In this document: one piece after another, positions 1 through 64,000 of the stretch | How positions within the stretch are numbered: the stretch's first letter is position 1 | How the letters are laid out: each line of letters opens with the position of its first letter | Assembly (NCBI RefSeq): GCF_001571145.1 | Contig: NZ_BCTF01000002.1 | Span: 124,001 to 188,000 of the forward strand | Length of the DNA: 64,000 bases | Reading direction: 5' to 3' | Source of the DNA: Hydrogenophaga flava NBRC 102514 | GTDB taxonomy: Bacteria; Pseudomonadota; Gammaproteobacteria; Burkholderiales; Burkholderiaceae_C | The notes under the pieces: model-generated | Seen by the model: the letters and a program-made list of their open reading frames with translations, nothing else | Told to the model about the DNA's origin: nothing | Database searches by the model: none | Made by a program: the position numbers and the translations under genes

Positions 1-651
1 GTCCTCAGCGAGCACACGGAACTCCTCGCTGAAGTGCATGAGGTCGTTCAGGCATTGGTGGAGCTTGGCTGCGATGGCGTCCCGCTCGGTGGCGTCGACG
101 CGCGAGAGCAGGTCGGGCAGTGTCAGCGGCTGGTCGTGTGGCCAGCCGATCAGGTCGGCGGTGCGGTGCGACGGGGTGATGGTGGTGGTGGTCTTGTCCA
201 GCTCCATGACTCCCAGGCTGGCGGCATCGAGTGCCTGCTGCAGCAGGCGTCGGCTGTCGTTCAGCTCGTTCTCCAGCCGCTGGCGCTCGAACGCCATCTG
301 GATGGTGGCGTGCAGCTCGCGCTCCGAAAAGGGCTTGAGCAGGTAGCCATAGGGCCGCGTCTTGCGGGCCCGCTCCAGGGTCGAGTCCTCGGAGTAGGCG
401 GTCAGGTAGATGACTGGGACGGCGTGTGTTTCGCGCAGCTTGGCGGCCACTTCGATGCCGTCCATGTCGCCCTGGATGTGGATGTCCATCAGCACCAGAT
501 CGGGCTGCATCTGCGACACGAGATCGATGCTCTCCTGGCCCGAGACCGCGATGGCGGGCACGTCGTACCCCAGCATCGACAGGCGCTGCTGCAGGTTGAA
601 AGCCACGATGCTCTCGTCCTCCACCACGAGGATGCGGGCGGGCTGGTTCAT
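1..651 (-). CDS. Response regulator with receiver and PAS-like domain (partial)
   Basis: The gene starts at the ATG at 651 and runs off the left edge, leaving 217 codons. Residues 1-120 form a CheY-like receiver. Acidic residues E11-D12-E13 are present, the phospho-acceptor is D56 in LVLMDIH, T84 lies in YLTAYS, and K106 lies in LLKPF. A segment from about residue 135 looks like the start of a PAS domain. The start overlaps the stop of the upstream histidine kinase by 4 nt (ATGA), so the two are translated together and are very likely a cognate pair. The output domain lies outside the window, so the regulated process cannot be stated. Confidence 0.85.
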   Translation of the reverse strand, partial: MNQPARILVVEDESIVAFNLQQRLSMLGYDVPAIAVSGQESIDLVSQMQPDLVLMDIHIQGDMDGIEVAAKLRETHAVPVIYLTAYSEDSTLERARKTRPYGYLLKPFSERELHATIQMAFERQRLENELNDSRRLLQQALDAASLGVMELDKTTTTITPSHRTADLIGWPHDQPLTLPDLLSRVDATERDAIAAKLHQCLNDLMHFSEEFRVLAED

Positions 652-1676
652 GGCTGGCCTCCGGGAGGGATGCGGACGGTGAACCGCGTGGGGTTGGCGC
701 GCTGCACCTCCAGCGTGCCCTGCAACTGGCGCGTCAGCAGCCGCACAAGTTGCAGGCCCAGCGAACCGGTTCGCTCCAGATTCTGATCCTCCGGGATGGC
801 GACACCGTCGTTGCTGATGGCAAGGTTGACACTGCCATCGTCTCCCTGCTCAAGCATCACCTGGATGGTGCCGCGCTGCTGGTCGGGAAATCCGTGCTTG
901 AGCGCGTTGCTCACCAGCTCGTTGACGATCAGGCCACAGGGGATCGCCTCGTTGATCGGCAGCTTGACCTGGGTGGACTCGATGTTGATCGAGACATGGC
1001 CGCTCACCATGCCGTAGGAGTCCATCAGGCTGGGCAGCAGCTCGTCCAGAAACCGCTGGAAGTCGACCCGCGCAAAGTCGTGCGACTGGTACAGCGTCTG
1101 GTGGATCATCGACATTGATCGAATGCGGTTCTGGCTGTCGCGCAGCATGGCGACCAGATCCGGGTCGCCGATCTTGAGCATCTGCAGATCGAGCAGGCTG
1201 TGGATCACCTGCAGGTTGTTCTTGACCCGGTGGTGCACCTCTTCGAGCAGCAGTTCCTTCTCTCGAAGTGCGTCGCTGATGCGGCGCTCGTTCTGTTTGC
1301 GCTCGCTCAGGTCCAGGATCACCGACAGGATCATCGGGCCCTCACCGGTGTCCACCGGGTTGATGCCGATCTCCACCGGGAATTCGCTGCCGTCCTTGCG
1401 CAGCCCGCTGAGATCTCGGCCTGCACCCATCGGTCTTGCGGTGGCCTCGGTCTGGAAGCCACGTCGGTAGCCGGGATGCGCATGCCGGTAGCGTTCGGGC
1501 ACCAGCATCTCCACCGGCTTCCCAAGCAACTCTTCGCCCGTGTAGCCGAAGGTGGCTTCGGCGAGCCGGTTCACGCGGGTGATCACGCCTTGCTGAGTGA
1601 CCACGACCATGGCCACCGGTATGCGGTCAAATGCCTGCCCGAGGTATTCGTCCAGCTGGATGTTTGGTGCGCTCAT
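648..1676 (-). CDS. PAS-containing sensor histidine kinase (HisKA_2 type)
   Basis: This 342-residue protein has no signal peptide or membrane segment and is probably cytosolic. A PAS domain spans about residues 10-125 and a short coiled coil follows. The H-box reads EEVHHRVKNNLQ with H148 as the likely phosphorylated residue, and the HATPase N-box is NELVSNALKHG near residue 252. This H-box is typical of the HisKA_2/HWE kinases common in alpha- and betaproteobacteria. The start at 1676 (MSAPNIQ) was preferred because the reading frame upstream of it is low-complexity and has no PAS homology. It should phosphorylate the response regulator encoded directly downstream. The signal is unknown. Confidence 0.88.
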   Translation of the reverse strand: MSAPNIQLDEYLGQAFDRIPVAMVVVTQQGVITRVNRLAEATFGYTGEELLGKPVEMLVPERYRHAHPGYRRGFQTEATARPMGAGRDLSGLRKDGSEFPVEIGINPVDTGEGPMILSVILDLSERKQNERRISDALREKELLLEEVHHRVKNNLQVIHSLLDLQMLKIGDPDLVAMLRDSQNRIRSMSMIHQTLYQSHDFARVDFQRFLDELLPSLMDSYGMVSGHVSINIESTQVKLPINEAIPCGLIVNELVSNALKHGFPDQQRGTIQVMLEQGDDGSVNLAISNDGVAIPEDQNLERTGSLGLQLVRLLTRQLQGTLEVQRANPTRFTVRIPPGGQP

Positions 1677-1804
1677 GGCCAACGTGTGGGAGGGGTGCCG
1701 AGTGTTGGTCCAGCATATAGGGGAATGGACCACGCTGCGCGTGAAAAACACCGCGAGGGCGCGCGTCGCGCTTCCTGCTTGATACGAACGAATTCGTTTT
1801 TGGC

Positions 1805-2656
1805 TCAGGCGCTGAGCAGATAGTCGAGTTCGGCCTGGCTGAAGCCCGCCGCCCGGCGCGCCTCGTCGTTGAAGGGCGGGCGCAGTCGGGGTGCCGTGTG
1901 CACGCGCGCCAGGTGCCGGTAGTGCGACAGCGGCTCCAGGCCCTGGCGTTCGCACAGCCAGCCATACCAGCGGTTGCCAATCGCCACATGCCCGACCTCG
2001 TCGCGCAGGATGATGTCCAGGATGTCCACCGCGCGCAGCGCAGCCGGTGTGCCCACCTTGCGCAACCGGGCCTGTATCAGCGGCGTGGCGTCCAGTCCGC
2101 GCGCTTCCAGCGTGCGCGGCACCAGGGCCATGCGCGCGGTGATGTCGTGCTGCGTCTTCACGCACATCTCCCACAGGCCGTTGTGCGCCGGGAAGTCGCC
2201 GTAGTCGTGGCCCAGGCTCTGCAGGTGTTCGCGCAGCAGGCCAAAGTGGGTGGCCTCTTCATCGGCCACGCGAAGCCAGTCGCGGTAGAAGCTGGCGGGC
2301 ATGCCCGCGAAGCGCCAGACCGCGTCGAGCGCCAGATTGATGGCGTTGAACTCGATGTGGCAGACCGCGTGCAGCAGGGCGGCCAGGCCCTCGGATGTGA
2401 ACGGCGAGCGCTGCGCCACCGCCATGGGCGGCACCAGCACCGGCTGGGCCGGACGGCCGGGCAAGACCTTGTCCTCGGGCACCGGGATGGACTGTGCTGG
2501 CGCCAGCGCCTGCTCGCGCGCGGCCTCGTCGGGCAGTGCCAGCAGCCGCTGCCACAGCGCATGGGCGGCGTGCACCTTGGCCTGCGGGTCCGGCAGGCAC
2601 AGGGCGTCGAGCGCGGCCTCGCGCAGGCTGGGTTCGGGGCTGGGGACGGTGGGCAT
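1805..2656 (-). CDS. DUF455 ferritin-like protein
   Basis: This 283-residue helical protein matches the DUF455 ferritin-like family. Helices carry paired carboxylate and His residues such as [11 protein letters not shown] in the middle and [14 protein letters not shown] near the C-terminus, the E-x-x-H pattern of diiron four-helix bundles. The ATG at 2656 (MPTVPSP) was chosen because the longer frame would run into the divergent gene at 2703. The biological role of DUF455 proteins is not established. It stands alone, divergent from the gamma-carbonic anhydrase-like gene, with only 46 nt between the two start codons, so the promoters must overlap. Confidence 0.85.
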
Positions 2657-2702
2657 CCCTACAATTCTAGGTTTGCCCCGCAGCCCACAGGAGACTCCCC
2701 GC

Positions 2703-3227
2703 ATGGCGATCTATGAACTCGATGGCACCCGCCCGCAGGTGGCCGATTCGGCCTGGGTGGCCGAGAACGCGCAGGTGATCGGCGATGTCCAGCTCGCGCC
2801 CGGCAGCAGCGTGTGGTTCGGCGCCACGCTGCGGGGCGACACCGAGCCCATCGTGGTCGGCGAAGGCAGCAACATCCAGGATGGCTCGGTGCTGCACACC
2901 GACAAGAACCTGCCGCTGACCATCGGTCGCCACGTCACCGTGGGCCACCAGGTCATGCTGCACGGCTGCACCATCGGCGACGAGTCGCTGATCGGCATCG
3001 GTGCCATCGTGCTCAACGGCGCGAAGATCGGCAGGAACTGTCTGGTCGGTGCGGGTGCACTGGTCACCGAAGGCAAAGAGTTCCCCGACGGCTCCATGAT
3101 CATCGGCAGCCCGGCCAAGGCCATGCGCCAGCTCACGCCCGAGCAGATCGAGGGCCTGCGCCGCAGCGCCTTGCACTACATGGAGAACGCCGAGCGCTAC
3201 CGCCGGGGCTTGAAAAAAGTCGGCTGA
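2703..3227 (+). CDS. Gamma-carbonic anhydrase family protein (YrdA/PaaY-like)
   Basis: This 174-residue left-handed beta-helix protein shows hexapeptide repeats throughout (for example [10 protein letters not shown] and [14 protein letters not shown]). Putative metal ligands are the His residues in SVLHTD, VTVGHQV and MLHGCTIG, the usual three-histidine set of gamma-class carbonic anhydrase homologues. Members of this family bind zinc or iron as trimers; many have weak or no carbonic anhydrase activity, so hydration of CO2 is possible but unproven here. The start codon follows an AGGAG at about 2690-2694. It is probably monocistronic, with hslO following after 37 nt. Confidence 0.9.
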
Positions 3228-3264
3228 CCCCGATCTGCCAACGTTCTTTTTCTGAAAGCACAGA

Positions 3265-4245
3265 GTGTCCGAGCTCCACAAATTCCTGTTTGAAGGCCTG
3301 CCGGTGCGCGGCATGCTGGTGCGCCTGACCGACAGCTGGCAGGAAATCCTGCGCCGTCGCCAGCAGGCTGGTGGCTATCCGGCGGCGGTGACCGAGCTGC
3401 TGGGCGAAATGACGGCCGCGGCCACGCTGATGCAGGCCAACATCAAGTTCAACGGTGCGCTGATCCTGCAGGTGCAGGGCGATGGTCCGGTCAAGCTGGC
3501 CGTGGCCGAAGTGCAGCCCGACCTGGCGCTGCGCGCCACCGCTACCGTGACCGGCGAGGTGGCGGCCGATGCGCCGCTCTCGCACATGGTCAACGTCAAC
3601 AACCAGGGGCGCTGCGCCATCACGCTCGACCCCAAGGACCGCCTGCCGGGCCAGCAGCCCTACCAGGGTGTGGTGCCGCTGTTCGGTGACCGTCGCGAGA
3701 AGCTGGAGAAGCTCAGCGAGGTGATCGAGCACTACATGCTGCAGAGCGAGCAGCTCGATACGCGCCTGGTGCTGGCCGCCAACGACCAGGCCGCGGCCGG
3801 GCTGCTGATCCAGCGCCTGCCGCTGCAGGGCGAGTCCAACCTGGCTGGTGCAGGGGCGATGGCGCGCGACGAAGACCAGATCGGCCGCAACGAGGACTAC
3901 AACCGCATCGCCATCCTGGCCGCGAGCCTCAAGCGCGAAGAGCTGCTGACGCTGGATGCCGACACCATCTTGCACCGTCTGTTCTGGGAAGAGGATGTGC
4001 GCCGCTTCGAGCCGCAGACCGGCGCCGACGGCCCGCGTTTTGCCTGCACCTGCTCGCGCGAGCGTGTGAGCGGCATGCTCAAGTCGCTGGGTCGCGAGGA
4101 GGTCGAGTCCATCATCGCCGAGCAGGGGCAGGTGGAAGTGGGTTGCGACTTCTGCGGCGCGCAGTACCACTTCGATCCGGTCGATGCCGCGCAGGTGTTC
4201 CTGCAGGCGGCTTCACAGCCGCCCATAGCGGGCGGCACGCACTGA
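3265..4245 (+). CDS. hslO: Redox-regulated chaperone Hsp33
   Basis: This 326-residue protein is Hsp33, a cytosolic holdase that is switched on when oxidants release its zinc and form disulfides. The N-terminal substrate-binding domain begins SELHKFLFEGLPVRG. The C-terminal zinc site is seen as FACTCS and GCDFCG, the CxC and CxxC pairs of the family, spaced by about 30 residues. Translation starts at a GTG (3265); no in-frame ATG fits the conserved N-terminus better. Length is slightly above the E. coli protein (about 290 residues). It lies convergent to the AGE epimerase gene, with only 4 nt between the two stops. Confidence 0.95.
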   Translation: MSELHKFLFEGLPVRGMLVRLTDSWQEILRRRQQAGGYPAAVTELLGEMTAAATLMQANIKFNGALILQVQGDGPVKLAVAEVQPDLALRATATVTGEVAADAPLSHMVNVNNQGRCAITLDPKDRLPGQQPYQGVVPLFGDRREKLEKLSEVIEHYMLQSEQLDTRLVLAANDQAAAGLLIQRLPLQGESNLAGAGAMARDEDQIGRNEDYNRIAILAASLKREELLTLDADTILHRLFWEEDVRRFEPQTGADGPRFACTCSRERVSGMLKSLGREEVESIIAEQGQVEVGCDFCGAQYHFDPVDAAQVFLQAASQPPIAGGTH

Positions 4246-4249
4246 GCCC

Positions 4250-5452
4250 TTACTTCAAGACATCGAGCACATCGTGGGTGGCGCCCATGGTGTGGTAGTC
4301 GACTTTTCCGGCCGGGCTCTTCTCGTCTGAGTACTTTCGGTTGTCGGCGGTCAGGATGCGCCACCATGCACCGTATTCGTGGTCCACAAAGTGGCGCCAT
4401 GAATAGGCCCAGAGGTGGTCGTAGGCCGCCCAGTAGCGCGGCTCGCCTGTGACGGTGGCCAGCCGCGCCGCGGCGGCCAGTGACTCGGCCTGGACCCAGA
4501 AGTACTTGTCGCTGTCGCAGATGCTGCCGTCGGGCGCGAAGCCGTAGTACAGGCCGCCGTGCTCGCCGTCCCAGGCCTTGTGCATCGCGGTGTCGAAGAA
4601 ATGGCGCGCGCGGTCGATCAGGGCCGCATCTGGGCGGCGCTCGTGCAGTTGCAGCAGCAGCTTGGTCCACTCGGTCAGGTGGCCGGGCTGGAAGCCCCAG
4701 GGGCGGAAGATGTTGGTCTTGTCGTCCTTGTTGTAGTCCCAGTCCACCGACCAGTCGGCCTTGTAGTGCTCCCACACCAGCCCGTCGGCCAAGCCCGCCT
4801 GCCGGACGGTGATGTGTTCGGCCAGCAGCGCGGCGCGGTTCAGGTAGCGTGTTTCGCCGGTGGCGTCGTAGGCCGCCAGCAGCGCCTCGCACAGGTGCAT
4901 GTTGGCGTTCTGCCCGCGGTAGGGCAGCAACTGCCAGTCGGCCGTGGCTTCGTCGGCGTACAGGCCGTGGGCCGGCTCCCAGAAGCGCTGCTCCAGCAGG
5001 TCGAAGGTCTGCGCGATGCCCGCGTGTGCGCCGGTCACGCCGGCCATGTGCGCGTGGGCGTGGGCCAGCAGCACGAAGGCCAGGCCATAGGCGTGGTTGG
5101 TGGCGTCCAGCACGCGGGCCTGGCCGTCCCGCCAGTCGAGCAGCCAGGCGTAGCCGCCGGTGTTGGGGTTGCGGTGCATCGGCAGGAAGTCGAAGGCCTG
5201 TTGCAGCGCGAGGCGCACCTTTTCTCCACCCAGTCCGCGGCGCGTGGCCATGGCCAGTGTGACCACGTAGCGCGTGCTGCTCACCAGGTGCCGGGTGTGG
5301 GCGTCGTAGACGCTGCCGTCGTCGCGCAGGAAGTGGAACAGACCACCGTGGGGATCGATCGCGCGCGGCAGGTAGAACGACAGCGTGTCTTCGATGTGGG
5401 CGCGCAGGAAGGCCGGCGAGCGGAAGTCGGGCAGGGGTGTTGCGGGAATCAT
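4250..5452 (-). CDS. AGE family epimerase/isomerase
   Basis: This 400-residue (alpha/alpha)6-barrel protein belongs to the N-acylglucosamine 2-epimerase family, which also contains cellobiose 2-epimerase and aldose-ketose isomerases. Family-like segments include DPHGGLFHFLRDDG, HTRHLVSSTRYV, NTGGYAWLLDW, NANMHLCEALLA and EHGGLYYGF. Conserved His and Arg residues of the barrel are present, but substrate cannot be read from sequence. The ATG at 5450-5452 overlaps the TGA of the upstream ATPase gene by 4 nt, showing coupling. No sugar operon surrounds it, so a housekeeping sugar-isomerase role is only a guess. Confidence 0.85.
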   Translation of the reverse strand: MIPATPLPDFRSPAFLRAHIEDTLSFYLPRAIDPHGGLFHFLRDDGSVYDAHTRHLVSSTRYVVTLAMATRRGLGGEKVRLALQQAFDFLPMHRNPNTGGYAWLLDWRDGQARVLDATNHAYGLAFVLLAHAHAHMAGVTGAHAGIAQTFDLLEQRFWEPAHGLYADEATADWQLLPYRGQNANMHLCEALLAAYDATGETRYLNRAALLAEHITVRQAGLADGLVWEHYKADWSVDWDYNKDDKTNIFRPWGFQPGHLTEWTKLLLQLHERRPDAALIDRARHFFDTAMHKAWDGEHGGLYYGFAPDGSICDSDKYFWVQAESLAAAARLATVTGEPRYWAAYDHLWAYSWRHFVDHEYGAWWRILTADNRKYSDEKSPAGKVDYHTMGATHDVLDVLK

Positions 5453-6123
5453 GGGCGTGCGTCTCCAGTGTTGTTGCGTGCGAGCAGGCCACTGAACAGA
5501 CGGTGTTCGCAGGCCGGGTCGCTGCATTTGTCGCAGCTCCAGGCGCGGCGGCCGTTGGTCAGGGACTGTTCGGTGGTGGTGAGGTCCAGCCGCAGGCATC
5601 GGCCGATGGCGCGCAGGGCTTGTTCGGTTCGGGCCTGTCCGTGGCCGTGGATGGTCTGGAAGGCCAGTCCCGCGGCCTGCAGTTCGCGCCGGATCGATGT
5701 GTCCACCGCATCGCGCACGGCGGGGCTGTCGCGGAAGAAACCATCGGCGACCCAGGGCAGGCCCAGACCCATGAGCAGGGTCAGGTCCGTGCGGCGCTGC
5801 CAGGCCAGGGCCTCGGGCCAGAGCGAGTGGTCATTGAAATAGAGCTCGCTGTAGGCCGCGATCACGAGGGGCGAGGTGTCGGCAACGACGATGTCCACGT
5901 TATGCCGGGACGCCGCCTCATCGGTGAGGCGTGCCTGCTCGCGGGCCAGCTCAGCCTGTTCGTGCACATGGGGCGCACGGCCCTGCTGTTCGCACCAGTT
6001 GCGCAGGTGCTCGGGCACCATCTCGGCGTTCTGACCCGTTTCCGCGAGGTGCCCGCACAAGGCACGGGCCAGGGAGGTCTTGCCGGTGGATTCGCCGCCG
6101 AGCAGCGTGACCACAAGTGCCAC
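5449..6123 (-). CDS. NadR-like AAA/P-loop ATPase
   Basis: This protein has about 224 residues if it starts at the GTG at 6123. A P-loop (LLGGESTGKTSLA) lies at its N-terminus, followed by DIVVADTSPLVIAAYSELYF and RTDLTLLMG, as in the nucleoside-kinase domain of NadR (nicotinamide riboside kinase). The C-terminal tail holds a Cys/His cluster (SCDKCSDPACEHRL) that may bind zinc and is not part of the kinase core. The start is uncertain: no ATG exists near the P-loop, and GTG 6123 (8 nt after the ftsB stop) or GTG 6114 are the options. It sits between ftsB and the epimerase and overlaps the latter by 4 nt. The substrate is not proven. Confidence 0.75.
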   Translation of the reverse strand: MALVVTLLGGESTGKTSLARALCGHLAETGQNAEMVPEHLRNWCEQQGRAPHVHEQAELAREQARLTDEAASRHNVDIVVADTSPLVIAAYSELYFNDHSLWPEALAWQRRTDLTLLMGLGLPWVADGFFRDSPAVRDAVDTSIRRELQAAGLAFQTIHGHGQARTEQALRAIGRCLRLDLTTTEQSLTNGRRAWSCDKCSDPACEHRLFSGLLARNNTGDARP

Positions 6124-6131
6124 GATGCAGC

Positions 6132-6416
6132 TCAGGGCTTTTTGTGGGCGATCTGCACGAAGATCTCGTTGGGCCGGACCATGCCCAGATCGTTGCGGGC
6201 CAGTTCTTCGACCATGCCCAGGCCTTCTTCGAGGTCGCGCACCTCGTTGGCCAGACGCTCGTTGCGCTGCCGCGCTTCTTGGTTGACCGCTTCCAGCGCG
6301 GCCAGTTCGGTCTTCATGCGCGAAACCTGGGGCACGCTGCCCCGGCCGAACCACAGCTGCGCGTGCAGCACGAGCAGCAGCGTGATCAGCAGGCCGGGGA
6401 CGATGCGATGTGCCAT
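6132..6416 (-). CDS. ftsB: Cell division protein FtsB
   Basis: This 94-residue bitopic protein has a short cytosolic N-terminus, one membrane helix (IVPGLLITLLLVLHAQLW) and a periplasmic coiled coil with heptads (LAALEAVNQEARQRNERL). This is the usual form and size of FtsB, which joins FtsL and FtsQ in the divisome. Its position directly downstream of eno is the standard proteobacterial arrangement. The ATG at 6416 lies 46 nt after the eno stop, so the two are likely cotranscribed. Confidence 0.93.
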   Translation of the reverse strand: MAHRIVPGLLITLLLVLHAQLWFGRGSVPQVSRMKTELAALEAVNQEARQRNERLANEVRDLEEGLGMVEELARNDLGMVRPNEIFVQIAHKKP

Positions 6417-6462
6417 TGGGCTGGATGGGTTGGTCTGGCGACCCTGGAGCCGCCAGTCCTGA

Positions 6463-7770
<1,308 letters not shown>

Positions 7771-7796
7771 TCAAAAAAGAAATCGGAACGGGGCGC

Positions 7797-8084
7797 TCAG
7801 ACGCCCTCTACGGCAAACATGCGGATCGAGCCCGCACCCTCGCGCAGCGTGCGCGCATGGGTGTAGGTCTCGGAGTGGTAGTAGGCCTGCGCGGTGGCGA
7901 TGTCCTTGAACTTCAGCACCACGACCCGCTACGGATGCCAGCCACCTTCGAGCGGCTCGATACGGCCACCGCGCACCAGAACCTCGGCGCCAAACTCCTG
8001 CATGGCGCGGGTGCTCCACTCGCGGTAGACCTTCATCTGCGCTTCGTCGGTGACGGTCACATCCGCAATGATGTACGCGCTCAT
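7797..8084 (-). pseudogene. DUF1330 protein gene interrupted by an in-frame amber codon
   Basis: Reading from the ATG at 8084 gives a complete 95-residue DUF1330 protein except for a TAG at codon 52 (7929-7931). The N-terminal part runs [19 protein letters not shown] to LEGGWHP, and the C-terminal part resumes in the same frame with RVVVLKFKDIATAQAYYHS and ends at a TGA at 7797-7799. DUF1330 is a small ferredoxin-like alpha/beta family of unknown function, usually about 95 residues. The residue at the stop is normally Gln or Glu in such a WHP-x-RVV context, so a single CAG to TAG change explains it. The start overlaps the kdsA stop by 4 nt. It is either a recent pseudogene, a sequencing error, or a suppressed amber. 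Confidence 0.85.
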
Positions 8085-8935
8085 TGGAAATCGTTCTCCA
8101 GCAGCGGATTTGTTTTGGTTACGGAATCGAGCGCGACCAGGGTTTCCAGCAGCGCCTTCATGCGGCCCAGCGGAACCGCGTTCGGTCCGTCGGACCAGGC
8201 CTCGGCCGGTTTCGGATGCGTTTCCATGAACAGGCCGGCCACACCCACGGCGACACCCGCGCGGGCCAGCACCGGCACCATCTCGCGCGCACCGCCGCTG
8301 ACGGCGCCCAGGCCACCCGGCTTCTGCACCGAGTGGGTCACGTCGAACACCACCGGCGCGCCGGATTTGCGCATCTCGGCCAGGCTGGTCATGTCGGCCA
8401 CCAAGTTGTTATAGCCGAAGCACACGCCGCGCTCGCAGGCCAGGAAACGGTCTTCCGACAGGCTGGCGTCCTTCGCGGCAGCGCGGGCCTTGTCGATCAC
8501 GTTCTTCATGTCCCAGGGCGCGAGGAACTGGCCCTTCTTGATGTTCACCGGCTTGCCCGACTGAGCCACGGCGCGGATGAAATCGGTCTGGCGACACAGG
8601 AAGGCCGGCGTCTGCAGCACGTCCACCACGGCGGCGACCTCGGCCACTTGCGACTCGTCGTGCACGTCGGTCAGCACGGGCAGGTGCAGCTGGCGGCGCA
8701 CCTCGTCGAGGATCTTCAGGCCGGCATCCAGGCCCACGCCGCGCTGGCTGCTGCCAGACGAGCGGTTGGCCTTGTCGAACGAGCCCTTGTAGATCAGCGG
8801 AATGCCCAGCGCGCCGCAAATTTCCTTGAGCTGGCCAGCGACATCGAGCGACATCTGCAGACCTTCGATGGAACAGGTGCCTGCGATCAGGAAGAAGCGC
8901 TGGTCCAGGCCGACGTCGAATCCGCAGAGTTTCAT
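8081..8935 (-). CDS. kdsA: 3-deoxy-8-phosphooctulonate synthase (KDO8P synthase)
   Basis: This 284-residue TIM-barrel enzyme condenses phosphoenolpyruvate with arabinose 5-phosphate to KDO 8-phosphate for lipopolysaccharide inner core. Family motifs are [74 protein letters not shown] and [10 protein letters not shown]. The asparagine in FGYNNLV and lack of an obvious metal-ligand Cys near the N-terminus fit the metal-independent class. It sits between pyrG and the DUF1330/eno genes, an arrangement common in Burkholderiales. Confidence 0.97.
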
Positions 8936-8946
8936 GGGGGCTCCGG

Positions 8947-10644
<1,698 letters not shown>

Positions 10645-10675
10645 TTATAGGCGCCACCCCCTTGCCCGCCGGACG

Positions 10676-10706
10676 CGCGGACCGGCCACGAGACGGTCGG
10701 TCCGCG
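10676..10706. terminator. GC-rich hairpin downstream of the lipoprotein gene
   Basis: A 9-bp perfect stem (CGCGGACCG at 10676-10684 with its complement at 10698-10706) lies just past the stop of the minus-strand gene ending at 10718 and upstream of pyrG. No T-tract follows on the minus strand, so it is at best a weak or Rho-assisted terminator, or a stabilising hairpin. Confidence 0.4.
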
Positions 10707-10717
10707 GGCCGTGGTGA

Positions 10718-11260
10718 TCAGCGGTTGCCGCGCACCCGCAGCAGGAAATTCCGCTCCAGCTTGCCGCCGCCGCTGGCTTGGGCCGTCACAGTGACCAGGA
10801 AATCCTCGTCCTGACCGGAGGTGTTGTCGTAGCACTCGGGGAAGCCCTTGCAGGTCTGGGTGATGAGGCCGGTGCTGCTGTTGATGCGCAGATTGGCCAG
10901 CAGTGCCGCCACAGCGCTGCCCGAGGCGCTGACGCCGTCGACCTTGAACGTGTAGCTCAGGGTTTCGCCCGCGGGCGGGGTGGCCGAGGTGTCGATGGCC
11001 CAGCGCGACTGGGTGGCGGTGCTGCCGGCATACGCGGGATTGACCGGGCCGAAGTCGGCTTCGTTGCCCGAGTAGAAGCTTCCATCGGGCCTGATCTTGT
11101 CCAGCGGGTGGTAGCTGTCGCTGTCGGCAAACCAGGCGTTGGCCAGGGCACCTCCCGTGGGTGCTTCGCCTTCCGGGCCATCGGAGCCTCCTCCACAGGC
11201 AGCAAGGGAGGCCAGGACAAGGCTGGCGCTGAGGAGGATGGGAAGGCGGGTCATGTGCAT
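10718..11260 (-). CDS. Putative lipoprotein, function unknown
   Basis: The product is a 180-residue predicted lipoprotein. The signal peptide ends in a lipobox (LASLAAC) and is followed by a Gly/Ser-rich linker. The mature part has a beta-rich look, with LSYTFKVDGVSASGSAV and NLRINSSTGLITQTC resembling the cadherin/Ig-like putative-Ig repeats of surface proteins, where the GLIT strand is typical. Two Cys residues (TCKGFPECYD) may form a disulfide. The start is ATG 11260; an upstream TTG and a downstream ATG at 11254 are alternatives. It is divergent from coaBC. I do not recognise a function. Confidence 0.7.
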   Translation of the reverse strand: MHMTRLPILLSASLVLASLAACGGGSDGPEGEAPTGGALANAWFADSDSYHPLDKIRPDGSFYSGNEADFGPVNPAYAGSTATQSRWAIDTSATPPAGETLSYTFKVDGVSASGSAVAALLANLRINSSTGLITQTCKGFPECYDNTSGQDEDFLVTVTAQASGGGKLERNFLLRVRGNR

Positions 11261-11361
11261 GGCCAAGGGTGTCCTGCTGTGGAAGATTGGTCAAAGCGCA
11301 GATTATGGATTCGCGCGGCTCAGGCCTGTTGGCAGGCGTTTCAAACTGCTACATTGCGGCC

Positions 11362-12612
11362 ATGAGCGAACTCGCCGGCAAACACATTGTCCTGGGACTA
11401 TCGGGCGGGATCGCCTGCTACAAGGCGGCCGAACTCTGCAGAGCGCTGGTCAAGGCCGGTGCCACTGTCCAGGTGGTCATGACCGAAGCAGCCACCCAGT
11501 TCATCACGCCGGTCACGATGCAGGCCCTGTCAGGTCGCACGGTGTTCAGCTCCCAGTGGGACGACCGCAACGCCGCGGGGGTGGACAACAACATGCCCCA
11601 CATCAACCTGAGCCGGGAAGCCGACGCGATCATGGTGGCCCCCGCCAGCGCCGACTTCATGGCCAAGCTGCTGCACGGCCGGGCCGACGATCTGCTCAGC
11701 CTGATGTGCCTGGCGCGTCCCATCGACAAGGTGCCGCTCATCCTGGCGCCCGCCATGAACCGCGAGATGTGGGCCCACCCGGCCACGCAGCGCAACGTGG
11801 CCCAGCTCAAAGCCGATGGCGCCACGGTGCTGGACGTGGGCGTGGGCGACCAGGCTTGCGGCGAGATCGGCGACGGGCGCATGCTCGAACCGGATGAGCT
11901 GCTGTACGAGCTCGTCCGTTTCTTCACGCCCAAGCTGCTGGCCGGCCAGCAGGTGCTGGTCAGCGCTGGTCCGACCTTCGAGGCGATCGACCCGGTGAGG
12001 GGGCTGACCAACCTGTCCAGCGGCAAGATGGGCTTTGCGATTGCGAGGGCGGCGCACGAGGCCGGCGCCCATGTGACGCTGGTGGCCGGCCCGGTCAGTC
12101 TGCCGACGCCACGGGGCGTGGGGCGCATCAATGTCAAGTCTGCGCTGAACATGCAGAAGACCCTCAGCGTGCTGAGCCAGAACGCCACGGTGTTCATCTC
12201 TGCCGCCGCGGTGGCCGACTGGCGGCCGGCCGATATCGCCGTGCAGAAGATCAAGAAAGACGGTTCCGGGCAGGTGCCGACCTTGGGCTTCGTCGAGAAC
12301 CCCGACATCCTGGCCGGCATTGCCAAAACCGCCCGTGCCCAGAGCCTGGCGCTGTACTGCGTCGGGTTCGCCGCCGAAAGCGAGGACCTGCTGGCCCACG
12401 CGCAGGCCAAGCGCGTGCGCAAGGGCGTGCCGCTGCTGGTGGGCAACATCGGTCCCGACACCTTCGGCCAGGACGACAACGCCCTGCTGCTGGTGGATGA
12501 GCAGGGCAGCTCGGAGCTCCCCCGGGCGTCCAAGCTGCAGCTGGCGCGGCAGCTCGTGGTGGAGATCGCGCGGCGTCTGCCCAACCCCTCGCCGCTGCCA
12601 GCCACGACCTGA
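11362..12612 (+). CDS. coaBC: Bifunctional phosphopantothenoylcysteine decarboxylase/synthetase
   Basis: This 416-residue fusion makes 4'-phosphopantetheine for coenzyme A: CoaB couples phosphopantothenate to cysteine and CoaC decarboxylates the product with FMN. The N-terminal flavoprotein domain has GLSGGIACYKAAEL, the catalytic-histidine region NMPHINLSREAD, PAMNREMW and the ACGEIGDGRM active-site Cys loop. The CoaB half begins near GPTFEAIDPVRGLTN and includes SGKMGFAIA and KIKKDG. The ATG at 11362 was chosen because residues upstream in the same frame are unrelated to the family. Confidence 0.97.
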   Translation: MSELAGKHIVLGLSGGIACYKAAELCRALVKAGATVQVVMTEAATQFITPVTMQALSGRTVFSSQWDDRNAAGVDNNMPHINLSREADAIMVAPASADFMAKLLHGRADDLLSLMCLARPIDKVPLILAPAMNREMWAHPATQRNVAQLKADGATVLDVGVGDQACGEIGDGRMLEPDELLYELVRFFTPKLLAGQQVLVSAGPTFEAIDPVRGLTNLSSGKMGFAIARAAHEAGAHVTLVAGPVSLPTPRGVGRINVKSALNMQKTLSVLSQNATVFISAAAVADWRPADIAVQKIKKDGSGQVPTLGFVENPDILAGIAKTARAQSLALYCVGFAAESEDLLAHAQAKRVRKGVPLLVGNIGPDTFGQDDNALLLVDEQGSSELPRASKLQLARQLVVEIARRLPNPSPLPATT

Positions 12613-12626
12613 CCTGGTACCGCCGG

Positions 12627-12655
12627 TTGCCCGGTGAGGGCAAGCTCGCTATCAT
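12627..12655 (+). promoter_or_regulatory. Sigma-70-like promoter of the metallo-hydrolase gene
   Basis: A -35-like TTGCCC at 12627-12632 is separated by 17 nt from a -10-like TATCAT at 12650-12655 (5 of 6 consensus bases). The -10 element overlaps the left edge of the 32-bp palindrome, so a protein bound there would block polymerase. Confidence 0.5.
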
Positions 12656-12682
12656 AGAATAAGCAATTGCTTATTCTATGAT
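12651..12682. promoter_or_regulatory. Perfect 32-bp palindrome (probable operator)
   Basis: The left arm ATCATAGAATAAGCAA (12651-12666) is followed without spacer by its exact reverse complement (12667-12682). It is AT-rich in a GC-rich genome. It overlaps the predicted -10 element and ends 3 nt before the AGGAGA ribosome binding site of the gene starting at 12698. The position suits a repressor operator (ArsR, MarR or TetR type, inferred). No regulator gene is adjacent. Without a loop or T-tract it is unlikely to be a coaBC terminator. Confidence 0.75.
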
Positions 12683-12697
12683 TTAGAGGAGACGCCC

Positions 12698-13771
12698 ATG
12701 CCATCCCGAATTCCGACCCACCGGCCCCCGGTGCCAGGGGCCCCTTCCGTCGCTGTCAACGAATCCCGGCGCCACTGGGTGCGGACCGCCGCCGGCCTGG
12801 GGGCCGCCGGGCTGGGCCTGGCCCTGGTGCCCGAGGTCCGGGTGTTCGCCCAGCAGGTGCAGGAATTCATCGAAGGCCCGCCGGTGCCGGACGTGAAGCC
12901 CGAGCAGCTCTCGCCGCACGTCTGGATGGTCTATGCCAAGGAGGGCTTTCCGACGCAGGAAAACCAGGGGCTGATGGCGAGCGTCATCTTCGTGGTGACG
13001 CAGAAGGGCGTGGTGGTGCTGGACAGCGGCGCCTCGCTGCAGATCGGCCAGATGGCCATCCGCATGATCAGGACCGTGACCCCCAAGCCAGTGATCGCAG
13101 TGTTCAACAGCCACTACCACGGCGACCACTGGCTGGGCAACCACGCCTTCGCCGACGTCTACGGCAAGGACCTGCCGATCCATGCGCTGGCCTACACGCG
13201 CGAGCAGATCGCCGGCCACGAGGGCAACCTCTGGCGCAGCCTGATGGAGCGCTGGACCAACCAGGCCACCCTGGGCACCAAGGTGGTCGCGCCCAACCAG
13301 ACCGTGGAGCACGGGCAGGTGTTCGACTACGGTGACGTGCAGATCCGGCTGCACCACTACGGCCGGGCCCACACGCCATCGGACCTGTGTTTCGAGATCG
13401 TGCAGGACAGGCTGACCTACGTCGGCGACATCGCGATGGAGAACCGCATCGCCAACATCGACGACGGCTCCTACCCCGGCACCTTCAGGTACTACGAGGC
13501 ACTGAAGAAGGCCGCGGGAGACCAGCTCTGGCTGCCCGGTCACGGCCGTGGCAGCAAGAACCTCCTGGACACCTACGGCACGTTCATGCGCGGCATCTGG
13601 GAGCCCTGCGTGCAGGCGGTCAAGGACGGCATCCCGCTCGATGGCGCCAAGGCGCTCGTGATGAAAGACCCCCGTGTCGCCAGCCGCGCGAAGACCATGG
13701 CCGGCTTCGACAGCAACATCGGCAAATACACCAGCCTGGCCTATCTGGAGGCGGAGAAAGAGGCGTTCTGA
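12698..13771 (+). CDS. Exported MBL-fold metallo-hydrolase
   Basis: This 357-residue protein has a likely Tat-type leader (ESRRHWVRTAAGLGAAGLG), an unusually long n-region of about 23 residues, and then a metallo-beta-lactamase domain. Metal ligands are seen in NSHYHGDHWLGNH (HxHxDH) with downstream HTPSD, YVGDIAMENR and LPGHGRGS. Such Tat-exported MBL proteins occur in sulfur-oxidation (SoxH-like) and quinoprotein contexts; substrate is not known. The gene stands alone behind a promoter overlapped by a 32-bp palindrome and is followed by a terminator-like hairpin, so it is an independently regulated single gene next to the formate dehydrogenase operon. Confidence 0.85.
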   Translation: MPSRIPTHRPPVPGAPSVAVNESRRHWVRTAAGLGAAGLGLALVPEVRVFAQQVQEFIEGPPVPDVKPEQLSPHVWMVYAKEGFPTQENQGLMASVIFVVTQKGVVVLDSGASLQIGQMAIRMIRTVTPKPVIAVFNSHYHGDHWLGNHAFADVYGKDLPIHALAYTREQIAGHEGNLWRSLMERWTNQATLGTKVVAPNQTVEHGQVFDYGDVQIRLHHYGRAHTPSDLCFEIVQDRLTYVGDIAMENRIANIDDGSYPGTFRYYEALKKAAGDQLWLPGHGRGSKNLLDTYGTFMRGIWEPCVQAVKDGIPLDGAKALVMKDPRVASRAKTMAGFDSNIGKYTSLAYLEAEKEAF

Positions 13772-13795
13772 CGGGGGGCACTCCCGAGGTCAATC

Positions 13796-13826
13796 AAAAA
13801 AGCAAGGTCGGAATCGCTTTTTTTTT
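13796..13826 (+). terminator. Hairpin with T-tract after the metallo-hydrolase gene
   Basis: AAAAAAGC (13796-13803) can pair with GCTTTTTT (13816-13823) around a 12-nt loop, ending in a run of nine T (13818-13826). The stem is AT-rich, but the T-tract and position 25 nt after the stop codon fit an intrinsic terminator. Confidence 0.6.
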
Positions 13827-14152
13827 GACCCGATCGTCAAAGCCTGCACAAGCCGACTGAGATCAGTCAATGCCCTATAGCAATGTTTGTTCCATGCAAA
13901 GTGGTGAGTCGTATCTCGGAAAAATCGGTCGATGACCCGAGAGTCGATGAGAGATTGCGACAGTTTGTCGTTGTTGTCGCGACGTGTTGTCGTGCTGGCG
14001 TGCGGGTCTGGCGCGCGCCGAGCTCTGCTATCGATTTCATAAGGATTTGTGCTCGGATGAAACCTCGCGGTTCATGAGGACAATTTCCTTGCTCTGCCGT
14101 GTAGCAGGCGCCCACGAGGTCGGACCGCCATGGTCCGCAGGAGAAAGAAAGC
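13827..14152 (+). other. Formate dehydrogenase upstream region
   Basis: There is no gene here. The stretch is less GC-rich than its surroundings and must contain the fdh promoter. An inverted repeat GACTGA-GA-TCAGTC lies at 13855-13868. TGTCG-like repeats cluster at about 13960-13992. A hairpin CGGACC/GGTCCG at 14121-14137 lies directly before the AGGAGA ribosome binding site, where it could affect translation of the formate dehydrogenase. No sigma-54 -24/-12 sequence was found here, unlike the PQQ region. Confidence 0.5.
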
Positions 14153-17100
14153 ATGGACATGAACCGGAGGCAGTTCTTCCGGGTCAGCGGTGCAGGACTG
14201 GCGGCTTCCAGCCTGGTGGCGTTGGGCTTCTCGCCCACCGCGGCCCTGGCCGAGACGCGCAGCTTCAAGCTCGCTCGAACCACGGAAACCCGCAGCACCT
14301 GCCCGTATTGCTCGGTCAGTTGCGGCCTGGTGATCTACACCCTGGGCGACAAGGCCAAGAACGTCAAGTCGTCGATCGTGCATATCGAGGGTGATCCGGA
14401 CCACCCGGTCAACCGAGGCACGCTCTGCCCCAAGGGCGCGGGCGTAATGGACATGATCCAGTCGCCCAACCGGGTGACCTTCCCCCAGGTGCGTGAACCC
14501 GGCACCAACGAGTGGAAGCGCCTCTCCTGGGATGAGGCGCTGACCCGTGTGGCCAAGCACATGAAGGCCGACCGCGACGCCAATCTCGTCAAGACGGTCG
14601 AGAAAGACGGCCAGCAGATCACGGTCAACCGCTGGAACACCACCGGCTTCCTCATCAGTTCTGCTTCTTCCAACGAATCCGGTTATCTGAGCGTCAAGGT
14701 TGCTCGTGGCCTGGGGATTGTCGGTCTCGACACCCAAGCTCGCATCTGACACGCGCCGACGGTGTCCAGTCTGGGCCCGACTTTCGGTCGCGGAGCGATG
14801 ACCAACTCGTGGACGGATATCAAGAACACGGATCTTGTCCTTGTCATGGGCGGCAATGCCGCCGAGGCCCACCCCTGCGGTTTCAAATGGGTGACCGAGG
14901 CGATGCAGCACCGCAAGGCCAAGCTGATCGTGGTCGATCCCCGTTTCACGCGCAGCGCGGCGGTGGCGGACTTCTACGCGCCTATCCGCGTGGGGACCGA
15001 CATCGCCTTCCTGGCGGGCGTCATCAACTACTTGCTGAGCAACAACAAGATCCACCTGGAGTACGCCAAGCTCAACACCGACATCACCTTCCTGACCAAG
15101 CCGGACTTCAAGTTCGAGAACGGCATGTTCAGCGGGTATGACGAGGCCAAGCGCAGCTACAACAAAGCCAGCTGGGGCTATCAGCTGGGCGATGACGGCT
15201 TCGTCAAGGTCGACGAGACCTTGCAGGACCCGCTGTGTGTGTACCAGCAGATGAAGAAGCACTTCAGCCGCTACACGCCCGAGCAGGTCAGCAAGATCAC
15301 GGGCACGCCCAAGGACAAGTTCCTCAAGATCTGCGAGATGCTGGGCGAGACCTCGGCGCCGGACAAGGTGGCGACGATCTGCTACGCACTGGGCTGGACA
15401 CAGCACAGCGTGGGTTCGCAGAACATCCGCACCATGGCCATGATCCAGCTGTTGCTGGGCAACATGGGTCGTCCGGGCGGTGGCATCAACGCGCTGCGGG
15501 GCCATGCCAACGTGCAGGGCATCACCGACATGTGCGCCTACTCGGAAGTGCTCTCGGGCTACATGTCCTCGCCCACCGAGGCCGATGTCGACCGTGAGAC
15601 CTACCTGAAGACGCGCACCGGCAAGCCGCTGCGTCCGAACCAGATGGCCTTCACGCAGAACTTCCCCAAGTGGCACACCAGCCTGATGAAGGCCTACTTC
15701 GGGAACGCCGCCACGGCGGACAACCAGTTCGCGTATGACTGGATTCCCAAGCGCGACGGCGCCTACGACATCCTGGCGATGTTCGAGCGCATGCACCAGG
15801 GCAAGATGAACGGCTTCATCTGCCGGGGCTTCAACCCCCTGGCGGCGGTGCCGAACAAGAAGAAGCTCTCGCAGGGCCTGGCCAAGCTGAAGTACCTGGT
15901 GGTGATGGATCCGCTGGAAACGGAGACGAGCGAGTTCTGGAAGAACTTCGGCCCGCTCAACGATGTGAAGCCGGAAGAGATCCAGACCGAGGTGTTCCGC
16001 TTCCCCACCAGTTGTTTCGCCGAGGAGACCGGCTCCTTCACCAACTCCAGCCGCGTCATCAGCTGGAAGGAGAAGGCTGTCGATCCGCCGGGCGAGGCCA
16101 AGGTGGACTCGGAAATCATGGCGCGCCTGTTCATGAAGCTGCGTGGCATGTACGCCAAGGATGGCGGCACGCTGCCCGAGCCGGTAGCCGCGCTGGCCTG
16201 GCCCTACATCAACAGCAACGTGCCCAGCTCGGCCGAGCTGCTGCGCGAGATCAGCGGCAAGGCGCTGGCGGACCTCATGCCGCCACCGCCCGCGCCCAAG
16301 CTCGACGCCGCCGGCAAGCCGATTCCGGTGCCTGCACCGGCTCCTGGCACGCCGGCCCCGGCGCCGCTGGTGAAAGCCGGCGAGCAGATTCCGGGGTTTG
16401 CCGTGCTGCGCGACGACGGCACCACCGCCTGCGGCAACTGGATCTACGCCGGTTGCTGGAGCCAGGCGGGCAACCTGACCGCGCGGCGCGACAACAGCGA
16501 CCCGAGTGGCCTGGGCGTGTTCCAGAACTGGGGTTTCTCGTGGCCGGCCAACCGCCGCATCCTTTACAACCGCGCCAGCGCGGACAAGGATGGCAAACCC
16601 TGGGACTCGAGCCGCAAATACCTGGCCTGGAACGGCAGCAGCTGGGCCGGCGGTCCGGACATCCCGGACATGCGGCCCGACGCGGCGCCGGAGCAGGGCG
16701 TCGGTGCCTTCATCATGAACCCCGAGGGTGTGGCGCGCCTGCATGCCACGGGCATGAACGAAGGACCGTTTCCCGAGCACTACGAACCGTTCGAGACGCC
16801 GGTGGGCTTCAACCCCATGCACCCCGACAACCCCAAGGCCACGAGCAATCCGGCCGCACGGGTCTACAAGGGCGACCTGGAAGCCTTCGGCAAGAAGGAC
16901 GAGTTCCCGTATGCCGCCACGACCTACCGCCTGACCGAGCACTTCCACTACTGGACCAAACACTCCACCAGCAATGCCGTGACCCAGCCCCAGGCCTTCG
17001 TCGAAATCGGCGAAGAACTGGCCAAGGAGAAAGGCATCAGCCACGGGGACAAGGTCCGGGTTCGCAGCAACCGCGGCGAGGTGGTTGCGGCCTGCGTGGT

Positions 17101-17290
17101 GACCAAGCGCATCAAGGCGCTCGATGTCAATGGCCAGAAGGTGCACCACGTGGGCATACCGATCCACTGGGGCTTCAAGGGCGTTACGCAGAACGGCTAC
17201 CTGGCCAATGCGCTGACCCCGTTCGTGGGCGACGCGAACTCCCAGACACCGGAGTTCAAGGCGTTCCTGGTCAACATCGAGAAGGCCTGA
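14153..17290 (+). CDS. Selenocysteine-containing formate dehydrogenase, catalytic (alpha) subunit
   Basis: Read through the UGA at 14747-14749 this is a 1045-residue FdnG/FdoG-type formate dehydrogenase. A Tat leader (NRRQFFR) shows export to the periplasm. A [4Fe-4S] site is formed by C50, C53, C57 and C92 ([13 protein letters not shown]). The context [29 protein letters not shown] matches the family position of selenocysteine (residue 199), the Mo/W ligand, followed by the conserved His. The rest continues in the same frame through the bis-MGD-binding domains. A Pro/Ala-rich insert lies near residues 705-740. It oxidises formate to CO2 and passes electrons to the FeS and cytochrome b subunits encoded next. 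selA, selB and selC in the same island support readthrough. Confidence 0.95.
14747..14779 (+). promoter_or_regulatory. Selenocysteine UGA codon and bSECIS hairpin
   Basis: The TGA at 14747-14749 is followed by a stem-loop at 14760-14779. The stem C-G-G-(U)-G-U-C-C pairs with G-G-G-C-C-C-G around the loop AGUCU (14768-14772), leaving a bulged U at 14763. A short apical loop with GU, a bulged U below it, and a distance of about 10-20 nt from the UGA are the features SelB recognises in bacterial SECIS elements such as that of E. coli fdhF. Pairing was worked out by eye. Confidence 0.85.
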
Positions 17291-17300
17291 GGAGATCACC

Positions 17301-18173
17301 ATGGCAAGTCTGCAAAGCCTTGACGTGGTGGCCCGCTCGGCCACCACGACCCCCACACCCCAGATCCGCACCGCGGTCCCGGAGGTCGCCAAGCTCATCG
17401 ACGAGTCCAAGTGCATTGGCTGCAAGGCCTGCCAGGTCGCGTGCATGAACTGGAACGACCTGCGCGACGACATCGGACACAACGTCGGTGTCTACGACAA
17501 CCCCGCCGACCTCACACCCAACAGCTGGACGGTGATGAAGTTCTTCGAGGTCGAGCCCGAGCAGGGCAGCCTCGAATGGCTGATCCGCAAGGACGGCTGC
17601 ATGCATTGCGAGGACCCGGGCTGCCTCAAGGCCTGCCCGTCACCCGGCGCGATCGTGAAGTACGCCAACGGCATCGTCGACTTCATCTCGGAAAACTGCA
17701 TCGGCTGCGGCTACTGCGTCAAGGGCTGCCCGTTCGACGTGCCGCGCATCTCCCAGAAGGACAACAAGGCGTACAAGTGCACCCTGTGTTCCGACCGGGT
17801 GGGCGTGGGCCTGGAGCCTGCCTGCGTGAAGACCTGCCCGACGGGCGCCATCTCGTTCGGGACCAAGGACGACATGGTGGCCTACGGCGAGAAGCGCGCC
17901 GGCGAGCTGAAGGAACGCGGCTTCCAGCAGGCCGGCCTCTACAACCCGCAAGGGGTGGGCGGCACGCACGTCATGTACGTGATGAAGCACGCCGACAAGC
18001 CCGAGCTGGTGGACCTGCCCAGCAACCCCACGATCAGTCCGCTGGTCTCGGTGTGGAAGGGCATCGCCAAGCCGCTCGCAGTCGCCGGGATGATCGGCGC
18101 CGTGGTGGCCGGGTTCTTCCACTACATGAAGGTGGGTCCTATCGAGGACAAGTCCGAGAAGGAGGAGGCGTGA
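17301..18173 (+). CDS. Formate dehydrogenase FeS (beta) subunit
   Basis: This 290-residue ferredoxin-like protein carries four [4Fe-4S] sets: [35 protein letters not shown] and CTLCSDRV with CVKTC. A C-terminal hydrophobic helix ([17 protein letters not shown]) anchors it to the membrane, as in FdnH/FdoH. It wires electrons from the selenoprotein to the cytochrome b subunit. It starts 10 nt after the alpha-subunit stop and its own stop overlaps the next start (TGATG). Function is well supported by family and order. Confidence 0.95.
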
Positions 18174-18793
18174 TGGCTCAGAAACTGCTCCTGCGCTACA
18201 AGGACAACGAGCGCATGAACCACTGGTTCCTGGCGCTGATGTTCTTCCTCGCCGGCCTGTCCGGGCTGGCCTTCTTCCACCCCAGCTTCTACTTCTTCAC
18301 CCACCTCTTTGGTGGGGGGGCGTGGGCGCGCATCCTGCATCCTTTCATGGGGGTGCTGATGGTGATCAGCTTCCTGGGCCTGTTCTTCAGGCTCTGGAAG
18401 CAGAACACCTTCACCGATGCTGACCGCGAGTGGAAGAAGCACATGGGCGACATGCTCAAGGGCAACAAGGCATCGCTGCCGCCTGTGGGCAAATACAACT
18501 ACGGCCAGAAGATGGTGTTCTGGGCCATGACCTTGAGTCTGGTCGTGCTGCTGGTCACCGGGGTGATGTTCTGGAGGCCCTGGTTCGACGGGGTCTTCCC
18601 GATCCCGGTCCAGCGGGTAGCCGTGTTGCTGCACGCCGTATCGGCTGTGGTCCTGGTCATCAGCACCGTGGTGCACGTGTACGCGGCGATCTGGGTCAAG
18701 GGCACTGTGCGGGCCATGACGCGGGGTACTGTCACTGAGAGCTGGGCCAAGCTCAACCACCCGCTGTGGCACCAGGAGATGACGAAGAAGTGA
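18173..18793 (+). CDS. Formate dehydrogenase cytochrome b556 (gamma) subunit
   Basis: This 206-residue membrane protein has four hydrophobic segments (starting near WFLALMFFLAGLSGLAFF, HPFMGVLMVISFLGLFF, FWAMTLSLVVLLVTGVMF and VLLHAVSAVVLVISTVVHV). The heme-ligand histidines are in NHW, HPFMG, LLHAVS and VVHVYA. This is the FdnI/FdoI family, which binds two b hemes and delivers electrons to quinone. The ATG at 18173 overlaps the beta-subunit TGA by one base. It completes the membrane formate dehydrogenase complex. Confidence 0.94.
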   Translation: MAQKLLLRYKDNERMNHWFLALMFFLAGLSGLAFFHPSFYFFTHLFGGGAWARILHPFMGVLMVISFLGLFFRLWKQNTFTDADREWKKHMGDMLKGNKASLPPVGKYNYGQKMVFWAMTLSLVVLLVTGVMFWRPWFDGVFPIPVQRVAVLLHAVSAVVLVISTVVHVYAAIWVKGTVRAMTRGTVTESWAKLNHPLWHQEMTKK

Positions 18794-18798
18794 AGCCG

Positions 18799-18823
18799 GC
18801 CCCGCCTGCTGCGCGGGCGGGGC
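18799..18823 (+). terminator. GC hairpin between the gamma subunit and fdhE
   Basis: CCCCGCC (18800-18806) pairs with GGCGGGG (18816-18822) a few bases after the cytochrome b stop, followed by ACATTTGTTG. There is no real T-tract. It probably acts as an mRNA-stabilising or partial termination element that separates structural subunits from the lower-demand fdhE-selA genes. Confidence 0.45.
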
Positions 18824-18847
18824 ACATTTGTTGAACAAAGGATTTCG

Positions 18848-19870
18848 ATGACGACCAGCGCCACTGTGCGTGTGATGAGCGCGGAAGAGATTGCGGCCCG
18901 CGCGGGTGGGGAGACGCCGTTTCTGCACTGGCCTGAAAGAACCTCGGTGTTCGCCGAACGCGAGATGCGCCTGCGCCAGCTCGCGCGTGGTCACGCGATG
19001 GAGGACTACCTGGGTTTTCTCGCGCTGATCGCGCACGAGCAGCAGGCCGCGCTCAAGAGTTTCCCGTCGGTGCCACTGCCCGATGCGCAGGCCATCGACC
19101 GCGCGGCACGCGCCGGCCTGCCGCCGCTACCGGCAGCGGACTGGCCGCGCGACCCCGCCTGGCGAGATGCCGCGCGCGCCATGGCCCGTGCGCTGTCCGC
19201 CCAGGCGCCAACCGGTGCGCGTGCGGTGCTGGAGCGCCTGGCCGCCGAGGATGACGTGTATTTCGAACGCCAGGCCGACGCCCTGCTGCACGGCCTGGGC
19301 ACCGGCCTGGACCTGGCCACCGCACCGGTGGTCGGTGCGGCCCTGCAGGTCTACTGGACGCACCTGCTGCTGGCCACGCGCGCCCTGCACCAGGAACAGG
19401 GCCAGCCCTTCGGCCGCATCGACGAAGAAACCGGCTGCCCCTGCTGCGGCAGCCGGCCTACCGCCAGCATCACACGCAGCGCGGGCGAATCGCTGGGTCA
19501 GCGCTACCTGCACTGCTCGCTGTGCAACCTGCAGTGGCACATGGTGCGCATCAAGTGCCCGCACTGCCTGTCCATCAAGTCGCTGGCTTACCAGTCGCTC
19601 ACGGCGGCGGGGGGCGATGGCGACAGCGCGGCCGCCACCGCCAAGGTGCAGGCCGAAACCTGCGACGACTGTGGCAGCTACCTCAAGATCATGCACACCG
19701 ACCGCGACCCCTTCGTGGACCCGGTGGCCGACGACGTAGCCTCGCTCACGCTGGACCTGCTCGTGGCCGAGACCGGCAAAGAGCGCCACGGCGTGAACTT
19801 CATGCTGCTGTTTGGTGACCCGGGCGGCGTGCCGCCGCCCGACCACCCACCGCCAGAAGGGAGGCCCTGA
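18848..19870 (+). CDS. fdhE: Formate dehydrogenase accessory protein FdhE
   Basis: This 340-residue cytosolic protein is FdhE, needed for maturation of respiratory formate dehydrogenases and known to bind iron and the selenoenzyme. The four CxxC pairs of the family are visible in order: CPCC, CSLC, CPHC and CDDC, in the C-terminal half. The N-terminal half is helical. The stop overlaps the selA start by one base (TGATG), so it is coupled to selA. The context with a selenocysteine-containing enzyme fits exactly. Confidence 0.95.
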   Translation: MTTSATVRVMSAEEIAARAGGETPFLHWPERTSVFAEREMRLRQLARGHAMEDYLGFLALIAHEQQAALKSFPSVPLPDAQAIDRAARAGLPPLPAADWPRDPAWRDAARAMARALSAQAPTGARAVLERLAAEDDVYFERQADALLHGLGTGLDLATAPVVGAALQVYWTHLLLATRALHQEQGQPFGRIDEETGCPCCGSRPTASITRSAGESLGQRYLHCSLCNLQWHMVRIKCPHCLSIKSLAYQSLTAAGGDGDSAAATAKVQAETCDDCGSYLKIMHTDRDPFVDPVADDVASLTLDLLVAETGKERHGVNFMLLFGDPGGVPPPDHPPPEGRP

Positions 19871-21348
19871 TGGCCCGGTCCGAAGAATCCGTCGTCGACG
19901 GTTCCAGGGCCACCGGCAACACCAGCCCTCCCGCCCTCCCGAACGCTGCCCCCAAAGACCTGCCCTCGGTCGATCGCCTGCTGCGCGATCCGGTCGTGGC
20001 CCAGCTGGTGGCCGAACACGGCCACAGCTGTGTGGCGCAACAGGTGCGCACCCTGGTGGACGAGCTGCGCGCGCGCGCCGTGCGCGGCGAGCTGCCGCTG
20101 ACCGAGGTTGCCAACGACGCGCTGACGGCCGCGGTGCAGCAGCGCGTGGCCGGCCGGCTGGCGCCGCGCATGCGCAACGTGCTCAACCTCACCGGTACGG
20201 TCATCCACACCAACCTCGGCCGCACCCTGCTGGCCGACGAGGCGCTGGCCCATCTGCTCAGGATGATGTCGGGGCCGAATAACCTCGAATACGACCTCGC
20301 CACCGGCGGCCGGGGCGACCGCGACAGCATTGTCGAAGAGCTGCTGTGCACGCTGACCGGTGCCGAGGCCGCGACCGTGGTGAACAACAACGCGGCGGCG
20401 GTGCTGCTCACCATCGCGGCACTGGCGCGCGACAAGGAGGTCATCGTCTCGCGCGGTGAGCTGGTGGAAATCGGTGGCGCCTTCCGCATGCCCGACGTGA
20501 TGGCCAGCGCCGGCGCGCACATGGTCGAGGTCGGCACCACCAACCGCACGCACCCGCACGACTACGAACGCGCCATCACCGAGCGCACCGCGCTGCTGAT
20601 GAAGGTGCACACCAGCAACTACGCGGTGCAGGGCTTCACCTCCGCTGTGAGCGAGGCCGAGCTCAGCGCCATCGCCCACGCGCGCGGCCTGCCCGTGGCT
20701 ACCGACCTGGGCAGTGGCGCGCTGGTCGACCTGGCCGCCTGGGGGCTGCCGCGCGAACCGATGCCGCAGGAGATGCTGGCCGCCGGCTGCGACGTGGTGA
20801 GTTTCAGTGGCGACAAGCTGTTGGGTGGCCCGCAGGCCGGGCTGATCGTGGGAAGCAAGGCGGCGGTCGGCAAGATCCGCAAGTTCCCGATGAAGCGCGC
20901 GCTGCGCATGAGCAAGCTGCCGCTGGCCGCGCTGGAAGCGACGCTGATGCTCTACCTGCGGCCTGAGCGGGTGGCGCAGGACCTGCCCACGCTGCGCCTG
21001 CTTACACGCACAGAGTCCGACATCCGTCAGGTGGCCGAAGCGCTGCTGCCTGCGATGAGCGCTGCGGTGTCACCGCGTTTTGCCGTCAGCGTCGAGGCCA
21101 TGCAAGGGCAGATCGGCTCCGGCTCGCTGCCGGTCGAGCGCCTGCCGTCGGCGGGCCTGGCCATCGCACCGGTGAACAAGAAGGGTACCGGCCGTGCGCT
21201 GGACGAACTGGCCACTGCGCTGCGGCGCCTGCCGCTGCCGGTGATCGGCCGCGTGTCCGAAGACCGGCTGCTGCTGGATCTGCGCTGCCTGGAGCAGCCC
21301 TCGGTGCTGAGGGATCAGTTGCCGCAGCTTCAGCAGGCACTGGCCTGA
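19870..21348 (+). CDS. selA: L-seryl-tRNA(Sec) selenium transferase
   Basis: This 492-residue PLP enzyme converts Ser-tRNA(Sec) to Sec-tRNA(Sec) using selenophosphate. Features are LNLTGTVIHTNLGRTLL, NNNAAAVLLT, EVGTTNRTH, DLGSGALVD and the PLP-lysine segment SFSGDKLLGGPQAG (K316). The first 30 residues are longer and less conserved than in E. coli. It follows fdhE by overlap. The next gene starts 91 nt later, a larger gap than elsewhere in this island, so a second promoter may lie there. The selenophosphate synthetase gene selD is not in the window. Confidence 0.96.
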   Translation: MARSEESVVDGSRATGNTSPPALPNAAPKDLPSVDRLLRDPVVAQLVAEHGHSCVAQQVRTLVDELRARAVRGELPLTEVANDALTAAVQQRVAGRLAPRMRNVLNLTGTVIHTNLGRTLLADEALAHLLRMMSGPNNLEYDLATGGRGDRDSIVEELLCTLTGAEAATVVNNNAAAVLLTIAALARDKEVIVSRGELVEIGGAFRMPDVMASAGAHMVEVGTTNRTHPHDYERAITERTALLMKVHTSNYAVQGFTSAVSEAELSAIAHARGLPVATDLGSGALVDLAAWGLPREPMPQEMLAAGCDVVSFSGDKLLGGPQAGLIVGSKAAVGKIRKFPMKRALRMSKLPLAALEATLMLYLRPERVAQDLPTLRLLTRTESDIRQVAEALLPAMSAAVSPRFAVSVEAMQGQIGSGSLPVERLPSAGLAIAPVNKKGTGRALDELATALRRLPLPVIGRVSEDRLLLDLRCLEQPSVLRDQLPQLQQALA

Positions 21349-21439
21349 CATCGAGGGAGCATCACCGACCGGAAGCCCTTGCGCGCAGCCAATCCCGCCG
21401 CCCACCTCTGTTTTCTTTCTTTGAATCACCGTCCTACTT

Positions 21440-22555
21440 ATGGAACCGACAACCATCCTTGACACCATCATTGCCAACACCCTGGTGCCGCTGGCGCTTC
21501 GCACCGATCAGGAAGGCCGCTTTCCCCGCGAAGCGGTGCAGGCCCTCGCGGAGGCGGGATTCCTGGGCCTGATTTCGGCCACCTCGGTGGGCGGTCAGGG
21601 CAAAGGCCTGCGCGAAGCGGTGCAGGTCGTCAGCACGCTCGCCAAGACTTGCCCGTCCACGGCGATGGTGGTTTGCATGCACTACTGCGCAGCCAACGTG
21701 ATCGAACAGTTCGGTGCCGAAGCCCAGCGGCGCGAGATCGCGGCCGGTCGCCATCTCACGACACTGGCGTTCTCCGAAGCCGAGTCCCGGAGCCACTTCT
21801 GGGCCCCCATGAGCACCGCAAAAGCGGAGGGCGACGGGTTTGTGCTCGACGCCCGCAAGAGCTGGGTCACATCGGCGGGGGAGGCCAACAGCTATGTCTG
21901 GTCCAGCAAACCGGTGGCCGGCGACGGTGCCAGCACCTTGTGGCTGGTCGATGCCAGCAGCCCGGGCCTGTCGATCGCCGGCCGCTTTGATGGACTGGGG
22001 CTGCGAGGCAATGCCTCCACGCCTATGACCGCCCAGGGCGTTCGGGTGAATGCCAGTGATCGCCTGGGCGAGGACGGCAAGGGTTTCGACGCCATGATGG
22101 GTGTGGTCCTGCCCTGGTTCGCGTGCATGAACGCGGCCTGCTCGGTGGGCCTCATGGAGGGCGCGCTGGAGCGCGCCGCCGGGCATGTGGGCGGCACCCG
22201 GCACCAGCACCTGGGAAGTTCCCTGGCCGACCTGCCGACCATTCGCGCCTATCTGGCCAAAGCCCGCATCAAGACCGACATGGCCGGTGCCTTGCTGCAG
22301 GACACCTTGTCGGCCATGGAGACCGGGCGGGCCGATACCATGCTGCGGGTCCTGGAAGTCAAGGCCGCCGCGGCGGAAACCGCGCTGGAAGTCACCGATA
22401 TCGCGATGCGTGTGTGTGGCGGAGCGGCGTTCCGCAAGGAAGCGGGCATCGAGCGCCTGTTCCGGGACGCCCGTGCGGCCAGTGTGATGGCCCCCACATC
22501 TGATGTCCTGTACGACTTCATCGGCAAAGCCGTGACCGGCCAACCCCTGTTCTGA
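21440..22555 (+). CDS. Acyl-CoA dehydrogenase-like flavoprotein
   Basis: This 371-residue protein has the acyl-CoA dehydrogenase fold: a helical N-domain with GFLGLISATSVGGQG, the middle beta-domain (LAFSEAESRSHF, KSWVTSAGEANSYVW) and a C-terminal helical bundle with MRVCGGAAFRKEAGIERLFRDARA. Where classical dehydrogenases carry the catalytic Glu of the YEGT loop, this one reads MAPTSDVLYDF, so that Glu is missing. That pattern is seen in family members acting as flavin monooxygenases (DszC, SfnC types) rather than acyl-CoA oxidisers. It begins a tight run of genes ending with selB-selC. Substrate unknown. Confidence 0.7.
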   Translation: MEPTTILDTIIANTLVPLALRTDQEGRFPREAVQALAEAGFLGLISATSVGGQGKGLREAVQVVSTLAKTCPSTAMVVCMHYCAANVIEQFGAEAQRREIAAGRHLTTLAFSEAESRSHFWAPMSTAKAEGDGFVLDARKSWVTSAGEANSYVWSSKPVAGDGASTLWLVDASSPGLSIAGRFDGLGLRGNASTPMTAQGVRVNASDRLGEDGKGFDAMMGVVLPWFACMNAACSVGLMEGALERAAGHVGGTRHQHLGSSLADLPTIRAYLAKARIKTDMAGALLQDTLSAMETGRADTMLRVLEVKAAAAETALEVTDIAMRVCGGAAFRKEAGIERLFRDARAASVMAPTSDVLYDFIGKAVTGQPLF

Positions 22556-22563
22556 GGCTTGAG

Positions 22564-23427
22564 ATGAACACCAAACACTCCCTCGTCATGGGTGCGGTGG
22601 CCTATGCACCCAAAGTGGTCACCATCTGGGAGGGCTTCAAAGCCTTCTTCCACGAGCGTGGCCTGGACTTCGACTTTGTCCTGTTCAGCAACTACGAGCG
22701 TCAGGTCGAGGCGCAGTTCGAAGGGCAGATCCAGGTGGCATGGAATTCGCCACTGGCCTGGGAGCGTGCGCGCCGCATGGCCCGGGCGCGGGGTCAGTCG
22801 GTGCAGGCGGTGGCCATGCGCGACACCGACTGTGACCTGCACTCTCTGGTGGTGGTGCGCGCCGACAGCCCGTTGCACAACCTGGCCGATCTGCGGGGCA
22901 AGACCCTGGGGGTGGGCGCCATCGACTCGCCGCAGGCGACATTGATTCCCCTCGATCACCTGCGCCAATGCGGACTGGTCGGGGGCCGCGATTTCCGGGT
23001 GCGCCGCTTCGATGTGCTCGGCGGAAAACACGGCGACCACATCGGTGGCGAACGGGAGGCGGCACAGGCCTTGCTGGCTGGCGAGGTGGACGCCTGCTGC
23101 ATGATCGATGGCAACCACCTGGCGTTCGGGCTCGATGGCACGCTGCCCGCCGGAAGCACCCGCATTCTGGCCACCACTGGCGCCTACGACCACTGCAACT
23201 TCACCACCAGCCCGAACGCCCCGACCGAGGCCATTGCCCTTTTCACCGAACTGCTGTTTTCGATGCGCTGGGACGACCCCATGGTTCGGCCTTTGCTGGA
23301 GCTCGAAGGGCTGCGTGAGTGGCGCCCCGGGCGCATCAGCGGCTACGACATGCTCAGCCGTGCGGTCGACGACGAAGAGTTTTACAGCCAAGATGGTCAC
23401 ATCCTCCCCGCCGACTATCGATATTGA
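22564..23427 (+). CDS. PhnD-like substrate-binding-fold protein without signal peptide
   Basis: This 287-residue protein looks like a type 2 periplasmic binding protein. Typical parts are [33 protein letters not shown] and [17 protein letters not shown], as in PhnD/SsuA/TauA-type proteins. It starts [19 protein letters not shown] with no signal peptide or lipobox, so it should stay in the cytosol and is unlikely to serve an ABC importer. It lies 8 nt after the flavoprotein gene and overlaps the next gene by 35 nt. Function is not known; a ligand-sensing or substrate-presenting role is a guess. Confidence 0.65.
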
Positions 23428-24613
23428 AGCCCTGGGTCTGGACGAAGGGGCCTTGCTGCTGGTGCGCAAGGCCCTGCTCCAGCTCGCGCCCGGTGCGGTG
23501 CTCGGTGTTACCGGGCGTGCGCCGGGCTGGTCCTCGCATCTGCTGGCCTGGTGCCGCAGTCAGGGGCATGGCTTCGAGCTGGAAGAGCGCCCGGACGGCC
23601 GTCTGATGGCCTGGGTCCGGCGGTCCGACCAGGCCGAAGGGCGCTGGCTCGGGGCCCAATCCACCGGACGCGCCGTTCTGGGTCAGGAGCAGCCCTGGCC
23701 CGCTGAACAGGCCCAGGCTTCCTGGGGCCTGGCCGCACGCGGTGCCAAGGTGGAAGCCGGCAGCCCGCCCATGGGCTTTGCGCTGAACCGGCGCGACGAG
23801 CTGTGGGCGGCGACCGCTGGCGAGCTCTACCGACAGGCCGCCGCGGCCCAGTGGGACCCCGAGGCCGCCATCGACTGGCAGGCCCCGTTTGAACTGCCCG
23901 ACGCCGTCGAAACGGCGGTGGTGCAGGTCATGACCTATCTGATCGAAAACGAGAACGCTGCGCTGCTGGTACCGGCGCGACACCTGGGCCAGATTCACCC
24001 GCACTACCGCGAGGTCATGCAGTTGCTGGCCCTGCAGTGTGCCGACGAAGCCCGACATGTCGAGGTCTTCACCCGCCGCGCCACGCTCAAGGGCCGTGAG
24101 CCCGGACTGTCCACCGCCGGTGGCCAGACTTCCCTGCGCACACTCTTCGAGGCGAGCGACTTTTCTCAGGCCACCTTTCTGCTCTCGGTGCTGGGCGAGG
24201 GCACGTTCGTGAACCTGCTCAATTTCCTGCACGCGCACGCGCCCGATCCGGTGACGCGACAGATCGCGCGTCTGACGGCGCGTGACGAGGCGCGCCATGT
24301 GGCGTTCGGCATGGCCCACCTTGAACACCGGTTGTCCGTCCAGCCCGACTATCAGATCCGGCTGCGCAATGCGATGGAACAGCGCTACGACGAGCTCTCG
24401 ACCTCTGCCGGCCTGAACGAAGAGGTGTTCGACGCGCTGGTGCTCCTGGCCGCGGGGTCGCTGACACCCGAGGCGGTGCGCCATGGCCACCAGGCGGTGC
24501 AGACCCTCAAGCAGGAGATGGCCGGCGGGCGCAAGGCGCGCCTGTCGCGCCTGGGTTTTGAGCGATCGGAGGCGCAGCGGCTGTCCGACATGCACACCCG
24601 GAACTTCATGTGA
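23393..24613 (+). CDS. TusA-like domain fused to a diiron ferritin-like domain
   Basis: This protein has 406 residues. Residues 10-75 resemble TusA/SirA ([24 protein letters not shown], then [12 protein letters not shown]), but the catalytic Cys-Pro of TusA is absent; C54 is retained at the second, less conserved position. Residues 165-400 form a helical domain with two D-E-A-R-H motifs (218-222 and 298-302) and E185/E187 and E269, the ligand pattern of diiron ferritin-like oxidases. It overlaps the upstream gene by 35 nt and precedes selB by 7 nt. The fusion is unusual. A role in sulfur or selenium chemistry is inferred from the TusA-like part and position only. Confidence 0.65.
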
Positions 24614-24620
24614 GGAAGAC

Positions 24621-26528
24621 ATGATCGTCGGCACCGCAGGCCACATCGACCACGGCAAGACCACGCTGGTGCGCGCGCTCACCGGCGTGGACACCGACCG
24701 CCTGCCGGAAGAGAAGAAGCGCGGCATCACCATCGAGCTCGGCTACGCCTTCATGGACGGTCCCGAGGGACTGCGCATCGGTTTCATCGACGTGCCCGGT
24801 CACGAGCGGCTGGTGCACACCATGGTTTCCGGCGCCACGGGCATCGACCTCGCGCTGCTGCTGGTGGCCGCCGACGACGGCGTGATGCCGCAGACCCGCG
24901 AGCACCTGTCCGTGCTGTCGCTGCTGGGCATCCGCCACGGGCTGGCGGTGGTGACCAAGTGCGACCGCGCCGATCCCGCACGCGTGGAGGCGGTGGTGCA
25001 CGAGGTGCAGCAGTTGCTGGCCAGCAGCACGCTGGCCGGTGCCGACGTGCTGCCGGTGTCGGCACAGACCGGGCAGGGCATCGAGGCCCTGCGCGAACGC
25101 CTGTGGCAGACGGCCGCGCAGATCGGCGAGCACCCGCGGCGGCGCGAGGCCTTCCGGCTCGCGGTGGACCGCAGCTTCACGCTCGGCGGCATTGGTACCG
25201 TGGTCACGGGTACGGTGCATGCGGGGGCGGTGGCCATTGGTGACGAGCTGGTGGTGGCACCCGGCGAGCGCCGTGTGCGGGTGCGCAGCCTGCACGCGCA
25301 GAACCGTGAAGTGGCTCAGGCCGTGGCGGGCGAGCGCTGTGCGCTGGGCCTGGCTGGTGTGTCGCGTGACGAGGTGGCGCGCGGTGCCTGGCTGGTGGCC
25401 CCTGCCGCCGCGCTGGCCACCGACCGGCTCGACGCCTGGCTGGACCTCTGGCCCGAAGAAACCCGGCCGCTGCGTTCGGGCACGCCGGTGCACCTGCACC
25501 TGGGCTCGGCCTCGGTCATGGCCACGGTGGCGGTGCTCGAACCCGCAGTCATCGAACCCGGGCAGGGCGGGCTGGTGCAGCTGGTACTGCGCGAGCCGGT
25601 GGGCGCCTGGCACGGTGACCGCCTGGTGCTGCGCGATGCGTCGGCCATGCGCACCCTGGCCGGCGCCGTGGTGCTCGACCCGTTTGCGCCGGTGCGCTAC
25701 CGCCGCACGCCGCAGCGCATTGCGGCCCTGCAGGCACTGCAGCTACCCACCGCCGACGAGCGCCTGGCCGCGGCGCTGGCGGCCTCGCCCCAGGGCCTGG
25801 ACCTGCGGCGCTGGCAGGCAGCCCAGGGCGGGCAGTCGCCGGTGGTGGCGGCCGACGCCCTGCGCGCCCACGACGCCGCGCACGATCTGGCCCTGGCCGC
25901 CGATCACGCGGGGCGGGCCGAAGAACAGCTGCTGGCCGCGTTGGCGCAGTACCACCAGCAGCATCCCGAAGAGCTGGGGCCCGATGCCGCGCGGCTGCGC
26001 CGGCTGGCGCTGCCACGCCTGCCCGAACCGCTGTTCCGGGCCCTGCTGGCGCGCCTGCTGGCACAGGGCGGTGTGGCGCAGCGCGGCGCGCTGGTGCACC
26101 GGCTGGAACACGGCGTGCGCCTGTCGGCGGCCGAAGAGCGCATTGCGCAGAAGGTGGCGCCGGGTCTGGCGCAGGCGGGCTTTGAAGGCGCCTGGGTGCG
26201 CGACCTGGCCAAGGCCACCGCCGAACCCGAGGCCATCATGCGCGTCACGCTCTCGCGCCTGGCGCAGCGCGGCGAGCTCTACCAGGTGGTCAAGGACCTG
26301 TTCTACCCGCCCGCGACCATGGTCGAACTGGCGGCGCTGTGCCGTCGCGTGGCGGGCGAACACGACGGCGTGGTGCTGGCCGCCGACTACCGCGACGCGA
26401 CCGGCCTGGGCCGCAAGCGCGCGATCCAGATCCTGGAGCACTTCGACCGCATCGGTCTGCTGCGGCGAGTGGGCGACACGCACAAGCTGCGCAGCGATTG
26501 CCAGCTGTTTCTGGAGGCCGTGGCATGA
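24621..26528 (+). CDS. selB: Selenocysteine-specific elongation factor
   Basis: This 635-residue GTPase brings Sec-tRNA(Sec) to the ribosome at UGA codons with a SECIS. The G-domain has [10 protein letters not shown] (residues 7-16), DVPGHERL and the specificity motif TKCD. EF-Tu-like beta-barrels follow, and the C-terminal third (from about residue 380) contains the winged-helix repeats that bind the SECIS RNA, ending at [12 protein letters not shown]. The ATG at 24621 has a GAGGAAG ribosome site and gives the standard N-terminus; upstream residues in this frame are not conserved. selC follows 22 nt after the stop. Confidence 0.97.
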
Positions 26529-26550
26529 TGCGCGGCCCCTATGTTTTTGC

Positions 26551-26643
26551 GGAAGGGAAACGATCCTGGTGGGTCGGCCGGGCTTCAAACCCGGTGGGTG
26601 GCGCCATGCGTCGCCGGGTGGGTTCGACTCCCATTCCCTTCCG
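26551..26643 (+). tRNA. selC: tRNA-Sec (anticodon UCA)
   Basis: This 93-nt RNA folds as a bacterial tRNA-Sec. It has an 8-bp acceptor (GGAAGGGA with TCCCTTCC at 26635-26642), a 6-bp D stem (CGATCC/GGGTCG) closed by TGGT, and an anticodon stem CCGGG/CCCGG with loop CTTCAAA and anticodon TCA at 26585-26587. A long variable arm (GGCG...CGCC) and a T arm with GTTCGACT complete it. Discriminator G26643 is followed by CCC, so the CCA end is not encoded. It lies between selB and the lipoyl-carrier gene with very short gaps and is probably cut from their mRNA. Confidence 0.97.
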
Positions 26644-26673
26644 CCCCTTTGCCCTCTGCCGGGCCCTTTGCGC

Positions 26674-27090
26674 ATGACCGATCCGGCCGATCACCTCTAC
26701 CTCATCGAACACCAGGTCTGGGCCCGCGTGGACGCCGACGGCCTGGTCACGCAGGGCATCACTGCGCTGGGCGTGCGGCTCTCGGGTGAGGTCTACATGT
26801 GCCGGCCCAAAGGCGTCGGTGTGGTGGTGGAGCAGGGCAAGTCCATGGGCGTGGTCGAGCTGGCCAAGTCCATTGTCTCGGTCAAGTCGCCGCTCGGTGG
26901 CGAGGTGGTCGCGGTCAACCCGCGGCTGCGCGACGAACCGGAGCTGGTGCACCGCGACCCCTACGGCGCCGGCTGGCTGCTGCGCCTGCGGCCCTCGAAC
27001 CTCGCCAGCGAAACTGAAGCCCTGGTCACCGGCGACGCCATCGCACCCGCGATGGCCGCGCACGCGCGGCTGTTCCGCATCGACGAGTGA
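26674..27090 (+). CDS. GcvH-like lipoyl carrier protein
   Basis: This 138-residue protein belongs to the glycine cleavage H-protein fold. The core GKSMGVVELAKSIVSVKSPLGGEVVAVNP aligns with the lipoylation loop of GcvH and places K65 at the lipoyl-lysine. No glycine cleavage P or T protein genes are nearby. GcvH-like stand-alone carriers (LbpA) are known in the sHdr sulfur-oxidation pathway, where they pair with TusA/DsrE-type proteins. Here a DsrE-like gene follows 15 nt later. It starts 30 nt after selC. Sulfur or selenium carrier function is an inference. Confidence 0.75.
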   Translation: MTDPADHLYLIEHQVWARVDADGLVTQGITALGVRLSGEVYMCRPKGVGVVVEQGKSMGVVELAKSIVSVKSPLGGEVVAVNPRLRDEPELVHRDPYGAGWLLRLRPSNLASETEALVTGDAIAPAMAAHARLFRIDE

Positions 27091-27105
27091 GACGCGCCAC
27101 ACACC

Positions 27106-27501
27106 ATGGGTTTTGAAGCCAACTCCCTGCAGGGCATCGCCATCCTGCTCTGGGCCAGCGAGCCCGAGGCGCCGCACCGCCTCGTCACGCCGTTCCTGCA
27201 CGCCGCGGCTGCGGCCGCGATGGACATGCCGGTGGAGCTGTATTTCACGGCGCGCAGCGTGCACCTGCTGGTGCCCGGTGTGGCGCAGGGGCTCAAGGCC
27301 AGCGCGCTGACCGAGCGCACGGTGTACGACGCGATGCGCGAAGCTGCTTCGCATGGCGCGGTGTTCTACGCCTGCACCGAGGCGCTGCGGGCACAGGGCC
27401 TGTCGGGCCAGCCGCTGATCGCCGAATGCGCCGGCCATGGTGGCGCGGTGCAGTTCATGGCGCGCGCGGCCGATCCGGCCTGGCGCACGCTGGTGTTCTG
27501 A
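27106..27501 (+). CDS. DsrE-like protein
   Basis: This 131-residue alpha/beta protein resembles the DsrE/DsrF/TusD superfamily of sulfur-transfer proteins. It has a hydrophobic first strand (GIAILLWASEP), the stretch MPVELYFTARSVHLL, and a Cys at position 90 in HGAVFYACTEAL, which aligns with the active Cys of DsrE-type proteins; C108 is a second one. It lies 15 nt after the GcvH-like gene and 15 nt before the nitroreductase. A persulfide or perselenide relay with the lipoyl carrier is plausible but not shown. Confidence 0.7.
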   Translation: MGFEANSLQGIAILLWASEPEAPHRLVTPFLHAAAAAAMDMPVELYFTARSVHLLVPGVAQGLKASALTERTVYDAMREAASHGAVFYACTEALRAQGLSGQPLIAECAGHGGAVQFMARAADPAWRTLVF

Positions 27502-27516
27502 CCGCCGGTACTGACC

Positions 27517-28095
27517 ATGTCCGACGTGTCTGCAGCTTCTGCCATCCATGGTTTGCTCGGCCGCTTTTCCGTGGGGGCCAAGCACCTGGCGGCCCCGGGT
27601 CCTGACGACGGCGCGATTGCGACCATGGTGGCCGCCGCGTTGCGCGCGCCCGATCACGGCGGCCTGGTGCCGTTCCGGTTTGTTGTGGTGCGTGGTGATG
27701 CAGGGCGGTCCCGCCTGGCCGCGCTGTTCGAGCAGGCCGCACTGGACGCCGGCAAGGACAGGGCTTCTGCCGCGCGCGACCGCGACCGTGCGCTGGAGCC
27801 ACCGCTGCTGATGGCGGTGATCGCCCGCATCGACGCTGGCCACCCGGTGGCGACCGTGCACGAGCAGTGGATGACGGTGGGCGGTGCGCTGACCAACCTG
27901 CTCAATGCGGCGCACGCGCTGGGTTACGCGGGCAAGATGCTTTCGGGCAGCAAGGTGCGCTCGGCACCCGTGGTGGCCGCGTTCTGTGGGCCTGGGGAGA
28001 TGCTGGTGGGCTGGGTGGTGCTGGGCACGCCGGTGCGCGTGGGCAAGCCGAAGTTCGACAAACCCGGACCCCTGGAGCTGCTCAGCGAGTTCTGA
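27517..28095 (+). CDS. Nitroreductase-family FMN protein (YdjA-like)
   Basis: This 192-residue protein is a small nitroreductase. AALRAPDHGGLVPFRFVVV at the N-terminus resembles the FMN-binding start of YdjA-like members, WMTVGGALTNLLNAAHALGYAGKML is the family core helix, and GWVVLGTP the last strand. These enzymes use NAD(P)H and FMN on varied substrates. It is the last gene of the selA-to-here operon, 15 nt after the DsrE-like gene. The native substrate is unknown; its place suggests a reductive step in the same process. Confidence 0.8.
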   Translation: MSDVSAASAIHGLLGRFSVGAKHLAAPGPDDGAIATMVAAALRAPDHGGLVPFRFVVVRGDAGRSRLAALFEQAALDAGKDRASAARDRDRALEPPLLMAVIARIDAGHPVATVHEQWMTVGGALTNLLNAAHALGYAGKMLSGSKVRSAPVVAAFCGPGEMLVGWVVLGTPVRVGKPKFDKPGPLELLSEF

Positions 28096-28116
28096 GCGCG
28101 TCGGTCGGGTTCCGGC

Positions 28117-29244
28117 TCAGTCCCACCAGGGCAGCAGCCGCTTCATGGCCGCCACCTCGCCGCAGTGGTCGGCCGCATAGCCCGACAAGCGGTTCAGCCG
28201 GTCCTGCCAGTCGCGGCTGCGCAGGTGCTGCAGCAGCGTCTTCATGGTGGGCTGTTCCAGCGAACTTTTCAGGCACACCAGCAGGTAGCGCTCTTCGGTC
28301 AGCGGCACAAAGCCCAGGCCCAGGCTGCGGGCCGCGTACTCGGTGCCCAGCCCCACGTCGGCCTGGCCGCCCGACACGGCCTGCGCCACGGCGGCGTGTG
28401 AACTCTCGACCCGCGCAAAGCCCTCGATGTCGCGGCTGGACAGCCCTTCCTGTGCCATCAACTCCTCCAGCAGCAGCCGGGTGCCGGTGCCGATGGCGCG
28501 GTTGACGAAGCGCGCCTTCTGGCGGGCCACGTCGTTCATGTCGCGCAGGCGCAGGGGATTGCCCGGCGCCACCATCAGCCCCTGAGAACGGCGCGCAAAG
28601 CCGATGATCTTGTGCGTGCCGGGCTTGAGCAACGGGCGGTAGGCGCGGGCGCTCAGGCTGCCGCTGGCGGCGAAGGGTTGCGTGTGAAAGCCCGCCAGTT
28701 CGCAGCGGCCCTCGTTGAGCGCGCGGATGGCGTCCACGCTGCCGCAGAAGCGGATGTCCAGGTGCAGGCGCTGGCTGGCTCCGTGGGCACCCGGTGGCTG
28801 GGCCATGTGGGCCTGCAGTTCCGTCAGGGCGTGGTCGTGACTGGCATAGAGGGTCAGCACATGCTGGGTGCCGTCGTTGTCCGATGGCTCGAACGCCAGG
28901 GCAAAGGCCCGCGCCAGTTCGGCACGAAGACTCTCGATCTGCGGCCCGAGCCGGGCCTGTGCCAGCCGCTCGGCCAGCAACAGCCGTTCGCCGAACGGGG
29001 TCAGCCGCGCCGCCTGACCCCGTTCCCAGAGAATCAGCGCCTGCCCCAGACTGGCTTCCCAGTCCTTGAGCTGTCCCCAGACATGGCGGTAGGACAGGCC
29101 CAGCTCGCGCGCCGCACCCGAGATCGACCCGCTGCTGCGCACCGCCTGCAGCACGTCCATCATGGGGTTTCTCAGCAGCGCGCCCTGTTGCGTGGGACCC
29201 TGTCCGGGGGAGGTCAGGGAGTAGGACAACTCGATCTTTCGCAT
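28117..29244 (-). CDS. ModE-like HTH regulator with substrate-binding domain
   Basis: This protein has about 375 residues from the ATG at 29244. The N-terminal winged helix (LQAVRSSGSISGAARELGLSYRHVWGQLKDWE) is of the ModE/LysR kind. The remainder is a periplasmic-binding-protein-like domain (LYASHDHALTELQAH, GFHTQ, GTGTRLLLEELMAQEG, ADVGLGTEYAARSLGLGFVPL), as in one-component regulators that sense oxyanions or molybdenum. It lies divergent from the tungstate transporter operon, with an inverted repeat in the 118-nt gap, so it most likely controls that operon. An alternative start lies at 29277. Confidence 0.8.
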   Translation of the reverse strand: MRKIELSYSLTSPGQGPTQQGALLRNPMMDVLQAVRSSGSISGAARELGLSYRHVWGQLKDWEASLGQALILWERGQAARLTPFGERLLLAERLAQARLGPQIESLRAELARAFALAFEPSDNDGTQHVLTLYASHDHALTELQAHMAQPPGAHGASQRLHLDIRFCGSVDAIRALNEGRCELAGFHTQPFAASGSLSARAYRPLLKPGTHKIIGFARRSQGLMVAPGNPLRLRDMNDVARQKARFVNRAIGTGTRLLLEELMAQEGLSSRDIEGFARVESSHAAVAQAVSGGQADVGLGTEYAARSLGLGFVPLTEERYLLVCLKSSLEQPTMKTLLQHLRSRDWQDRLNRLSGYAADHCGEVAAMKRLLPWWD

Positions 29245-29289
29245 GGCGGCCAAGTGTGCCCGAAACGCGCTTTGCATCCGGGCACATCT

Positions 29290-29307
29290 TATGAACTTCA
29301 GTTCATA
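29290..29307. promoter_or_regulatory. Inverted repeat between regulator and tungstate transporter
   Basis: TATGAAC-TTCA-GTTCATA is a perfect 7-bp inverted repeat in the divergent intergenic region. A matching half-site ATATGAAC overlaps the tupB start at 29361-29368. It is a good candidate operator for the adjacent ModE-like regulator. Confidence 0.6.
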
Positions 29308-29362
29308 CGGCGTCAGTCCTTACTCTCGAAGTTGAAGCACACTTGTAAGCTTCCTTCGACAT

Positions 29363-30091
29363 ATGAACACTTTTTCCGATAGCCTGGTCACCGCCCTGTC
29401 GCTGGTGCTGGCCGGTGATGCCAGCCTCTGGACCATCGTGATGCGGTCTCTGTCCGTCAGCGCCACCGCGTGCCTGCTGGGCTGTGGCCTGGGGCTGCCG
29501 CTTGGCGCCTGGCTGGCGGTGGCGCGGTTCCCTGGCCGACCTATGGTGCTCACCCTGCTCAACACCTTCCTGGCCATTCCCTCGGTGGTGGTGGGCCTGG
29601 TGATCTACCTGCTGCTTTCGCGCTCCGGCCCGCTGGGCTTTCTGGGCTGGCTGTTCAGCTTCCAGGCCATGGTGCTGGCGCAGGCGATCCTGGTGCTGCC
29701 GCTGGTCACCGCGCTCACGCGCCAGGTGGTCGAAGACGCCGACCGCAGCCACGGCGAGCAGCTGTCCTCGCTGGGCGCGGGTCTGGGCCTGCGCAGCCTG
29801 CTGATGGCCTGGGACGAACGCTATGCGCTGCTCACAGTGCTGATCACGGCCTTTGGCCGCGCGGTGTCCGAGGTCGGTGCGGTGATGATCGTCGGCGGCA
29901 ACATCGACGGCTTCACCCGCGTGATGACCACCGCCATCGCGCTGGAAACCAGCAAGGGCGACCTGCCGCTGGCGCTCGGCCTGGGCATCGTGCTGCTGGC
30001 GGTGGTGCTGCTGCTCAACAGCCTGGTGGCCGTGCTGCGCCGCTGGCGCGAACACCTGGACGGTGGCGATCTGCGGATGGCCACGACATGA
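29363..30091 (+). CDS. tupB: Tungstate ABC transporter permease
   Basis: This 242-residue protein has about five to six membrane helices and the permease loop GRAVSEVGAVMIVGGNIDGFTRV that contacts the ATPase. This matches the TupB/WtpB-type permeases of tungstate importers. The substrate assignment rests on the downstream binding protein, which has the TTS-type motif of TupA. Stop and next start overlap (ATGA at 30088-30091). First gene of the operon tupB-tupC-tupA-modA-like. Confidence 0.88.
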   Translation: MNTFSDSLVTALSLVLAGDASLWTIVMRSLSVSATACLLGCGLGLPLGAWLAVARFPGRPMVLTLLNTFLAIPSVVVGLVIYLLLSRSGPLGFLGWLFSFQAMVLAQAILVLPLVTALTRQVVEDADRSHGEQLSSLGAGLGLRSLLMAWDERYALLTVLITAFGRAVSEVGAVMIVGGNIDGFTRVMTTAIALETSKGDLPLALGLGIVLLAVVLLLNSLVAVLRRWREHLDGGDLRMATT

Positions 30092-30870
30092 AGGTGGAAC
30101 TCTCCGCCACGGGCGAGGTGTTCGGCAGCGCGGGCCCAGCGCCGGCCGTGCTGACGCTGGCGTCGGTGCACGTGAGCCTCGGGCCTGCCGCGCAGGTGGA
30201 GGCGCTGCGGAACATCACGCTGAGCATCCACGCCGGCGAGCGTGTGGCCCTGGTCGGTCCCAACGGCTGCGGCAAGAGCACGCTGCTGCGCACGCTGCAC
30301 GGCCTGCTGCCCATTGCGCAGGGCCGGCGCGAGGTGCCCCATGCCTCGCGCATTGCCATGCTGTTCCAGCGCCCGCACATGCTGCGCATGTCGGTGCGGC
30401 GCAACCTTCAGCTGGGACTGTGGCTCAGCGGCGTGCCCTGGAGGCAGACCAAGGAGCGCGCCCGGCAGGCGCTGGAGCGCGTGCAGCTCGCGTCGCTGGC
30501 TGAGCGCAATGGCCGCGCGCTGTCGGGTGGCCAGCAGCAGCGCGTGGCGCTGGCGCGGGCCTGGGCGCTGCGGCCCGATGTGTGGCTGCTGGACGAGCCC
30601 ACCGCGAGCCTGGACCCGCACGCCAAGCGGGATGTCGAGGCGCTCATCGCCGACTTCGGCGACGAAGCGCCCGCGCCCGGCCACCTGCCGCCCACGCTCG
30701 TGTTCGCCAGCCACAACCTCGGCCAGGTGAAGCGCCTGGCCAGCCGCGTGATCTATCTGGAGCAGGGCCAGTTGCTGGCCGATCTGCCAGTGAACGACTT
30801 TTTCAACCACGCTTTCCTGGAGGCGCACTGCCCCCAGGCCCATCTGTTCGTCAAAGGAGAAACCACATGA
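30088..30870 (+). CDS. tupC: Tungstate ABC transporter ATPase
   Basis: This 260-residue ABC ATPase has Walker A GPNGCGKSTLL, Q-loop MLFQRPHML, signature ALSGGQQQRVALARA, Walker B VWLLDEPTAS and H-loop FASHN. It lacks the C-terminal TOBE domain found in ModC. It is coupled to the permease (4-nt overlap) and to the binding protein (4-nt overlap), so it energises the same importer. Confidence 0.9.
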   Translation: MKVELSATGEVFGSAGPAPAVLTLASVHVSLGPAAQVEALRNITLSIHAGERVALVGPNGCGKSTLLRTLHGLLPIAQGRREVPHASRIAMLFQRPHMLRMSVRRNLQLGLWLSGVPWRQTKERARQALERVQLASLAERNGRALSGGQQQRVALARAWALRPDVWLLDEPTASLDPHAKRDVEALIADFGDEAPAPGHLPPTLVFASHNLGQVKRLASRVIYLEQGQLLADLPVNDFFNHAFLEAHCPQAHLFVKGETT

Positions 30871-31706
30871 AACCATCCATCGCATCCCGTCGCACCATCG
30901 TGCAACTGCTCGCCGCTGCCGGCCTCGTGTCGGCTGGTCTGCTGGGCGCCACTTCGGCGCTGGCCCAGAGCAGCATCGTCGTGGCCTCGACCACGTCCAC
31001 CGAGCAGTCGGGCCTGTTCGGCCACATCCTGCCGGCCTTCAAGCAGGCCAGCGGCATCGACGTGAAGGTGGTGGCGCTGGGCACCGGCCAGGCCATCGAC
31101 ATGGCACGCCGCGGCGATGCCGACGTGCTCTTCGTGCACGACAAGATCGCCGAAGAGAAGTTCGTCGCCGACGGCTTCTCGGCCAAGCGCCAGGAGGTCA
31201 TGTACAACGATTTCGTGCTGATCGGCCCCAAGGCAGATCCGGCCGGCACCAAGGGCAACGACATCGTGGCCGCGCTCAAGAAGATCGCCACCGCCAACGC
31301 GGCCTTCGTCTCGCGCGGCGACAAGAGCGGCACTCACGCGGCCGAGTTGCGCTTCTGGAAGATGACCGACACCGATGCCAACAAGGGCAGCGGCTACAAG
31401 GAATGCGGCTGCGGCATGGGCCCGGCGCTGAACATCGGTGCGAGCAGCGGCGCCTACGTGCTGGCCGACCGCGGCACCTGGCTCAACTTCAAGAACCGCG
31501 CCGACCTGGCGGTGCTGGTGGAAGGCGACAAGCGCCTGTTCAACCAGTACGGCGTGATGCTGGTGAGCGCCGCCAAGCACCCGCAGGTGAAGACGGCCGA
31601 GGGCCAGCAGTTCGTCGACTGGGTCACCGGCCCCGCCGGCCAGAAGGCCATCGCCGAGTACAAGATCGGCGGCGAGCAGCTGTTCTTCCCGAACGCCACG
31701 AAATGA
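30867..31706 (+). CDS. tupA: Tungstate-binding periplasmic protein
   Basis: This 279-residue protein has a signal peptide ending in ALAQ and the anion-site motif ASTTSTEQSGLF near the mature N-terminus, typical of TupA, which binds tungstate very tightly. Other family parts are FVSRGDKSGTHAAEL, where the Arg and Ser/Gly loop contacts the oxyanion, and VSAAKHPQV. Tungstate import suits the selenocysteine formate dehydrogenase upstream, because this enzyme class uses W or Mo. Overlaps both neighbours by 4 nt. Confidence 0.9.
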   Translation: MKPSIASRRTIVQLLAAAGLVSAGLLGATSALAQSSIVVASTTSTEQSGLFGHILPAFKQASGIDVKVVALGTGQAIDMARRGDADVLFVHDKIAEEKFVADGFSAKRQEVMYNDFVLIGPKADPAGTKGNDIVAALKKIATANAAFVSRGDKSGTHAAELRFWKMTDTDANKGSGYKECGCGMGPALNIGASSGAYVLADRGTWLNFKNRADLAVLVEGDKRLFNQYGVMLVSAAKHPQVKTAEGQQFVDWVTGPAGQKAIAEYKIGGEQLFFPNATK

Positions 31707-32497
31707 GACTGCCCGCTCTGGCCTTGACGGCGGTGCTGGCGGGTTGTGCCGCGCAGACCACCACCTCCGAGCCGGTGGTGGTCTACGCCGCCGGCAGCCT
31801 GCGCGACGCGCTGACTGAAGTGGCGCGCGACCACGAGGCGCGCACCGGGCAGAAGGTCGCGCTGACCTTCGGGCCCTCAGGCCTGCTGCGCGAGCGGATC
31901 GAAAAGGGCGAGGCGGCCCAGGTGTTCGCCTCGGCCGACACGCAGCACCCGAAGCGGCTGGCCGACGCGGGCGGCTGGGCGGCGCAGACCGTCTTCGTGC
32001 GCAACAGCCTGTGTGCGCTGGTGCAGCCGGGGCTGGCGGTGGCGCCGGATAACATGCTGGACACGCTGTTGCGCGTCGACCTGAAGCTGGGCATGTCCAC
32101 GCCAAAGGCCGACCCCTCGGGCGACTACGCGCTGGCGCTGTTCCAGAAAGCCGACGCGGTGCGCGCGGGCAGCCAGGCCACCCTCACCGCCAAGGCACTG
32201 CAGCTCACCGGCGGGCCATCGTCGCCCGCCGCGCCGGCCGGTCGCAACACCTACGCCTGGGTCATGGAGCAGGGCAAGGCCGACGTGTTCCTCACCTACT
32301 GCACCAATGCCGTGGCGGCCCGCCAGGAGCGCAACACGTTGCAGGTGGTGCAGATGCCGCCGGCCTTGCAGGTCGGTGCGGCCTACGGCCTGACGGTGCG
32401 CCAGGGGGCTGCGGCGCCCTCGGTGGCCTTTGCCAAAGCCCTGGTGGCCGATCCGGCGCAAGCCATCCTGGCCCGCCACGGCTTCGGCCGGCCCTGA
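31703..32497 (+). CDS. ModA-like extracytoplasmic lipoprotein
   Basis: This 264-residue protein starts with a lipobox (LTAVLAGCAAQ) and then resembles ModA-type binding proteins: VVVYAAGSLRDALTEVARDHE, TFGPSGLLRERIEKGEAAQVFASAD, VFVRNSLCALV, KADPSGDYAL and NTYAWVMEQGKADVFLTYCTNAV. Ser residues in AAGSL and GPSG fit an oxyanion pocket. It is the fourth gene of the tungstate operon (4-nt overlap with tupA) and has no permease of its own, so it may feed TupBC, widen its substrate range, or act as a buffer or sensor for molybdate or tungstate. Confidence 0.8.
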   Translation: MRLPALALTAVLAGCAAQTTTSEPVVVYAAGSLRDALTEVARDHEARTGQKVALTFGPSGLLRERIEKGEAAQVFASADTQHPKRLADAGGWAAQTVFVRNSLCALVQPGLAVAPDNMLDTLLRVDLKLGMSTPKADPSGDYALALFQKADAVRAGSQATLTAKALQLTGGPSSPAAPAGRNTYAWVMEQGKADVFLTYCTNAVAARQERNTLQVVQMPPALQVGAAYGLTVRQGAAAPSVAFAKALVADPAQAILARHGFGRP

Positions 32498-32517
32498 TTG
32501 GCAGCGGGTGCATCACC

Positions 32518-33045
32518 ATGCTGCCGCGTCGAACCCTTCTTCTGTCCGCGCTGGCCGGGCTGGCAGTGCCACCTGCCGGCGCCCAGTCGGCCGCCGAAGC
32601 GCCTCCGGTCCTGCTGCGCGTGGAGGGGGCGGTCAAGGCGCCGCTGGCGCTCACGCGTGAGCAGTTGCTGGCACTGCGCTGGCGCGACTACGCCGAAGAG
32701 CGCGAGGTGCAGCAGGGCGGGCAGGCGGTGAAGCTGGCGGTGCGCTACCAGGGCGTGCCGCTGCGCGAGCTGCTGGACCAGGCCGTGCTCGCCCCCGATC
32801 GGCACGCGGTGCGTCGCGCCGTGGTGCTACTGACGGCGCGCGACGGCTACCGCGTGAGCTTTTCCTGGGGCGAGCTCTACAACAGTTCGCTGGGCGAGGG
32901 CGTGATCCTCGTTCGCTCGCAGGATGGCCGCGACCTGATCGAGGTCGACGGTCTGCCGGCGCTGCGCTCCCTGCACGACACCCGGTCGGGGCCGCGCCAT
33001 GTGCGCTGGCTGGAGCGCGTGGAGGTGCTGGTGCCCGGCGGCTGA
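32518..33045 (+). CDS. Sulfite-oxidase-fold (molybdopterin-binding-like) exported protein
   Basis: This 175-residue protein has a leader (RRTLLLSALAGLAVPPAGAQ) and a domain like the molybdopterin-binding part of sulfite oxidase-family proteins (LLRVEGAVKAPLALTREQLLAL, YQGVPLRELLDQA, LTARDGYRVSFSW, GVILVRSQDGRDLIEVDGLP). The entire protein contains no cysteine, so the Cys that ligates Mo in active sulfite oxidases is missing. It is therefore unlikely to be a canonical molybdoenzyme. It closes the tungstate operon 20 nt after the ModA-like gene and is convergent to modC. Confidence 0.75.
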   Translation: MLPRRTLLLSALAGLAVPPAGAQSAAEAPPVLLRVEGAVKAPLALTREQLLALRWRDYAEEREVQQGGQAVKLAVRYQGVPLRELLDQAVLAPDRHAVRRAVVLLTARDGYRVSFSWGELYNSSLGEGVILVRSQDGRDLIEVDGLPALRSLHDTRSGPRHVRWLERVEVLVPGG

Positions 33046-33051
33046 GCCGGC

Positions 33052-34155
33052 TCAGCGCACCATCGCCACGCCCTTGATCTGCGCATAGACCGGCTGACCC
33101 GGCGCCAGCGCCAGGCGCCGGGCCGACAGGCTGCTGATGCGCGAGAGCAGGGTGGCGCCCTGGCCGTCGGCACCCAGGCGCAGGCTCACCACCACCTGCG
33201 CCACGCCGTTGTCCGTCAGGCTGTCCACCACCGCCGGCAGCACATTGAGCACGCTGGTCTGCGAAGGCATTACCAGCGACAGGCTCACGTCCCGCGCCTG
33301 GATGTGCAGGCGCGCGTGCGTGCTGGGCTGCGGCACGCCCTGGCGCGACTGTGGCAACAGCAGCTGCCCGCCGTCGATGTCGTAGACCGCGAGCTGGTCG
33401 GCCGGGGAGTAGCCGCTGCAGTGGCCCTGCAGCACCGAGACCGCGCTGTCGCCGCGCGAGAGCGGCAGGTCGCTGCGCGTGAGCATCTGTGCCAGCGGGC
33501 CGTCGGCCTGCACACGGCCCTCTTCGAGCAGCACCACGTGGTCGGCCAGCCGCGCCACCTCGTCCAGCGAGTGCGTCACATAGACCACCGGCACGTCCAG
33601 CGCCTCGTGCAGCTGCTCCAGCCAGGGCAGGATCTCGGCCTTGCGCGCCGCGTCCAGGGCGGCCAGTGGCTCGTCCATCAGCAGCAGCTTCGGGCTCGTG
33701 GCCAATGCGCGGGTGATGGCCACGCGCTGGCGCTCGCCGCCCGAGAGCTCGTGCGGCCGGCGCTGCAGCAGGTGGCCGATGCCCAGCAGCTCCAGCCCAT
33801 GGCGCCAGTCGTGCCGGCGCAGCGCGGGCGGTGTGCGGTCGAAGCCGAAGCGCAGGTTGCCTTCCACCGTGAGGTGGTCGAACAGGCTGGCCTCCTGGAA
33901 CACATAGCCCAGCGCGCGCTGGTGCGTGGGCAGGAACACGCCGCGCGCGCTGTCTTGCCAGGTCTGGCCGTCCACCACCACCGCACCGGTGGCCTGGCGC
34001 TCCAGCCCGGCCAGCACGCGCAGGCAGCTGGTCTTGCCACTGCCCGATGGGCCGAACAGCGCCGTGATGCCATGGCCCGGCAGGGCCAGCCGCACGTCCA
34101 GCGCGAAGTCGCCCCGGTCTAGCCGGGCGTTCAGGGTCAGTGCGGCGTCGCTCAT
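33052..34155 (-). CDS. modC: Molybdate ABC transporter ATPase
   Basis: This 367-residue ABC ATPase has Walker A GPSGSGKTSCL, signature LSGGERQRVAI and Walker B LLLMDEPLAALD. A C-terminal TOBE domain (from about residue 290, VSLSLVMPSQTSVLNVLPA) binds molybdate, as is standard for ModC. The start overlaps the modB stop by 4 nt. It is the last gene of the minus-strand modABC operon and convergent with the tungstate operon. Confidence 0.95.
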   Translation of the reverse strand: MSDAALTLNARLDRGDFALDVRLALPGHGITALFGPSGSGKTSCLRVLAGLERQATGAVVVDGQTWQDSARGVFLPTHQRALGYVFQEASLFDHLTVEGNLRFGFDRTPPALRRHDWRHGLELLGIGHLLQRRPHELSGGERQRVAITRALATSPKLLLMDEPLAALDAARKAEILPWLEQLHEALDVPVVYVTHSLDEVARLADHVVLLEEGRVQADGPLAQMLTRSDLPLSRGDSAVSVLQGHCSGYSPADQLAVYDIDGGQLLLPQSRQGVPQPSTHARLHIQARDVSLSLVMPSQTSVLNVLPAVVDSLTDNGVAQVVVSLRLGADGQGATLLSRISSLSARRLALAPGQPVYAQIKGVAMVR

Positions 34156-34838
34156 GTGCGCACCCGGCGCGCCTGCCGCGCGTTGTAGACCTGCAGCGTC
34201 ATCAGTACCACGAATGCGAACACCAGCATCACCGCCGCCAGCCGGTGGGCGTCAGCGTATTCCAGTGCCTCGACGTGATCGAAGATCTGCACCGACACCA
34301 CCCGCGTCACGCCCGGGATGTTGCCGCCCACCATCAGCACCACGCCGAACTCGCCCACCGTGTGCGCAAAGCTCATGATGCAGCCGGTCACGAGGCCCGG
34401 CCTGCACAGCGGCAGCACCACATGAAAGAAGCGGTCCAGTGGCGAGGCGCGCAGCGTGGCCGCCGCCTCCAGCGGCCGCTCGCCCAGGGCCTGCATGCTG
34501 TTCAGGATGGGCTGCACCATGAACGGCAGCGAATAGAACACCGAGGCCACCACCAGCCCGGTGAAGGTGAAGGGCAGGGTGGGCAGGCCCATGGACACCA
34601 TCCATGCGCCGATGGGCCCGTTCGGCCCCAGCCCCACCAGCAGATAGAACCCGAGCACCGACGGCGGCAGCACCAGCGGCAGCGCCACCAGCGCGCCCAC
34701 GGGCCTGGCCACCCAGCTGCGCGAGCGCGCCAGCCACCACGCCAGAGGCGTGCCCAGCAGCAACAGGATCAGCGTGGTCAGCGCGGCGACCTTGAAGGTC
34801 AGCCGGAGCGCCTGGAGGTTGTCGGGGGTCAGGAACAC
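34152..34838 (-). CDS. modB: Molybdate ABC transporter permease
   Basis: This 228-residue permease has five to six membrane helices, LALPLVLPPSVLGFYLLV, and the ATPase-contact loop AHTVGEFGVVLMVGGNIPGVTRV, the classic ModB EAA-type loop. It lies one base after the modA stop and overlaps modC. Together they form the high-affinity molybdate importer. Confidence 0.95.
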   Translation of the reverse strand: MFLTPDNLQALRLTFKVAALTTLILLLLGTPLAWWLARSRSWVARPVGALVALPLVLPPSVLGFYLLVGLGPNGPIGAWMVSMGLPTLPFTFTGLVVASVFYSLPFMVQPILNSMQALGERPLEAAATLRASPLDRFFHVVLPLCRPGLVTGCIMSFAHTVGEFGVVLMVGGNIPGVTRVVSVQIFDHVEALEYADAHRLAAVMLVFAFVVLMTLQVYNARQARRVRT

Positions 34839-34839
34839 G

Positions 34840-35601
34840 TCACAGATCGTAGCCGTAGGAACGGATCAGGTCCTTGACGTTCGGGCTTTGGAGAAGCTGC
34901 AAAAGCGCCTTCGCGGCCTCGTTGTCGGCGCCCTTCTTCAGCAGCACCGCGTCCTGGCGGATTGGGTCGTAACTCGCCTGCGGAATCACCCACATCGAGC
35001 CTTCCTTGAGCTGGCCGCCTTCGAGCACCTGCGACATCGCCACAAAGCCGACGTCCGCGTTGCCGGTCTTCACGAAGTTGAAGGTCTGGCCGATGCTCTC
35101 GCCCTGCACCAGCTTCGGCGCTACCGCGTCCTTCAGCCCCAGCTTGTCCAGCACCTGCACCGCGGCGGCGCCATAAGGTGCGGTCTTGGGGTTGGCGAAG
35201 GCGACCTTGCCCAGGTCGGCCGCCTTGAGCACCGCGCCCTGGCCGTCCACACGGCCGGGCTTGACCGACCACGGCACCAGCTTGCCGGTGGCGTAGGTGA
35301 AGCGCGTGCCCGGCTGCGCCAGGCCGTCCTTCTCCAGCATCTCGGGGCGCTCGTTGTCGGCCGAGAGGAACACGTCGAACGGCGCGCCGTTCCTGATCTG
35401 CGTGTAGAACGCGCCCGACGCGCCGGTGGAGATCTTCAGCGTGTGGCCGGTGGTTTTCTGCAGCACGGCAGCAACGGCCTTGATCGGCTCGGCGAAGTTG
35501 GCCGCTACCGCCACCTGGGCTTCGGCGGCGAGGGTGTTGGTATGGGCCAACGCGGCGCACAGCAGAACGGAGACGGAAGAGAGCAGCAGACGCATGGGCA
35601 C
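34840..35601 (-). CDS. modA: Molybdate-binding periplasmic protein
   Basis: This 253-residue protein has a signal peptide (LLLSSVSVLLCAALAHTNTLAA) and the ModA body. VAVAANFAEPIKAV forms the first oxyanion strand, KISTGASGAFYTQI the second Ser-rich loop, and FVKTGNADVGFVAMSQV the central region. First gene of modABC. A ModE-type operator lies 36 nt upstream of its start. Confidence 0.94.
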   Translation of the reverse strand: MPMRLLLSSVSVLLCAALAHTNTLAAEAQVAVAANFAEPIKAVAAVLQKTTGHTLKISTGASGAFYTQIRNGAPFDVFLSADNERPEMLEKDGLAQPGTRFTYATGKLVPWSVKPGRVDGQGAVLKAADLGKVAFANPKTAPYGAAAVQVLDKLGLKDAVAPKLVQGESIGQTFNFVKTGNADVGFVAMSQVLEGGQLKEGSMWVIPQASYDPIRQDAVLLKKGADNEAAKALLQLLQSPNVKDLIRSYGYDL

Positions 35602-35637
35602 CTCGCAACACGGAGACCATCGGGATGGCTGTAGATT

Positions 35638-35660
35638 CGTTATTCCTGAATGGAATAGCG
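35638..35660. promoter_or_regulatory. ModE box upstream of modABC
   Basis: CGTTATTCC-TGAAT-GGAATAGCG is a near-perfect inverted repeat (8 of 9 pairs) resembling the CGTTATAT/ATATAACG half-sites bound by ModE in other proteobacteria. It sits just upstream of modA, and a full-length ModE is encoded at 37460-38224. Molybdate-loaded ModE would repress modABC here. Confidence 0.75.
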
Positions 35661-35841
35661 AGTGTAGCGCGCATCAGTGACGCGCTTTGGTTTGCTTCCT
35701 TGCTTGGCAATATGGGACGGAATGACCTTACTTTTTCCAGAATGTCCATCTCAAGTGCAGACGTACGCTGTCGATAACTTCCTCGAAACGCGGCTATTTG
35801 CGTCTCAGGGGGTAGTCTGTTCAACGAAAGTAGGTTCTTCA

Positions 35842-37404
35842 ATGCAAGCTTTTTCCAAGGCGACGGTTGGTCGTCGTCTCGCAATGGCCTTCGGTGCCAG
35901 CGTTCTCGTCCTTGTCGGTGTTGCCTCCGTGTCGCTCTACAGCGCGTCGCGTCTGGCCGAGGCTGACCGCTGGAACGTCCACACGTACAAGGTGTTGGGG
36001 ACCGCTTCTGAGCTGCTGGAGAACATGATCAACATGGAAACCGGCGCGCGCGGTTTCATCGTGTCCGGTCAGGAACAGTTTCTGGCCCCTTGGGAAGGAG
36101 GCCGCAAAGCCTTCGATGCAGCCTGGAAGGAGGTCAAGGAGCTCACCTCCGACAACCCGACACAGCAACGCAGGCTGGACGACATGAAGGCACGACGCGA
36201 CGAGTTCGAGGCGGTGGTCAATGGCCTGTTCAAGTTGCGCCGCGACGCAGCGGCAGGAAGTGCAGACATGCAGGCCGTCGTGGCCGAGTTCTCTCAGGCC
36301 AAGGACAAGGCTGCCATGGACGCTTTCCGTGGGTTGCATGCCGAGTTTGAAAAAGCCGAGCGCGATCTGCTGGTGGCTCGCAGTGCGGATGCTGAAAACA
36401 TGCGGTCCACCAACCAGGCCGCGGTCATCACAGGATCTTTGCTTGCTGTCCTGATGGGCATCGGTCTTGGACTCTGGATCACCCGCAGCATCACCCGTCA
36501 GCTGGGCGGTGAGCCGGACGAGGCGGCGCGCGTGGCGCAGGAGATTGCCAAGGGCAACCTGGGTGTGAATGTTCAGGTGCGCACGGGGGACGACACCAGT
36601 CTCATGGCTTCCATGAAAAACATGCGAGACAGTCTTGCGTCGATCGTCAGCCAGGTCCGCGCCGGCAGCGACAGCATCACCACCGGCAGCACCCAGATTG
36701 CTGCTGGCAACCAGGACCTCTCCAGCCGCACCGAGCAGCAGGCGTCGAACCTGCAGGAAACAGCGGCTTCGATGGAACAGCTCACCAGCACTGTGAAGCA
36801 GAGCTCTGACAACGCCCAGCAGGCCAACCAGCTGGCGCGCTCGGCGAGCGAAGCGGCCAGCCGTGGTGGCGAAGTGGTGGGCCAAGTGGTGGGCACCATG
36901 GATGAGATCACGGCCAGCAGCAAAAAAATTGCCGACATCATCGGCGTGATCGATGGCATTGCCTTCCAGACCAACATCCTCGCGCTCAACGCGGCAGTGG
37001 AAGCTGCTCGCGCCGGCGAGCAGGGACGTGGCTTCGCGGTGGTGGCTGGCGAGGTGCGCACACTGGCGCAGCGCAGCGCGGAAGCGGCCAAGGAGATCAA
37101 GACCTTGATCAGCAACTCCGTCGACAAGGTGGAAGTAGGCAGCCGCCAGGCCGCCGAGGCCGGGCAGGCCATGAGCGAGATCGTGTCCCAGGTCCTCAAG
37201 GTGACCGATCTCATCGGAGAGATCGCCAGTGCAGCCTCCGAGCAGAGCAATGGAATTGGCCAGGTCAATCAGGCGGTCACACAGATGGATCAGGTGACTC
37301 AGCAGAACGCCGCATTGGTTGAAGAAAGCGCTGCCGCAGCCAACAGCCTGTCCCATCAGGCACAGAAGCTGGCCGAAGCAGTGAGCGTTTTCAGACTGGC
37401 TTGA
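35842..37404 (+). CDS. Methyl-accepting chemotaxis protein
   Basis: This 520-residue chemoreceptor has one N-terminal membrane helix ([21 protein letters not shown]), a periplasmic helical CHASE3-like sensor ([17 protein letters not shown] is typical), a second helix ([21 protein letters not shown]), a HAMP domain, and a long cytoplasmic coiled coil. The kinase-contact hairpin has the highly conserved [30 protein letters not shown]. There is no C-terminal CheR pentapeptide. ATG 35842 was chosen over an upstream ATG because it begins directly before the membrane helix. Ligand unknown; its place between modA and modE may be coincidental. Confidence 0.93.
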
Positions 37405-37459
37405 CGCCCTACCACCCGGCAAAACTGTGCAGAAAGGGATGGCATGGAACAATCGGTCC

Positions 37460-38224
37460 ATGCCTGATCCCAACGTCGAGAACCTCTCCGAAGCCCTCGG
37501 CCACGCCCCCGCCGACAAGCGCCTCGAAGTCCTGCGCCGCGTGGCCGAGACCGGCTCCATCTCGCAGGCGGCGCGTGATGCGGGCATCAGCTACAAGGCG
37601 GCCTGGCAGGCCATCGACACGCTGAGCAACCTCAGCGGGCAGTCGCTGGTGGAGCGCACGGTGGGCGGCTCGGGCGGGGGCGGGGCGCGCATCACGTCGC
37701 AGGGCCTGCAATTGCTCTCCCTGGCGGACGAGCTTTCGCGGGCGCGGGCGGCGGTGCTCTCGCGGTTCTCCGGCGCCGCCGCCTTGCCGATGGTGCTGGG
37801 CCTGCGCACCAGCATGCGCAACCAGCTGCCGTGCCGCGTGGAGGCGGTGGAGCCGCTGGGGCCTGACGACCCGGCGGTGCTGGTGCGGCTGCGCACGCCG
37901 GGGCAGGCGCTGCTGACGTCCAGCATCACGCGAGAGAGCGCCGACCTGCTGGCGTTGGCCGCGGGGCTGGAGGTGCTGGTGCTGTGCAAGGCGACAGCGG
38001 TGCGCGTCGGCCGTGGTGAGGTGGCGGAGGCGTCCGGCCAGTGTGTGCTGCAGGGTCGCATCGAGCGCCTTGCGCGCGGGCAAGTTCGCGATGAAGTGGT
38101 GTTGGCCCTGGACGGCGGTGGACAGTGGGTGGGCTTCGCAGAGCATCCGTTTGCCGCGCGCAAGGGGCAGCGGGCCTGGTCGGTGATGGGCGCGTCGGCG
38201 CTGGTGGTGGGGCTGGCGGGCTGA
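37460..38224 (+). CDS. modE: Molybdate-dependent transcriptional regulator ModE
   Basis: This 254-residue protein has a LysR-like winged helix (RLEVLRRVAETGSISQAARDAGISYKAAWQAIDTL) followed by VERTVGGSGGGGARIT, a hallmark of ModE. Two TOBE domains follow (NQLPCRVEAVEPLGPDDPAVLV and GRIERLARGQVRDEVVLAL) that bind molybdate. It represses modABC when molybdate is plentiful and may activate molybdoenzyme genes. The ModE box at 35638-35660 is the likely target. ATG 37460 gives the standard N-terminus. Confidence 0.93.
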   Translation: MPDPNVENLSEALGHAPADKRLEVLRRVAETGSISQAARDAGISYKAAWQAIDTLSNLSGQSLVERTVGGSGGGGARITSQGLQLLSLADELSRARAAVLSRFSGAAALPMVLGLRTSMRNQLPCRVEAVEPLGPDDPAVLVRLRTPGQALLTSSITRESADLLALAAGLEVLVLCKATAVRVGRGEVAEASGQCVLQGRIERLARGQVRDEVVLALDGGGQWVGFAEHPFAARKGQRAWSVMGASALVVGLAG

Positions 38225-38278
38225 GGGCCTGGGCGCGTTGCCCACTTATGCACGGGCTTGCCGTACCTCGCTGGGGCA

Positions 38279-38294
38279 GTGTCACGCGTGACAC
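38279..38294. promoter_or_regulatory. Palindrome upstream of the sigma-54 promoter of the aldehyde dehydrogenase
   Basis: GTGTCACGCGTGACAC is a perfect 16-bp palindrome, followed at 38309-38315 by another GTGACAC. The same GTGACAC/GTGTCAC half-sites flank an 11-bp spacer upstream of the quinoprotein dehydrogenase (51978-52002). About 70 nt upstream of the -24 box is a normal place for an enhancer-binding protein site. Confidence 0.6.
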
Positions 38295-38361
38295 ACGGCG
38301 GTACACCGTGACACTGTCAATAAACGGAGCATTCGTCTCAGATTGAGTCGGTCCCTGCCCC

Positions 38362-38376
38362 TGGCACGGATGTTGT
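38362..38376 (+). promoter_or_regulatory. Sigma-54 promoter of the aldehyde dehydrogenase gene
   Basis: TGGCACGGATGTTGT matches the sigma-54 consensus TGGCACG-N4-TTGC at all but one key base, with correct GG-to-G(C/T) spacing. It lies 59 nt before the start codon at 38436. Confidence 0.7.
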
Positions 38377-38435
38377 GGACAGAAGCGTCAGCCGATCCGG
38401 CTTTGTTCACAACCACCCCTTTCAGAGGACGACAC

Positions 38436-39956
<1,521 letters not shown>

Positions 39957-39981
39957 TCCCCACAAGGGTTTCGGAGTGCGA

Positions 39982-40010
39982 GGGGAGGCGGGCAACCGCT
40001 TCCCCTTTTT
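39982..40010 (+). terminator. Strong intrinsic terminator after the aldehyde dehydrogenase
   Basis: GGGGAGGCGG (39982-39991) pairs over 10 bp with CCGCTTCCCC (39996-40005, one G-T wobble) around a GCAA loop, followed by TTTTTGGTTTT. It lies between aldehyde dehydrogenase and DUF779 in the same direction, so the second gene is either expressed by readthrough or has its own start. Confidence 0.85.
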
Positions 40011-40034
40011 GGTTTTCAAAACAAGGAGACAGAC

Positions 40035-40406
40035 ATGGTTGAAAAAGTCGTGGCGACCCCTGCGGCGCTGGAGCTGATCGAGTTCCTCAAGACCAAGCAC
40101 GGCCCCGGGCTGATGTTCCACCAGAGCGGCGGCTGCTGTGACAACAGCGCCGCCAACTGCTACCTGCTGGGCGAGATCACCATGGGCCAGGGCGACGTGT
40201 TCCTGGGCGTCATCGGTGGCTGCGAGTTCTACATGAGCAAGTCGCAGTACGCCACCTGGCGCCACACGCAACTGATCATCGACGTGATCGAAGGCCACGG
40301 CGGCACCTTCTCGCTTGAAGGGCCGGAAGGCAAGGCGTTTCACACGCGCTCGCGGGTGTTCACTGCGGAAGAGCTGGCGGAGCTGGATGCAGATGGGCCA
40401 GCCTGA
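40035..40406 (+). CDS. DUF779 protein
   Basis: This 123-residue protein belongs to DUF779 (AcoX-neighbour family), which is repeatedly found next to aldehyde dehydrogenases. Features are HGPGLMFHQSGGCCDNSAANCYLLGE, a cluster of four Cys with a His, and GVIGGCEFYMSKSQYATWRHTQLIIDV. The Cys/His cluster suggests metal binding. Function is not established. It has an AAGGAGACAGAC leader and follows a strong terminator. Confidence 0.88.
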   Translation: MVEKVVATPAALELIEFLKTKHGPGLMFHQSGGCCDNSAANCYLLGEITMGQGDVFLGVIGGCEFYMSKSQYATWRHTQLIIDVIEGHGGTFSLEGPEGKAFHTRSRVFTAEELAELDADGPA

Positions 40407-40564
40407 GGGGCCTCTGTCTCTTCGTTGGTGCGGGGCGCACGTCGGTGCTAACCCTGATGTGCGCGCGTGGTCGATTCGGCTTGCGCTCACGGTCGGGCCG
40501 CACCAGGGTCGCGTGCCTAAGCTGGCGGCACCGCATCCCCCCACCCTCGAACCAGGAGACACCC

Positions 40565-40993
40565 ATGAAGCCCAAGACCAGCGAAGCGTATGTGCAGATC
40601 GATGCCGTTGAATGGCAGCCCTTCCCCGACGCCTTCTCCACCGGCGGCATTCGCTGGAAGCTGCTGAACGTGGCGCCCGAGATGGGCTCGTGGACGGCGA
40701 TCTTCGACTGCCCCGCGGGCTCGTCTTTCGCCGCCCACATCCACGCCGGGCCCGGCGAGTACTTCCTCACCTGCGGCCGCATGGACGTGCGCGGTGGCAA
40801 GGCGGCCGGCGGTGACACCGCGGTGGCGCCCGGCTACGGTTTCGAGTCCTCCGGCGCGCGCCACGACCGCACCAACTTCCCGGTGGACAGCGAGTTCTAC
40901 ATGACCTTCCTCGGGCCGCTGACGTTCATCAAGCCCGATGGATCGCCCATCGCCGTGATCGGCTGGGAAGAGGCGCAGGGCGCCTGGGGCTGA
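40565..40993 (+). CDS. Cupin-domain protein
   Basis: This 142-residue protein is a single-domain cupin with the first motif seen as GSSFAAHIHAGPGEYFLTCGRMDVRGG (His-x-His and Glu metal ligands) and a second His in SSGARHDRTNFP. It resembles the ChrR/2,4'-dihydroxyacetophenone dioxygenase-like cupins. Substrate unknown. The next gene begins 9 nt later, making a small group with the SnoaL-like and VOC genes. Confidence 0.8.
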   Translation: MKPKTSEAYVQIDAVEWQPFPDAFSTGGIRWKLLNVAPEMGSWTAIFDCPAGSSFAAHIHAGPGEYFLTCGRMDVRGGKAAGGDTAVAPGYGFESSGARHDRTNFPVDSEFYMTFLGPLTFIKPDGSPIAVIGWEEAQGAWG

Positions 40994-41002
40994 AGGAACG
41001 CC

Positions 41003-41440
41003 ATGAAACAGCTGAACACATCCAATCGACGGCAGGCCCTTGCAGGAGGCGCGATGGCACTCACTCTTCCGATCCTCGCCCTGTCCAGTGAAGCGGCCGC
41101 AGGTGAGCAGGCATCGAGCGCGACCCAGAAGGTGCTGGATCACCACCTGGGCGCTTTTGCCAAAGGCCTCGACGAGCTCATGCGCGACTACTCGGCGGCG
41201 TCGGTCATCCTGACGCACGACAAGCAGTACCGGGGCGTGACGGAAATCAGGGGCTTCTTCGATGGCTTCCTGAAGTCGGTCCAACCCGGGTTCTGGGAGT
41301 CGTTCAAGATCAACGCGCAGGCCATTGACCGCGACGTGGCCTACCTGGTGTGGGAAGCCAGGCCGTTCGTGAACATCGCGACCGACACCCTGGTGATTCG
41401 CCGCGGGAAGATCGTGGTCCAGACGTTCACGGCAGCCTGA
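41003..41440 (+). CDS. Exported SnoaL-like protein
   Basis: This 145-residue protein has an apparent Tat/Sec leader (NRRQALAGGAMALTLPILAL) and a cystatin-like fold of the SnoaL/NTF2 family (LDHHLGAFAKGLDELMRDYSAASVILTHD, EIRGFFDGFLKSV). SnoaL-like proteins are small-molecule binders or isomerases; no specific role can be read. It lies 9 nt after the cupin and 4 nt before the VOC gene. Confidence 0.75.
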   Translation: MKQLNTSNRRQALAGGAMALTLPILALSSEAAAGEQASSATQKVLDHHLGAFAKGLDELMRDYSAASVILTHDKQYRGVTEIRGFFDGFLKSVQPGFWESFKINAQAIDRDVAYLVWEARPFVNIATDTLVIRRGKIVVQTFTAA

Positions 41441-41444
41441 CGAC

Positions 41445-41846
41445 GTGACCGCAACCAAGCTCATCCACACCATGATCCGGGTGCGCGACCTGGACGCCTC
41501 GCTCCGGTTCTACCGCGAGGTGCTGGCGCTGACCCCGTCGCACCGGCTGGACTTTGCAGACTTTTCGCTGGTGTACCTGCGCAATGACGAGACCGACGCC
41601 GAGATCGAGCTGACCTGGAACAGGGGCCGGCAAGAGCCCTACACCCACGGCGACGGCTACGGTCATGTGGCGGTGGTGGTGGACGATGTGCCCGCCCGGC
41701 ATGCCGAGTTGGTGCAGGCCGGCCATGCCCCGTTGCCGGTGAAGGAGTTCAAGGCGGGCGAGACGCTGCTGGCGCGCTTCTTCTTCATCCTCGACCCGGA
41801 CGGCTACAAGATCGAGGTGCTGGAGAGGCACGGCCACTACCGCTGA
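41445..41846 (+). CDS. VOC-family (glyoxalase I-like) protein
   Basis: This 133-residue protein from a GTG start resembles glyoxalase I: TMIRVRDLDASLRFYREVLAL, VYLRNDETDAEIELTWN, GDGYGHVAVVVDDV and FILDPDGYKIEVLER. The metal ligands His (HTMIR), Glu (IELTWN), His (GHVAV) and Glu (IEVLE) are all present, so it could be an active lactoylglutathione lyase dealing with methylglyoxal. It is the last of the cupin-SnoaL-VOC group. Confidence 0.85.
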   Translation: MTATKLIHTMIRVRDLDASLRFYREVLALTPSHRLDFADFSLVYLRNDETDAEIELTWNRGRQEPYTHGDGYGHVAVVVDDVPARHAELVQAGHAPLPVKEFKAGETLLARFFFILDPDGYKIEVLERHGHYR

Positions 41847-41934
41847 TGCCTTGGCGCCCGCAACGCGCAGGCCTATCATGCCGGCGGGGGCGTGGACGGT
41901 CCGGCAGAAGACCGCGGAACTATCGGAGACGCAG

Positions 41935-42921
41935 ATGCTGATGAAGACCCATGCGACCAGTCCCGCGCCCATTCAGGAGTGGTCCACGGCGGGCCTGACC
42001 CTGTCCGACACCACCGACGCCTGGCAGGCCGCGCTCGCCGAGAACTACGGCGAGTGGCAGGTGGCCCAGGCGGTGGGCGACGGCTTCACGGCGAACATCC
42101 GCAACCGCGACTTCAATGGTGTGCGCCTGGTGGAATGTGTCTGCGACCCCTGCACCGGGCGGCGCCTGCCGCAGTTCATCGAACGCGCGCCCGAGCCCTA
42201 CATCGGCGTGCAGATCACCAAGGCCGGCCGCGAACGGTTTCACTTCGGCGGCGAAGACATCAGCCTGGGCGCGGGGGACATGGTCATCTGGAGCGGCTCG
42301 ATACCCACCGAGTTCACCGTGATGGAACGCCTGCACAAGGTCTCGCTGGTGTTGCCGTGGGCCGACGTGCAGGAACGCCTGCCCCGGGGCTCGGCGTTCA
42401 CCGGCACGGTCATCGACAGCCGCGTGGGGATCGGGGCCGTGCTGTATTCCCACGTCGACAGCCTGGCCCGCCAGCTGGAGGTGTTCACCGAAAACGACCA
42501 CGCGGCCGTGCGCCGCGCCACGCTGGAGCTGCTGGCCGCGGCCATGAGCCACCGGGTGGAGGTGCCCCAGCGCGCGCTGGCGCAGCGCTACCTGAAGCAG
42601 CTGCAGGACCACATCCTGAACAACCTGCAGGACGAGCACCTGCCCCCGACCAGCATCGCCGCCGCCAACCACATGTCGCCGCGCTACGTGCACCTGCTGT
42701 TTGCGCAGATCGGGGTGAGTGCGTCGGCCTGGATCAGGACGCAGCGGCTGGAGCGCTGCCGGGAGGACCTGCGCAAGCGGGCGTACCGCGACAGCAGCGT
42801 CGCGGAGATTGCCTACACCTGGGGGTTCACCGACCCCTCGCATTTCGCGCGCGTCTTCAAGCAGCAGTACGGCGTGGGGCCGCGGGAGTACCGGGAGGGC
42901 GGGGCCCGGCCCGCCGGCTGA
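41935..42921 (+). CDS. AraC-family regulator (FeaR-like)
   Basis: This 328-residue protein has an N-terminal AraC-binding-like domain (RLPQFIERAPEPYIGVQITKAG, GDMVIWSGSIPTEF) as in FeaR and a C-terminal AraC helix-turn-helix pair (SIAAANHMSPRYVHLLFAQIGVSASAWI and SVAEIAYTWGFTDPSHFARVFKQQYG). ATG 41935 has a CGGAGAC ribosome site; an ATG further upstream would add an unlikely extension. It stands directly upstream of the TonB receptor and may control that or the alcohol-oxidation genes, though those promoters look sigma-54-dependent. Confidence 0.88.
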   Translation: MLMKTHATSPAPIQEWSTAGLTLSDTTDAWQAALAENYGEWQVAQAVGDGFTANIRNRDFNGVRLVECVCDPCTGRRLPQFIERAPEPYIGVQITKAGRERFHFGGEDISLGAGDMVIWSGSIPTEFTVMERLHKVSLVLPWADVQERLPRGSAFTGTVIDSRVGIGAVLYSHVDSLARQLEVFTENDHAAVRRATLELLAAAMSHRVEVPQRALAQRYLKQLQDHILNNLQDEHLPPTSIAAANHMSPRYVHLLFAQIGVSASAWIRTQRLERCREDLRKRAYRDSSVAEIAYTWGFTDPSHFARVFKQQYGVGPREYREGGARPAG

Positions 42922-42922
42922 C

Positions 42923-42939
42923 TGTTCCATTTCCGAACA
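42923..42939. promoter_or_regulatory. Inverted-repeat site before the TonB receptor promoter
   Basis: TGTTCCATTTCCGAACA has TGTTC/GAACA arms. It aligns without gaps to TGACACATTTTTGAACA at 51979-51995 upstream of the quinoprotein dehydrogenase (consensus TGnnnCATTTyyGAACA). It ends 19 nt before the -24 box. Confidence 0.55.
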
Positions 42940-42958
42940 CCTTCAGCCGCCATGGGCG

Positions 42959-42973
42959 TGGCACGGAACTTGT
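42959..42973 (+). promoter_or_regulatory. Sigma-54 promoter of the TonB receptor gene
   Basis: TGGCACGGAACTTGT fits the sigma-54 -24/-12 pattern (TGGCACG-N4-TTG) with one mismatch, 76 nt before the receptor ATG. Confidence 0.65.
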
Positions 42974-43048
42974 AGCCAGAATCGGGCGGAACACACACCG
43001 CCCGCACCACGCGCATCGGCGCGCCGGTGACTTGATGGAGACAAGACA

Positions 43049-45139
43049 ATGACCCCACGCCCCACCTTCGCCCTGCGCCGCCTGAACGCCGCGCTCCTCA
43101 TGGCCCTGGCCGGCACCGCCGACGCCCAGACCTTGCAGGAGGTTGTCGTCAGCGCCTCGCGGCAGGAGCAGCAGAGCTTTGACGCGCCCGCCTCGGTGCA
43201 GGCCGTGGGCCAGGACGCCATCGAGGCCGCCGGCCCGCGCGTCAACCTGTCCGAGGTCATGACCCGGGTGCCCGGCATCACGGTGCTGAACCGCCAGAAC
43301 TACGCGCAGGACCTGCAGCTGTCCATCCGCGGCTCGGGCTCGCGCTCGCCCTTCGGCATCCGCGGCGCGCGGCTGATCGTGGATGGCATTCCCGCCACCA
43401 TGCCCGACGGCCAGGGCCAGGCGTCGACCATCAGCCTGCCCTCGGCCCAGCGCATCGAGGTGCTGCGCGGACCACTGGCCCAGCTCTACGGCAACTCGAC
43501 CGGCGGCGTACTGCAGGTGTTCACCGCCGATGGTCCGGCCAAGCCTGAGGTCCGCTTCAGCGTGGACGCCGGTTCCGAACAGCTGCGACGCTACGGCCTG
43601 CAGGCGGCAGGGCAGAGCGGTTCGCTGAACTACGTGGTCGACCACAGCGACTTTTCCACCGACGGCTGGCGCACCAACAGCGCGGCCCAGCGCAAACACA
43701 CCAACGCCAAGCTGCGCTGGGCGGCCAGCGACGCCACGAAAGTCACCCTGGTGGCCAACGCGTTTGACCAGCCCGAGTCGGGCGACCCGCTGGGCCTGAC
43801 GCGCGAGCAGTTCGAAGCCAATCCGCGCCAGGCGGTGGCGAACTCCACGCTCTACAAGGCCGGCAAGGACGTGTCGCAGAACCAGGTCGGCCTGGTGGCA
43901 GAACACCAGCTGGATGCCAAGAGCGAACTTTCGGCGCGGGTCTACGCGGGCCAGCGCGACCTGGACAACCGGCTCTCGATTCCGCTGGTGGCGCAGACCT
44001 CGCCCACGGCGGCCGGCGGCGTGGTGCAGCTGGACCGCAGCTACAGCGGCACGGGTCTGCGCTACGCACGGCGCATCGCGGCGGGCGAGGGTGAGGTGCG
44101 GCTGAGCGCGGGGCTGGACGTGGAGCGCATGAGCGAGCGCCGACGCGGCTTCATCAACAACTTCGGCGAGCAGGGCGAGCTCAAGCGCGACGAGGACGAC
44201 AGCGTGGACAGCACGGGCGTCTACACCCAGGCCGACTGGGCGATCAACGAGGGCTGGAGCGCGGTGGCCGGCCTGCGCGCCAACCGGGTGAGCTTCAAGG
44301 TGCAGGACTTCTTCGTGCGCCCCGGCAACCCCGACGACAGCGGCCGCGCGCGCTTCAACGCCACCAACCCGGTGATCGGGCTCACGCGCCACCTCAGCCC
44401 CGACACCAATGTCTACGCCAACGTTGGCAAAGGCTTCGAGACGCCGACGCTCACCGAGATCGCCTATACCGCCGACGGCAGCGGCCCCAACCTGAACCTC
44501 AAGTCCGCGCGCAGCACCCACGTGGAACTGGGCCTGAAGACCAGGCTGGGCGAAGGCCAGCGGCTGGACGCGGCGCTGTTCCACATCGGCACCACCGACG
44601 AGATCGTGGTCGCGTCCAGCAGCGGCGGCCGCACGGTCTACACCAACGCCGGCAAGACCAGCCGTTCGGGCATCGAGCTGGCGCACAGCGCGCAGTGGAG
44701 CCCCGAATGGCGCACGCACCTGGCGTTCTCCACGCTCAACGCCCGCTTTGATGAGGCCTTTGCCAGCAGCAGCGGCGCCACCGTGGCCAAGGGCAACCGC
44801 ATCCCCGGCACGATGAACCGCACGCTGTTCGGCGAGGTGGTCTGGCAGCCGCGCGCCTGGCCCGGCTTCACCGCCGCGCTGGAGGCGGTGCACCGTGGCT
44901 CGATGGTGGTGGACGACGTGAACAGCGACCGCACCGACGCGGCCACGCTGTTCAACCTGCGCCTGGGCTGGGAACAGAAGCTGGGCGCATGGAAGCTCAA
45001 AGAGTACGTGCGCGTCGACAACCTGGCCGACAAGGCCACCATCGGCTCGGTGATCGCCAACGACGGCAACCGGCGCTTCTTTGAACCTGCACCCGGACGC
45101 CAGTGGGGTCTGGGTGTGACGGTCTCTTACGCCTTCTGA
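43049..45139 (+). CDS. TonB-dependent outer-membrane receptor
   Basis: This 696-residue receptor has a signal peptide ending in DAQ, a TonB-box-like TLQEVVVSA, a plug domain (SVQAVGQDAIEAAG to GNSTGGVLQVFT, with SIRGSGSRSPFGIRGARLIVDG) and a 22-strand-type barrel ending in the aromatic terminus VTVSYAF. Family members import metal chelates or vitamins. Its sigma-54 promoter and place next to PQQ/lanthanide genes suggest a lanthanide chelate (LutH-like) or PQQ as cargo, which is inference. Its 3' end overlaps the convergent ABC ATPase gene by 13 nt. Confidence 0.88.
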   Translation: MTPRPTFALRRLNAALLMALAGTADAQTLQEVVVSASRQEQQSFDAPASVQAVGQDAIEAAGPRVNLSEVMTRVPGITVLNRQNYAQDLQLSIRGSGSRSPFGIRGARLIVDGIPATMPDGQGQASTISLPSAQRIEVLRGPLAQLYGNSTGGVLQVFTADGPAKPEVRFSVDAGSEQLRRYGLQAAGQSGSLNYVVDHSDFSTDGWRTNSAAQRKHTNAKLRWAASDATKVTLVANAFDQPESGDPLGLTREQFEANPRQAVANSTLYKAGKDVSQNQVGLVAEHQLDAKSELSARVYAGQRDLDNRLSIPLVAQTSPTAAGGVVQLDRSYSGTGLRYARRIAAGEGEVRLSAGLDVERMSERRRGFINNFGEQGELKRDEDDSVDSTGVYTQADWAINEGWSAVAGLRANRVSFKVQDFFVRPGNPDDSGRARFNATNPVIGLTRHLSPDTNVYANVGKGFETPTLTEIAYTADGSGPNLNLKSARSTHVELGLKTRLGEGQRLDAALFHIGTTDEIVVASSSGGRTVYTNAGKTSRSGIELAHSAQWSPEWRTHLAFSTLNARFDEAFASSSGATVAKGNRIPGTMNRTLFGEVVWQPRAWPGFTAALEAVHRGSMVVDDVNSDRTDAATLFNLRLGWEQKLGAWKLKEYVRVDNLADKATIGSVIANDGNRRFFEPAPGRQWGLGVTVSYAF

Positions 45140-45879
45140 AGCGCCCGAAGGACTTCCGTCTGGAAGTCCGGGCCTTCGGCGGCAGCCATGAAGCTGTCGA
45201 TGCCGCCGTCGAAGCGCACCGTGCCCTGGTGCAGCAGCAGCAGCCGGTCGGCGGTCTTTACTTCTTCGATGAGGTGCGTGGCCCAGAGCACCGCCAGGCC
45301 CTGGTCGCGGCACAGGCCGCGCACCGTGTCCAGCAGCTGCTGGCGCGAGGCCGGGTCCAGGCCCACGGTGGCCTCGTCCATCAGCAGCAGGCGCGGGCGG
45401 TGCAGCAGCGCGCGCACCAGCTCCACCTTGCGCCGGGTGCCGCCCGAGAGGCTGCGCACCACGGCCTTCGCCTGGTCCTGCAGGCCGATGGCGGCGAGCT
45501 GCGCGTCGATGCGTTCGCGCGCCGTCTTGCGCGGGATGCCGTGCAGGTCGGTGTGGAACAGCAGGTTGGCCATCACCGTCAGGTCCAGGTCGAGCGCACT
45601 CTGCTGGAACACCACGCCCAGGCCCGCGAGCGCGCGCGCGGGGTGCTGGCGCATGTCCTGGCCGAGCACATGAATCGTGCCCTGGTCGGGCGTGAACAGG
45701 CCGGTGAGCAGCTGCAGCAGCGTGGACTTGCCGGCGCCGTTGGGACCGAGCAGGGCCACCATCTCGCCGGCTTGCATCGACAGGGTGACGCCCTTGAGCG
45801 CGGGTTTGCCGTTGTAGGCCTTGTGCAGGCCCTCGGCCTGCAGCACGGAGTCGGAGGCGGGCGATGTGGGGTCGGTCAT
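45127..45879 (-). CDS. ABC transporter ATPase of the PQQ alcohol-dehydrogenase system
   Basis: This 250-residue ATPase has Walker A LLGPNGAGKSTLL, signature SLSGGTRRKVELVRA and Walker B LLLMDEATVGLDP. It resembles the ATPases of ABC-2 exporters and of the PQQ-dependent alcohol-dehydrogenase system family (LutE-like). Its likely permease is at 49325-50170 on the other strand. It is coupled by a 4-nt overlap to the upstream Bug-type gene, an odd partner, and its 3' end overlaps the TonB receptor. Confidence 0.88.
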   Translation of the reverse strand: MTDPTSPASDSVLQAEGLHKAYNGKPALKGVTLSMQAGEMVALLGPNGAGKSTLLQLLTGLFTPDQGTIHVLGQDMRQHPARALAGLGVVFQQSALDLDLTVMANLLFHTDLHGIPRKTARERIDAQLAAIGLQDQAKAVVRSLSGGTRRKVELVRALLHRPRLLLMDEATVGLDPASRQQLLDTVRGLCRDQGLAVLWATHLIEEVKTADRLLLLHQGTVRFDGGIDSFMAAAEGPDFQTEVLRALQKA

Positions 45880-46898
45880 GAGGCGGTCTTGGCCAGCAGG
45901 TTCATGCGCGCGAGCAGCTTCTTCTCGCGCTCGACAGTGGCGAGCACCGCCTGGCGGTAGTCGCGCGTGCCCAGGTAGTCGAGCGACTGATCGTACTTGG
46001 CAAGCGCGCCCGCATGGCGTTCGCTGAACATGGCCTTGTGGAACACGTCGTGCAGCTTCTGCACCACCGCGGGTGGTGTGGCGGCCGGTGCGGCCAGGCC
46101 CCAGGGGGAGGTGTAGACCGCCTGCGGGTAGCCCAGCTCGCGCATGGTGGGCGCGTCGGGCCAGCGCGGGTTGCGCGCGGCGTTGAAGGTGGCGAGCACG
46201 CGCATCTGGCCTTTCTCGACCCAGGGTGCGAAGCCGGTGGAGTTGACGCCCGCCATGATCTGCGCGCCCGCGATGGCGAGCATCTGGTCGGCCGTGCCCT
46301 TGTAGGGCACGTGCACGTACTTCACGTTGTGCTGCAGCAGGATCTCTTCCATCGCCAGGTGGGCGGTGGTGCCGACGCCGGTGGAGCCCAGGATGAGTTC
46401 GCCGGGGTGCCTGGTGGCCCAGTCGATCAGCTCGGTGACGCTCTTGAACGGGCTGTTGGCCGGCACCAGCAGGCCGAAGCTCACGCCCGAGACCTGCAGG
46501 ATGGGTGCGAGGTCGGTCACCGGGTCCCAGGGCACGTGGTTCATCAGCGCGTGGCGGTAGACGGTGATGGGCACCTGGCCGATGGTGTGACCGTCAGGCT
46601 CGGCCGCCTTGAGTGCGGGCGCCACCAGCGTGCCGGCCGCGCCGGGCTTGTTGACCACCAGCACCGGCTGGCCCAGCAGCGGCTCGGCCTCTTCGCACAG
46701 GATGCGGATCGTCAGATCCGTCTGGCCACCCGCGGGCCAGGGCACGATGAGCTGCAGCGGCTTGCTGGGGAAGGGCGCCTGGGCCCTTGCCAGTGGTGCT
46801 GCGGCCAGTGCCACACCCCAGCCCAGCCATTGCCGGCGTGTCACACCAGGGTGTGTCGGAATGGAACAGCGAGGGACAGGGGTGTTGCGTCTGGCCAT
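45876..46898 (-). CDS. Bug/TctC-type tripartite tricarboxylate binding protein
   Basis: This 340-residue periplasmic protein has a twin-arginine-like leader (TRRQWLGWGVALAAAPLARA) and the Bug fold: LQLIVPWPAGGQTDLTIR, LVVNKPGAAGTLVAPALK, FGLLVPANSPFKSVTEL, GSTGVGTTAHLAMEEIL and VPYKGTADQMLAIAGAQI. No TctA/TctB membrane genes are adjacent, as is usual for the many orphan Bug proteins in Burkholderiales. It is cotranscribed with the ABC ATPase. Ligand unknown, possibly a small carboxylate or a metal-carboxylate complex in this setting. Confidence 0.87.
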   Translation of the reverse strand: MARRNTPVPRCSIPTHPGVTRRQWLGWGVALAAAPLARAQAPFPSKPLQLIVPWPAGGQTDLTIRILCEEAEPLLGQPVLVVNKPGAAGTLVAPALKAAEPDGHTIGQVPITVYRHALMNHVPWDPVTDLAPILQVSGVSFGLLVPANSPFKSVTELIDWATRHPGELILGSTGVGTTAHLAMEEILLQHNVKYVHVPYKGTADQMLAIAGAQIMAGVNSTGFAPWVEKGQMRVLATFNAARNPRWPDAPTMRELGYPQAVYTSPWGLAAPAATPPAVVQKLHDVFHKAMFSERHAGALAKYDQSLDYLGTRDYRQAVLATVEREKKLLARMNLLAKTAS

Positions 46899-46995
46899 GG
46901 CGGCGGGTGTGATGTCTCAGGGTTTTCCCCGGCGCAGAGGGGTGTCACAGGCCGGTTTGGAAGGTCAGGAGGCAATATCCATTCCCAGGGTGGAC

Positions 46996-47010
46996 TGGCA
47001 TCGAACTTGC
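46996..47010 (+). promoter_or_regulatory. Sigma-54 promoter of the beta-propeller operon
   Basis: TGGCATCGAACTTGC keeps the GG and GC dinucleotides of the -24/-12 promoter at correct spacing, 43 nt before the ATG at 47053. A degenerate relative of the TGTTC...GAACA site lies about 128 nt upstream at 46854-46868 (reverse orientation). Confidence 0.65.
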
Positions 47011-47052
47011 GCATTGCAGGCGGTTCGCCAACCACTTCAAGGAGACAAAGAC

Positions 47053-48057
47053 ATGGCCCTTCGTGCCACCGCATTCCGCCGTTCCCTGCGCCCCCTCACC
47101 GCGGCCCTGTGCGCCGCCGGCGCCTCGCTCGCCTTCAGCCTGCCTGCCCATGCCGAAAGCAAGGTCTACGTGTCCAGCGAGAAGGACAACAAGCTCTACG
47201 TGTTCAACACCGCGGGCGAGCGGCAGGGGGCCATCGACGTGTGCAAGCGCCCGCGCGACATGTCGTTCAACGCCGATGGTTCGCAGATCTACGTGATCTG
47301 CGGCGACAGCAACGCCATGGGTGTGGTGGACGTGGCCGGCGGCAAGCTGGCCGGCACAGTGCCGCTGGGCGAGAGCCCGGAGATGTTCGACCTCAGCCCC
47401 GACGGCAAGACCGCCTACGTGTCGGTGGAAGACGACAGCGTGCTGGGGGCCTACGACATCGCCACCAAGAAGCCGGTGTTTGAAGTGAAGACCGGTGGTG
47501 AGCCCGAAGGTGTGCTGGTCACGCCCGATGGCAAGACGGCCTACGTCACGTCCGAGGTGGCCAACGTGGTCCACGTGATCGACCTGGGCACGAAGAAGGT
47601 CACCAAGAACATCAAGGTCGGCAAGCGCCCGCGCCGCTTCGTCATGTCGCCCGACGGCAGCGAGCTGTGGGTCACCAACGAACTCGATGCGACCGTGAGC
47701 GTGGTCGACACCAAGACCCACACCGAGAAGCAGAAGATCAAGTTCGAGGTCAAGGGCATGCGCCCGGCCGACATCACGCCCGTGGGCATGGCGATCAGCC
47801 CCGACGGCAAGAGCATGTGGGTGGGCCTGGGGCGCGCCAACCACGTGGCCGAGGTGGACGTGGCGAGCAAGGCGGTGAAGAACCAGGTGCTGGTGGGCAA
47901 GCGCGCCTGGGGCCTGGGCTTCACGCCCGATGGCAAGACCCTGTTCGTGGCCAACGGCCTGTCGGACGACATGACGCTGGTGGACACCGCTGCGGCCAAG
48001 GCGATCAAGACCGTTCCCGCCGGTCGCGTGCCACACACCATTCTTGTGAGCAAATGA
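47053..48057 (+). CDS. YVTN beta-propeller protein of the PQQ catabolism system
   Basis: This 334-residue secreted protein has a leader ending in AHAE and then about seven blades, each with the pattern G-x-x-P-x-x-x-x-x-x-P-D-G-K-x-x-Y-V (for example GESPEMFDLSPDGKTAYV and GEPEGVLVTPDGKTAYV). This matches the PQQ-dependent catabolism-associated beta-propeller family found beside quinoprotein dehydrogenases and in lut clusters. Two Cys (VCKRPRD, YVICGDS) may pair. First gene of a plus-strand operon; its stop overlaps a possible ATG of the next gene (ATGA). Confidence 0.88.
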   Translation: MALRATAFRRSLRPLTAALCAAGASLAFSLPAHAESKVYVSSEKDNKLYVFNTAGERQGAIDVCKRPRDMSFNADGSQIYVICGDSNAMGVVDVAGGKLAGTVPLGESPEMFDLSPDGKTAYVSVEDDSVLGAYDIATKKPVFEVKTGGEPEGVLVTPDGKTAYVTSEVANVVHVIDLGTKKVTKNIKVGKRPRRFVMSPDGSELWVTNELDATVSVVDTKTHTEKQKIKFEVKGMRPADITPVGMAISPDGKSMWVGLGRANHVAEVDVASKAVKNQVLVGKRAWGLGFTPDGKTLFVANGLSDDMTLVDTAAAKAIKTVPAGRVPHTILVSK

Positions 48058-48107
48058 CAGAGTCTGTGGCCCACCCCCATCGCTTGCCCACTTCGTGTGG
48101 CCGCTCC

Positions 48108-48157
48108 GCCCCTCAAGGGGCAATGCCTGCGGCCCGGCAAAGCCGGTTCCGCGGCAT
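48108..48157. repeat. Double-hairpin intergenic repeat (copy A)
   Basis: GCCCCT-CA-AGGGGC (48108-48121) is followed by a second hairpin CCGGC-AAA-GCCGG (48134-48146) inside GCGG...CCGC arms. The second hairpin shares CCCGGC-x3-GCCGGTTCC with the element at 53994-54050. It overlaps the start of the binding-protein gene, so the signal peptide n-region is partly repeat-encoded. Confidence 0.65.
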
Positions 48158-49343
48158 TCTGGGCTTGGGTTTGTGGTGTGCCTGCGTGTGGGCGTCGGTG
48201 CCTGCTCCAGCGCTGGCCGCCACCAAGGTCACCATCGCGGTGGTGTCGCTGGACGGCGACCCGCGCCACGCGCCGAGGTGGCTGGAGAAGGCCTACCCCG
48301 GCCACCCGACCGGGCGCGCCATCGACGGCGTGACGCTGGCGGCCGAAGACTCGGCGTTCGAGCTGGACGCCGCCGGCATCGCGCTGGAGGTCAAGGACGT
48401 GGTGCTGCCCAACGCAGCGGGCCTGAACAAGGCCCTGGCCGAGCTGAAGGCCGCCAAGGTGCAGCATGTGGTGGCCGACCTGCCGGCGGCCGAACTGCGT
48501 GCGCTGGTGCAGGCCGCGCCGGCCGCGCTGGGCGGGGCCATCGTGTTCAACGCCGCGGCCGACGACGACGCGCTGCGCGGCGCGCAGTGCGCGGCGCACC
48601 TGCTGCACACCATCCCCAGCCGCGCGATGCTCAGCGACGCGCTGGCGCAGTACCTGGCCGCGCGCAACTGGCGCAAGGCCCTGGTGCTGCAGGGCCCGCT
48701 GCCGGGCGACGCGCCCATGCTGGAGGCCTTCAACCGCGCGGCCAAGCGCTACGGCATCAAGGCCACGTCCACCAAACCCTTCAAGCTGACCGGCGACCCG
48801 CGCGAGCGCGACCTGGGCAATGTGCGCCTGCTCACCGGCAGCGACCGTGAACACGAGGTGGTGGCGGTGCTGGACAGCGACGGCGAGTTCGCGCGCACCG
48901 TGCCCTATGCCACGCAACTGCCGCGGCCGGTGGTGGGTGCCAATGGTCTGGTGGCCGTGCCCTGGCACCCGCTTTGGGAGCGCAATGGTGGCCCGCAGCT
49001 CTCGCGCCGCTTTGCCAAGGACCACAAGCGCCCCATGACCGGCCACGACTGGGCCGCCTGGATCGCGGGCCGTGCAGTGGCGACCGTTCTGGTCGATCTG
49101 CCCAAAGCGCCCATCGCGCAGCAGCTCAAGGCGCTGCGCGGCGGGCCGGTGGCGGTGGACGGCTTCAAGGGCCCGCGCCTGTCGTTCCGCGCCTGGGACG
49201 GGCAGCTGCGCCAGCCGATCTTCCTGAGCCATGTCGACGGTGTGGTGGGTGTGGCGCCGCTGGACGGCGTGCTGCACCCCAAGGAAGTGATGGACACGCT
49301 GGGCGTGGACGAGGCGGAAAGCGCATGCAAACAGCGACCCTGA
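48123..49343 (+). CDS. ABC substrate-binding protein of the PQQ alcohol-dehydrogenase system
   Basis: This 406-residue exported protein (signal peptide FRGILGLGLWCACVWASVPAPALA) has the branched-chain amino-acid-type binding fold: VTIAVVSLDGDPRHAPRWLEKAY, a two-lobe body, FRAWDGQLRQPIFL and DGVVGVAPLDGVLHP. It matches the binding proteins found with PQQ-dependent alcohol dehydrogenases (LutA-like). An earlier ATG at 48054 would overlap the propeller stop and add 23 residues; 48123 gives a normal signal peptide and has an AAGGGG site. It overlaps the permease start by 19 nt. Confidence 0.85.
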   Translation: MPAARQSRFRGILGLGLWCACVWASVPAPALAATKVTIAVVSLDGDPRHAPRWLEKAYPGHPTGRAIDGVTLAAEDSAFELDAAGIALEVKDVVLPNAAGLNKALAELKAAKVQHVVADLPAAELRALVQAAPAALGGAIVFNAAADDDALRGAQCAAHLLHTIPSRAMLSDALAQYLAARNWRKALVLQGPLPGDAPMLEAFNRAAKRYGIKATSTKPFKLTGDPRERDLGNVRLLTGSDREHEVVAVLDSDGEFARTVPYATQLPRPVVGANGLVAVPWHPLWERNGGPQLSRRFAKDHKRPMTGHDWAAWIAGRAVATVLVDLPKAPIAQQLKALRGGPVAVDGFKGPRLSFRAWDGQLRQPIFLSHVDGVVGVAPLDGVLHPKEVMDTLGVDEAESACKQRP

Positions 49344-50170
49344 ACGCCCCTGACCCGGCGCCCGCCCTGCTGCCCCACCTGCTGCGCGCCCTGCGCGCAG
49401 TGGTGGGCCGCGAGATCGGGCGCTTCCTGCGCCAGCCCTCGCGCCTGGGCTCGGCCCTGGTGCGGCCGCTGCTGTGGTTCGTGGTGTTTTCCGCGGGCTT
49501 CCACAACGTGTTCGGCGTGGCGATTGCGCCGCCCTACGAGACCTATGTGGAATACAAGGAATACATGGTGCCCGGCCTGCTGGGCATGGTGGCGCTGTTC
49601 AACGGCATGCAGAGCTCGCTCTCCATGGTCTACGACCGCGAGATGGGCGTGATGCGCCTGCTGCTCACCGCACCGCTGGCGCGCGGCTGGCTGCTGGCCT
49701 TCAAGCTGCTGGCGGGCACGGCGCTGTCGGTGTTGCAGATGGTGGTGTTCCTGGCGATCGCGTGGGCCTTCGGCGTGGAGCTGCCGCTGCTGCACCTGCC
49801 TGCCGCCCTGCTGGCGATGGTGTGTGGCGCGGTGATGCTGGCCTCGGTCGGGCTGGTGCTGTCGGTGTATGTGAAGCAGCTGGAGAACTTCGCCGGCACG
49901 ATGAACTTCGTGATCTTCCCGATGTTCTTCATCAGCCCCGCGCTCTACCCGCTGTGGAAGCTCGAAGAGTCGGGCGCCTGGTGGCTGCTCAAGCTGGCGC
50001 AGGCCAACCCCTTCACCCACGCGGTCGAGGCGATCCGCTTTGCGATGTACGGGCAGTTCAACGCCACGGCCTGGGCGGTGGTGCTGGGCTGCACAGTGGT
50101 GTTTTTTGTGGCCGCGCTCTGGGGTTACGACCCTCAGCGGGGTTCGATCAGCAAGAAGCCTGGCGGCTGA
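49325..50170 (+). CDS. ABC-2 type permease of the PQQ alcohol-dehydrogenase system
   Basis: This 281-residue membrane protein has six hydrophobic helices in the ABC-2 layout and the segments GREIGRFLRQPSRLGSALVRPLLWFVVFS, MVPGLLGMVALFNGMQSSLSMVYDREMGVMRLLLTAPL and NPFTHAVEAIRFAMYGQ. It should pair with the ATPase encoded at 45127-45879. In lut-type clusters this permease (LutF-like) belongs to the lanthanide transport system. It is translationally coupled to the binding protein. Confidence 0.88.
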   Translation: MQTATLNAPDPAPALLPHLLRALRAVVGREIGRFLRQPSRLGSALVRPLLWFVVFSAGFHNVFGVAIAPPYETYVEYKEYMVPGLLGMVALFNGMQSSLSMVYDREMGVMRLLLTAPLARGWLLAFKLLAGTALSVLQMVVFLAIAWAFGVELPLLHLPAALLAMVCGAVMLASVGLVLSVYVKQLENFAGTMNFVIFPMFFISPALYPLWKLEESGAWWLLKLAQANPFTHAVEAIRFAMYGQFNATAWAVVLGCTVVFFVAALWGYDPQRGSISKKPGG

Positions 50171-50191
50171 GCCAGGCCCGGAGATCCAGTC

Positions 50192-50989
50192 ATGCGCCTT
50201 GCTTCCAACCGCCGCCAATGGTTGCTGTCGACCGCCGCGCTGATCGGTGGGTCTGCGCTGGCGCAGGAAGACCAGACCGGCGGCGATCCGCTGGGCTCGA
50301 TGCAGTACCCCAGCCTGCGCGAGCAGACCATCGGCAAGGCCACAGCGGTGTTCAGCGACGCGGTGATCGTCAAGGGGCCGGCCTTCGCCGACGACGCGAT
50401 GAACGTGCCGCTGCTGGTGGACGCGCGGGCGCTGTCCGCGGTCGGTGGCGGGGTGGCGCGCATCAAGGTGGCGGTGGACCGCAACCCGGTGCGCCAGGTG
50501 CTGGACTTCGAACCGCTGCGCGCGCTGCCCATGCTCGCCTTCCGCATCCGCATGGAACAGGCATCGCCGGTGCGCGCCTTCGTGCAGACGAAGGACGGGC
50601 AGTGGCACGTGGGCAGCACCTGGGTGCAGGCAGCGGGCGGCGGCTGCACGGTGCCCGGCCTCACCCGCGCCGACGGTTCGTGGAGCAAGACCCTGGGCCA
50701 GGTGCAGGCGCGCTTTTTCAACAACGTGATCGAAGGCAGCCGCCGCCTGCGCCTGCGCGTGATGCACCCGATGGACACCGGCCTGGTGGCGGGCATCCCG
50801 GCCTTCTACATCGAGCAGATGGAGCTGCAGGACCCGGGCGGCCAGGCGTGGTGGCGCATCGCGCTGCACGAACCGGTGTCGGAGAACCCGCTCATCACCT
50901 TCGAGCTGCCGCCCGCGTCACCACCGGCCTTCCGTCTGCTCGGGCGAGACAACAACGGCAACCGCATCGACGCGGAGGTAAGGGCGTGA
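50192..50989 (+). CDS. Quinoprotein dehydrogenase-associated SoxYZ-like carrier
   Basis: This 265-residue exported protein begins with RRQWLLSTAALIGGSALAQ. Its N-terminal half is SoxY-like (RALSAVGGGVARIKVAVDRNPVRQVLDFEP) and the C-terminal half SoxZ-like (MHPMDTGLVAGIPAFYIEQMEL, GRDNNGNRIDAEVRA). A Cys lies between them in AAGGGCTVPG, reminiscent of the carrier Cys of SoxY. It belongs to the fused SoxYZ-like family that accompanies PQQ dehydrogenases; the carried group is unknown. The stop overlaps the next GTG by 4 nt. Confidence 0.87.
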   Translation: MRLASNRRQWLLSTAALIGGSALAQEDQTGGDPLGSMQYPSLREQTIGKATAVFSDAVIVKGPAFADDAMNVPLLVDARALSAVGGGVARIKVAVDRNPVRQVLDFEPLRALPMLAFRIRMEQASPVRAFVQTKDGQWHVGSTWVQAAGGGCTVPGLTRADGSWSKTLGQVQARFFNNVIEGSRRLRLRVMHPMDTGLVAGIPAFYIEQMELQDPGGQAWWRIALHEPVSENPLITFELPPASPPAFRLLGRDNNGNRIDAEVRA

Positions 50990-51981
50990 AGCGCCTGTCT
51001 TGGATGCTGCTGGCGCTCGCAGCGGGTGCGGTGCAGGCGCAGCCGGTGGCCGTGCCGCCGTTCGCTTCAAAGCCCGACCTGGCGCGCGCAGACTACGACC
51101 TCAAACCCCGCCAGATCGCGCCAGGCACCTGGGTGATCGAGGGTGAGGTGGCCGATTTCTCGCGCTCCAACGGCTGCAACATCATCAACACCGCCTTCAT
51201 CGACACTGGCGACGGCGTGGTGGTGATCAACACCGGGCCGTCGCGGCTGTACGGCGAGCAGCAGCGCCGGGCCATTGAACGGCTGACCAAAGCGCCGGTG
51301 CGCAAGGTGCTGCAGCTGAACCTGCACCCCGACTACTTCTTCGGCCACCAGGCCTGGGCCGACCGGCCGACCGAAGCGCTGACCGGCACCATCGCCGGCG
51401 CGCGCGCCGAGGGTGGCGCCTACGCCGACAACCTCTACCGGCTCTGCGGCGACTGGATGCGCGGCACCGAGTCCACGCCCTCGCGCGAAGCCATCGATCC
51501 CAAGGCACTGCCGCAGACGCTGCCACTCGGAACGCACAAGCTGGAGCTGATGCGCCTGCACGGCCACACCGCCGACGATCTGGTGGTGCTGGACACCACC
51601 ACCGGTGTGCTGTTCGCAGGTGGCCTGGTGTTCACCGAGCGCGTGCCGACCATGCCGCACGCCGACTTCGCCGCGTGGCTCGCGAGCCTGGACACGCTGG
51701 AGCAGCTGCTGGCCAGCGGCAAGGCCAGAACCGTGGTGCCCAGCCACGGGCCGGTGCACGAGGGCGCGGCAGGTGTGCGCCAGACGCGCGACTGGCTGCA
51801 GTGGCTCACCACGCTCATGCAGTCGTCGGCCGAGCGTGGGCTGGACCTGGGCGAGGTGCTGCGCACGCCGGTGCCCGAGCGCTTCGCGAAATGGGCCGCG
51901 CAGCCTGCGGAACTGCAGCGCTCGCTGACCCAGTGGTACCCGCGCTACGAGCAGCGCGTGCTCGCTGCGCCGCCGCGGTGA
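50986..51981 (+). CDS. Quinoprotein relay system zinc metallohydrolase
   Basis: This 331-residue exported MBL-fold protein starts at GTG 50986, overlapping the SoxYZ-like gene by 4 nt. The signal peptide ends in AVQAQ. The metal site is atypical: LNLHPDYFFGHQAW replaces the usual HxHxDH, with HGHTADDLVVLD and VPSHGPVHEG downstream. This is the pattern of metallohydrolases grouped with SoxYZ-like carriers and quinoprotein dehydrogenases. Biochemical role is not established. It ends just before the inverted repeat and promoter of the dehydrogenase gene. Confidence 0.85.
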   Translation: MKRLSWMLLALAAGAVQAQPVAVPPFASKPDLARADYDLKPRQIAPGTWVIEGEVADFSRSNGCNIINTAFIDTGDGVVVINTGPSRLYGEQQRRAIERLTKAPVRKVLQLNLHPDYFFGHQAWADRPTEALTGTIAGARAEGGAYADNLYRLCGDWMRGTESTPSREAIDPKALPQTLPLGTHKLELMRLHGHTADDLVVLDTTTGVLFAGGLVFTERVPTMPHADFAAWLASLDTLEQLLASGKARTVVPSHGPVHEGAAGVRQTRDWLQWLTTLMQSSAERGLDLGEVLRTPVPERFAKWAAQPAELQRSLTQWYPRYEQRVLAAPPR

Positions 51982-52002
51982 CACATTTTTGAACAGTGTC
52001 AC
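51978..52002. promoter_or_regulatory. Inverted repeat upstream of the quinoprotein dehydrogenase
   Basis: GTGACAC (51978-51984) and GTGTCAC (51996-52002) flank an 11-nt AT-rich spacer. The embedded TGACACATTTTTGAACA matches the site before the TonB receptor, and the GTGACAC arms match the palindrome before the aldehyde dehydrogenase. About 120 nt upstream of the -24 box, it is a plausible enhancer site. It overlaps the stop of the preceding gene. Confidence 0.6.
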
Positions 52003-52121
52003 AAGGGTGTCCCGGCCACTGTGCCGCGGTTGGCGCAGTTGAGGCCTTCGAGGGCCGCTCCCGGGGCCTTCAGCGGGTCCAAACGTCGGTGTAAACCCTA
52101 GGCCTTTCGGGGCCAGCCTGC

Positions 52122-52136
52122 TGGCACAGATGTTGC
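52122..52136 (+). promoter_or_regulatory. Sigma-54 promoter of the quinoprotein dehydrogenase
   Basis: TGGCACAGATGTTGC is a full match to the conserved bases of the sigma-54 -24/-12 promoter. The transcript would have a 5' leader of about 100 nt before the GTG at 52249. The rest of the 267-nt gap (51982-52248) holds no gene. Confidence 0.85.
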
Positions 52137-52248
52137 CCTTTCCTGCCTGTGATGTGTACGCCAGGCACCGGAGGGTCGGAGCCACGAGCGGTCCGGCGGC
52201 ACCCACCACAGAAAAGCCATCAACCCTCGAACGAGCAGGAGACCCACA

Positions 52249-53970
52249 GTGAAACGCACCCTACTGAGCCTTTTGGTCATGGCCGCCACGGCCCACGTCA
52301 GCGCCCAGGGCGTGACCGACGCGATGATCGCCAACGACGCGGCCACGCCCGACAACGTCCTGAGCTGGGGCCTGGGCACGCAAGGCCAGCGCCACTCCAC
52401 CCTGACGGGCATCAACGCCAAGAACATCAACAAGCTGGTCCCGGTGTGGTCCATGTCCTTCGGCGGCGAGAAGCAGCGCGGCCAGCAGAGCCAGCCGCTG
52501 GTGCACAAGGGCAAGATGTTCGTCACCGCGTCCTACTCGCGCATCTACGCGGTGGACAGCAAGACGGGCAAGAAGCTCTGGAAGTACGAGCACCGCCTGC
52601 CCGAGGGCATCATGCCCTGCTGCGACGTGATCAACCGCGGCGCCGCGCTGTACGACAACCTGGTCATCTTCGGCACGCTGGACGCCCAGCTCGTGGCGCT
52701 CGACCAGGACACCGGCAAGGTGGTCTGGCGCGAGAAGATCGACGACTACTCTGCGGGCTACAGCTACACCGCCGCTCCGCTGATCGCCGAAGGCCTGCTG
52801 ATGACCGGCGTGTCCGGTGGTGAATTCGGTGTGGTCGGCCGCGTGGAAGCGCGCGACCCCAAGACCGGCAAGATGGTCTGGACCCGCCCCGTGGTCGAAG
52901 GCCACATGGGCTACAAGGACGGCAAGGAAAACGGCATCACCGGCACCACCAACGCATCGTGGCCCGGCGAGACGTGGAAGACCGGCGGCGCGGCCACCTG
53001 GCTGGGTGGTACCTACGACGCCAAGACCGGTCTGGCCTACTTCGGCACCGGCAACCCCGGCCCCTGGAACAGCCACGTGCGCAAGGGCGACAACCTGTAC
53101 TCCGCCTCCACCGTCGCCATCGACGTGAAGACCGGCCAGATCAAGTGGCACTACCAGTCCACCCCGAACGACGGCTGGGACTACGACGGTGTGAACGAGT
53201 TCATCACCTTTGACATGGACGGCAAGCGCGTCGGTGCCAAGGCCGACCGCAACGGATTCTTCTATGTGAACGACGCCGAGACCGGCAAGCTGCTCAACGC
53301 GTTCCCGTTCGTGAAGAAGGTGACCTGGGCCACCGGCATCGACCTCAAGACCGGCCGCCCGAACTACGACCCGGCCAACCGCCCGGGCGACCCGACCGCC
53401 GCCGGTGGCGACGGCACCAAGGGCAAGTCGGTGTTCTCGGCGCCGGGCTTCCTGGGTGGCAAGAACCAGATGCCCATGGCCTACAGCCCCAAGACCGGCC
53501 TGTTCTACGTGCCCACCAACGAATGGGGTATGGAGATCTGGAACGAGCCCATCACCTACAAGAAGGGCGCGGCCTACCTGGGCGCCGGCTTCACCATCAA
53601 GCCGCTGTTCGACGACCACATCGGCTCGCTGCGCGCGATCGATCCGAAGACCGGCAAGGTGGCCTGGGAAGTCAAGAACGAGGCCCCGCTCTGGGGTGGC
53701 GTGCTGACCGCGGGTGACCTGGTGTTCTGGGGCACGCCCGAGGGTTACCTGAAGGCCGCCGATGCCAAGACCGGCAAGGTGGTGTGGCAGTTCCAGACCG
53801 GCTCTGGCGTGGTGGCACCTCCCATCACCTGGACGCAGGACGGCGAGCAGTACGTCTCGGTGGTTTCCGGCTGGGGCGGTGCGGTGCCGCTGTGGGGCGG
53901 TGAAGTGGCCAAGAAGGTCAACTTCCTGGAGCAGGGCGGCTCGGTCTGGACCTTTAAAGTGATGAGGTGA
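52249..53970 (+). CDS. PQQ-dependent alcohol dehydrogenase, lanthanide type (XoxF/ExaF/PedH-like)
   Basis: This 573-residue periplasmic quinoprotein has a signal peptide ending in VSAQG and an eight-bladed W-motif propeller with DxxTGK repeats. The vicinal disulfide C124-C125 (MPCCDV) stacks on PQQ. The active site reads [13 protein letters not shown]311 is the catalytic Asp, and D313 two residues later is the extra Asp that coordinates a lanthanide in XoxF/ExaF/PedH and is Ala in calcium enzymes such as MxaF. Substrate could be methanol or ethanol and other primary alcohols. Starts at GTG 52249; cytochrome c follows 164 nt later. Confidence 0.92.
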
Positions 53971-53993
53971 CCCCCCTGCGCCGCTGACGCGGC

Positions 53994-54050
53994 TTCCCCC
54001 CTGGAAGGGGGGACCACACCTGAGGCCCGGCGGAGCCGGTTCCTCGGTGT
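53994..54050. repeat. Double-hairpin intergenic repeat (copy B)
   Basis: CCCCCC-TGGAA-GGGGGG (53996-54012) is followed by a longer hairpin with arms ACACCTGAGG and CCTCGGTGT enclosing CCGGC-GGA-GCCGG (54016-54050). Same design as copy A at 48108-48157. Lying just after the dehydrogenase stop, it may also serve as mRNA stabiliser or terminator before the cytochrome gene. Confidence 0.7.
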
Positions 54051-54134
54051 GTGCTGGATGGGGCACTTCCTCCTCCGTTGTGCTGGAGAGGGCCCTGTCC
54101 ATTTTTTCGTCTGTCGTTTTTCTGGTTGTTGATC

Positions 54135-54461
54135 ATGCGCACTCTCCTTCTCCTCCTCTCCTCCGGTGTTCTGCTTGCTTCCGGTGCCGTACACGCGGTC
54201 GATGAAGCGGCCGCGATCGAGCTGGCCAAGAACAACGGTTGCCTGTCCTGCCACTCGGCCAAGGAAAAGATCGTCGGCCCCGCTTACAGCGATGTGGCCG
54301 ACAAGTACAGGAACGACAAGGACGCCGTGGCCAACCTGGTCCAGTCGATCCAGTACGGCAGCAAGGGCAAGTGGGGCCGCATTCCGATGCCACCCCATCC
54401 CAGCATGAGTGCGGCCGACATCAAGACCCTCGCGCAATGGGTCATGACCGCCCAACACTGA
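54135..54461 (+). CDS. Cytochrome c (c551/c552-like)
   Basis: This 108-residue exported cytochrome has a signal peptide (LLLLLSSGVLLASGAVHA), a single heme site CLSCH (NNGCLSCHSAKEK) and a likely axial Met in GRIPMPPHP near the C-terminus. Size and motifs fit class I c551/c552. It is the expected electron acceptor of the quinoprotein dehydrogenase, the role XoxG plays in methylotrophs. Its 3' end overlaps the next gene by 25 nt. Confidence 0.92.
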   Translation: MRTLLLLLSSGVLLASGAVHAVDEAAAIELAKNNGCLSCHSAKEKIVGPAYSDVADKYRNDKDAVANLVQSIQYGSKGKWGRIPMPPHPSMSAADIKTLAQWVMTAQH

Positions 54462-55003
54462 CCGCGCTGGCTGCGGCGCTCTGCATGGGCGCCGCGGTGG
54501 CCCAGCCGGTCTTGCCCGAGGGCGAGAAGTCCCTCGTGGTGGTCACGCGCGACGGCCAGCGCACCCGCATCGGCGCCGTCACCTTTGGCGCTGCCAGCGG
54601 TGGCCGGTCGAGCTTCCAGGTGAAGATGGACCACGCGGTGATGCGCGACCACTTCCTCTCCATGCGCGAGTTCAAGTGCCTGCCGGCGGCGCAGGAGATC
54701 ACCTGCTTCGTGCCCTACCCGTACCCACACCCGGGCACGGTGAGCGCCAGCGACCTGGGCTGGCTGGAACACAACCTGCTGTTCTTCTTCAAGCAGCCGG
54801 CCGACTTCGGGGCCAAGCTGTGGAACGGGATCATCTTCCGGTTCGTGCCGACACCCACCGGGCTGGTGGGCACGCCGCAGGCGGTGGATCTCAACCGCAT
54901 CGGTGTGCCACCCGAAAAAGCCGACGAGCCGCCCTACGGCCGCTTCGACCGCGACGACTTCGCACCCGGCGCGCGGTGGGTGCAGGAACTGCGGATCGAG
55001 TGA
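54437..55003 (+). CDS. Exported protein of unknown function beside the cytochrome c
   Basis: This 188-residue protein has a short leader (LTALAAALCMGAAVAQP) and a mature part with two Cys (EFKCLPAAQEITCFVPYPYPHPG) that may form a disulfide, and LGWLEHNLLFFFKQPADFGAKLWNGIIFRF. I do not recognise the family. The 25-nt overlap with the cytochrome gene ties its translation to it, so a role in the periplasmic dehydrogenase-cytochrome system is likely. The ATG at 54437 is the only in-frame start giving a signal peptide. Confidence 0.7.
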   Translation: MGHDRPTLTALAAALCMGAAVAQPVLPEGEKSLVVVTRDGQRTRIGAVTFGAASGGRSSFQVKMDHAVMRDHFLSMREFKCLPAAQEITCFVPYPYPHPGTVSASDLGWLEHNLLFFFKQPADFGAKLWNGIIFRFVPTPTGLVGTPQAVDLNRIGVPPEKADEPPYGRFDRDDFAPGARWVQELRIE

Positions 55004-55045
55004 CGGTGTGGTGCCGCGAGCGGACCCGAGTCCGCTCGCTGGCGC

Positions 55046-55762
55046 TCAGTCCTTCTTGCAGTCCGACTTGCCCGCGGTCGCGCAATCCTCGTCATCGTCC
55101 CCGTGGTCCCGGTCGTCGTCGCTGCTGCCGTCGTCGTTGTGGTGATCGTCGTCGTTCGCGTCGTCATCGTCGTGGCAGTCGGACTTGCCGGTGGCCGTGC
55201 AGTTGTCGTCGTCCGCGCCGTCCTCCCGGTCGCTGTCTTCGATCTTGACCCGGCTGGCCACCAGGACGCCGTTGGCCATGGTGCCGTAGACCTCGACACG
55301 CATGCCGACGCTCACGGTGCGCGGGGCGGCGCTGGCGTCGACGGGGATGCCGTCCACGCTGAAGCTGGTGGGGCTGGTGTAGGCCGTCACGCGGCCTTCC
55401 AGTTCGTTCGGGTTGGCGTTGTCATCGTCGCGGTCGTCGCTGTCATCAAGTTCGACCTTGTTCGCCTGCAGCGTGCCATTGACCATTTCGCCATGGACTT
55501 CCACGCGGCTGCCGGTGCTCATGCCCTGGGGCGTGGCGCTGGAGCCGCTCGCATCCACCGGAATGCCGTCGACGCTGAAGCTCTGCGGGCTCTCGTAGCT
55601 GGTCACGGTGCCGGTGAGGGAACGGCCGCTGGCGGTGGTGGTGCTGCTGCTGTCTCCGCTGCCGCCACCACAGGCGGCCAGGCCTGCGACCAGCAGGGAC
55701 GTGGTGATCAGCCGCCATGCGGACAAGGACAAACGGGTGGGCGTGGTGGGGGCGTGCGTCAT
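55046..55762 (-). CDS. DUF5666 lipoprotein with Asp-rich C-terminal tail
   Basis: This 238-residue protein has a leader with lipobox (LLVAGLAAC) and a Ser/Thr linker. Two similar OB-like DUF5666 repeats follow (each with SFSVDGIPVDAS and GxRVEVxGxMxNGxLxAxxVxxxD). The tail of about 60 residues is dominated by Asp and His (for example DDDDANDDDHHNDDG) with two TGKSDC/AGKSDC repeats. The tail should bind divalent or trivalent cations. It lies convergent to the lanthanide dehydrogenase operon. Start at 55762 follows a GAGGACC site. Function unknown; lanthanide binding is a speculation from the acidic tail and place. Confidence 0.75.
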   Translation of the reverse strand: MTHAPTTPTRLSLSAWRLITTSLLVAGLAACGGGSGDSSSTTTASGRSLTGTVTSYESPQSFSVDGIPVDASGSSATPQGMSTGSRVEVHGEMVNGTLQANKVELDDSDDRDDDNANPNELEGRVTAYTSPTSFSVDGIPVDASAAPRTVSVGMRVEVYGTMANGVLVASRVKIEDSDREDGADDDNCTATGKSDCHDDDDANDDDHHNDDGSSDDDRDHGDDDEDCATAGKSDCKKD

Positions 55763-56015
55763 GGTGAAGGGTCCTCGGTGTTGTTGTGAATGACGGCCGT
55801 GCAACGCGCGCCAGCCGGGTGCGGCGCAGTCGCTCGCGTCGGCGCACAAGATCACCGGCGGGCATTAAGGAAAGCTGAAATGGCAAGGGGTTTTTCAAGG
55901 CTTACCTTTGGTTGCGCGGCATCCGGTCGGGGCGCCGGCCTGTAACAAACGGACACCCCGGGCGGTACCCGGGTGGGTAGCATTTCTGCGCCGTCAAAGA
56001 CACAGGACAACGAAC

Positions 56016-56654
56016 ATGAAGACACCCCGCACCACCTCGCTGACCAGTGGCCTTCTGGCCGTCGCCGCGGTGGTCGCCATGGGCGCAGCCTCGGCAGCCG
56101 ACGTGACTGTGAGCGTCGGGACAACACCGACACCGACCCCCACTGCGCCGACGACCTCGCCATCGGTCCGCCAGCAGGACTTCGTCATGCAGCTGGCCAA
56201 GGCCGATCTCAGCAAGCAGGGCATCACCGAGCCGACCACCGAGCAGCTGGCCCTGGCGGCCAGCAATGTGCAGGCCCTGCGCGACAAGGGCCTGGGCTGG
56301 GGCGCGATTGCGAACAGCCTGGGCCTGCGGTTCGGGGCTGTGGTCAGCGCGGCCAACCGCGCGGATCAGGCCGAGCAGGCCGCCTTGCGCAAAGCGAAGC
56401 CGCACGACACGGTGAGCACCGATGCGCCCGAACAGGGCCGCGTGGGCCTGGCGCTGGGCCGCCCGTCCGACGAGGGCAAGGGCCGCAGCGACGGCGCCGG
56501 CTCTTCGGGCAACGCAGGTGGTGGCAAAGGCGGTAGCAGCGCCAGCGGCGGCGGCAACAGCAGTGGAGGCAAGGGCGGAGGCAACGCTGGCGGGAATGGC
56601 GGCGGCAACAGTGGTGGCAAGGGGGGCGGCAACGGCGGCAAGGGCAAGAACTGA
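56016..56654 (+). CDS. Exported protein with Gly-rich low-complexity tail
   Basis: This 212-residue protein has a signal peptide (LLAVAAVVAMGAASAAD), a Thr/Pro linker, and a helical central region (FVMQLAKADLSKQGITEPTTEQLALAASNVQAL, GLGWGAIANSLGLRFGAVVSAANRA). The C-terminal tail of about 60 residues is Gly/Ser/Asn/Lys-rich (GGGKGG-type repeats). The middle resembles uncharacterised proteobacterial exported proteins with GxGWGxIAxxLG motifs. The basic glycine tail is the opposite of the acidic DUF5666 tail. The 253-nt gap upstream (55763-56015) holds the divergent promoters and no gene. Confidence 0.7.
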   Translation: MKTPRTTSLTSGLLAVAAVVAMGAASAADVTVSVGTTPTPTPTAPTTSPSVRQQDFVMQLAKADLSKQGITEPTTEQLALAASNVQALRDKGLGWGAIANSLGLRFGAVVSAANRADQAEQAALRKAKPHDTVSTDAPEQGRVGLALGRPSDEGKGRSDGAGSSGNAGGGKGGSSASGGGNSSGGKGGGNAGGNGGGNSGGKGGGNGGKGKN

Positions 56655-56675
56655 CCCTGAAGCGGGTCGTCCTGC

Positions 56676-57368
56676 TCAGCGCTGCAGTTCGGCCCGCAGC
56701 ACGCCGCCGGTCATGAAGCCCTGCGGCACCTTTTCCTCGCGTTCGAGTTTCACCAGCCCCTGGCCCTTGCAGTACCACTCCCGGCTGATCAGGGGCACGT
56801 CGGTGAAACCGTGGACCGGGTCGGTGTAGAGGTTCAACCGGGCCTGGCCGACCACGCGCAGACAGGGCTTGAGCTCGCTGCCATCGGCCCGCGTCACCAC
56901 ATCGTCCACCGACTCGATGCGCCAGGTCATCTGGGCCTTGTGCGTGTACTTCAGGTCGCGCGGGTGCTCGTTGCGGCGTTGCAGCAGGTAGGGCACGGTG
57001 GCCGTGGTCCATTCGGTGCCCACTGCATAGGGCGCCTTGAGCACCCACAAGGGTTCGGCATCGGCCGTGGGTTGTTCGTCGATGTCGGTGCGGGTCGCGA
57101 TGCGGCGCACGCCCTGGTCGTCCACCTTCAGGTAGTAGCTCACACCGGCCGAGTGGTGGCGCACTGCGACCGGCTGGTCCTGGAACACCGCAGGCTCGTC
57201 CACGCGCATCACCCATTCTTCGGCCTCGCGCGGCTCGTCCATCTGGTACGTGACCGCCAGCGTCTGCTCGTCGCCCGAGCGCAGCGGAAACCATTCGTTG
57301 CCCAGGTCGCGGCCACCGCAGGCGGTCAGCAGCGCCAGAGGTGCGCAGAGGAGGAGGTGACGGCTCAT
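56676..57368 (-). CDS. Putative lipoprotein, last gene of the pqq-linked operon
   Basis: This 230-residue protein has a lipobox (LALLTACGG) and a beta-rich mature part (YQMDEPREAEEWVMRVDEPAVF, YYLKVDDQGVRRIATR, YKGQGLVKLEREEK-like end). I do not recognise a family. Its ATG overlaps the stop of the 174-residue gene by 4 nt, and it is the last gene of a minus-strand series that begins with pqqA. Likely outer- or inner-membrane-attached periplasmic partner of the TolQ/ExbD-like pair. Confidence 0.7.
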   Translation of the reverse strand: MSRHLLLCAPLALLTACGGRDLGNEWFPLRSGDEQTLAVTYQMDEPREAEEWVMRVDEPAVFQDQPVAVRHHSAGVSYYLKVDDQGVRRIATRTDIDEQPTADAEPLWVLKAPYAVGTEWTTATVPYLLQRRNEHPRDLKYTHKAQMTWRIESVDDVVTRADGSELKPCLRVVGQARLNLYTDPVHGFTDVPLISREWYCKGQGLVKLEREEKVPQGFMTGGVLRAELQR

Positions 57369-57889
57369 TTTTCAGGCAACTGCGCGCGTGGCAAATCTCT
57401 GAGCTTGATCTCGACCTTGTCGTTGCTCGCCGGGCGCAGCCAGGGCAGGCTGCCGGTGCCGCGCCTGGGTTCGGTCTCGCCCAGCTGCGTATTGCCGTCG
57501 CGCGCCTTCTTGATGCCGTCGCCCAGGATGCGGTGCAGATCTTTTTCGTAGGGCAGCTTGAACTGGCGCGGCATGGCCAGCGGCGCATCGTCCTTCATCG
57601 GGTGAACCCAGAGAAAGATCGCGCCTTCGTGGCCACGACCGGGGCTGGGTTCGTCGAACACGGCCGACAGCAGCACGAACTGGCGCGGCAGCTCGTCCTC
57701 GGCGGGCCAGCCGGCCAGACCGCGGAAGGTCTGGAACGAGAACACATAGAAGCCACTGACCATCACCACCAGCGTGGCCTTCAGGCCCCAGTGCCAGCGC
57801 GTGCCCAGACACAGGATCAGCAACAGGAAGGCCAGCAGCGCGTAAGCGATGGACAGCAGCAGCAACTGGGAAGAGACGGCAGGGATCAT
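57365..57889 (-). CDS. Membrane protein of unknown function in the TolQ/ExbD-like operon
   Basis: This 174-residue protein has two N-terminal membrane helices (LLLLSIAYALLAFLLLILCLG and ATLVVMVSGFYVFSF) followed by a soluble C-terminal part (FDEPSPGRGHEGAIFLWVHP, FKLPYEKDLHRILGDGIKKARDG). No family recognised. The ATG at 57889 is 20 nt after the ExbD-like stop and the stop overlaps the lipoprotein start by 4 nt, so all four genes act together. Confidence 0.7.
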   Translation of the reverse strand: MIPAVSSQLLLLSIAYALLAFLLLILCLGTRWHWGLKATLVVMVSGFYVFSFQTFRGLAGWPAEDELPRQFVLLSAVFDEPSPGRGHEGAIFLWVHPMKDDAPLAMPRQFKLPYEKDLHRILGDGIKKARDGNTQLGETEPRRGTGSLPWLRPASNDKVEIKLRDLPRAQLPEK

Positions 57890-57909
57890 GGTTCTTGTTG
57901 TGGTGGGGT

Positions 57910-58521
57910 TCAGAGCCCGGCGCGCTGCACGATGGTCTTGGGCGTGGTGCTCAGCGCCAGCACCTGACCCGCGTCGTCCAGCGTGAAGCGCACCAGGGTG
58001 CGTTCGTCGCCCTTGCGTGGGATCTGCTGGGTGCCGGTGTAGACGATCTCGGCCTGCGGGTTGACCTTGACCACCATCACCGTCACCTCTACGGGTTGCT
58101 GGTCGCCGCTGTCGTAGTAATGGGCGTTGACCACGTACTCGCCGGGCACGATGCCGCGCAGGGTGACGATCTCCTGCCGGATGGCGCTGCTGATCAGCTT
58201 GCCGTTGACCAGCACGCTGTTGTTCTTGGCGCCGCGGTCGTCGCGGTCCAGATGCAGCATGCCGGCGTCGCGCTGGCGGAACCACAGCGTCTTGCCGCCG
58301 GGTTCGAGCACCCAGGTGTCCACGTCGTTGGGGTTGTTGTCGGGCCAGGACACCGTGACCATGAACTCGGCCTTGGCCGGCACGTCGCCCGCCTTGCGGG
58401 CCTGCGGGTTGAAGGCCAGGATGGCGATGACGAAACAGAAGACGAAGGCGATCAACATGTTGAACAACATGTCGTAGAACGGGTCGGCCTCGGTGTCACG
58501 TACCGGCCGGCCGATCGCCAT
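57910..58521 (-). CDS. ExbD/TolR-like membrane protein
   Basis: This 203-residue protein has one N-terminal membrane helix preceded by an acidic residue pair (DPFYDMLFNMLIAFVFCFVIAIL), placed as the proton-carrying Asp of ExbD/TolR (the D-x-x-x-x-L pattern at the helix start). A larger than usual periplasmic domain follows (SWPDNNPNDVDTWVLEPGGKTLWF, IVPGEYVVNAHYYDS), beta-rich and unlike standard ExbD. Overlaps the TolQ-like gene by 26 nt. With that partner it should form a proton-driven motor unit. The target is unknown. Confidence 0.75.
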   Translation of the reverse strand: MAIGRPVRDTEADPFYDMLFNMLIAFVFCFVIAILAFNPQARKAGDVPAKAEFMVTVSWPDNNPNDVDTWVLEPGGKTLWFRQRDAGMLHLDRDDRGAKNNSVLVNGKLISSAIRQEIVTLRGIVPGEYVVNAHYYDSGDQQPVEVTVMVVKVNPQAEIVYTGTQQIPRKGDERTLVRFTLDDAGQVLALSTTPKTIVQRAGL

Positions 58522-59221
58522 CGTCAGGCTCCGTGGGTTGCAGGGACAGGGCCAGCGCATCGGCCACCAGCGCGTCAGCAAACCGGTCCAGCCGCATCAG
58601 CTGCATGCCCAGCAGGATGTTGCCGGTCAGCCCGGTCACCGTCGTCAGCAGCGCGATGCCCAGGCCGCCGGTGAGGCTCCTGAGCAGCTGCGCGCTCTGG
58701 CTGGGGTCGAAGCTGTCCATCTGGCCCAGCTCCAGCGCGAGGATGGAAAAACCGATCACTTTGCCCAGCAGGCCCAGCTTGAGCTGGATGCCGTTGAGCC
58801 ACCAGGCCATCTCGTGCGGGCCGTGCGCACGCTCGCCCAGCACCTGGAGCCAGGACGCGCGGTCGGCGCCGGGACGCGCGGTGCCCTGCAGGAACTCGCC
58901 GCTCCAGCCGTGGGGCTGTCCCGCGTCGAGCGCGCTGCGCTGGCGGCCCAGATCCCAGGCGCGGCGCCCGGCCCATAGCGAGCAGCCGATGAACAGCACG
59001 ACGATCACCAGCGTCAGGTGCGTCGGGTCGGCCTCCACCAGACGGTGCCAGGCGCCTGCGCGCCAGAGCAGCCAGGCCGCGAACACCAGCAGACCCATGT
59101 AGGCCAGCCAGAGCAGGAACAGGCCCTGGTCCGCGCGCTCCACGTTCAGCGTGGGCCGCGCGGCACCCGGCAGGCGCCGCACCAGAAGGGCCCCGAACAT
59201 GCGGTGGGTGGAGGTGTTCAT
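58496..59221 (-). CDS. MotA/TolQ/ExbB-like proton channel protein
   Basis: This 241-residue protein has two early helices (LFLLWLAYMGLLVFAAWLLW and LTLVIVVLFIGCSLWAG), a cytosolic stretch, and two long helices (QLKLGLLGKVIGFSILALEL and SLTGGLGIALLTTVTGLTGNILLGMQL). The GxxxALxTTxxGLxxN pattern of the last one is the ExbB/TolQ/MotA signature with the Thr residues of the proton path. It begins 4 nt after the pqqE stop and is thus probably expressed from the pqq operon. ATG 59221 gives the usual topology. Confidence 0.8.
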   Translation of the reverse strand: MNTSTHRMFGALLVRRLPGAARPTLNVERADQGLFLLWLAYMGLLVFAAWLLWRAGAWHRLVEADPTHLTLVIVVLFIGCSLWAGRRAWDLGRQRSALDAGQPHGWSGEFLQGTARPGADRASWLQVLGERAHGPHEMAWWLNGIQLKLGLLGKVIGFSILALELGQMDSFDPSQSAQLLRSLTGGLGIALLTTVTGLTGNILLGMQLMRLDRFADALVADALALSLQPTEPDDGDRPAGT

Positions 59222-59223
59222 GG

Positions 59224-59306
59224 GTTCACGGCGCACGGCCGCCCGAAGCCGTGAACGCGCCCTCTTGGGGGGCAGCGACCGCCGCAGGCGCGGAGCGTGG
59301 GGGCTC
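59224..59306. repeat. Hairpin and Comamonadaceae-type repeat at the pqqE/TolQ-like junction
   Basis: GTTCACGGC (59224-59232) and GCCGTGAAC (59248-59256) form a 9-bp perfect inverted repeat around the pqqE stop codon. Next to it is a GC-rich stretch (CCCTCTTGGGGGGCAGCG to GGAGCGTGGGGGCT, 59260-59306) of a type I associate with repeated intergenic elements in Comamonadaceae. The repeat encodes the last 20 or so residues of PqqE. Confidence 0.55.
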
Positions 59307-60458
59307 GTTCGGATGCAATGCCTTCGATTCCGCATCGCTGCGGAACACGATGGGGATGTTGCGGCGCTTGGGCGCGTCGCGCACCACGGCCACCACCTTC
59401 TGATGGTGGGCCGACTTGCTGCACACCGGGTCGGTTTCGGCCGGATCGCCGGTGAGCAGGAAGGCCTGGCAGCGGCAACCACCGAAGTCCTTGTGGCGCT
59501 CGTCGCAGCTGCGGCAGGTCGGCTTCATCCAGGCGTCGCCGCGGTAGGTGTTGAAGGCGTTGCTGCGCTGCCAGATGTCGGCGATGGACACTTCCTTGAC
59601 GTTGGGGAGCGCCAGGCCGGGCAGGTCGCGCGCGTTGTGGCAGGGCATGGCCAGGCCGTCGGGCGCGATGGAGAGGAACACCGCACCCCAGCCGTTCATG
59701 CAGGCTTTGGGGCGCTCTTCGAAGTAGTCGGGCACCACGAAGAGCACGCGGCACTTGTGGCCGTCGGTTTTGGCTTCCTGCTCGGCGCGGAAGGCGTTGA
59801 CCTCGGCCTCGGCCACGGCCAGTTCCTCGCGCGTGGGCATGAGGTGGTCGCGGTTGATCCAGGCCCAGCCGTAGTACTGGGTGTTGGCCAGTTCCAGGTA
59901 CTCGGCCTCCAACGCCACGGCCATGTCGATGATCTTGCGCACATGCGGCAGGTTGTGCCGGTGCAGCACGCAGTTCATCACCATGGGCCAGTCGTGTGCC
60001 TTGATGAGCTTGGCCACGCGCTGCTTGAGGTCGAAGGTCTTGGTGTGGCTGAGGAAGTCGTTGAGCTCCTTGGTGGAGTCCTGGAACGACAGCTGCACGT
60101 GGTCCAGCCCCGCGTCCTTGAGCTTCTGCGCACGGGTGGGCGTCAGGCCCACACCCGATGTGATGAGGTTGGTGTAGTAGCCCAGGCGGTGCGCTTCCTG
60201 CACCAGCTCTTCCAGGTCGTCGCGCAGCAGCGGCTCGCCGCCGGAGAAGCCCAGCTGCGCCGCGCCGAGCTTGCGCGCCTGTGTCATCACGTCGACCCAC
60301 TGCGCCGTGCTCAGCTCGTCACGCACCTGCGCGTGGCTCGTCGGGTTGTAGCAAAAGACGCAGTGCAGCGGGCACTGGTAGGTCAGCTCCGCCAGCAGCC
60401 ACAGCGGCGGGCCAGCGGGGATGGGGGAGGCGCTCAGAAGATCAGTCGATCCAGCCAC
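59226..60458 (-). CDS. pqqE: PQQ biosynthesis radical SAM protein PqqE
   Basis: This 410-residue radical SAM/SPASM enzyme links the Glu and Tyr side chains of PqqA. The radical SAM cluster is CPLHCVFC (C29, C33, C36); LGFSGGEPLLRDDL follows. The SPASM cluster Cys include those in KACMNGWG, MPCHN, PTCRSCDERH, GGCRCQAF and DPVCSKS. The core ends near residue 365; the C-terminal 40 residues (Pro/Ala-rich) are an extension partly encoded by a repeat. The start overlaps pqqD by 17 nt. Confidence 0.96.
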   Translation of the reverse strand: MAGSTDLLSASPIPAGPPLWLLAELTYQCPLHCVFCYNPTSHAQVRDELSTAQWVDVMTQARKLGAAQLGFSGGEPLLRDDLEELVQEAHRLGYYTNLITSGVGLTPTRAQKLKDAGLDHVQLSFQDSTKELNDFLSHTKTFDLKQRVAKLIKAHDWPMVMNCVLHRHNLPHVRKIIDMAVALEAEYLELANTQYYGWAWINRDHLMPTREELAVAEAEVNAFRAEQEAKTDGHKCRVLFVVPDYFEERPKACMNGWGAVFLSIAPDGLAMPCHNARDLPGLALPNVKEVSIADIWQRSNAFNTYRGDAWMKPTCRSCDERHKDFGGCRCQAFLLTGDPAETDPVCSKSAHHQKVVAVVRDAPKRRNIPIVFRSDAESKALHPNEPPRSAPAAVAAPQEGAFTASGGRAP

Positions 60459-60714
60459 GGCGTTGGCCCTCTTCGAGCAGGTTGCGGACTTCAGGGCCGA
60501 TGCCTTGTGCGTTGAACGCGGCTTCCAGCTCGCTCACGATGGCGTCCACCGTGTGATCTCCATCGCAGCGCTTGAGGATCTCGGCTGCGCTTGGGTTGAG
60601 CTGCACCATGCCTTCGGGGTAGAGCAGCACCCAGCGCGACTGCGCCTCTTCGTACTGCAGCCGGAAGCGGCGCGAGAGCTTGGGGTGGTCGGGCAGGGCG
60701 GCGCTCATTGACAT
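60442..60714 (-). CDS. pqqD: PqqA-binding chaperone PqqD
   Basis: This 90-residue RRE-type peptide chaperone delivers PqqA to PqqE. It has [42 protein letters not shown] and a helical end [10 protein letters not shown], the normal PqqD fold and size. The start at 60714 overlaps the pqqC stop by 10 nt and its end overlaps pqqE by 17 nt; ATG 60708 is an alternative. Confidence 0.95.
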
Positions 60715-61436
60715 GCCTTTTCAATCGCATCCAGCATCGTCCAGAGGATGTCCAGCTTGAACTGCAGGATGTCCAGCGCGTGGTGCTGCTGCTCGCGGGT
60801 CTGGAAGTGCGCCAGCGTCACGCGCAGGCCGTGTTCCACGTCGCGGCTGGCCAGTGGAATGCGGCTGCGGAAGTAGGCCAGGCCGTTGGATTCGATCCAG
60901 GGGTAGTGCGTGGGCCAGGTGGCCAGGCGGTCCTTGTGGATCTGCGGCGCGAACATCTCGGTGAGCGACGAACACACCGCTTCCTGCCAGGGCGCCTTCG
61001 CCGCGAAATTCACATAGGCGTCGCAGGCAAAGCGCACCGCCGGCACCACGTGCTGCAACGACCACAGTTCTTCGCGCGAAATGCCCACGGCTTCGCCCAG
61101 GCGTGTCCAGGCCTCGATGCCGCCTGCGGCCGAGCCTTGGTGATCACCGTGGCCATCGTGGTCGAGGATGCGCTCGACCCACAGCCGGCGGTGCTCGCGG
61201 TCGGGCATGTTGGCCAGGATGGCGGCGTCCTTGCGCGGGATGCAGATCTGGTAGTAGAAGCGGTTGGCCACCCAGCAGCGGATCTCGTCCGGTGTGCAAC
61301 CGCCCGAGTTCATGCGCACGTTGAACGGGTGGTGGATGTGGTAGCTGCGGCCCTTGTCGCGCAGCTGGGTTTCGAACTCCTGTGCGCTCCACGCGGACAG
61401 GCCTTCGTGGGGGCGGTGGTGGCGGGCGATCTCCAT
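60705..61436 (-). CDS. pqqC: Pyrroloquinoline-quinone synthase PqqC
   Basis: This 243-residue all-helical, cofactor-free oxidase carries out the last ring closure and eight-electron oxidation of PQQ. Family segments are [42 protein letters not shown] and [26 protein letters not shown], containing the active-site His, Arg and Lys. 7 nt after the pqqB stop; full length. Confidence 0.97.
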
Positions 61437-61443
61437 GGCGTGC

Positions 61444-62361
61444 TCAGAAAGAAATGTCCATGCCGTCGTGGGACACCTCGATGCCGTGCTGCGTCAGCAG
61501 TGCGCGTTCGGGCGAGTCTTCCACCAGCATCGGGTTGGTGTTGTTGATGTGGATGAGAACCTTGCGCACGCCGGCGGGCAGGCGGTCCAGCTGTTCGATC
61601 ATGCCGCCCGGTCCGCTCTGCGGCAGGTGGCCCATGTCGAGTGCGGCCTTGGACGAGAGGCCCAGGCGCTGCATCTCGTCGTGGGTCCAGAAGGTGCCGT
61701 CGACCAGCACCACGGCGCAGCCGCTCATGAGGTCGATCAGTTCGTCGGTGACCTCGGCCAGGCCGGGCGCGTAGAAGGCCTTGGCGCCGGTGGCCGGGTT
61801 GGTGATCAGCAGGCCGATGTTGTCGCCCGGCCGCGGGTTGCCGCGGAATGGTGAGTACGGCGGCGGCTTGGACGAGAGCGAGACGGTGTGCAGCTGCAGG
61901 CCGGGCAGGGCGGCGATGTGCACCGCGCTGCCGTCGATGGGCAGCTCCTGCCGCTCGGTGCCGCAGTAGTGCGAGAGGATGCCGGTGATGGGGAAGCCGC
62001 TGCCGATGTCCGAGAACACCTCGGGCGTGGCCAGCAGCGGCAGCGGCGTCTTGCGCTCGCGCAGCATCAGCAGGCCGGTGACGTGGTCGATCTGCGCGTC
62101 CATCAGCAGCACGGCGGCGATACCGCTGTCGCGGATGGCGCGGGCGGGCTGCAGCTCCGGGTTGTCGCGGATCTGCGTGAGGATGTCGGGTGAGGCGTTG
62201 ACCAGCAGCCAGTCCTGGCCGTTGTCACTTACCGCAATCGACGACTGGGTGCGGGCGCGCGCCTTGAGCGTGCCGCGGCGCAGGCCGCTGCAGTTGGGGC
62301 AGTTGCAGTTCCACTGCGGGAAACCGCCACCGGCGGAAGAACCAAGAACGCGGATGCGCAT
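61444..62361 (-). CDS. pqqB: PQQ biosynthesis hydroxylase PqqB
   Basis: This 305-residue MBL-fold protein begins [24 protein letters not shown], with the Cys cluster that holds structural zinc. The active site shows [18 protein letters not shown] instead of a hydrolase HxHxDH, in line with PqqB acting as an iron hydroxylase that forms the dihydroxyphenylalanine-type intermediate. [14 protein letters not shown] and HINNTNPML are further family marks. It is separated from pqqA by an intrinsic terminator. Confidence 0.96.
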
Positions 62362-62376
62362 AGACTGGATTGGGAA

Positions 62377-62412
62377 GAAAAAAGGCGCACGTGTGGGAGC
62401 ACCCGTGCGCCT
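62377..62412 (-). terminator. Intrinsic terminator between pqqA and pqqB
   Basis: On the minus strand AGGCGCACG (62412-62404) pairs perfectly over 9 bp with CGTGCGCCT (62391-62383) and runs into six T (62383-62378). It lies 22 nt after the pqqA stop and 15 nt before the pqqB start. Most transcripts should end here, giving much more PqqA substrate peptide than enzymes. Confidence 0.85.
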
Positions 62413-62433
62413 GAGGTCGCTCGTCGCCGGTGG

Positions 62434-62508
62434 TCAGCGGTTGGCGATGTACATCGTGATTTCAAAACCGAAACGCAGGTCGGTGAAGGCGGGGGTTGTC
62501 CACTGCAT
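62434..62508 (-). CDS. pqqA: PQQ precursor peptide PqqA
   Basis: This 24-residue peptide starts MQWTTPAFTDLRFGFE and ends TMYIANR. E16 and Y20 are in the E-x3-Y spacing whose side chains are joined to make PQQ. Start at 62508 follows a GGAGACAAGAC leader. The gene was found by eye; it heads the minus-strand pqqABCDE operon. Confidence 0.97.
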   Translation of the reverse strand: MQWTTPAFTDLRFGFEITMYIANR

Positions 62509-62539
62509 GTCTTGTCTCCAGTTGGGGTTGGCATGAATC

Positions 62540-63646
62540 GTGACTGCTGACCTGCCTGCACTGTTGCAGTTCAAGCCGCACCCGATGATCAGCAAAAACG
62601 ATGCCACCGGACAAGGCCCCTGGCGACGCCAGCGCGACTTTGACGTCGGGTCGCCGCACCGCATGGCTTGGCACCTGGGTGGAAACCCTGAGGGCGAGCC
62701 CTGGCTGCTGATACACGGCGGTCCGGGCAGCGGTGCGAACCCGGGCCTGCTGGCGCCGCTGGATCTGCACCGGCAGCGCGCGATTGCGCCCGACCAGCGC
62801 GGCAGCGGCGGCAGCCGCCCGCGCGGCAGCACGCTGCGCAACCACACGGCGGCGCTGGTGTCGGACCTCGAAGCCCTGAGGCGCCACCTGGACCTGGAGC
62901 GCTGGTCGCTGCTGGCCGGTTCGTGGGGCACGGTGCTCGCGCTGGCCTACGCGCAGGCCCATCCGCAGCGGGTGCAGCGGCTGGTGCTGCGCGGGGCCTT
63001 TGCGCTGTCGCGGCGCGAGATCGGTGGTCTGCTGCAGGGCGTGGCATCAGGGAAGACCCTGAGTGTTCCTGGGGCCGTCTGGCCTGCCTCGCGCAGCGTG
63101 GCACTGCCCGCGCTGCTGGCCCGTCTGCGCCAGTTGCTCCAATCCGGTACACCCGCTGTTGCAGGTCTGCGCGCGGCGCGGCGCTGGGCCCTGCTCGAAT
63201 CGCGCGCGGCGGCCCGTGGCATGTGGCGCGCGCTGCTCCGTACCGAACGGCCCGCGGCTGGGGCCCGTGCGGTCTGGGCCAGCCAGCGGCGGCGCGAGCG
63301 GCGTCTGGCGGCCGGGTTCCAGCGCAGGGGCGACCGCGCCGACCGCACGGACCGGGCGCTGCGGCGCAAGTTCAGCATCCAGTCGCACTACCTGTTGCGG
63401 CGCGGCTTTGTGCGTCCGGGTGGCCTGGACCGGGCGGTGCGCGGGCTCGCGCTTGCGGGTGTGCCGGTGAACTGGGTGCACGGTGCGTTCGACGCGGTGT
63501 GCCCGCCGCGGAACAGCCGGCGCTGGCAGGCGCTGATGGAGCGCCTGTCGCCCGGTCTGTCGTCGCTCACGCTCACCCGGGCCGGCCATCTGGGGCACGA
63601 GCCACAGACGCTGGCGGCGCTGCGCGAGAAAGTGAGGCGGTCGTGA
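62540..63646 (+). CDS. Alpha/beta hydrolase of the prolyl aminopeptidase type
   Basis: This protein has up to 368 residues. Hydrolase motifs are LIHGGPGSGANPG (oxyanion hole), APDQRGSGGSRPRG, the nucleophile elbow LLAGSWGTVLALAYAQ and a late catalytic His in GHLGHEP with Asp in GAFDAVCPP. The GGPGSGANP and DQRGSGGS segments are typical of proline iminopeptidases. It is divergent from pqqA with only 31 nt between starts if GTG 62540 is used; ATG 62585 is an alternative start without a clear ribosome site. It overlaps the next gene by 4 nt. Trimming of the PqqA peptide is a possible role, by place only. Confidence 0.75.
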   Translation: MTADLPALLQFKPHPMISKNDATGQGPWRRQRDFDVGSPHRMAWHLGGNPEGEPWLLIHGGPGSGANPGLLAPLDLHRQRAIAPDQRGSGGSRPRGSTLRNHTAALVSDLEALRRHLDLERWSLLAGSWGTVLALAYAQAHPQRVQRLVLRGAFALSRREIGGLLQGVASGKTLSVPGAVWPASRSVALPALLARLRQLLQSGTPAVAGLRAARRWALLESRAAARGMWRALLRTERPAAGARAVWASQRRRERRLAAGFQRRGDRADRTDRALRRKFSIQSHYLLRRGFVRPGGLDRAVRGLALAGVPVNWVHGAFDAVCPPRNSRRWQALMERLSPGLSSLTLTRAGHLGHEPQTLAALREKVRRS

Positions 63647-64000
63647 CGGTTGGCATGAAGGCGTGGTGTCGCCGGGCGCTGGCCGCGCTGCTGCTGGGGC
63701 AGGCGGTGTCTGTGCTGGCGGCCACGGATTGCAGCAGCCTGGAACCCGTGCCCTGGCGCGCCGTGGCGCCGGGCGCCTGGGTCTGGCTGCCGCCGGACGG
63801 AGGCGATGTGTCACCCGCCAACGCCGGCCACGTGGTGCCCACCAGCGTGCTGGTGTCGGGGCGCCAGGCGCTGGTGATCGACCCCGGGCCCAGCCACCGG
63901 CACGGCGAGCGTGTGCGGCGTTCGCTGGCCTGCCGCTTTGGCGCGCAGGTGCGCTGGATCGTCAACACCCATGCGCATTCCGAGAACGTGCTGGCCAACT
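63643..64000 (+). CDS. Quinoprotein relay-type MBL metallohydrolase (partial)
   Basis: The frame starts at GTG 63643 (overlapping the hydrolase TGA by 4 nt; ATG 63655 is also possible) and runs off the right edge after 119 codons. A signal peptide (ALAALLLGQAVSVLA) is followed by an MBL domain start (VPTSVLVSGRQALVIDPGPSH) and the metal motif VNTHAHSENVLAN, where Glu-Asn replaces the usual Asp-His. The neighbours point to the second metallohydrolase type associated with quinoprotein dehydrogenases. The C-terminus is not seen. Confidence 0.8.
   Translation, partial: MTVGMKAWCRRALAALLLGQAVSVLAATDCSSLEPVPWRAVAPGAWVWLPPDGGDVSPANAGHVVPTSVLVSGRQALVIDPGPSHRHGERVRRSLACRFGAQVRWIVNTHAHSENVLAN

Follow-up and report, generated by a model that had tools for sequence, protein, structure and literature searches.

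The window is a stretch of 64,000 nucleotides from Hydrogenophaga flava NBRC 102514. A sequence-only reading had pointed to four closely spaced or overlapping genes at 56676-59221, 4 nt after pqqE, and these coordinates were reproduced. The locus contains the following genes:

58496-59221, minus strand: tolQ-like channel gene (A subunit), ATG start, 241 aa, 4 nt after pqqE
57910-58521, minus strand: ExbD-like gene (B subunit), 203 aa, 26 nt overlap with the tolQ-like gene
57365-57889, minus strand: two-helix protein gene (third core subunit), 174 aa, 20 nt past the ExbD-like gene
56676-57368, minus strand: lipoprotein gene, 230 aa, lipobox LTAC17, 4 nt overlap with the two-helix gene
59226-60458, minus strand: pqqE (TIGR02109, 505 bits, cut-off 381)
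60442-60714, minus strand: pqqD (TIGR03859, over cut-off)
60705-61436, minus strand: pqqC (TIGR02111, over the NCBIfam cut-off)
61444-62361, minus strand: pqqB (TIGR02108, over the NCBIfam cut-off)
62434-62508, minus strand: presumed pqqA peptide, 24 aa, E16 and Y20 (by motif)
52249-53970, plus strand: PQQ-dependent alcohol dehydrogenase, WDYD motif (NCBIfam match and motif reading)
54051-54461, plus strand: cytochrome c (Pfam)
51004-51981, plus strand: quinoprotein relay system zinc metallohydrolase 1 (TIGR04558)
50192-50989, plus strand: quinoprotein-associated SoxYZ-like carrier (TIGR04557)
49325-50170, plus strand: PedC-type ABC permease (TIGR03861)
48054-49343, plus strand: PQQ-ADH-system ABC substrate-binding protein (TIGR03863)
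47053-48057, plus strand: YVTN beta-propeller protein of the PQQ-ADH system (TIGR03866)
45127-45879, minus strand: PQQ-ADH-system ABC ATPase (TIGR03864)
43049-45139, plus strand: TonB-dependent receptor, best model PqqU (NF041535, 629 bits, below the cut-off of 1200)

The open reading frame at 62434-62508 we take to be pqqA from its motif, and the WDYD motif of the dehydrogenase is the lanthanide-type signature. Ped-type ABC genes also adjoin the unit region in the window. A simple promoter and terminator scan of the locus yielded site numbers like those of shuffled sequences and no site between pqqE and the tolQ-like gene; its sole promoter-like site (57394-57367, minus strand) lies directly before the lipoprotein gene. 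None of the four unit proteins of the window scored over a cut-off in Pfam or NCBIfam, so that the link of the unit is hard to spot by automatic annotation, and for the same four proteins PHROGs gave no match under E 0.02.

Distribution and the tie to quinoprotein alcohol oxidation

Conservation of the four-gene unit far beyond chance was confirmed. In a sample of 120 genomes of the family, 20 with and 100 without the unit, all four genes occurred together in 20 of the 20 genomes that carry the ExbD-like gene, the genome of the window included. The other 19 comprise one genome of the same genus and 18 of other genera, and the gene order is kept. In wider stretches, too, the four genes were together in 19 out of 19 cases.

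A PQQ-alcohol dehydrogenase was found in all 20 unit genomes, as against 29 of the 100 that lack the unit (Fisher p 1e-9, with no correction for shared ancestry in this sample). Only matches over the cut-off were counted here (49/120 genomes); at E<=0.001 the number is 85. By the same rule, pqqC was present in 14 of the 20 unit genomes and missing from 6 (26/120 over the cut-off in the family, 29 at E<=0.001). Because the dehydrogenase accompanies the unit in every genome and pqqC in only 14, the unit is linked more closely to alcohol oxidation by quinoproteins than to the making of PQQ. At the level of the class, pqqC occurred in 26 of 41 unit genomes versus 26 of 328 others (p 2e-15, ancestry uncorrected), and 15 of the 41, a count that includes the weak or partial matches G527, G440, G695, G727 and G728, had no pqqC.

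The neighborhoods gave a similar picture. Among 67 distinct lipoprotein-carrying loci, pqqC or pqqE was present in the stretch examined in 11, a PQQ dehydrogenase in 33, and two or more ped-type genes in 20; 50 loci had at least one of these kinds of gene. Duplicate loci under two names had been removed, which reduced one set from 102 to 99 and the other from 120 to 115. The motif WD[YF]D was found in 36 out of 37 readable ADHs at lipoprotein-linked loci (rows L106, L129, L134 and L164 had no readable motif). For comparison, among the 29 family genomes that have an ADH but no unit, the best ADH was of the WD[YF]D type in at least 12 (no motif could be read at 8 of 30 control loci); such enzymes therefore do not depend on the unit. 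Together, these results showed that the unit travels with PQQ-alcohol dehydrogenases, which are mostly lanthanide-type by motif, and in many cases with the ped-type transporter as well.

The sequence-only reading had proposed an envelope machine co-expressed with PQQ synthesis. What stands is a conserved envelope unit of the ion-channel type that is tied to PQQ biology, mainly to quinoprotein alcohol oxidation. When the four-gene set was searched for with and without pqq genes, its assignment to the pqq operon failed, with pqqC or pqqE at 11 of 67 loci, and its assignment to PQQ enzymes held.

The same counts bear on the proposal that the unit moves PQQ, that is, exports newly made PQQ to the periplasm. 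Its placement in the window, 4 nt behind pqqE, would fit such a role, as would eight further loci (L021, L023, L046, L091, L092, L111, L112 and L115) at which the unit is the next after pqqE among the genes sought. However, pqqC occurs without the unit in 12 family genomes and in 26 genomes of the class, and export is implausible in genomes that do not make PQQ. We rate PQQ export as very unlikely because pqqC is missing from 6 of the 20 unit genomes.

The unit might instead take the place of ExbBD-TonB and be dedicated to powering lanthanophore uptake or the PqqU-like TonB receptor. Such a receptor is encoded in the window, TonB-receptor homologs were found at 12 of the 67 lipoprotein-linked loci, and TonB receptors occurred at 4 of 6 family loci without pqqC versus 3 of 13 others inspected. 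However, 55 of the 67 stretches examined contained no receptor gene, and the unit itself has no TonB-like protein. The earlier statement that no TonB gene is present proved correct for the unit, in which no TonB-type Pfam match was found among the four proteins, but not for the genome, as four TonB_C and four ExbD/TolR (PF02472) matches lie on other contigs; the ExbD-like gene of the unit is not one of the latter. With these matches elsewhere, the unit is not needed to energize the TonB receptor, although it may do so, and a simple ExbBD replacement is improbable because TonB and ExbD genes exist elsewhere in the genome.

Architecture of the subunits and comparison with known motors

Homologous protein sets, after near-copies and odd lengths had been dropped, comprised 66 bacterial and 48 phage ExbD-like proteins, 71 and 42 two-helix proteins, and 73 and 45 channel proteins. 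The channel alignment (A5) contained 44 of the bacterial and 21 of the phage sequences plus that of the window, 66 in total. All 66 matched PF01618 at E<=0.1 (best 1.6e-11), although the channel protein of the window alone scored 14.5 bits, under the cut-off of 22.9. Judged by these matches, the channel subunit is a member of the MotA/TolQ/ExbB superfamily, and in this respect the designation as an ExbB/TolQ-like channel was borne out. TolQ and ExbB have three hydrophobic segments, whereas the channel subunit has four (34-52, 67-85, 145-163 and 186-204). D65, G153, G157 and T194 were identical in 66 of 66 sequences, and T154 was replaced by Lys in 14 of the 30 lipoprotein-linked rows, including that of the window. 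The best PDB profile matches were weak (MotA 8gqy, E 0.024; TolQ, E 0.038). The cytoplasmic loop is short and nearly gone in the phage rows.

The B subunit is predicted to consist of a single transmembrane helix carrying D17, followed by a periplasmic beta-sandwich (mean pLDDT 89.3). We take D17 to be the counterpart of ExbD D25, by motif. It was kept in all 41 lipoprotein-linked rows, in 17 of the 26 other bacterial rows and, three gapped rows aside, in all 23 phage rows that could be read; the nine B subunits without it are all among the 26 other bacterial rows. In the alignment (A3; all 66 bacterial and 26 phage sequences plus that of the window), the acidic cluster D66, D68, D94 and D95 as well as G97 and E117 were present in 93 out of 93 members, and W59 was also invariant. 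PF02472 (ExbD) did not match the B subunit of the window at E<=1, and neither it nor an OmpA-like peptidoglycan-binding domain was among the 25 families listed, of 26 in all, for the 93 members. One member matched MotB_plug (E 0.049). The label ExbD-like thus fits the helix and its Asp, but not the periplasmic domain.

Structure comparison of the B-subunit model (VIA) yielded six chains with Z 9.1-11.0, after which the values fell to 6.4. Three are labelled TerD and span 126-142 residues: 3ibz (Z 11.0, rmsd 4.5, 142 residues), 2qz7 (Z 9.6) and 2kxt (Z 9.1). The others, at similar Z, were 9a6r (10.1), 2qng (9.8, unknown function) and 7jtk (9.5, radial spoke). The predicted periplasmic domain appears similar in fold to calcium-binding TerD. 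Foldseek against PDB gave no match at E<=0.001, and a search of BFVD gave six rows at E<=0.001, phage proteins that are mostly uncharacterized. Kinship with TerD (PF02342) by sequence found no support, whether hhalign was run against five or against four TerD proteins (E 0.2 with the four, a shallow alignment), and the HMM scores were inside the range of shuffles. Therefore, only a similarity in fold is claimed, and a putative metal site rests on the fold and the conserved acids. DUF2135 (PF09906) matched 14 of the 93 members at E<=0.1 (best 0.0022). To our knowledge, neither TerD nor DUF2135 has been described in the periplasmic part of a stator partner. The sequence L260 was left out of a further alignment (A7).

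The two-helix membrane protein, with helices at 4-29 and 34-58 and a small predicted beta domain at 70-165 (mean pLDDT 88.1), is the third subunit that completes a three-gene core. Its alignment (A4) comprised 64 bacterial and 23 phage sequences plus that of the window, 88 in total. The model had no Foldseek match against PDB at E<=0.001 and no VIA hit with Z >= 8, and the best profile match to PDB sequences had E 0.5. DUF4131, the commonest of scattered weak Pfam matches (17/88 at E<=0.1), was taken as a chance similarity between membrane proteins. In the lipoprotein, the lipobox C17 and C169 were identical in 23 of 23 aligned sequences (A8; 22 of the 49 found plus that of the window). Two relatives scanned showed weak DUF3108-like similarity below the cut-off, and the best profile match to PDB sequences had E 0.033.

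As in TolQ-TolR and ExbB-ExbD, a PF01618 channel stands beside a partner whose only TM helix has an Asp close to its start, and the channel helices carry GxxG and TT motifs; the unit differs from these systems in the fourth hydrophobic segment, the beta-sandwich and the third, two-TM subunit. In contrast to the Tol-Pal and TonB systems, it has no TonB, TolA or Pal, and searches of the four proteins with Pfam and NCBIfam gave no match to TolA, TolB or Pal. The number of segments and the top PDB profile match resemble MotA-MotB and PomA-PomB stators, from which the unit is set apart by the short loop and by the families listed for the B subunits.

The three-gene core in other bacteria and in phages

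The three-gene core was also found in other bacterial loci and in phages. In Gammaproteobacteria, the core without the lipoprotein recurs (type-2 loci) beside genes for an L,D-transpeptidase, a DUF302 lipoprotein and a vWA-FHA protein. Lipoprotein and type-2 partners were mutually exclusive in 115 distinct loci: none of the 57 loci with the lipoprotein had type-2 genes, which were present at 31 of the 58 others. In phages, the core stands by itself. It was seen on at least 80 phage contigs (the best 80 of 82 matches), many of them near-copies, and a further set comprised the best 80 of 168. Homologs were found in 27 rhizobial phage records, and all three core genes were present in the five inspected. 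Nine core proteins and one SbmA-like protein from phage contigs had a best PHROGs match of E 0.003.

These loci are pertinent to a general envelope-maintenance machine, Tol-Pal-like and acting on outer membrane or peptidoglycan, with partners that differ by locus. The type-2 neighbors, the mutual exclusion and the core-only phages all favor it, and co-expression in quinoprotein clusters would then arise because solvents and aldehydes stress the envelope. However, every unit genome of the family sample has a PQQ-ADH, which a general envelope role would not lead one to expect, and the four other ExbD/TolR matches in the genome also speak against such a role. We regard this explanation as possible, though rather unlikely.

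Phage homologs, together with a weak ZorA match of the channel subunit (PADLOC, E 0.029), could also indicate a Zorya-like anti-phage device of the same superfamily. Zorya has ZorB plus ZorC/D or ZorE as partners, whereas the B subunit of the unit is different, the other three proteins had no PADLOC match, and the neighbors recognized among the genes sought are PQQ genes. Such a function appears extremely improbable.

Candidate function and relation to known systems

Known members of the motor superfamily power flagella, TonB uptake, Tol-Pal, gliding and Zorya defense. The unit has the look of a hitherto undescribed type of proton-driven motor. We infer that it drives, with protons, a periplasmic step that serves quinoproteins, possibly the loading of metal or cofactor. 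Our preferred, still tentative explanation, to which we give somewhat less than an even chance, is a motor of the MotA/TolQ/ExbB kind that assists in loading the apo-dehydrogenase with metal or metal-PQQ, or that passes these across the envelope via the lipoprotein. The motor would consist of the four-TM channel subunit, the single-TM axle with D17 and its metal-site-like sandwich, and the two-TM third subunit. Proton flow past D17 and T194 would move the axle, the periplasmic domain may bind Ca2+ or Ln3+ via D66/D68/D94/D95, and the work done would drive loading or hand-over, making usable the PQQ that comes from the same operon or is imported. Because the core also occurs without nearby PQQ genes, in type-2 loci and phages, its own function must be something other than metal-PQQ loading; the lipoprotein would be an addition to the motor in quinoprotein loci. 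Further points that weigh against the explanation are the Lys at T154 in 14 of the 30 lipoprotein-linked channel rows, the nine B subunits without D17, the 15 class genomes with the unit but no pqqC, and the WD[YF]D-type enzymes of unit-less genomes.

More speculatively, and in our view doubtful, the core could represent an ion-driven envelope motor of a class of its own, with a Ca2+/Ln3+-binding sandwich on the axle and a third membrane subunit, common to lanthanide-quinoprotein bacteria and tailed phages. In bacteria it would serve to insert metal or cofactor into quinoproteins, whereas phages would carry their own copy to work on the envelope of the infected host or keep it energized. If true, the superfamily would be extended by a class whose output domain is different and which is linked to alcohol oxidation in the periplasm.

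The literature search found no description of a PQQ-linked TolQ unit or of the phage module, and neither appears in the available portions of PMC12505986, PMC12997753, PMC10460002, PMC6839425, PMC12124388, PMC10848612 and PMC7391723. Like the ped and lut lanthanide-quinoprotein clusters of P. putida and M. extorquens, the window encodes a PedC-type permease, an ABC ATPase, a binding protein, a YVTN protein and a PQQ-ADH, as described for PedA1A2BC. In the text of a 2026 paper on the ped cluster (PMC12997753), a search for TolQ, ExbB, ExbD and MotA gave no mention. Growth of P. putida at low La3+ needs PedA1A2BC (PMC6839425). In M. extorquens, orf6 and orf7, which lie near pqqE, are reported to be required with La3+ (PMC7391723). 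Two MotA/TolQ/ExbB-family genes, MEALZ_3990 and 3991, were reported to be lower with La than with Ca (PMC6277846). A three-gene motor of such a type in phages would be unexpected, and none of the papers searched describes it. Phage 16-3, studied in the 1960s-1980s (PMC10460002), offers a tractable starting point.

Organization and distribution of the unit

The sequence-only reading had described a four-gene set, closely spaced or overlapping, that starts 4 nt after pqqE, and the gene coordinates agree:

62508 to 59226, minus strand: pqqA-B-C-D-E, with the unit beginning 4 nt downstream
58496-59221, minus strand: TolQ-like channel gene, first of the four
57910-58521, minus strand: ExbD-like gene, 26-nt overlap with the TolQ-like gene
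57365-57889, minus strand: two-helix protein gene, 20-nt gap after the ExbD-like gene
56676-57368, minus strand: lipoprotein gene, 4-nt overlap with the two-helix gene
43049-45139: TonB receptor, best model PqqU (629 bits versus a cut-off of 1200), in the same genome as the pqq genes

A simple promoter and terminator scan found neither element at the pqqE/unit junction and a single promoter-like site preceding the lipoprotein gene. None of the four proteins scored over Pfam or NCBIfam cut-offs, and none had a PHROGs or PADLOC match at E <0.02. The window also encodes a PQQ-dependent alcohol dehydrogenase (ADH), a cytochrome c, a quinoprotein relay metallohydrolase, a SoxYZ-like carrier, ped-type ABC transporter genes, a YVTN propeller and the PqqU-like receptor. 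Synteny of PqqU with pqq genes in four Burkholderiales is noted in a 2025 paper (PMC12124388). The unit may serve the TonB receptor, although such a service would not be needed. Two further genes were observed. One (45876-46898) resembles by eye a tripartite-transporter binding protein, lacks an NCBIfam match and recurs near the lipoprotein gene in relatives (20 of 102 loci); the other (55908-56654), convergent to the unit, encodes a Gly/Ser/Lys-rich, exported-looking protein with no family over cut-off.

The ExbD-like protein was present in 20 of the 120 Burkholderiaceae_C genomes searched, and in all 20 the four genes were adjacent in a single order. Genomes with the unit numbered 6 of 250 searched in the order and 17 of 398 in the phylum. 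All four genes were likewise found in 19/19 stretches of at most 20 kb from the other family genomes, with at least one of pqqBCDE, a pqqB-like gene, a ped-type transporter, dehydrogenase, cytochrome c or TonB receptors as neighbours. Profiles built from a set of 102 bacterial loci (99 distinct) detected the channel in 98 of these 99, the ExbD-like protein in 99, the two-helix protein in 97 and the lipoprotein in 67. Odd lipoprotein layouts were seen at L106 (two matches) and L146 (opposite strand).

Association with quinoprotein alcohol oxidation

In the family, with genomes counted as independent, ADH (TIGR03075 over cut-off, 120 genomes) occurred in 20/20 unit genomes versus 29/100 others (p 1e-9), and pqqC in 14/20 versus 12/100 (p 3e-7). 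Within the 49 genomes that have ADH, counted in the same way, pqqC was found in 14/20 with the unit versus 10/29 without it (p 0.02), and across 369 gammaproteobacterial genomes, again treated as independent, in 26/41 versus 26/328 (p 2e-15). PQQ, quinoprotein or ped genes were present in the analysed stretch at 50 of the 67 distinct lipoprotein-linked loci versus 5 of 32 loci without the lipoprotein gene; pqqC or pqqE were present there at 11 of the 67.

Six family genomes carry the unit and ADH but not pqqC. Export of PQQ by the unit is unlikely, as it does not fit those genomes that lack PQQ synthesis. For the metal-handling role proposed below, the strongest rival is a general envelope role of a unit co-regulated with the quinoprotein genes.

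The motif WD[YF]D, which we take to be the lanthanide-type ADH signature, was present in 36/37 readable ADHs at lipoprotein-linked loci from several taxa. For unit-less family genomes, the best ADH carried it in 12/29, and 8/30 control ADH loci were unreadable for the motif.

The core in phages and in a second bacterial setting

The core, that is, the unit's three genes without the lipoprotein gene, also occurs in phages. Viral contigs were scanned for the ExbD-like gene, and after filtering 48 distinct phage proteins were obtained. In the best 80 of 82 loci (L171-L250, many near-copies), the channel gene always lay upstream in the same strand order, the two-helix gene followed in 76 (67 detected with the profile and a further 9 with BLAST), no lipoprotein gene was found, and an SbmA/BacA-type transporter gene (assigned by Pfam on one protein; example L212:9530-10495) stood beside the core in 21, downstream in 20. 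T4-type tube, capsid and gp46/47-like genes, recognised by eye, are among the neighbours. The ExbD-like gene matched 27 named phage records, including some GenBank/RefSeq pairs, all from Rhizobium or Sinorhizobium phages; it is annotated there as hypothetical or by number, and one site overlaps a homing-endonuclease gene. All three core genes were present in 5/5 phages inspected (16-3, RHph_N3_19, vB_RleM_P10VF, RHph_I1_18 and RHph_X2_25; L251-L255), interrupted by other small genes in 16-3 and RHph_X2_25; contig L235 is vB_RleM_P10VF itself. In a 98-row tree, one branch (99/90) separates phage from bacterial rows without giving a direction, and several phage rows are long. A trypsin-like peptidase gene was observed shortly upstream of the core in two rhizobial phages (L251:7277-8176, L255:5655-6302) and in a phage-like stretch (L279:10492-11133).

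Many Gammaproteobacteria have a second arrangement, type-2 (L130, L139, L285-L287, L290, L291 and others), in the order L,D-transpeptidase, DUF302 lipoprotein, tolQ, exbD, tm2 (the two-helix gene) and vWA-FHA protein; neighbour families were assigned with Pfam to representative proteins of L130 and L139. Upstream, on the opposite strand, there is often a two-component system together with cytochrome b561. Of 115 distinct loci, 57 had the lipoprotein, 42 of these with PQQ-type neighbours and none with type-2 genes; among the 58 without it, 31 had type-2 genes, 6 PQQ-type neighbours and 24 neither. Three genomes (G482, G503 and G597) each carry one locus of either type, two in all.

Subunit features and proposed mechanism

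The different partners across loci indicate that the three core genes form an engine whose output can be exchanged. From its superfamily membership, the unit would be expected to form a proton-conducting wheel and axle, and any 5:2 stoichiometry would be presumptive. The output of the window-type unit would be quinoprotein alcohol oxidation. The superfamily is already known; no description of the clade, its output domain, the third subunit, the quinoprotein tie or the phage copies was found in the open-licence papers searched.

For the channel, PF01618 matched 66/66 relatives at E<=0.1, the lowest E being 1.6e-11. Against PDB, the channel profile scored best with MotA and TolQ, both weakly (E 0.024 and 0.038). 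Four hydrophobic segments, as in MotA, were found in 42/45 bacterial and 18/21 phage rows, and D65, G153, G157 and T194 were identical in 66/66 aligned rows. In the GLLGT motif, Thr was replaced by Lys (K154) in 14/30 lipoprotein-linked rows, including the window's.

The two-helix protein carries a small beta domain (model, mean pLDDT 88.1), and structure searches with this model gave no clear fold match. The ExbD-like (B) subunit was modelled as a single helix followed by an all-beta domain (mean pLDDT 89.3), in which W59, D66, D68, D94, D95, G97 and E117 are invariant in 93/93 members. This acid-rich periplasmic domain, together with the lanthanide-type enzymes and transporters, suggests metal handling or loading as the unit's role, the least sure step of our proposal. 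Comparison with solved folds gave six chains at Z 9.1-11.0 and the next at 6.4. Three are labelled TerD, the title of 2kxt including calcium-binding, and the remaining three comprise 9a6r, 2qng and one radial-spoke protein. Sequence tests give no support for TerD kinship, and DUF2135 was weakly matched by 14/93 members.

The earlier designation "ExbD-like" holds for the helix Asp, D17, which was assigned by motif to the ExbD/TolR position, but not for PF02472 (ExbD), which the B subunit fails to match. D17 is kept in 41/41 lipoprotein-linked, 17/26 other bacterial and 23/23 readable phage rows. In nine bacterial rows, from Bradyrhizobium and relatives and some Gammaproteobacteria (L142, L156, L158, L160, L161 and L167-L170), it is replaced by Ala or Val, and positions 21 and 24 are occupied by Lys and Gln, respectively.
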